Source of the DNA: Entamoeba invadens IP1 | Lineage: Eukaryota > Evosea > Mastigamoebida > Endamoebidae | DNA length: 24,155 nt | NCBI RefSeq assembly: GCF_000330505.1 | Contig: NW_004443518.1 | Span: 17,239 to 41,393 of the forward strand | Reading direction: 5' to 3' | In this document: positions 1 through 24,155 of the stretch, one piece after another | Layout of the letters: each line of letters begins with the position of its first letter | Position numbering within the stretch: the first letter of the stretch is position 1 | The notes under the pieces: generated by a model | Seen by the model: the letters and a program-made list of their open reading frames with translations, nothing else | The model's database searches: none | What the model was told of the DNA's origin: nothing | Program-made: the position numbers and the translations under genes

Positions 1-333
1 GTTCAAAACAATTAAATAGTTTAGTGATTAAAGTGACGACACTAAAAACCGCAATTTGATGATAAAAACACGATCATAACCAATTGATTTGGTTTTAAAA
101 TTAAAATATATCTTTATTATAAAATGGTTACTTCGATTTGTGATTCAAATTGTTTCGAAATGATTGTATCTTATTGTTAAAGATACTATTTCAAAACACT
201 GCATATTGGTTATTACTAATAATAACAAAATCAAGACTATTTGACATACAAATTTAATTTATATTCGTGTTCAAAACACATAAAACTTTTAAATGATGGA
301 AATCAAGTCAACATTCAATAAAAACGATTGATG
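1..333. other. AT-rich flank without a gene
   Basis: This stretch lies left of the Mutator-like element. I see no credible coding frame, RNA gene or inverted repeat. The word GTTCAAAACA occurs at 1-10 and again near 270, which is unremarkable at this base composition. Confidence 0.5.
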
Positions 334-537
334 TTTTTTAGCGTTACAGAAATAGCGTAAATTTAATAGCGTTATTTTTCGTTTTTTGGGATTCCAATTT
401 TAGAAAATGTCTTTTAAAATACATTTTTATTAAAATAAATAAATAATTTAAATAAAACTTTGTATTGTAAATTGTTGGTTTTTGAGACAAACTATTAATG
501 TCAATATCATATTCAATTGATCGTTTTTGATTAATTA
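334..537 (+). repeat. Left terminal inverted repeat of the MULE
   Basis: This segment is the reverse complement of about 5262-5466 with a few substitutions and small indels. Shared blocks include the outer TTTTTTAGCGTTACAG, an AATAGCGTTATTTTTCG block, a stretch containing AAAATGTCTTTTAAAATACA, and the inner TATCATATTCAATT. Similarity fades past about 537. Long TIRs are typical of Mutator-like elements and may hold transposase binding sites and the promoter. Confidence 0.85.
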
Positions 538-640
538 AAATAAGAATATCGATAGAAGTTAAATTAAAATTATTACTGTATTTTATTATTATTAAAAAAT
601 AATAGTAAAATAATATTATTTGTATTTTTAAACAATGTTT

Positions 641-2708
641 TCAATCATTAAAAATAAACGAAACTGCATTATCTAATTTTTTTGGTTTCGTGATTTTTTG
701 TGATACCTCTTTTTCGATATAAACAAGTTTTTTCTTAATATCATAAGTTGTTAACGCCATTTGTCCAGTTTTTCTATTTCTATTGTATAATTTGCAGAAA
801 ATAATGATACGTCTTGAATACATTCTTCGTTGTTAAAATCGAAAATTAAACTTTCTGATGAACTATCAACCGGAATCAAGGACAACGTTTCAGAATAACA
901 TTTTTCTCTCTCATTTGTTGTATTTTGAATTTCAGTAATGTACAAAATGTTTTCATTTGTTATTTTCGAATTTATTGGAGTTTTTACGTTATTGTTTAAT
1001 GTTAATCAGGAACACAATTTTGCTTTCAGTATTTCTCTTTTTTTAAGTTTTTGTTTCATCTGATTTTGTTTTAACAAATTAAACTTGGTTTTAACATTTG
1101 AACTATCAATATTTTCTTCTCCAAATTCAATCAAAGATTCAAAACTTGATACTCTTGTAAGTTCGTTGCTCTCAATAACATTTTCAATAAGAGTAAGTTT
1201 ATTGTTTTTATTTGACTTGTTGACTGTTTGTTCAATTTCGAGTGTTATTTTAGTTGGAATATCTGAAACTACTTTCAGAAACTTGAGTATATTTTCGTTC
1301 CATCTTATTTCTTTTTTTTCAATTATTTTTTTTAATTTGTTTTCGTAATTTACAAAAAATTGTACTTATAATAATGTTCTCTGTAATGTATAAAAAAAAT
1401 TGAAATCGTTCAAAAATCTATTTTCGACATTTTTGAGTTGTTCAATTAATAGGTAAATATGAGGATGAGCTCGGTAAAACCTTTTACTGAAAGATAAATG
1501 AAACGCTTCTGTCCAATTGTTAGTTCTGAATTTGAGATCGTGGAGTTGGCTCCATTCTGTCGGTGGTAATTTATTTAACCATGTTTTGTTAAAATAATCC
1601 ACAAATATATGCAATTTAAGTTTTTCGTCATTTTTTAACGTAAATTTGTTGATTTTATCTGTTAACAGTTTTACAACATTTGGAATAAATTCTATTTCGA
1701 AAAGGTATTCCAAAAAACTTTTTTATGAAGCTGTGAATAATAATATTATTTTGGTAATAACTTTGTAATCTAACTTTTTTCATTCTTTTGATCAAAGATT
1801 TATTAAAATGAAACCAACACACTACAACACACACTTGTTCACCAAAAACTTCTCTGACTGCACAACGAACGGATTTTTCATAATCACTCATACAGTTGTG
1901 AAGTACAATTTGAAAATCATCGCGCAATTTTTCAAAAATGACTTAATGCGCCTGTTTTGTCTTTTCTTCCATTAAAATAAAAATTACAGGAAAAGAACAC
2001 GAATCTATAACGGAGTGTAATGTGAACAATTGTGTAAATATTGAAAGAACGTATTTAAAAGTGCCATCCCCTAAAACCGTACAATTGTTAAAAGAAAACG
2101 ATTTGATTTGTTCTTGACTTGAAAATGCTATAATTCTTTTCGATTCACCAAGATTGTTATTGTAAGTTGTATAAAACAATAAAAAGGAAGTGTTTGTAAT
2201 TGTGTGTATCATACTTTCTTTCAAGATTAAATTGTTTGCACAATCTGGAAGTTTACCAAATTCCTTTTTTTACATCAGAAATCAAAGTTTTTATATAATG
2301 AGTAGAAGGTGCATATTCGTCAATTGTTATTTTTTGATGATTTCATTACATATCATTTTGGGGATTGTGTTTTGTTTTCTGTAATAAGACAAATAACATA
2401 TTTTCTTACTTCAAACTTTCTCCAATTTTCAAGATCTTTTTGGTGAGCACTTACAGGATGATGTTCACATGTTATTTCAATCATTCCATCATCTAAAACG
2501 GTTAGTTTACTTTTGCATCCTTTTGATGTTTTGCAGCGCTCCATGGCATATACAACTTTGGGAAACTGAACTTGTATAGAAAGTGTTCCGTCTTCATTTA
2601 GACATTTGAATTTATAGTATTCCGCATAAACCATCGGGTATCTATGTAGAATCGGATTGTTTTAGGGATAAAAATTTCGTATTGATCTTTTGTTAATACT
2701 CTTTTCAT
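641..2708 (-). pseudogene. Mutator-like (MULE) transposase, frame-broken
   Basis: This is a DDE transposase relic read from an ATG at 2708-2706 down to about 641, originally near 690 aa. Conserved blocks lie in order but in shifting frames. First is a FLYWCH/WRKY-like zinc finger (2353-2634: RCKTSKGCKSKL, then CEHHPVSAH). Next is the first catalytic Asp in LGDGTFKYV (about 2066-2068) with the downstream FTQLFTLH and PVIFILMEEK blocks. The second Asp is in MSDYEK (about 1883-1885), followed by CWFHF. The catalytic Glu is in RTNNWTEAFH (about 1507-1509). A Lys/Glu-rich tail (641-1348) follows, with an in-frame TGA at 1008-1006. Frame changes are needed near 2660, 2270-2350, 1940, 1700, 1366 and 770, so the gene is dead. 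The three catalytic residues survive. Element A lies 43 bp upstream of the start codon and probably separates the gene from its promoter and right TIR. Confidence 0.9.
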
Positions 2709-2752
2709 GTGATTTTAAAATTTTTTAAATCAAAATATTATTTTACAAAGTA

Positions 2753-2891
2753 GTATGTGATTTATGTAGATTTAGGGGGACCTCATTTTTATCTATATTT
2801 TATAATACTTTAATTAAATCGCGAGGGACACTAATCTGATTTTTCCCAAAATATCGACATCTTTGATGTCTCTAGAATCTCACATTCGTTT
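2753..2891 (+). repeat. Left TIR of element A
   Basis: Reverse complement of 4951-5089 with about 4 mismatches. It contains the block TTTAGGGGGACCTCATTTTT, a GCGAGGGACACTAATC block and the small palindrome CATCTTTGATG, which could be protein-binding sites. Similarity stops at CACATTCGTTT. Confidence 0.92.
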
Positions 2892-2992
2892 CAATTCTTC
2901 GGAGACACAGTCTCATTGAGGACCTTTGGTCTGTTCGGTGTTAATTTATTTATAGTAAATTTGTATTAATGTAATTTTTTATTTTCCTTAAA

Positions 2993-3571
2993 ATGATGGA
3001 ACAGTATATGAATGAAGCGTTTAGAAAGTATATCTAGCTTTGTCCTTTACGGTTCTTATATAATGTAGTGTCGGATGAAGACGTTGACTAGAAACTCATA
3101 CCGAGGGCTGATGAATTTATAGATGATTCTGAAAATATTAGTGAACTTGAAAGTAAACATGTAAGTGAATCTAGTGATGATGAATCAAGTGAGCAAAGCA
3201 TCGACACATTCAAAGGATGTGGAGTCCACATCAACGATCTATTCATGCCGAAGGCTGAAGACTTAAATGATTATGTTTATTATAATGAAGAAGATAATAA
3301 AGTTGTAGCTAACTTAGAATGTGATTCTACTAAATTTAAAACAAGAATTAATAAAATTAAAGAATACTTTAATGAGTTTATTAGAAATAATAATATAAAA
3401 GATATAATTGTAAAATAATATGTTAGTCCTAATGTTATTCAAAAAGGTTATGAAATATTGTTAAATTTAAATAATAAAGATAATTATTAAAAAATTCAAA
3501 ACTTTATGGATCATGGTTATTGTAAAGGAAAAGATGGAAAAATATTTTACGGTAATGAAATTACATAGATG
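2993..3571 (+). pseudogene. Element A gene a: unknown protein with in-frame stops
   Basis: One reading frame starts at ATG ATG (2993) and stays coherent to a TAG at 3569-3571. It is interrupted by TAG at 3035-3037 and 3089-3091 and by TAA at 3416-3418 and again near 3488. Between stops the translation is well composed: an acidic, Ser-rich part (SELESKHVSESSDDESSEQS, residues about 55-74), then SIDTFKGCGVHIND, LFMPKAEDLND and a Lys/Asn-rich helical tail. The EQSI...MPKAEDL words recur in the 215-aa product downstream, so gene a is at least partly related to it. I do not recognise the family. It is most likely a decayed gene. Read-through of UAG is possible in principle but unsupported, because TAA stops also occur. 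Confidence 0.6.
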
Positions 3572-3782
3572 ATAATTTAATAGATATTTACGGTCTGTAC
3601 GAACTGTAGTTCTGAGGTTTTCATAAACTGTAAAAACAAAGTAATATATTTTCCATCTTATCTGAAGACATTTATTGAGTATGTTATTTTTATAGTTAAT
3701 ATAATAATACTGTTATATTACTTTATTAATAATATATTTAGTAATGTATAAATAATATATTTTTGTTTTTATCTTAATATAA

Positions 3783-4430
3783 ATGAGTACAGATAATACT
3801 TCTCAATCAAAATCATTAAAAACATTTTTCAAAAATTTGTTATCTTCAGACAAAACAAATCAAACTACAAAGATGGACCCATTAAAACAAATAGATACTT
3901 CTGAAATTATTAAAGTAAGAGATGCAACACGTATGCGTAGCGGATGCACAGCATCCAGTGGCGTCTTCGACGCAACACCAAAAACATTATTTGGTATGTC
4001 TTATTCTCCAAATGAAATTGAGCAAAGCGTCATGCCAAAGGCTGAAACTTTATCTGATATTACTTCTAAACATATTATAGCTTTACAGAAGATAAATAGA
4101 TGTATTAATAATAACCCAGAAGTTAACTTAATCAATACAAAAGATTTAAATGCCACTATTTATATAAATGGTTATGTATTTTGTAAAAATAAAGGTAAAC
4201 AAACATTAATTAAGAAACAAGTTAGAATTACTAAAAATGATCTTGACAATAAAGTCAAAAATATAGAGGGCGAAAAGCAAGAACAATTAGTATTATTACT
4301 TAATAAAATAGAAGAATTAGAAAACAATCAAAATAATATGAGAGATGGAATTATAAATAAGATGCTTCCTATATTAGAACATTATATTACTGTTAATAAT
4401 TTAGATGTTAGTAAATTATTTGATAATTAA
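3783..4430 (+). CDS. Element A gene b: conserved element protein, unknown function (215 aa)
   Basis: An intact ORF with no family I can name. The N-terminal third is Ser/Thr/Lys-rich and low in structure. Around residues 65-95 is ASSGVFDATPKTLFGMSYSP followed by EIEQSVMPKAETLSD. Residues about 118-140 hold a compact block, NTKDLNATIYINGYVFCKNK. The last 60 residues are Lys/Glu/Leu-rich and probably coiled coil, ending LPILEHYITVNNLDVSKLF. The block around LNATIYINGY and the C-terminal helix recur in the decayed gene of element B (8137-8857), so the protein is conserved between copies of the transposon. A TATA-like GTATAAATAA lies near 3744. The stop overlaps that of the convergent gene c. It could be a DNA-binding or accessory transposition protein, but that is inference only. 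No catalytic motif is visible. Confidence 0.75.
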   Translation: MSTDNTSQSKSLKTFFKNLLSSDKTNQTTKMDPLKQIDTSEIIKVRDATRMRSGCTASSGVFDATPKTLFGMSYSPNEIEQSVMPKAETLSDITSKHIIALQKINRCINNNPEVNLINTKDLNATIYINGYVFCKNKGKQTLIKKQVRITKNDLDNKVKNIEGEKQEQLVLLLNKIEELENNQNNMRDGIINKMLPILEHYITVNNLDVSKLFDN

Positions 4431-4849
4431 TATTTATAAAGAGATACTTTTATTTTTATAACAATTATAGGTTCTGGTATATCGACACATCCAATAGATG
4501 TGGAGTCCTCACTTGCGATATCATAATCTGCGTTTACAGCTTTAATTATTTCATCATGATTTAATATTCTTGTTTCTAGAATGTTAATCAATTTGTTCAA
4601 AGCATATTTATCTGTTAAAGGATATGTTTTACTCCAACCTTCATTAGTTTGGTAATTACATATTACATTTTCATTACTTTGTATAGTTTTAAGATACTCA
4701 TTCAAATATTCTTTAATTCTTTCCATTCTTCTAATTGAAATTTTATATCCACATCCAAGATCGACAATTAAGGATTTGTTATCTAAATCACATTTAACAT
4801 AATCATCAACATCTTTATCATAATCAAGTTTATTTATTTGTTCTGTCAT
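4427..4849 (-). CDS. Element A gene c: unknown small protein (about 140 aa)
   Basis: A minus-strand ORF convergent with gene b. The four bases TTAA at 4427-4430 serve both stop codons. I prefer the start at 4849 (MTEQINKLDYDKD); an upstream in-frame ATG at 4873 would add eight hydrophobic residues (MYFFIFFK) for 148 aa. The protein is rich in Asn, Asp, Lys and Ile, with SLIVDLGCGYKISI near residues 26-39, a helical middle and a C-terminus reading SIGCVDIPEPIIV. There is no signal peptide, membrane segment or catalytic signature I trust. It lies between gene b and the right TIR of element A. No counterpart is seen in element B, where only about 200 bp separate gene b' from the TIR. The function is unknown. 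Confidence 0.6.
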   Translation of the reverse strand: MTEQINKLDYDKDVDDYVKCDLDNKSLIVDLGCGYKISIRRMERIKEYLNEYLKTIQSNENVICNYQTNEGWSKTYPLTDKYALNKLINILETRILNHDEIIKAVNADYDIASEDSTSIGCVDIPEPIIVIKIKVSLYKY

Positions 4850-4950
4850 TTTAAAGAAGATAAAAAAATACATTTATATAAATTTACTATGTTTTTATAT
4901 TAAAATAAATTTACAGTATTACTAACCGAGTTTGATAAACCAACGGGACA

Positions 4951-5089
4951 AAACGAATGTGATATTCTAGAGACATCAAAGATGTCGATATTTTGGGAAA
5001 AATCAGATTAGTGTCCCTCGCGATTTAATTAAAGTATTATAAAATATAGATAAAAATGAGGTCCCCCTAAATCTACATAATTTATATAC
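4951..5089 (-). repeat. Right TIR of element A
   Basis: Inverted copy of 2753-2891, ending ...TATATAC next to a TA at 5090-5091. Confidence 0.92.
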
Positions 5090-5261
5090 TACTACAATTA
5101 ATTGTGTGATTTAAAATGCCCAATTTTAAAAAATCATATAAAAAGAATATGTTATATGTATAAATTCATATAATAATACTAACTCAAATTGAGTTTTTTG
5201 TTTTACATTGTTTTTTATCTTGAAATCTTTCAGTTGAAATGTGATTCGAATTTTTAAAAAG

Positions 5262-5466
5262 GATCGATTAATCAAAAATCAATTAATTGAATATGATATT
5301 GACATTAATATTTTGTCTCAAAAACCAACAATTTACAATACAAAGTTTGATATAAATTATTTATTTATTATGATAAAAATGTATTTTAAAAGACATTTTC
5401 TAAAATTAGAATACAAAAACGAAAAATAACGCTATTAAATTACGCTATTTCTGTAACGCTAAAAAA
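5262..5466 (-). repeat. Right terminal inverted repeat of the MULE
   Basis: Inverted copy of 334-537. A 62-codon open frame through this repeat (from 5241) is a by-product of the repeat and I do not call it a gene. Confidence 0.85.
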
Positions 5467-7833
5467 TATTTTACCTGACAAATTGCCACAATCATAACGT
5501 TTTTTAACAAAAGTAATAATGATAAAATCACAGAAATAATGTTCTATTGTTTTTTTATCGTATATATTTGGCATATATTTTATTTTTTGTTGTATTTAAA
5601 TTATTATAAACAACATTTTTTGTTGTCGATAAAAACGAATACTTTTTATACAATTTTCTATAATTTAGTTGGTTAATAATCGTTTATTTTGCATTGGAAA
5701 CATTGTTTTATATATCCATTATCAATGTTAATTGCGTCTTTGATCAACTTTCATTTGTTTTTAAGTAATGTGTGATGGCTTTGTTTTGTTGTTGTGATAT
5801 ATTACGATTTTAAATATTATTTTTTTGTATTGATTCAGAAGCATGTTATTCTTTCTTAATATCAACAAATATTTTTTATTTAATTCAATCAATGAAATCT
5901 AATATAACGTTGTTTTTACTTGTCACTATTGTTATTTGTTAATTTTGTTAAACATTATTTATCAAGTTCAACTTATCCAATATGCGACTTTTATTATTTA
6001 TTTCTGTTTTTATAAACAATTTTCTATATTCTTTCTGTCGTAATTTTTGTTCTGTTTTGCTTATTTGATTTTTTATATCAGATAAATTTCCACAAAACGA
6101 ATTTTTGGTAAAAAAAATAAATTAATTTTATTTATAATTTTATAAACTGTTTTTCAAAAGTCTGTACTGAGGTGTCCCGATTTTTGCATTTATTTTGTTT
6201 ATTATTTTTGGGAATCGTTTTTTTGTAATAAATATCGCTTATTTTTTCCAAGTAAAAAAGAGAAAAACAGTCTTCAAAAAATATTTTTTTACTTGAAAAA
6301 TTTTTAAGCATCAAAAAAAATCCATATAAAATTTAAAATAACGGGATTTTTGTTTCGAAAAACACGCGAATTATCCCAAAAGTGCATTTTATTACAAAAG
6401 CAAATAAACTTAATGTCAATCTTTTTTATTTTCAAACATTTTAATAATTAATGAAAATATTCACAAAACAGAAGCTTAGTTCGAAGATTATTATGCTTAA
6501 TAGTGTTGTCACAATAACAATAATAATATCAAAATGATTTGATAATTTATCTCTGTTGGGTTTTATAAAGTCGATATTATCTTTGATCATTTCAGTGAGA
6601 ACATTATTTTTAAAATATCCAATAACAAAAAATTATTGTTATTTTGTATTATTTTTCTAGTGTTGCCCTTTGACTTGTGTCTGTCAGATTTATCAAACAT
6701 TTGCTGTATTTTTTGTGTTTTTTGAACTCTTTATTTCATTGTTTTTTATTCAGAATAGAAAACCACAGTTTGTTTTAAATTTCAATTAAATTTTAACGAG
6801 AGTAATAATCAGTTAAAACTCGACATAAACAACAACATTCAATTTACTTAAACGTTAATTGTTGTGCTTTTAGGCCAACAATACTGAATATATGTTGCGA
6901 AGTATCGAGTTAAGGTCAAATCAAATAACGGGATCGGGTTTTTTGGAAAAGGCTGGCTAATATTTCAACATTTCCCCGAATTTGTACGAAAATAATTGAA
7001 CGGGATTGGTATTTTTTTCAAAATAAAGTCGGTACTTTCGATTTTTTGTTTTTTGTTTTTTTAGGAAAAAACAAAAATAAAAAACGGGACTTTAGGAAGT
7101 TCTAAAAATATGACAGTACCGACTTTTGAAAAACAGTTTATTATCTATTATTAATTTTTATCTATTTTTTTAGGAAAATCACTCACTATTAATTCCAAAT
7201 TATTTAAACAATTTTGGGACAAAATTAAAAAAAATACCGTTAAAAAAAGCAGAATTGAATGATTATGTTTGTATTAAAATGTTTTATTTAACATTTTTTA
7301 TAATCCAATTCTTTCTTGGAGATATTAATTTTTCTATATTTTTACCAAATAAGTTTATTCGCCAACATAATTAAAACGTAATATAAATGGGTTTTTGATT
7401 GAAAAATATATTAGAAATAATAGACTTTTGGGCTTTTTATTTTAATTGAATAATAAAATAAAACTAATTATAGATTTAAAAAAAGCAGAATAGTTTCATC
7501 GAGCGAGTGGACACTGTAAATATGAAACGTTAAAAAGACTCGCAAAACAGATTTTAAACAAGCAAATTACCATGTAGTGTTGTGCAAAGAACCAATATAT
7601 GAATAATTGAAAAACTAACACAATGACGATGAATAATTTCTTTGGTTTTAAAATTTTTGGGGTTCAAAATGAAATTGTTATGCGTGTTGGTTTTAAACAC
7701 AATTAACTCCAACTCTTAGGTAATTTAGTCTTAAATTACACTTTCTTTAAATAAAATGAAACTGTCCGTTGGCAAGTTTCGGTTTCGATTGGGTTTTTAA
7801 GCAAAAAAAATACAAAACTAAGTTTCAAGACTG
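5467..7833. other. 2.4 kb gene-free AT-rich spacer
   Basis: No credible gene is visible. The one 60-codon frame on the minus strand (6132-6314) is Lys/Phe-rich, matches nothing I know and has the composition of random AT-rich DNA. Noted structures are an imperfect palindrome at about 7011-7131, scattered copies of the word AACGGGA (6340, 6927, 7000, 7081), and a 16-base direct repeat TTAAAAAAAGCAGAAT near 7240 and 7477. Decayed transposon remnants are likely but cannot be delimited by eye. Confidence 0.5.
7011..7131. repeat. Imperfect palindrome, possible hairpin or miniature element
   Basis: The left arm TTCAAAATAAAGTCGGTACT and the right arm AGTACCGACTTTTGAAAAAC are near inverse copies. 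They enclose T-rich then A-rich runs that can also pair (TTTTTTGTTTTTT with AAAAAACAAAAA). It could be a solo miniature transposon or a chance hairpin in AT-rich DNA. Confidence 0.4.
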
Positions 7834-7835
7834 TA

Positions 7836-7937
7836 GTATATATTGGGTCAGTTTCATGCACTTCGCTTTGCTGGCTCATTTAACCGACTTAATATGCTTA
7901 GTTAATTAGTTCCCTTCCTTCCTACTAAAAAAATAAA
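7836..7937 (+). repeat. Left TIR of element B
   Basis: Reverse complement of 10494-10595 with roughly 5 mismatches over the outer 90 bases by eye. Well-conserved blocks are GTATATATTGGGTC, TTTCATGCACTTCGCTTTG and the block running through CTTAGTTAATTAGTTCCCTT. Confidence 0.9.
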
Positions 7938-8136
7938 AAATATAAATTTCTATAAAAATCAGGTCATTTTTCGTTGTATATAAATCGTGCTGATACATGC
8001 ACTCTTTTATAATATAAAACATCCTCACAATTTAGTTAATTTTGTGTCGTTCTATTTTTCTAACTTTATTATATATAATAAATAAATATGGAGTCTAAAA
8101 TAGAACTGGTAATTTTATTTAAAAGAGAACTAAATA

Positions 8137-8857
8137 TTATAAAAAAATTACCATTCTCTTATCATATTTATTAATTGTTTTAATTACTTCATCTTTATCT
8201 AGTTTATTAGTAATTAAATAATATCTTAATATTGGAATAATTAAATCATTAAATATATTTATGTATTTATCTTTTAATATATTTAACTTATTTGTTAATT
8301 CATATACTGAATTTCTTAATGATTCTTCATTTGACATGATGCTTTGCTCAATATTTGACATTTTTATATTTATATCTTCATTGTTTTTATCCATCTCTTC
8401 ATTTAATCATTTCTCTCCAATTCTAATTCTTTTTTTAATTAATTATTGTTTACCTTTTTTTACAAAAAATATATCCTTTAATATAAATACTAGCATTAAG
8501 TTCTTTAGTTTCTAGCTTATTTACTTGTGCATTATTATAAATATATTTATGTATTTCTTTAATACACTGTTTTAATTCTTTCTATTTTTTAAAATTATAT
8601 TTCTTTATTATATTTTCAATAATTTGTATATAATCTAATAACATAAAATTTTCAGTCTTTGACATAGGTATATCTATATGTGTGTCAATGCTTTGCTGAG
8701 TGCTTTGCTCAACTATCGGTATAAACACATCTTCCAAACTTTGTTTCTTAGGACTTTCAGTCCGTTTGGTGTGTTCACTTAAATCTCGAATATTTAGTTT
8801 ACATTTTGAAGTGTTTTTTGTTTCTAAAAATTTATTTAGATTATTTCGTAATTCCAT
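8137..8857 (-). pseudogene. Element B gene b': decayed homologue of the 215-aa element A protein
   Basis: Read from the ATG at 8857 (MELRNNLNKFLETKN). Residues up to about 91 are open. An in-frame TAG near 8580 follows, then continued coding sense NNAQVNKLETKELNASIYIK and GYIFCKK, a frameshift in an A-run near 8450, further stops, and a final open part from 8394 (MDKNNEDINIKMSNIEQSIM ... IIPILRYYLITNKLDKDE). It aligns end to end with element A gene b: ELNASIYIKGYIFCK against DLNATIYINGYVFCK, and IIPILRYYLITNKLD against MLPILEHYITVNNLD. The words QQSIDT, MSKTEN and EQSIMSNEES echo EQSVMPKAET. Function unknown; the gene is inactivated. Confidence 0.75.
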
Positions 8858-9275
8858 TTATTACTTAAAAAATATATAACCACCACACGTGATTTATATT
8901 GGAGAATTATTGGGTATATATGGGTATATCATGTTAAAAATGTTAATATTATGTTAATGAATTTCAAAAATTTAAACATAAGTTGAGATACAGCTTCTAA
9001 TTATTCATTAATATTAATTATTTATAGGTTTTTAGATCATAGATTCCAATTTCTTTGTTTCATTATTAATTAATTGATTAATAATTTAATATGAAGATGA
9101 AGATGAAGTAGTCTTATGTTTTAAATCATCCTTTGTATCCCAATTAAGTAATATTTCATCATTATTTTTTAATGATTTACTAACTAATTAACAAATAGTT
9201 CAAAAACAATATGATTAATATAAATAGTATTCAAATCAGGAACTTGTTCAAATATATTAAGAGATTCTTCATATA

Positions 9276-9328
9276 CAGGGGTGAAAATGAAGGTATTAAT
9301 ATGAAAGCGAATATATTAATTTAGGGTT
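9276..9328 (+). repeat. Left TIR of element C
   Basis: 53 bp, 48 of which match the inverted right end. Flanked outside by TA at 9274-9275. Confidence 0.9.
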
Positions 9329-10175
9329 CATTTTCTTTTAATCTATTGGCCAAAAACTAACTAACATGTAAATCATTAAATTCAAGCCATATGATGCGAC
9401 ATAACTACAACAAAAAACAAGTAAAATTGGACAAAAACCACTATTTCCAACACAGTCACGATTTTTGGAAAGGGAAAATATAGTTAATATTATAGTTACA
9501 AAATTATAAAAATTATAACAATATTAAATATTTACTATACATTATATTATTCATGTTTATAATAAATTTATCATTATTTGGTTATTATTCAAACAACACT
9601 CGACATAAAAATGATTTACGATACTTTGGGTTGTGTTTCAAGGCCTTCACGACCGGCCTGCGTATGAAAAACACAAACCAAAGTGTAATAATGAGCTGCA
9701 TTAACCAATCTGAACGTCAATATAACATTTTTAAATAACTGCGGTGATAATAAATAAATAAACAAACCATAAAGCTGATACTCACACACACATTAAAATA
9801 CACTTAAAATATTTATCAAGTTGTAAACGAATTGTGTTTTGTCTTAAACCCTGAAAATACAATTATATAATAACAAATTTACTATAACACACCGTCAACT
9901 ATTTATAATGGTTTAATTATAACAATTATTACTATTGATTCATTTTTTAACTTTAGCTGATTATTAAAAACACACAAATTCTTGATGAATTTTTATATAA
10001 CCATTGATATAATTAAAATACTATTAAAATATTAATATGTTGGTATCGTTACAAAACATAATTATTGATTCTTTTCATTTTGTTTGCATTGTTTTTCATT
10101 GCCAAATTCAAATCAAAGGGGTTGGCTTAATTTACGAATCATAAAACCAAGAAAAACGCCAAATTTGGTATCAAA

Positions 10176-10228
10176 AACCCTAAATTAATACATCCGCTTT
10201 CAAATTTATACCTTCAGTTTCACCCCTG
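10176..10228 (-). repeat. Right TIR of element C
   Basis: Inverted partner of 9276-9328, ending CACCCCTG with TA at 10229-10230. Confidence 0.9.
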
Positions 10229-10493
10229 TATAATTAATAATTTATTTAAAGAAGCAGATTGCTTTTCAATTTTTGTTTTGGATTTTACTAATAATAATTT
10301 AATTGTTATCTTCTCCAAAAATTCTTCCCATTCATCGTTTTTATCTAATAATAATCTTACTTAGAATTCTTTAATTTGGTTATTATTTTTAATTATATCT
10401 TCAAACCGTTCTTTAATTTGTTTAACTTATTCTAAATTTTTTATTTTAAAAAATAGATCTAAAAAATGACTATTTTTATAGTAATTTTGATTA

Positions 10494-10595
10494 TTTATTT
10501 TTTAATAGGTAAGGAAGGGAACTAATTAACTAAGCATATTGAGTCGGTTAAATGCACCAACAAAGCGAAGTGCATGAAACCGACCCAATATATAC
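10494..10595 (-). repeat. Right TIR of element B
   Basis: Inverted partner of 7836-7937, ending CCCAATATATAC and followed by TA at 10596-10597. Confidence 0.9.
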
Positions 10596-10597
10596 TA

Positions 10598-11001
10598 GAC
10601 AAATAAAAATTTACTTGACCTTTAATAAAAAAAAGGTTTTTGGTTAAAAAAGTGTTAAAAAAGCAAAAAAAAAACTTTACTTATAAACTTTAAAATAATG
10701 CAACTAAGTTACAATTCTCGAAAAAATTGCACGTTAGTCCAAAAGAAAGATCGTTAGTGGTCAATGTAGATCCCCCAAACGCAACATTTTTTATCAGTAT
10801 TAATCAATTGGTGTTGGGTATGTTGAAAGTTAAAATTAGTTCAATACATGACTACAACAATTATTATAATAAAAATATCAAATTTAATAATTAAAGTTTT
10901 TGTTTGATTTGATTTCGAAATTGTTCTATTTCTTAAATAACCCAAAACCTCATTATTTTAAAACTTAAAAACTTGTTACTCGTAAATTTCAAATAAAAAA
11001 G
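10598..11001. promoter_or_regulatory. Spacer and probable promoter of the 1000-aa gene
   Basis: About 400 bp without a gene. Just before the start codon, GTAAATTTCAAAT (about 10982-10994) resembles the Entamoeba initiator (AAAAATTCA type). No clear GAAC or canonical TATA element stands out. The assignment rests on position and a weak motif match. Confidence 0.35.
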
Positions 11002-14000
11002 ATGTCGCGCCTTGAAATGATATATTTAATGCAAGTATCTCTATATCTCCCAACACTGTCCGATGTATATACCTTTATTCAAGTGAACCATTGCGCCAAT
11101 TCCGCAGTGACTTCTCTTAAGGTGAACCCGTGGTTTACTCTAACACAAGACATTGAAAGGTTTTACGATTTATTCCACCCCGACACGTTGAACTGCAACT
11201 TCTTACCAATATCTTTTGATTATCTTTTAAAACCAATTTATATCAGAAATTACATTTTAGAAGGCACTCCTGAAATGATCGAAAAAATAACACCAGAAAT
11301 TTGTGAAAAAATGACAAGTTTAAATATTATGCGCACATTTGTGAATAAGAACAACACCCCACAAAAACTGTTTCAAATGATTATAGAAACTTTTCGCCAA
11401 AAGATAACTATGTCAATCAACTATTTCATATATTTTATCGACTTCTTTGAACAGTATGAAACTCGTGACAACTTTAAAAAGATTTTCCCTAAAAACGTTT
11501 TTGTTAATTTTGATATGAATTTTGGGTCAAATTCATTCGGGTCAAATGCATTTGGAACAACAACAAATGGACCCATTAATATTCCATTTAATAAAATTAA
11601 CGAACTTCCTTTAAAATATGCAACACAAATTGATATTGATTGGACAAATAGTGTGTCATCAATGGATAAAGTTACTTTGACACAAAATTGTCGAAATTAT
11701 TCAAACAATATTAGTATAGAATATGCAGATTACTATACACCATTCATCAGAGACAATTCGTTGACATTTCAAACAAAAAATTTGACGCAAATTTCTGATT
11801 TGCATAAAGTTGAAAAAATCATTGGAAAAAGTGTTGCAACAAAAATTACTTTTATGGGTGGCGTTTGTGATTTGAGTCTTTTGCAAATACCAAAATTCGT
11901 CAAATCAATTTCACTAAAAAATGGATTTACACCAAACTCATTTGGAGTCGAACATAAACAAACCAACTTTGTGATGCTTCCTGATGTTTTGAACGTTGAA
12001 GAGTTTGTAACAGAAGGTGTTAATTTCCAATTTTCGGAGGGTTTTAACACTGTTAAAAAGGTTGAAATAACAAACGCCAAAATAGTTAAAAATAAACGAA
12101 TGGAACTACTCGAAAAGTGTAATAAAAAACGTATTTGGGAGAACAAGCAACAATTTCCATTTGCCAATGTCGAAGAGTTGAAATTGGTCAATTTTAGTGA
12201 TGTTTGTTATGAACAATTTAAAACGTTACAAAAACTTTCACTTTTTAATGTAAGAAATGTTGAGTTGTTTATTAATAAAGACTGTGCAAAAAATATTACT
12301 TGTACAAACTGTTCTAACTGCATTTTAAACATCGACTGCGAAAGTTGTGAAACTTTTGAATTCAACATGTGTCCAAATTTTACATTCAATTTCTTGAATA
12401 CCAAAAATACAAATTTAAGTGTCAAAATAATAAATTCTTTAAATTCAAAAATCTCATTGGAAACAGATTTCATTAAGTCTTTGTCTGTCTACGATTCAAC
12501 AAATTTTGAAATAGCGAAAAACACTAAAATTGGGAAGTTGGTGATTTCAAATTCGACGCTCAAAAAGAAAGTTGGTGTCGAAGCAGAAGAAGTTGTATTT
12601 GAAGCCTTGTTGGAATATGTAGATATCGATTTTACCCATACAAAAAGTGTGTTGTTGTTCAATATCGAGAATTTTATATTTTCAAACACATTTGATAAAT
12701 GTGAAATTGTTAAAATCGAGTATTGCCGTGACTGCGATTTTATTTTTGGTGATTCAAAAATAGAACAGCTGGGAATTTTTTCATCGAAAGCAATTGATTT
12801 TAAAGGAAATTTTAACTCCCTTCAAAAAGTAGAACATTATGATTCAACATACACTTTCCCATCGGATTTCAATTTATCAAAACACATAATTTGTCTTTCA
12901 AAATTAAATGAAAGTGAGACTTGTGAATTTAGCACTTTAGAAAAATATGAAGAAGTAAAGCAAAAATGTTTGACAAAAGACGACACGCTTTTTTTAAGAA
13001 CATCTTCACTAAGATACCCCAAAACAACAGTTCCCCCAAATCAAAACAATTTTAATTTGTTCCAAATGAATTTTGGAAATAACAGAAATAGTTTTGGATT
13101 TATAGGACAACCCGAACGACGAAATATTTTTAACGAAGTTGTTGATGCACAACAAAGTTATTGTAGTGTTAATCCAACACTTCCTCCAAATGTTACAACT
13201 GAAAGTGTTACAATTAATAGTCACAATTTTATAATCAAAAATTGTGTGTGCACAGCACTCAGTATTGAACAACACGTTGATTTCATTCCAAATTTGAAAA
13301 TTGAAAATTTCATTGGGGAGTTCCCAAATTTCTCTACAAGTGCATTTGGAAGAGTAGAAATGAAAAACTGCAATTTTGTCGCACCTTTTGAATTTATGAA
13401 AAATAACTTCATGCTCAACGTGGTTGAACTAAAAATTCACCAGTGTACCAACTTTAGTATTGGATTGATGAGTAAAACAAAAGAAGTTGACATTGTCGAG
13501 TCAAATGGGTATATCATTTTTTCGTATGGGCTGGGAAATTTCAACCGACTCAACTTCGAACGATCTCAAATTCAAACGTTTAACAACTCTGGTTTGTATG
13601 AAAATGTCAACGATTTGTGTTTTGACTCAACCGAATTTCCTTCATTATTTGAGAAAAGATGTGTGAACAATTTGGTGATGAAAAACATTGATAATATACC
13701 TTACCAAATGGCTATAATGTCTAAATCGGCAACTTTTGAAAACTGCAAAAATCTTGTTATTACTGTTGGGAATGAGACAGAACACGTCGTTTTGAAAATG
13801 TGCAAAAGGTGTTTTGTGATGTCGAAGAAACCAGAAATCGTTACACAAATAAAATGTGATGATGTCGAAATTTTTGATGAAATGACTGCGCTGACACTAC
13901 GACTGAATCAAGTCAAAGCCGCAAATGTTCCACAACAAAATCAATTTGGAGCACCAACGGGATTTGCTCAAAATGCTTTCCGTGGTGGTTTTGGGTTTCA

Positions 14001-14004
14001 TTAA
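11002..14004 (+). CDS. F-box-like/LRR-type repeat protein with FG-rich patches (1000 aa)
   Basis: A long intact ORF. Residues 1-50 (MSRLEMIYLMQVSLYLPTLS, then VTSLKVNPWF) resemble the F-box-like head common to Entamoeba repeat proteins. Most of the rest is irregular repeats with regularly spaced short beta-like segments and Asn/Cys positions (VEELKLVNFS, NITCTNCSNC, VEMKNCNF), consistent with degenerate LRR or beta-helix folding. Three insertions are rich in Phe-Gly: residues about 172-185 (SNSFGSNAFG), about 680-702 (MNFGNNRNSFGF) and the C-terminus from about 977 (FGAPTGFAQNAF, GGFGFH). No signal peptide or membrane segment is visible, so it is probably cytosolic or nuclear. The paralogue at 21431 lacks the FG patches. 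The stop codon lies in TAATT, an Entamoeba-like polyadenylation word. The role is unknown; a scaffold or substrate adaptor is one possibility. Confidence 0.85.
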   Translation: MSRLEMIYLMQVSLYLPTLSDVYTFIQVNHCANSAVTSLKVNPWFTLTQDIERFYDLFHPDTLNCNFLPISFDYLLKPIYIRNYILEGTPEMIEKITPEICEKMTSLNIMRTFVNKNNTPQKLFQMIIETFRQKITMSINYFIYFIDFFEQYETRDNFKKIFPKNVFVNFDMNFGSNSFGSNAFGTTTNGPINIPFNKINELPLKYATQIDIDWTNSVSSMDKVTLTQNCRNYSNNISIEYADYYTPFIRDNSLTFQTKNLTQISDLHKVEKIIGKSVATKITFMGGVCDLSLLQIPKFVKSISLKNGFTPNSFGVEHKQTNFVMLPDVLNVEEFVTEGVNFQFSEGFNTVKKVEITNAKIVKNKRMELLEKCNKKRIWENKQQFPFANVEELKLVNFSDVCYEQFKTLQKLSLFNVRNVELFINKDCAKNITCTNCSNCILNIDCESCETFEFNMCPNFTFNFLNTKNTNLSVKIINSLNSKISLETDFIKSLSVYDSTNFEIAKNTKIGKLVISNSTLKKKVGVEAEEVVFEALLEYVDIDFTHTKSVLLFNIENFIFSNTFDKCEIVKIEYCRDCDFIFGDSKIEQLGIFSSKAIDFKGNFNSLQKVEHYDSTYTFPSDFNLSKHIICLSKLNESETCEFSTLEKYEEVKQKCLTKDDTLFLRTSSLRYPKTTVPPNQNNFNLFQMNFGNNRNSFGFIGQPERRNIFNEVVDAQQSYCSVNPTLPPNVTTESVTINSHNFIIKNCVCTALSIEQHVDFIPNLKIENFIGEFPNFSTSAFGRVEMKNCNFVAPFEFMKNNFMLNVVELKIHQCTNFSIGLMSKTKEVDIVESNGYIIFSYGLGNFNRLNFERSQIQTFNNSGLYENVNDLCFDSTEFPSLFEKRCVNNLVMKNIDNIPYQMAIMSKSATFENCKNLVITVGNETEHVVLKMCKRCFVMSKKPEIVTQIKCDDVEIFDEMTALTLRLNQVKAANVPQQNQFGAPTGFAQNAFRGGFGFH

Positions 14005-14491
14005 TTTACTTTTATTTCAGCACAGTAATTGAATCACACAAAAAGAATAACTTAAGTAAATATAAACTTTAGATGATAAGTCTAATACCAACTGATTTTT
14101 TAAAATTGTTTAAAGTTTTGTTTTTATATTTTTATTTTCTTTACAAAATATAAAAGTTGAGACTGCATTTTTTAAAAGTGCCAATTATGTTCAATTATTT
14201 TCATATACCAATAGAGAATATCGGATATTAAACGAGTTTTTAAAAATACCCAACCAAACAAATACATAAACGTAACATAAGTTCAAAATTCTAAAAATCA
14301 GTCAATCATCTATATATATATATTATTAATAAAAAAAATATTTTAAATTTAAATTATATTTATAATAAATAAAAATCATTTTAAATAAAAACTTCATTTA
14401 TTAAACTACACCTTAACAATTTAATAACAACGTTGAACTCTAAATCATTTTAATTTTTTAAAATAAAAACAAAAATAATCAAAAAATCAAA
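14005..14491. other. AT-rich spacer with short TA microsatellite
   Basis: 487 bp with no gene. It holds a run of about seven TA units near 14311-14325 and long A/T stretches upstream of the Hsp70-like pseudogene. No clear regulatory element is recognised. Confidence 0.5.
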
Positions 14492-16084
14492 ATGGAAAAA
14501 GAAAGTGTATATTTTGGTATTGATCTTGGCACAACATATACTATAACTGCTTATTATTCCAAAGCGTCTTAATGTGTCAAAACTTTAACCTTTTCTTCTA
14601 AAGATCAATCCATTCGTTTAGCTGTTGATTTTAAAAGTTATCCAGTTAAAGTAGCGACCGAATCGATTACAAGCATTTCAGAAGTTAAAAGTTTTTTAGG
14701 TATTGTTTTTAAAGATAGTTCAATTGTAAACATCAAATCAAATTACACTGATATTTTAAAAGACGCCGACGGTTTATGTTATTTTAACACGACTTTCCAA
14801 GGTCGCCCAACACCAGTCCGCCCGTTGAAATTTCTGCAATCATTTTAAGTCATGTCAAAAAGCAAATTGTTGAAAGTGTGGATTTCGATCCCCAAAGACA
14901 GTCAATAAAAGTTGTTGTGACACACCCGTCTTTTTCGATTAAAAACAAATAACTCAACCGAAGAAGCAGCAAAAATAGCGGACATTGATGTCATTTGAAG
15001 AATCAGAACCTACAGCAGCTGCACATAATTATTCTTTGAATAATATACTTAATGGAATGATCTTTTTCTTTGATTTTAAAGGAGGAACTTTAAACACTAA
15101 TTGGCGAGAAAACTGGTAGTCATATTAAATTTTGTGTTATTCATAAAGATAAAAACCTTGGTGGTGTTGACATCGATATTGCACTTCTGGATTATATTGT
15201 TAATGAGTGGGAGGAATACAATGAAAATGAGGTAAACAACTTGTTTGAAGTGCAAAATGGCGATGGCGTGACAATACAAATGAAAATTGTATCACGAAGG
15301 CAATCACTTAAAAAATAATTGAAAATGGAAAGATCGAGTTGTCTGTCAAAGAAAACGTTTCACTGAAATTGACCAAATTTGGCAGTGCATTTTCAATAAT
15401 AATTTCTCGTGATATTTTGGAAGAGTGTTGTTTGTCACTTTTTCAAAGGTGTGAAGAAACGATAAACAAAACATCTGAAAATGTAATGTACGATCTTCTA
15501 CAATAAAAAGTGTCATTTTAATTGGTGGAAGTTCTCAAATACTTAAAGTGAAAGAAATGTCGAGAAGAGTTTTTCCTATTATTTTTCGACCATTATTGGA
15601 GTGTGAAGACGGTAATTAGGTCGTCGCTAAAGGAGATTGTTTGTATGCACGAGACACGAAATCAGTTAAAAATCATATCACACAAATTACAGCAAGAGAT
15701 GTGAATATGTTGATGACAACAGTTGATATCCACAAACAAAATAAACAGGAATATATCAGTTACTTTGATTACTAAAGGAACACAATTATAAGTAAAAAAC
15801 GTCACTTTTAGTGTCCCAACAATCACACCAACCGTTTCAGTCATACTTGCAGAAAACAGAAGTTTGATTAAAATATTCGAAACAACTCTGAGGTTCAGTT
15901 TTTGGGATAAAATTATTTTTAAGTTTGAGGTTGATGAAATAGAAAAAACAAATTGGTTGTATTGGACAAAGATGGAAATCAAGACACAGGACAAATTGTT
16001 GTCAAATTGACAAGAAATGAAAAACAGGAAACACAAAAAATTGAAAAGTACAGACAAAACCTGAAAAAATATTTAGGATTTTAA
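14492..16084 (+). pseudogene. Divergent Hsp70-family ATPase, multiply broken
   Basis: The frame opens at 14492 with MEKESVYFGIDLGTTYT, the Hsp70/actin phosphate-1 loop, and is cut by TAA at 14570-14572 (codon 27). Recognisable Hsp70 blocks follow in shifted frames: EVKSFLGIVF; EISAIILSHVKKQIVESV; VVVTHPSFS (matching the ITVPAYF strand); SEPTAAAHNYSL (matching NEPTAAAIAYG); FDFKGGTL (a changed phosphate-2 DLGGGT); LGGVDIDIALLDYI; and LIGGSSQILKVKEM (the adenosine-site GGSSRIP). The substrate-binding half is poorly conserved, ending IEKYRQNLKKYLGF and TAA at 16082-16084. At least four frameshifts and several stops rule out a functional chaperone. The length of about 530 codons is shorter than a typical 640-aa Hsp70. 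It was probably one of the divergent Hsp70 paralogues of Entamoeba; that assignment is inference. Confidence 0.85.
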
Positions 16085-16279
16085 ACAAGTCTTTTTTATT
16101 TTAATTAAAGTATTTCAATAAATATTAAAGCCTTTTAATTTATTCAAAAGTTTTAAATTCAAAAAAGAATATTTTCAATTATTTATTAAAAAATAAATTA
16201 TTATTCACCTTGAGATTGACATTACATTTCAATGTGTTGGCTTTTGAAAATTATAAAAATATAAAAATAAAAAAATATA

Positions 16280-16468
16280 GTCAGTCTAATAACTTTGTCT
16301 GAACATTTTTGGAACATCAAAAATGAAATGTTAAGGAAAAATGTTCAAAACATTTCAAAAACACCGTTTTATAATTTTTACTGTGATTTCAACTTTTTTC
16401 CTAATTCCCAATTTTTTTCAACTTATTTTTGTAATTGTTTGTCAAATGGACAACTTTTTTAGACAGAC
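16280..16468. mobile_element. Element D copy 1 (189 bp, TIR element)
   Basis: It starts GTCAGTCTAATAACTTTGTC and ends with the inverse GACAACTTTTTTAGACAGAC. The interior holds the hairpin-like CATTTTTGGAACATCAAAAA. It is a shorter, diverged direct copy of 20526-20750, alike over most of its length. TA lies on the left side; no clear duplication is seen on the right. A miniature non-autonomous element is the simplest reading. Confidence 0.65.
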
Positions 16469-16537
16469 ACAATAATAAAACAAAGTGTAAAACAATTATA
16501 TTGTCGTCTTAACACTAAAATGTTCATACTGTGAAGT

Positions 16538-16590
16538 TTGTTTGTTTGTTTTTGTTTTTGTTTTTGTTTTTTGTTTTTTGTTTTTTTATT
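16538..16590. repeat. GTTTT/GTTTTTT low-complexity repeat
   Basis: Tandem units of G followed by three to seven T (GTTTGTTT, GTTTTTGTTTTT and so on) on the plus strand. It could affect nucleosome placement, but no function is shown. Confidence 0.7.
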
Positions 16591-16845
16591 TGTTTAAAAA
16601 TGAGTGTATTAATTATTCTAAGACTAAAAATTACAATTCGAATATCTTATTGTTTTTTGCCTACATTTGAATATTAGTTTAACTTAAATAAATAATTAAA
16701 ATCCTCAAAGAATTCAAACAAGTTTCTTCTATTTTATTTTTTTACACGTGGTAAAAAATAAAACATCAACTTTTTAATATTTTTGATATAAAACAGAAAA
16801 AAAACAAAGCTCCAACACGTTAATAAAAAATACTAATAAAAACAG

Positions 16846-17904
16846 ATGATGTTCCTCATTCCTCTTTTGTTTGTTTCTTCTTTGGCGGATTGTTCTCTTT
16901 TCATTGACTATAGTGGCTGTGTAAAAGCTGAAGTGACTTCAAAATGCTCGGGCGCAGTTATCATTCCGAAGGAATACACATGCATAGCCGATTATGGCTT
17001 CACTAACTCCCAAATCTCTCAAGTGACTTTTCAGTCCAATTCTGCAGTCACAATTGGTTCTTCTGCTTTTCAGCAAGCTCCACTAAGAACAATAACAGCA
17101 CCGGGTGGATACGCATCTATAGGCTCTTATTCATTCGATAGCACTTTTCTGAGCACTTTCACTTTAACTTCCTCAACGAATTATGGTATTAACGTCTTCA
17201 TCAATTGTAAGAGTCTTGTTTCCGTTATAATCAAAGACGACATGACAATTCCTAAACAAATGTTTGCCGGGTGTTCGAAACTAAACATGATACAAGGCCA
17301 AAACTACATCACGGACATCGCAAGTGGTGCTTTTAATGGATGCACTGCACTCACACAATTCAGTTTCGATAACATCAAAAGTGTTGGGAGTTACGCCTTT
17401 GCGTTGTCTGGACTCCATAAAATCACTTTGAACCCAACAACCAAATTTGGAGAAAATGCGTTTGAGGAGAGTAAAGTTGCGTCAGTCAATTTTAACGGAG
17501 CTGACAAAGTAGTGCCGTATATGCTCAGAGATACTACACAATTGAGTATATTGTCAGGATTGGAGAGCATCAAATACATCCAACAACACGCTTTTGAAGG
17601 GTGTTCTAAACTTAGTTCTATCCATTTGTACGAAGGGTTAAGTACCCTTGGCGAAGAGGTTTTTAGTGGAAGTGTGAAGACCATATTTTACCATGGTACT
17701 ACAAAGCCAAAATGTGATGAAAACGCTTTGTCAAATAAAGTCGTTGTGTATGTGTCTGATAACTATATGTCAACTTCTTTTTGCACAGTCACAGTAACTA
17801 AGGCACACTGCTCCAACAAAGAAAAAATTAACACAACTTCGGGAAAATGTGAGCCGTGTTCAGGAACAGGTTCGGGAAACGATGGAGTCACCGATTCATG
17901 TTAA
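16846..17904 (+). CDS. Secreted BspA-like leucine-rich repeat protein (352 aa)
   Basis: The start MMFLIPLLFVSSLADC is a short signal peptide, so the product enters the secretory pathway. From about residue 45 to 285 it is built of BspA/TpLRR (LRR_5) repeats of about 23 residues with the pattern ..IGSSAFQ..., IASGAFNGCTALTQF, VGSYAFALSGLHKI and IQQHAFEGCSKLSSIHL. The last 50 residues are Cys-rich (CTVTVTKAHC, SGKCEPCSG) and end TDSC. No transmembrane helix, and no CAAX box of the kind reported for the Entamoeba surface protein EhLRRP1, is visible. The protein may be secreted, or be a shortened form of a longer receptor-type protein with CXXC repeats. BspA-like repeats in other microbes bind host matrix or other cells; that role here is inference. 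It is convergent with the gene at 18237. Confidence 0.88.
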   Translation: MMFLIPLLFVSSLADCSLFIDYSGCVKAEVTSKCSGAVIIPKEYTCIADYGFTNSQISQVTFQSNSAVTIGSSAFQQAPLRTITAPGGYASIGSYSFDSTFLSTFTLTSSTNYGINVFINCKSLVSVIIKDDMTIPKQMFAGCSKLNMIQGQNYITDIASGAFNGCTALTQFSFDNIKSVGSYAFALSGLHKITLNPTTKFGENAFEESKVASVNFNGADKVVPYMLRDTTQLSILSGLESIKYIQQHAFEGCSKLSSIHLYEGLSTLGEEVFSGSVKTIFYHGTTKPKCDENALSNKVVVYVSDNYMSTSFCTVTVTKAHCSNKEKINTTSGKCEPCSGTGSGNDGVTDSC

Positions 17905-18236
17905 AATTGATTTTTTAACATTTGTTTTTATTCTTATTTTATTTTTTTAAATGCTTTTTTTTAAATCTTAATCATATTTAGTGAATATTAAAAAAACAAT
18001 TGATATAAAACGGTTAAAAATTTTAAAAAAGATAAAAACAAAAGTTTAAATATGTATTATAAGTATAAAATAAAAAAATATAAATTAATAATAAAAATGG
18101 TTTTTTCTTCACATTTTTTATATAATGAGTGTAGTAATTAGAATCTTAAAATTGTTTTTAAACTTACAATTTAAGTTAAGCGATGTTTATATACATGTTG
18201 TAAACGTGATAAAATTAACAGACTTACACCAATGAT
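17905..18236. terminator. Shared 3' spacer between convergent genes
   Basis: 332 bp between the stop codons of two convergent LRR genes. It is A/T-rich with TAATT/TTAAC-type words that could serve polyadenylation on either strand. Nothing else is recognisable. Confidence 0.3.
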
Positions 18237-19882
18237 TTAATCAATAGTTTTAACAAATCCCTTTTCAAACTTGTATTTGTCTTTCAAAAAATCGTATATT
18301 TGTTCACTCACTACCTTTTTATGAACTCCATTTTCTGGTTCGTTTTGTATAACAATTTCTTTTAACTTTTCACATTGTACAAAGTTGGTATTTTTATAAT
18401 TAGACCATTTTGGTATTTTGAGTAAAGTTACCTTTGTTAAGTTTTGGCATTTTTTTACAAACAAATTTTTTTTGCTCAAAAAAACAATTTCTTTTAATTG
18501 ATCACAATTATCTATATTTGAAGAATTATTATTATACCACGAACAAAGAATAACAACCTTTTCAAGCTTTTGACAATTTGTTATTTCAAAGTCGGTAAAT
18601 ACTTTTTCGTGTATTTCTATATTTGTTATTTGTCTATCTATAAATGCGTATCTATCAATTTGGTTACAAAAACTGGGGACTTTTCCATTGAAAATTTCTA
18701 CGTCTTTTCCAGTAAAGATATAGTCAACGTTCTCTAAATTTTGACTCATAAGCATCTCTCGCATAAAACAAGCTGCAGTTTTGTAGGATTTCTTTGTTTC
18801 ACTTCTGTTGATCACATCAATTTTATTTAAATTTTGAAGTTTATATAAATCTCTAAATTGTATTTGTGATGATATAGTAATTGCAGTGACTGCATAATTA
18901 TAGTTATTGAATTCACCAACAACACTGACGTTTCGCAAATCCATATTTGGTATTTTTATACAATCTAAATTGTTCCAATCAATGGATGTTAAAGTATTTG
19001 GAATACTTCCTTCATTAATTATACCTTTATTAAAAAACGCTTTGGACTCTATATGTGAAATGGGATACTCGAATAAAGCGTTTAGTGAATTCTTCCAATG
19101 AGAAACGTCATAAGATGACAATGAAATAGTGGGATCCAATTTTTTAAATGCCTCAAAAGTTGAAAAGTTGATCAAAGTGTTCAATTTTTTTAACCCATTT
19201 GTCGTCACGTTTTTGATGTTGTAACAATGAAAAAATGCATTTGATCCGATGCAATTTAATGATTTTGCAAGAGTAATGGAAGACAAATTGGAACACTCTT
19301 CAAAGCATTTTTCACCAATATTTGTCACATAATAAAGGTCAATCTCTTTAAGGTTCCTACAACAGTAAAAACATTTAAATGGAAGTACTGTAAGGCGTTT
19401 GTCTAAATGAATTTCTTGAAGCGAAGTGTTTTTATAAAAACATTGTGTACCAAATGAGAGTATATTGTGCATGTCAAATATTTGCTGAGTTGAAGATAGA
19501 AATTCAAAACTGAAACACCCATTAGAAAGTATTGTAGCACCTTCAAAAGTTTTGTATTTTAAATAATCGGCGTTTGTGTATCGAACTTTTTTAAAGTTGA
19601 ACAATTGGATTTGAGTTCTAAATATACCGAGTATGACAATAGATATTCGTATACACATTTACTATATCTGTCATCGTCTTCATCATATTTGGAATACATA
19701 TGAAGTGTTTCAACATTCGAAAAGAACTTATTTTTGCCTTTCATAGAAACAGGATTATAGTGAAACATGGCGGGGATTTCAGCAAATTTTTTGCAGACGT
19801 GGACCAACTTAATGAAGTCCCCAATGTCTTTGAAATATTTAGAAACGATCATAACATAGTAACGTTCAAGGCGAATTGGCAT
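18237..19882 (-). pseudogene. BspA-like LRR protein, intracellular type, one frameshift
   Basis: The N-terminus is read from the ATG at 19882: MPIRLERYYVMIVSKYFKDI, then LVHVCKKFAEIPAMFHYNP, the head typical of Entamoeba BspA-like proteins without a signal peptide. This frame closes at 19559. Coding sense continues in the next frame (NFKKVRYTNADYLKYKTFEG), so one single-base indel near 19600-19620 separates head and body. The body, open to the TAA at 18237-18239, has LRR_5 repeats such as IGEKCFEECSNLSSITL and IGSNAFFHCYNIKNVTT, and later irregular repeats. No intron with GT...AG borders restores the frame. It is a recently broken gene or an assembly error; everything else looks intact. If whole it would be about 545 aa. 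Confidence 0.8.
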
Positions 19883-21430
19883 TTGGTTGTTTTTAGATTT
19901 TGAAATTTTGTTGTTTTATATGTTAAGTAACGTTTTTATTTTCTTGTTATTACATGGACTTTGTATATTTTTGAATATTTTAATATATTTACATTCATTT
20001 TTTTCATTACAGCCTGTCTTTAAACGTTATCTTATCTCTAACTATATCTGGTTATCTTCAAACCATTAAAATTGGAATATTATGGGAAGCCCTCTCAAAT
20101 TTCTATTATGATTGTTTCGGGTCTTTTAATTTTTTACCTAATGCCCGATGTTTACATAATATTAAAACTATTTTTTTGTCCACTTAACAATGTTTGATAA
20201 CTGACTCTCTTAAAGTTTCTTAAGCCAACTTAATGGAAAAGGCTATTTTGGGGGATATTTTTGAAATATAGTTAATTTAATTATAACAATTTTATAATTA
20301 ATAGTTTATTATTAAAAACAATATTTAGAAATTGTTTTTACATTTAAAAACACCATGTTATTTTTTAGATTTGTTTCATTTGGATATTTATCATTTGTTA
20401 GAAAGGAATGTTATTTATTTTGTTTTTTAACGAAATCCTAAGATTAATGTTTAAAAATCCTAAATAACGATAAAGAATAACAAAGTGTTATAGACTATAT
20501 AAATAATCAATTAAAATATATTATAGTCAGTCTGAAAACTTTGTCCTCTCTCCAACGTTGTCCAGGCATTTTTGGACCATCAAAAATGGAATATTTCGGG
20601 AAACAATTCGAAACATTCCCAAAACATTGTTTCATAATTTTTACCGGGATTTGATCGTTTTTACCTATTTCCTAAATTTTATAACTTATTTTGTGTAAAA
20701 TTTTGTCAAATGGACAACTTTTTACAAGCGGACAACGTTTTTAGACAGACTTTACTTATATTCTTTTGTACTTCTTTTTTAAGGTGAAGAGGAAAAATAA
20801 CAACTTATTTAAAAGTAAGATGTACAAAAAAATTTAACAATAAACATAAATGAATTTGTTTACAAATATTACAAAAAATAATAATAACTAACTCTTATGA
20901 TTTATACAGTTAAAATAAAAGACTATCTTTTTTATTAATATAAAAGTCTATAAAGTTTTTATTTTTTTTTCAGTAAATAAATTAAAATGTTTTAATTGTA
21001 ATACTATAAAAAGTCTTTCACAAACAAGAGCCATAATAATAAAACAACTCAAATATTGAAATGACGGTGTATATTTTTTAAACACTAATCCATGGTTAAA
21101 CAAAAAAAACTGGTTTATACATTTTAAATAAGAATTTTTAATAAAAACAACAACTTACTTGTAACTTTTGTCTAACAATCGTAAATCAATTATTATCAAT
21201 ATTCCTTTTGTATACAATTGGCTTAAAATAAAGTTTTCGAGTTTTGAGATGTTTTAAATTTGTAATGACGGATTTTTTTTTATCTGTTGATTTTTTGTAA
21301 ATAATACGAATCTACTTTATAATTTTCAAACTGACTAAAAACTGAACATGAATAACATTTTATAAGTAAAATATAGTTTTATTTAAACATCAAATTAAAA
21401 TAAACAAATTCAAACTAAATAATTCAAAAG
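19883..21430. other. 1.5 kb spacer with element D copy; promoter of the 903-aa gene
   Basis: No gene is visible; a 60-codon frame near 19887 is Leu/Phe-rich and looks accidental. The spacer holds element D copy 2 (20526-20750). Close to the 21431 start, ACAAATTCAAA and ATAATTCAAAAG resemble the Entamoeba initiator. On the minus side, AAAATTTCAAAATC just upstream of 19882 could serve the BspA-like gene. Confidence 0.45.
20526..20750. mobile_element. Element D copy 2 (225 bp, TIR element)
   Basis: The ends GTCAGTCTGAAAACTTTGTC and, on the reverse strand, GTCTGTCTAAAAACGTTGTC form a TIR of about 21 bp. The interior includes CATTTTTGGACCATCAAAAA, a near palindrome. It is the longer and more symmetric of the two copies. 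TA lies on the left; no duplication is evident on the right. Confidence 0.7.
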
Positions 21431-24142
21431 ATGTCAAATATGGAAATGATTTATTTGATGCAAGTTTCCCTCTATTTACCTTCACTAAAAGACATCATGA
21501 CTTTTATTACTATTAACAAAAAATGCCAAGATGCTGTCACGTCACTTAAAGTGAATCCTTGGTTCTCCAAATCCAATGACATTGAAACGTTTTGTGCTTT
21601 CTTTTTTCCTGACACGGTGAATTGCAATTCATTAGCTGTCTCTCGAAAAGTCCTCGAAAATGCCGTTTACATTCGAAACGTTCAAATCTTTTCAACCGAC
21701 TTTAACAAACTTGACGAGCAAAATATTGCCGAAAAAATCACTTCTTTGATTATCATCAAACCACCCAAACCAGTTGACACAAATCAACAAATTGGCTTTA
21801 ATGCGGAAAACAATTATTATGATCTGCTCTACAAATGGAAGATACCAAACATAGAAATGCCTTTAAAGTTGTTTAGTGAATGTGTTACTTGTTTTGAACG
21901 CAACAACAACACGAATAATAACGACATTTACTTCCCCAAAAAGGTGTTGTTGCACGTCGATTCAATGTATACCAATTATAATACCGACACCGCACCGTTA
22001 TATGAAAATGTAAATTCTGCTGCTAAAAAGTATAAGAGTCAGATAATCATCGACTGGACTGACACAACTGAACCAGAGAAATTGCGTTTGACTCCAAATT
22101 GCCAAAATTACACACAAAAAATAACACCAAAAACGTTTCAATTTGTTAGACCATTTTATAAAGAAAAAATAATTGTTCAAATTGATGGATATGACGATGA
22201 AGAGTACTTCACAACAGTTGTTGATATTTTTAAGATGTGTTATTCGACACTCGTTGAACTCAAAACGTTTGATGATCTTTCAAAATTGGCAATTCCAGAA
22301 TTTGTGAATGACCTCAGTGTTTCGCTATTTACAGATGAAAGGCATACTGTTTGGTTACCTATTAATATGAATATTGAAAATTTGTCATTAACTGAAATTG
22401 ATTTGATTTTTGAGGATGTCATGCCAACAGTTAAAAAAGTCAAAGTTACAAACTCAACTTTTGTGTTGCGAAAAGTCGCTAAAGATGATACAACTAATGA
22501 TATAACGAAAAAGTGGAAAATGTATAACAACTTCCCCTTTCCTAATGTCGAGGAAATTGAACTCCACAATTGCTCAAATATCAATTTTAAAACACCTGAA
22601 CATTTAACAACACTAAACGTGTGTGATAATTCTGAAAATATTGAAATATTTATTGGACAAAATTGCGAACATTTAAATATAAATAATGTTACAAAATCAT
22701 CATTTTACATCGATTGTAACATATTCAACACTTTTTCTTTTAAACAGTGCAACAACACAAATTTCGAATTTTTTAATGCAAAGCCAAAGTCACTCAATTT
22801 GGAATTTTTTGAGTGTTTAACGCCAATTATTGCTGTTGAAAAAAACACAATTAAAAAACTTTTATTAAAAAATTGCAGTAATGTGAAAATGACGAAAAAT
22901 GTTGGAATAGGCGATGTTATCATTGAAAATACCAATTTCAATAATTTAACACAATTTAATGCGAAAAGTGTTTATCTGTTCGACACTTCAGAGTTTCTAC
23001 CAATCGATTTTACATACACTAAACATCTTAAACTATTTAGTGTCTGTCGTTTTTCGTTCAGCACAACTTTTGATAATTGCGAAATTTTGGAGGTCGCATT
23101 TTGTGAGAATTTGAATTTTGTATTCAAAAAAGAACAATTAAAAAACATCAAAATTGAGTCTTCACAAAATTTGGTATTTACTGGTGATTTTCAGAGTGTG
23201 AAAAGTTGTGTTTATGTTGGAAAGTGTTCTGTTGAGTTTCCACAAAACACTGAATTGCCAATCGAAACTATTGAGACTTATAAAGAAAAAGATATAAATG
23301 AAGGTATGACATTGTCTAAATTCAATGATTTTAAAATGGAGTACATAAAAGCTCAAAGGTATTTAACACGTCAATTTAATGAACAAGAAGAATCAATTAT
23401 TTCCCAATATGACACTACTAAAATCAACAAACTCAAATCAATTTTAACACAAGATGTAACACTTTTAGTCACTAAATCAGTTTGTTACGTTCAAAACTGC
23501 GTTTGTCAAAGCTTAAAAATTTCAACCGAAATTTCATATTTGTCAGTTCTGAGCATTTCAAATTTCATTGGAAAAATGATTGATTTGTCGGGGGTGTTAA
23601 TTGGCAACTTACAAGTTGATAATTGTGATGATGTGGATAAATCGAATAAAACAATTAATTACGAAAAACCAATTTTAGCTGTTCATGTCACTATAAACAA
23701 ATACAACGGCATTAGATGGATATTTTCTTCGAGAACTAAACATCTTGAAATTACCAATTCGAGTGGCGATGTCAAGTTTATGAAAGCGAATTCATTATAC
23801 GAAAATGTTGTATTTAGAAATTGCAAATTTAACAAGAGTCTATTTTATAACAAAGATGTTGACTTGATTCAAAATTTGACTATTGAAAATACACATTTGG
23901 ATAATCTATTTAGAGATAAATGTGTTGGCGCGTTAATGGAGATCAATAACGATAACATTGATTTGTACGATTTTATGAATCTCGTCGCTAAAACAGCAAA
24001 TTTTGAACATTGTAAAAACTTTAAAATTAACTTGTTAAAGTTTAATACACAAGTTGTCATTAATAGTTGCATCAAATTTAAAGTATACATAAAAAATTCA
24101 AATAACATTGATATTATTAATTCCACTGATATTGAAATGTGA
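21431..24142 (+). CDS. F-box-like/LRR-type repeat protein, paralogue of the 11002 gene (903 aa)
   Basis: The head MSNMEMIYLMQVSLYLPSLK, then VTSLKVNPWF and FPDTVNCNSL, is nearly the same as in the 1000-aa protein. The body has the same irregular repeat pattern with matching blocks: FPNVEEIELHNCSN, YIDCNIFNTFSFKQCNN, VQNCVCQSLKIS and ISNFIGK. It lacks all three FG-rich patches and ends at NIDIINSTDIEM, shortly before the point where the paralogue carries its FG tail. There is no signal peptide or transmembrane helix, so it is probably cytosolic or nuclear. The stop TGA (24140-24142) is just inside the window, so the gene appears complete. Function is unknown; the F-box-like head would allow a ubiquitin-ligase adaptor role, but Skp1 binding cannot be judged from sequence alone. 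Confidence 0.85.
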   Translation: MSNMEMIYLMQVSLYLPSLKDIMTFITINKKCQDAVTSLKVNPWFSKSNDIETFCAFFFPDTVNCNSLAVSRKVLENAVYIRNVQIFSTDFNKLDEQNIAEKITSLIIIKPPKPVDTNQQIGFNAENNYYDLLYKWKIPNIEMPLKLFSECVTCFERNNNTNNNDIYFPKKVLLHVDSMYTNYNTDTAPLYENVNSAAKKYKSQIIIDWTDTTEPEKLRLTPNCQNYTQKITPKTFQFVRPFYKEKIIVQIDGYDDEEYFTTVVDIFKMCYSTLVELKTFDDLSKLAIPEFVNDLSVSLFTDERHTVWLPINMNIENLSLTEIDLIFEDVMPTVKKVKVTNSTFVLRKVAKDDTTNDITKKWKMYNNFPFPNVEEIELHNCSNINFKTPEHLTTLNVCDNSENIEIFIGQNCEHLNINNVTKSSFYIDCNIFNTFSFKQCNNTNFEFFNAKPKSLNLEFFECLTPIIAVEKNTIKKLLLKNCSNVKMTKNVGIGDVIIENTNFNNLTQFNAKSVYLFDTSEFLPIDFTYTKHLKLFSVCRFSFSTTFDNCEILEVAFCENLNFVFKKEQLKNIKIESSQNLVFTGDFQSVKSCVYVGKCSVEFPQNTELPIETIETYKEKDINEGMTLSKFNDFKMEYIKAQRYLTRQFNEQEESIISQYDTTKINKLKSILTQDVTLLVTKSVCYVQNCVCQSLKISTEISYLSVLSISNFIGKMIDLSGVLIGNLQVDNCDDVDKSNKTINYEKPILAVHVTINKYNGIRWIFSSRTKHLEITNSSGDVKFMKANSLYENVVFRNCKFNKSLFYNKDVDLIQNLTIENTHLDNLFRDKCVGALMEINNDNIDLYDFMNLVAKTANFEHCKNFKINLLKFNTQVVINSCIKFKVYIKNSNNIDIINSTDIEM

Positions 24143-24155
24143 AACACAAAGAAGA

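Follow-up and report, generated by a model that had tools for sequence, protein, structure and literature searches.

A probable non-autonomous Polinton-type element with a selected gene of its own in Entamoeba invadens

Polinton/Maverick elements have AG-type ends, and Polintons may be integrated viruses. According to the available part of PMC12220804, the rve integrases of the Polinton group typically produce a 6-bp target duplication, with about 4-6 bp allowed. Transpovirons are described in the accessible text of PMC3671162 as elements bounded by terminal inverted repeats (TIRs) that encode a helicase and depend on a larger virus-like element. Ginger1 and most Ginger2 elements have Gypsy-integrase-type transposases and 4-bp duplications (excerpt of PMC2836005). 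In Entamoeba, the orphan proteins encoded by the transposon-like repeats ERE1 and ERE2 are subject to purifying selection (0.47-0.49 in the portion of PMC2657916 available). Here we compare with these systems two elements, A and B, from a window of 24,155 nucleotides of the E. invadens IP1 genome.

Element A (2749..5093, 2345 bp, ends AGTAGTAT...ATACTACT) is delimited by its inverted repeat, by end alignment with relatives and by an empty site. Its left TIR (2749..2891, plus strand) spans 143 nt and is 97% complementary to the right TIR (4951..5093, minus strand). Over 257 bp the agreement is only 82%, so A is not a young copy. The first-pass annotation had recognised the element but placed its limits at 2753-5089, and the true ends (AGTAGTAT) lie 4 bases farther out. 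A lies within an older TIR element (331..5469, arms 331-528 and 5275-5469), which may be Mutator-like. A relative of this host element at C65, 95% identical and without A, provides a paralogous empty site (L049). The sequence ACAA is present once in the empty site and twice beside the inserted A (2745..2748 and 5094..5097), and the duplication is therefore 4 bp. The TA that had been read as a flanking duplication falls inside the AGTAGTA of the TIR, and the ACAA repeat lies immediately outside. A Tc1/mariner-like TA target duplication is thus ruled out by the empty site, by re-paired flanks and by the position of the TA within the TIR.

The terminal motif of A is common to a 12,207-bp Polinton in the same genome (C134), to PolB-only elements (C23, C213) and to helicase elements. 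Exact 4-bp duplications flank 13 of the 18 two-ended elements, A included, and the other five have no matching duplication; as controls, 5-bp duplications were found in 0/18 and 6-bp duplications in 1/18, and re-paired flanks gave a mean of 1.66 and a maximum of 8. TIR alignments were tried for 17 elements, including B; C60 yielded none. Leaving B aside, 15 elements could be aligned, and in 10 of these the two repeats show 100% identity along 175-416 bp, which points to recent movement. A PolB-only element of 4.56 kb has the same ends and 4-bp duplications, and another element (C186:454k, L019) combines an ATPase with a truncated PolB.

The C134 element, the presumed helper, has the same ends and a 4-bp duplication, CAAA, not one of 6 bp. 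Its PolB matches Pfam DNA_pol_B_2 (E 1.8e-43). Its integrase, aligned across 79% of the query, shares 97% identity with EIN_259600 of E. invadens IP1, a protein whose UniRef name starts with 'Integrase catalytic domain' and whose distant relatives match rve (PF00665); the C134 protein itself has no direct Pfam match, and its triad was read by eye as D-D-D. The A32-like ATPase is a weak match to Pox_A32 (E 0.0065, below the cut-off), and the capsid candidate ORFs match no Pfam family above the cut-off. A tblastn search with the integrase found no match in the window. No relatives of the integrase, the helicase or the p215 protein described below were found in IMG/VR, and a PDB sequence search with PolB and the helicase gave no match.

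A thus resembles Polintons in its long TIR and AGTAGTAT ends, as judged by the end motif generally known for the group, in carrying a relative of the PolB N-terminus (p148) and in sharing a genome with them. It differs in being only 2.3 kb long, without a PolB catalytic domain, integrase or ATPase, and in encoding p215; both A and C134 also depart from the usual 6-bp duplication. Ginger elements, by contrast, have TGTNR ends, whereas the elements here start with AGTAGT and are linked to PolB.

The gene for p148 (4427..4873, minus strand, 148 aa) encodes a protein 27% identical to about residues 236-346 of the Polinton PolB N-terminal extension (E 4e-12 by tblastn, 1e-12 by HMM). A broken terminal ORF, pX (about 2993..3577, plus strand), which matches open copies in L036, L034 and L031 at 63-65%, is a distant homologue of p148, and A therefore has PolB N-terminal relatives at its two ends. 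The PolB N-terminus may act as a terminal protein (available part of PMC3511435), and p148 might conceivably be a terminal protein too. A fold search of PDB and BFVD with the p148 model (pLDDT 69) gave nothing significant (best E 0.013 and 0.056). Between copies, the evolution of p148 (omega 1.2) and pX (omega 0.77) cannot be told from neutral. At only 27% identity to PolB, p148 was rejected as the product of a recent deletion in a known Polinton, and none of the Polintons seen here gave rise to A by such a deletion.

The four tested ORFs of A and B have no Pfam match at the cut-offs, so no transposase was recognised in them, as the first-pass annotation had said. A longer copy with a DDE gene, which it had suggested looking for, does exist at C114, but the gene (DDE_Tnp_4) lies inside an insertion that interrupts the element and whose short inverted ends were seen by eye only; C114 was therefore rejected as an autonomous copy. 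A DDE_1 gene at C60 sits between separate inverted repeats and was likewise rejected as the element's own transposase.

The remaining gene of A encodes p215 (3783..4430, plus strand, 215 aa), which contains the block LNATIYINGYVFCK and a long predicted C-terminal helix. Purifying selection acts on p215 between copies (omega 0.43, 95% interval 0.30-0.60, from seven sequences restricted to uninterrupted stretches, a biased choice). Clear constraint is confined to the last 120 codons, as the first part alone gives 0.71 (0.46-1.15), and one closely related pair, L043-L016 (dS 0.03), gives 1.41. Three classes of small elements encode the protein: class 1 together with pX/p148 (here it is the only clearly constrained protein), class 2 together with an SF2-type helicase, and class 3, to which the L043-L016 pair belongs, together with ORF294. 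The helicase (omega 0.33), which is SF2-like by weak matches and motifs read by eye, and ORF294 (omega 0.23) are both constrained, and a small terminal protein is common to the PolB-only, helicase and ORF294 elements. One helicase element is situated between two mirrored MITE halves and looks like an insertion at the centre of a palindrome.

Grouping of 57 matches gave at least about 33 p215 places. Among those checked for ends (about 20), 13 lie between two such ends and a further 7 have one such end within the piece read; ordinary single-copy p215 genes outside TIRs, which would have spoken against a mobile family, were not seen among the places checked. Of the 14 PolB-like places, 10 had their loci searched with p215 and gave no match; most of the elements there are only partly covered. 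A single-sequence search of 5.8 billion proteins returned nothing at E 0.01, and a profile detected two partial E. invadens proteins and no E. histolytica or E. dispar protein among 7997 candidates scored; no relatives outside E. invadens were found in the protein databases searched. The structure model is weak (pLDDT 58.5), consisting of the long C-terminal helix and a small low-confidence beta part. Because p215 has no known fold and no homologue outside E. invadens, its role is a guess.

These observations make it likely that A is a non-autonomous, satellite-like element of the Polinton/Maverick type with a selected gene of its own, since its ends and 4-bp duplication recur in the C134 Polinton, the PolB-only elements and the helicase elements; the assignment is less sure for B. 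The superfamily is thus not an unknown one: its ends, its duplication and its PolB-related gene connect A with the Polintons of this genome. Lacking integrase and polymerase, yet carrying a selected gene so far not found in Polintons, A probably lives off them. The PolB of a Polinton would copy A, and an rve-type integrase of full elements would most likely insert it in trans with a 4-bp duplication, in line with the earlier suggestion of movement in trans, to which the ends and duplications common to an integrase-bearing Polinton also point. We can only guess that p215 might help satellites to use the helper, for example by binding TIRs or an origin. In being short, TIR-bearing and apparently moved in trans, A resembles MITEs and other non-autonomous derivatives of DNA transposons, but A-type elements differ in having a constrained protein gene that was not seen in the PolB elements, and p215 looks like a hallmark of the satellite. 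Class 2 elements recall transpovirons and virophage-type satellites in having TIRs and a helicase and in presumably depending on a larger virus-like element, although the transpoviron helicase is SF1 and the one here SF2-like (weakly), and these elements are integrated in the amoeba genome. If this reading is correct, Polintons in an amoeba have satellites that parallel the virophages and transpovirons of giant viruses, ERE1/ERE2-like orphan-protein repeats may move in trans by a Polinton integrase, and the Polintons concerned would form a distinct lineage characterised by a 4-bp duplication and a D-D-D integrase.

Somewhat unlikely, in our view, is that A is a plain internal-deletion derivative of a decayed Polinton, its ORFs being functionless leftovers. 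The neutral-like p148 and pX, the stops in many copies and the ATPase element with truncated PolB are consistent with such decay, but p215 is constrained while not found in the PolB elements examined, and it is common to three differently composed classes. A thus seems to be more than a deletion remnant.

The satellite or multipartite character of A-type elements is inferred. With low confidence, we propose a modular, possibly multipartite Polinton system made up of full and PolB-only elements and three or more p215 satellite classes. Its members would have common ends and a D-D-D integrase producing 4-bp duplications, some of them also a small terminal protein, and the replication genes (PolB, SF2-type helicase and p215) would be distributed among separately integrated units. 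We give little credence to a reading in which full, PolB-only, helicase-p215 and ORF294-p215 elements, with common ends and integrase, belong as cooperating segments to a single virus-like replicon family. The shared ends and duplications, the small terminal protein (in the PolB-only case, of the 4.56-kb element) and the constraint on helicase and ORF294 would suit it, but PolB and integrase are apparently both on the full element.

It is very improbable that A represents ERE1 or ERE2 in E. invadens, an overlap that had been suspected. The EREs share with A an orphan protein under purifying selection, and the 3-14 bp duplications of ERE2 would include the 4 bp of A. However, as far as the text available of PMC2657916 goes, ERE2 has imperfect 22-bp TIRs (against 143 nt in A) and is not found in E. 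invadens, and Ei_ERE1, from which A is set apart by description, encodes a protein of 327 aa (against 215) and lacks a large TIR; the p215 profile result for E. histolytica and E. dispar also counts against this reading. That the family is undescribed agrees with the open-licence literature searched, in which we found no description of it. Barely credible is a new transposon superfamily with p215 (or p148) as a transposase of a new type making TA duplications, a possibility that had been left open: p215 is the sole clearly constrained class 1 protein and could be assigned neither to a family nor, with confidence, to a fold, but the TA lies within the TIR, 4 bp are duplicated, an integrase-bearing Polinton has identical ends, and the p215 model shows a long C-terminal helix with a small, low-confidence beta part.

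Element B (7834..10597, exact ends within 2-3 bases) is a TIR-flanked relative of A. Its TIR (126 nt, 89%, arms 7834-7959 and 10472-10597), like that of A, exceeds 100 bp, as first reported. Its ends are of AGTAT type, and no target duplication is readable. A broken p215 relative (8137..8857, minus strand, ORFs 8137-8394 and 8582-8857) is 83-84% identical to sequences at C62, C137 and C8 across about 270 nt. By tblastn, p215 matches B in two frames (50% over 38 aa, E 3e-8; 34%, E 1e-5), in agreement with the earlier report of the block in both elements. The reported agreement in gene order extends to p215 only, p148 and pX having no match in B better than E 0.8. B appears to be an older relative of A with a broken p215 gene, its membership of the family less certain than that of A; with this reservation, the view of A and B as mobile members of one family with conserved non-transposase proteins stands. 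Within B lies a nested inverted-repeat element (9272..10232, 961 bp, ends TATACAGGGGTGAAA), which the first reading had missed together with the host element around A.

The first-pass annotation had bounded elements A and B by terminal inverted repeats (TIRs) of more than 100 bp, and an inverted-repeat search agrees, placing A at 2749-5093 (TIR of 143 nt, 97%) and B at 7834-10597 (126 nt, 89%). Genome-wide, a TIR search gave at least 51 matches of the A type; aligned copies start with AGTAGTAT and finish with ATACTACT, a few of them differing by single bases (e.g., AGAAGT on contig C9 and AGTGGT at C8:88k). The TA earlier proposed as the duplication flanking A sits inside the TIR. A relative of the older host element in which A is nested (contig C65, 95.3% identity over 1693 nt) carries ACAA once and no copy of A, and ACAA stands on either side of A, so the duplication is 4 bp. 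Counted from the AGTAGTAT/ATACTACT boundary, an exact 4-bp direct repeat flanks 13 of the 18 elements with both ends read, including C9, which is weak evidence as its flanks are fully mirrored; in 100,000 flank re-pairings, 4-bp matches averaged 1.66 and never exceeded 8. Repeats of 5, 6 and 2 bp flank none, one (C9) and two of these 18, respectively. The elements without an exact 4-bp repeat are C201 (one mismatch), C204, C213:88k, C209 and C213:70k. The host element, presumably Mutator-like, has outer inverted repeats at 331-528 and 5275-5469 (pieces 92-100%), and its minus-strand ORFs at 1943-2212 and 2353-2634 have no Pfam match.

These ends and 4-bp duplications are common to the A-type elements and a Polinton on contig C134 (12,207 bp, same TIR type, TIR 100% identical over 175 bp, target duplication CAAA). 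This presumed helper encodes a PolB (DNA_pol_B_2, E 1.8e-43, Pfam), the conserved motifs of which we take to be the exonuclease and polymerase motifs, a weakly A32-like ATPase and an integrase distantly related to proteins that match rve. Candidate ORFs for a capsid protein had no Pfam match above cut-off. Across 79% of its length, the integrase (L013:8021-9646, minus strand) shares 97% identity with Entamoeba invadens IP1 EIN_259600. It has an apparent D-D-D instead of D-D-E, kept in distant metagenomic relatives: the putative triad positions, assigned by reading the alignment, are D, D, D in 12 of 13 aligned relatives (gap in P0002), counting P0006, though its context is more divergent. For rve integrases of this group, the accessible part of PMC12220804 gives typically 6-bp duplications and also names about 4-6 bp. 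The terminal genes at both ends of A begin with the same residues because the TIRs run into their first codons (2952-3003 and 4839-4890, 87% inverted match); likewise, the two ends of the C134 element share 30 identical aa (L013:1487-1576 and L014:3432-3521).

A has no recognised transposase, as first noted. We infer that A would be replicated by the Polinton PolB and integrated in trans by the Polinton integrase. Its 215-aa protein (p215, 3783-4430, plus strand) might, at a guess, be an accessory factor binding the TIR or origin; the p215 predicted structure is weak apart from a long, coiled-coil-like C-terminal helix. A fold search with the model (pLDDT 69) of p148 (4427-4873, minus strand), a relative of the PolB N-terminal segment, gave no significant match. 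In the part of PMC3511435 available, the N-terminus of E. histolytica PolB2 is suggested as a terminal protein and a 16.5-kb Polinton is reported in E. invadens; that of PMC2657916 describes ERE1/ERE2 and counts 5 complete and 126 incomplete Ei_Polinton copies. No description of p215 elements was found in the accessible parts of these two articles, PMC12220804, PMC2836005 or PMC3671162, nor any paper on them in literature searches covering mainly open-licence papers.

The p215 elements fall into three classes. Class 1 (A, C201, C30 and others) carries p215 and p148, plus, where read, pX, the broken terminal ORF of A and a distant p148 homologue. Class 2 (C186:393k, C186:470k, C93) combines p215 with a helicase-like ORF (PHROG DNA helicase, E 4e-4; SNF2-related, E 0.004) and a terminal small protein; one element has AGTAGTAT ends on both sides and two have them on one side. 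Class 3 (C60, C137, C8, C62) has ORF294 and p215, with the small protein in C62 and C137 and partial matches to it in C8 and C60; ends were seen on both sides of C60 and on one side of C137 and C8; the C62 piece shows none. PolB-only elements also have the small protein as their terminal gene (C23 versus C62, 80% over 54 aa, E 9e-29), a second gene linking PolB elements with p215 elements. Apart from a PolB frame, which is broken in C23, and a small terminal ORF, two such 4.56-kb elements (C23 and C213:70k) contain little; the pair (L024:937-5491, L030:431-4997) has AGTAGT ends and 73% DNA identity over about 3.5 kb. At locus L046, mirrored MITE halves (1450-1709, 5598-5873), with ACGT on either side, enclose a helicase-bearing element, as if it had inserted at the palindrome centre. 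Nested in another p215 element is an 880-aa gene (L028:3026-5665, minus strand) with a DDE_Tnp_4 match and a C-terminal Ulp1-like protease recognised by eye.

Omega was computed on uninterrupted stretches only. For class 1 p215 it is 0.43 (0.30-0.60; 7 sequences, leaving out the divergent L031 copy), with 0.33 (0.21-0.51) for the last 120 codons and 0.71 (0.46-1.15) for the preceding part; pooled with L031 it is 0.37. The values are 1.2 (0.70-2.57, 5 sequences) for p148 and 0.77 (0.52-1.18, 4 sequences) for pX. In class 1, selection is thus visible on p215, mainly on its C-terminal part. Helicase and ORF294 gave 0.33 (0.21-0.53) and 0.23 (0.12-0.42), 3 sequences each, and the single class 3 p215 pair, with very few changes, 1.41.

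Element B ends in TGTAGTATATATT and TCTAGTATATATT, similar to AGTAGTATATA, with no target duplication readable at its ends, and its TIR sequence matched just one further place. Its p215 gene is broken and nearest to class 3 copies (83-84% over about 270 nt), and an inverted-repeat element is nested inside B. Elsewhere in the window, ORFs of 1000 and 903 aa (11002-14004, 21431-24142) share a near-identical start, EMIYLMQVSLYLP, and reach no Pfam family above cut-off. Between them lie BspA-type LRR genes (16846-17904, 18237-19658) and, at 14492-16080, a broken frame that by eye looks Hsp70-type, with FGIDLGTTYT near its start.
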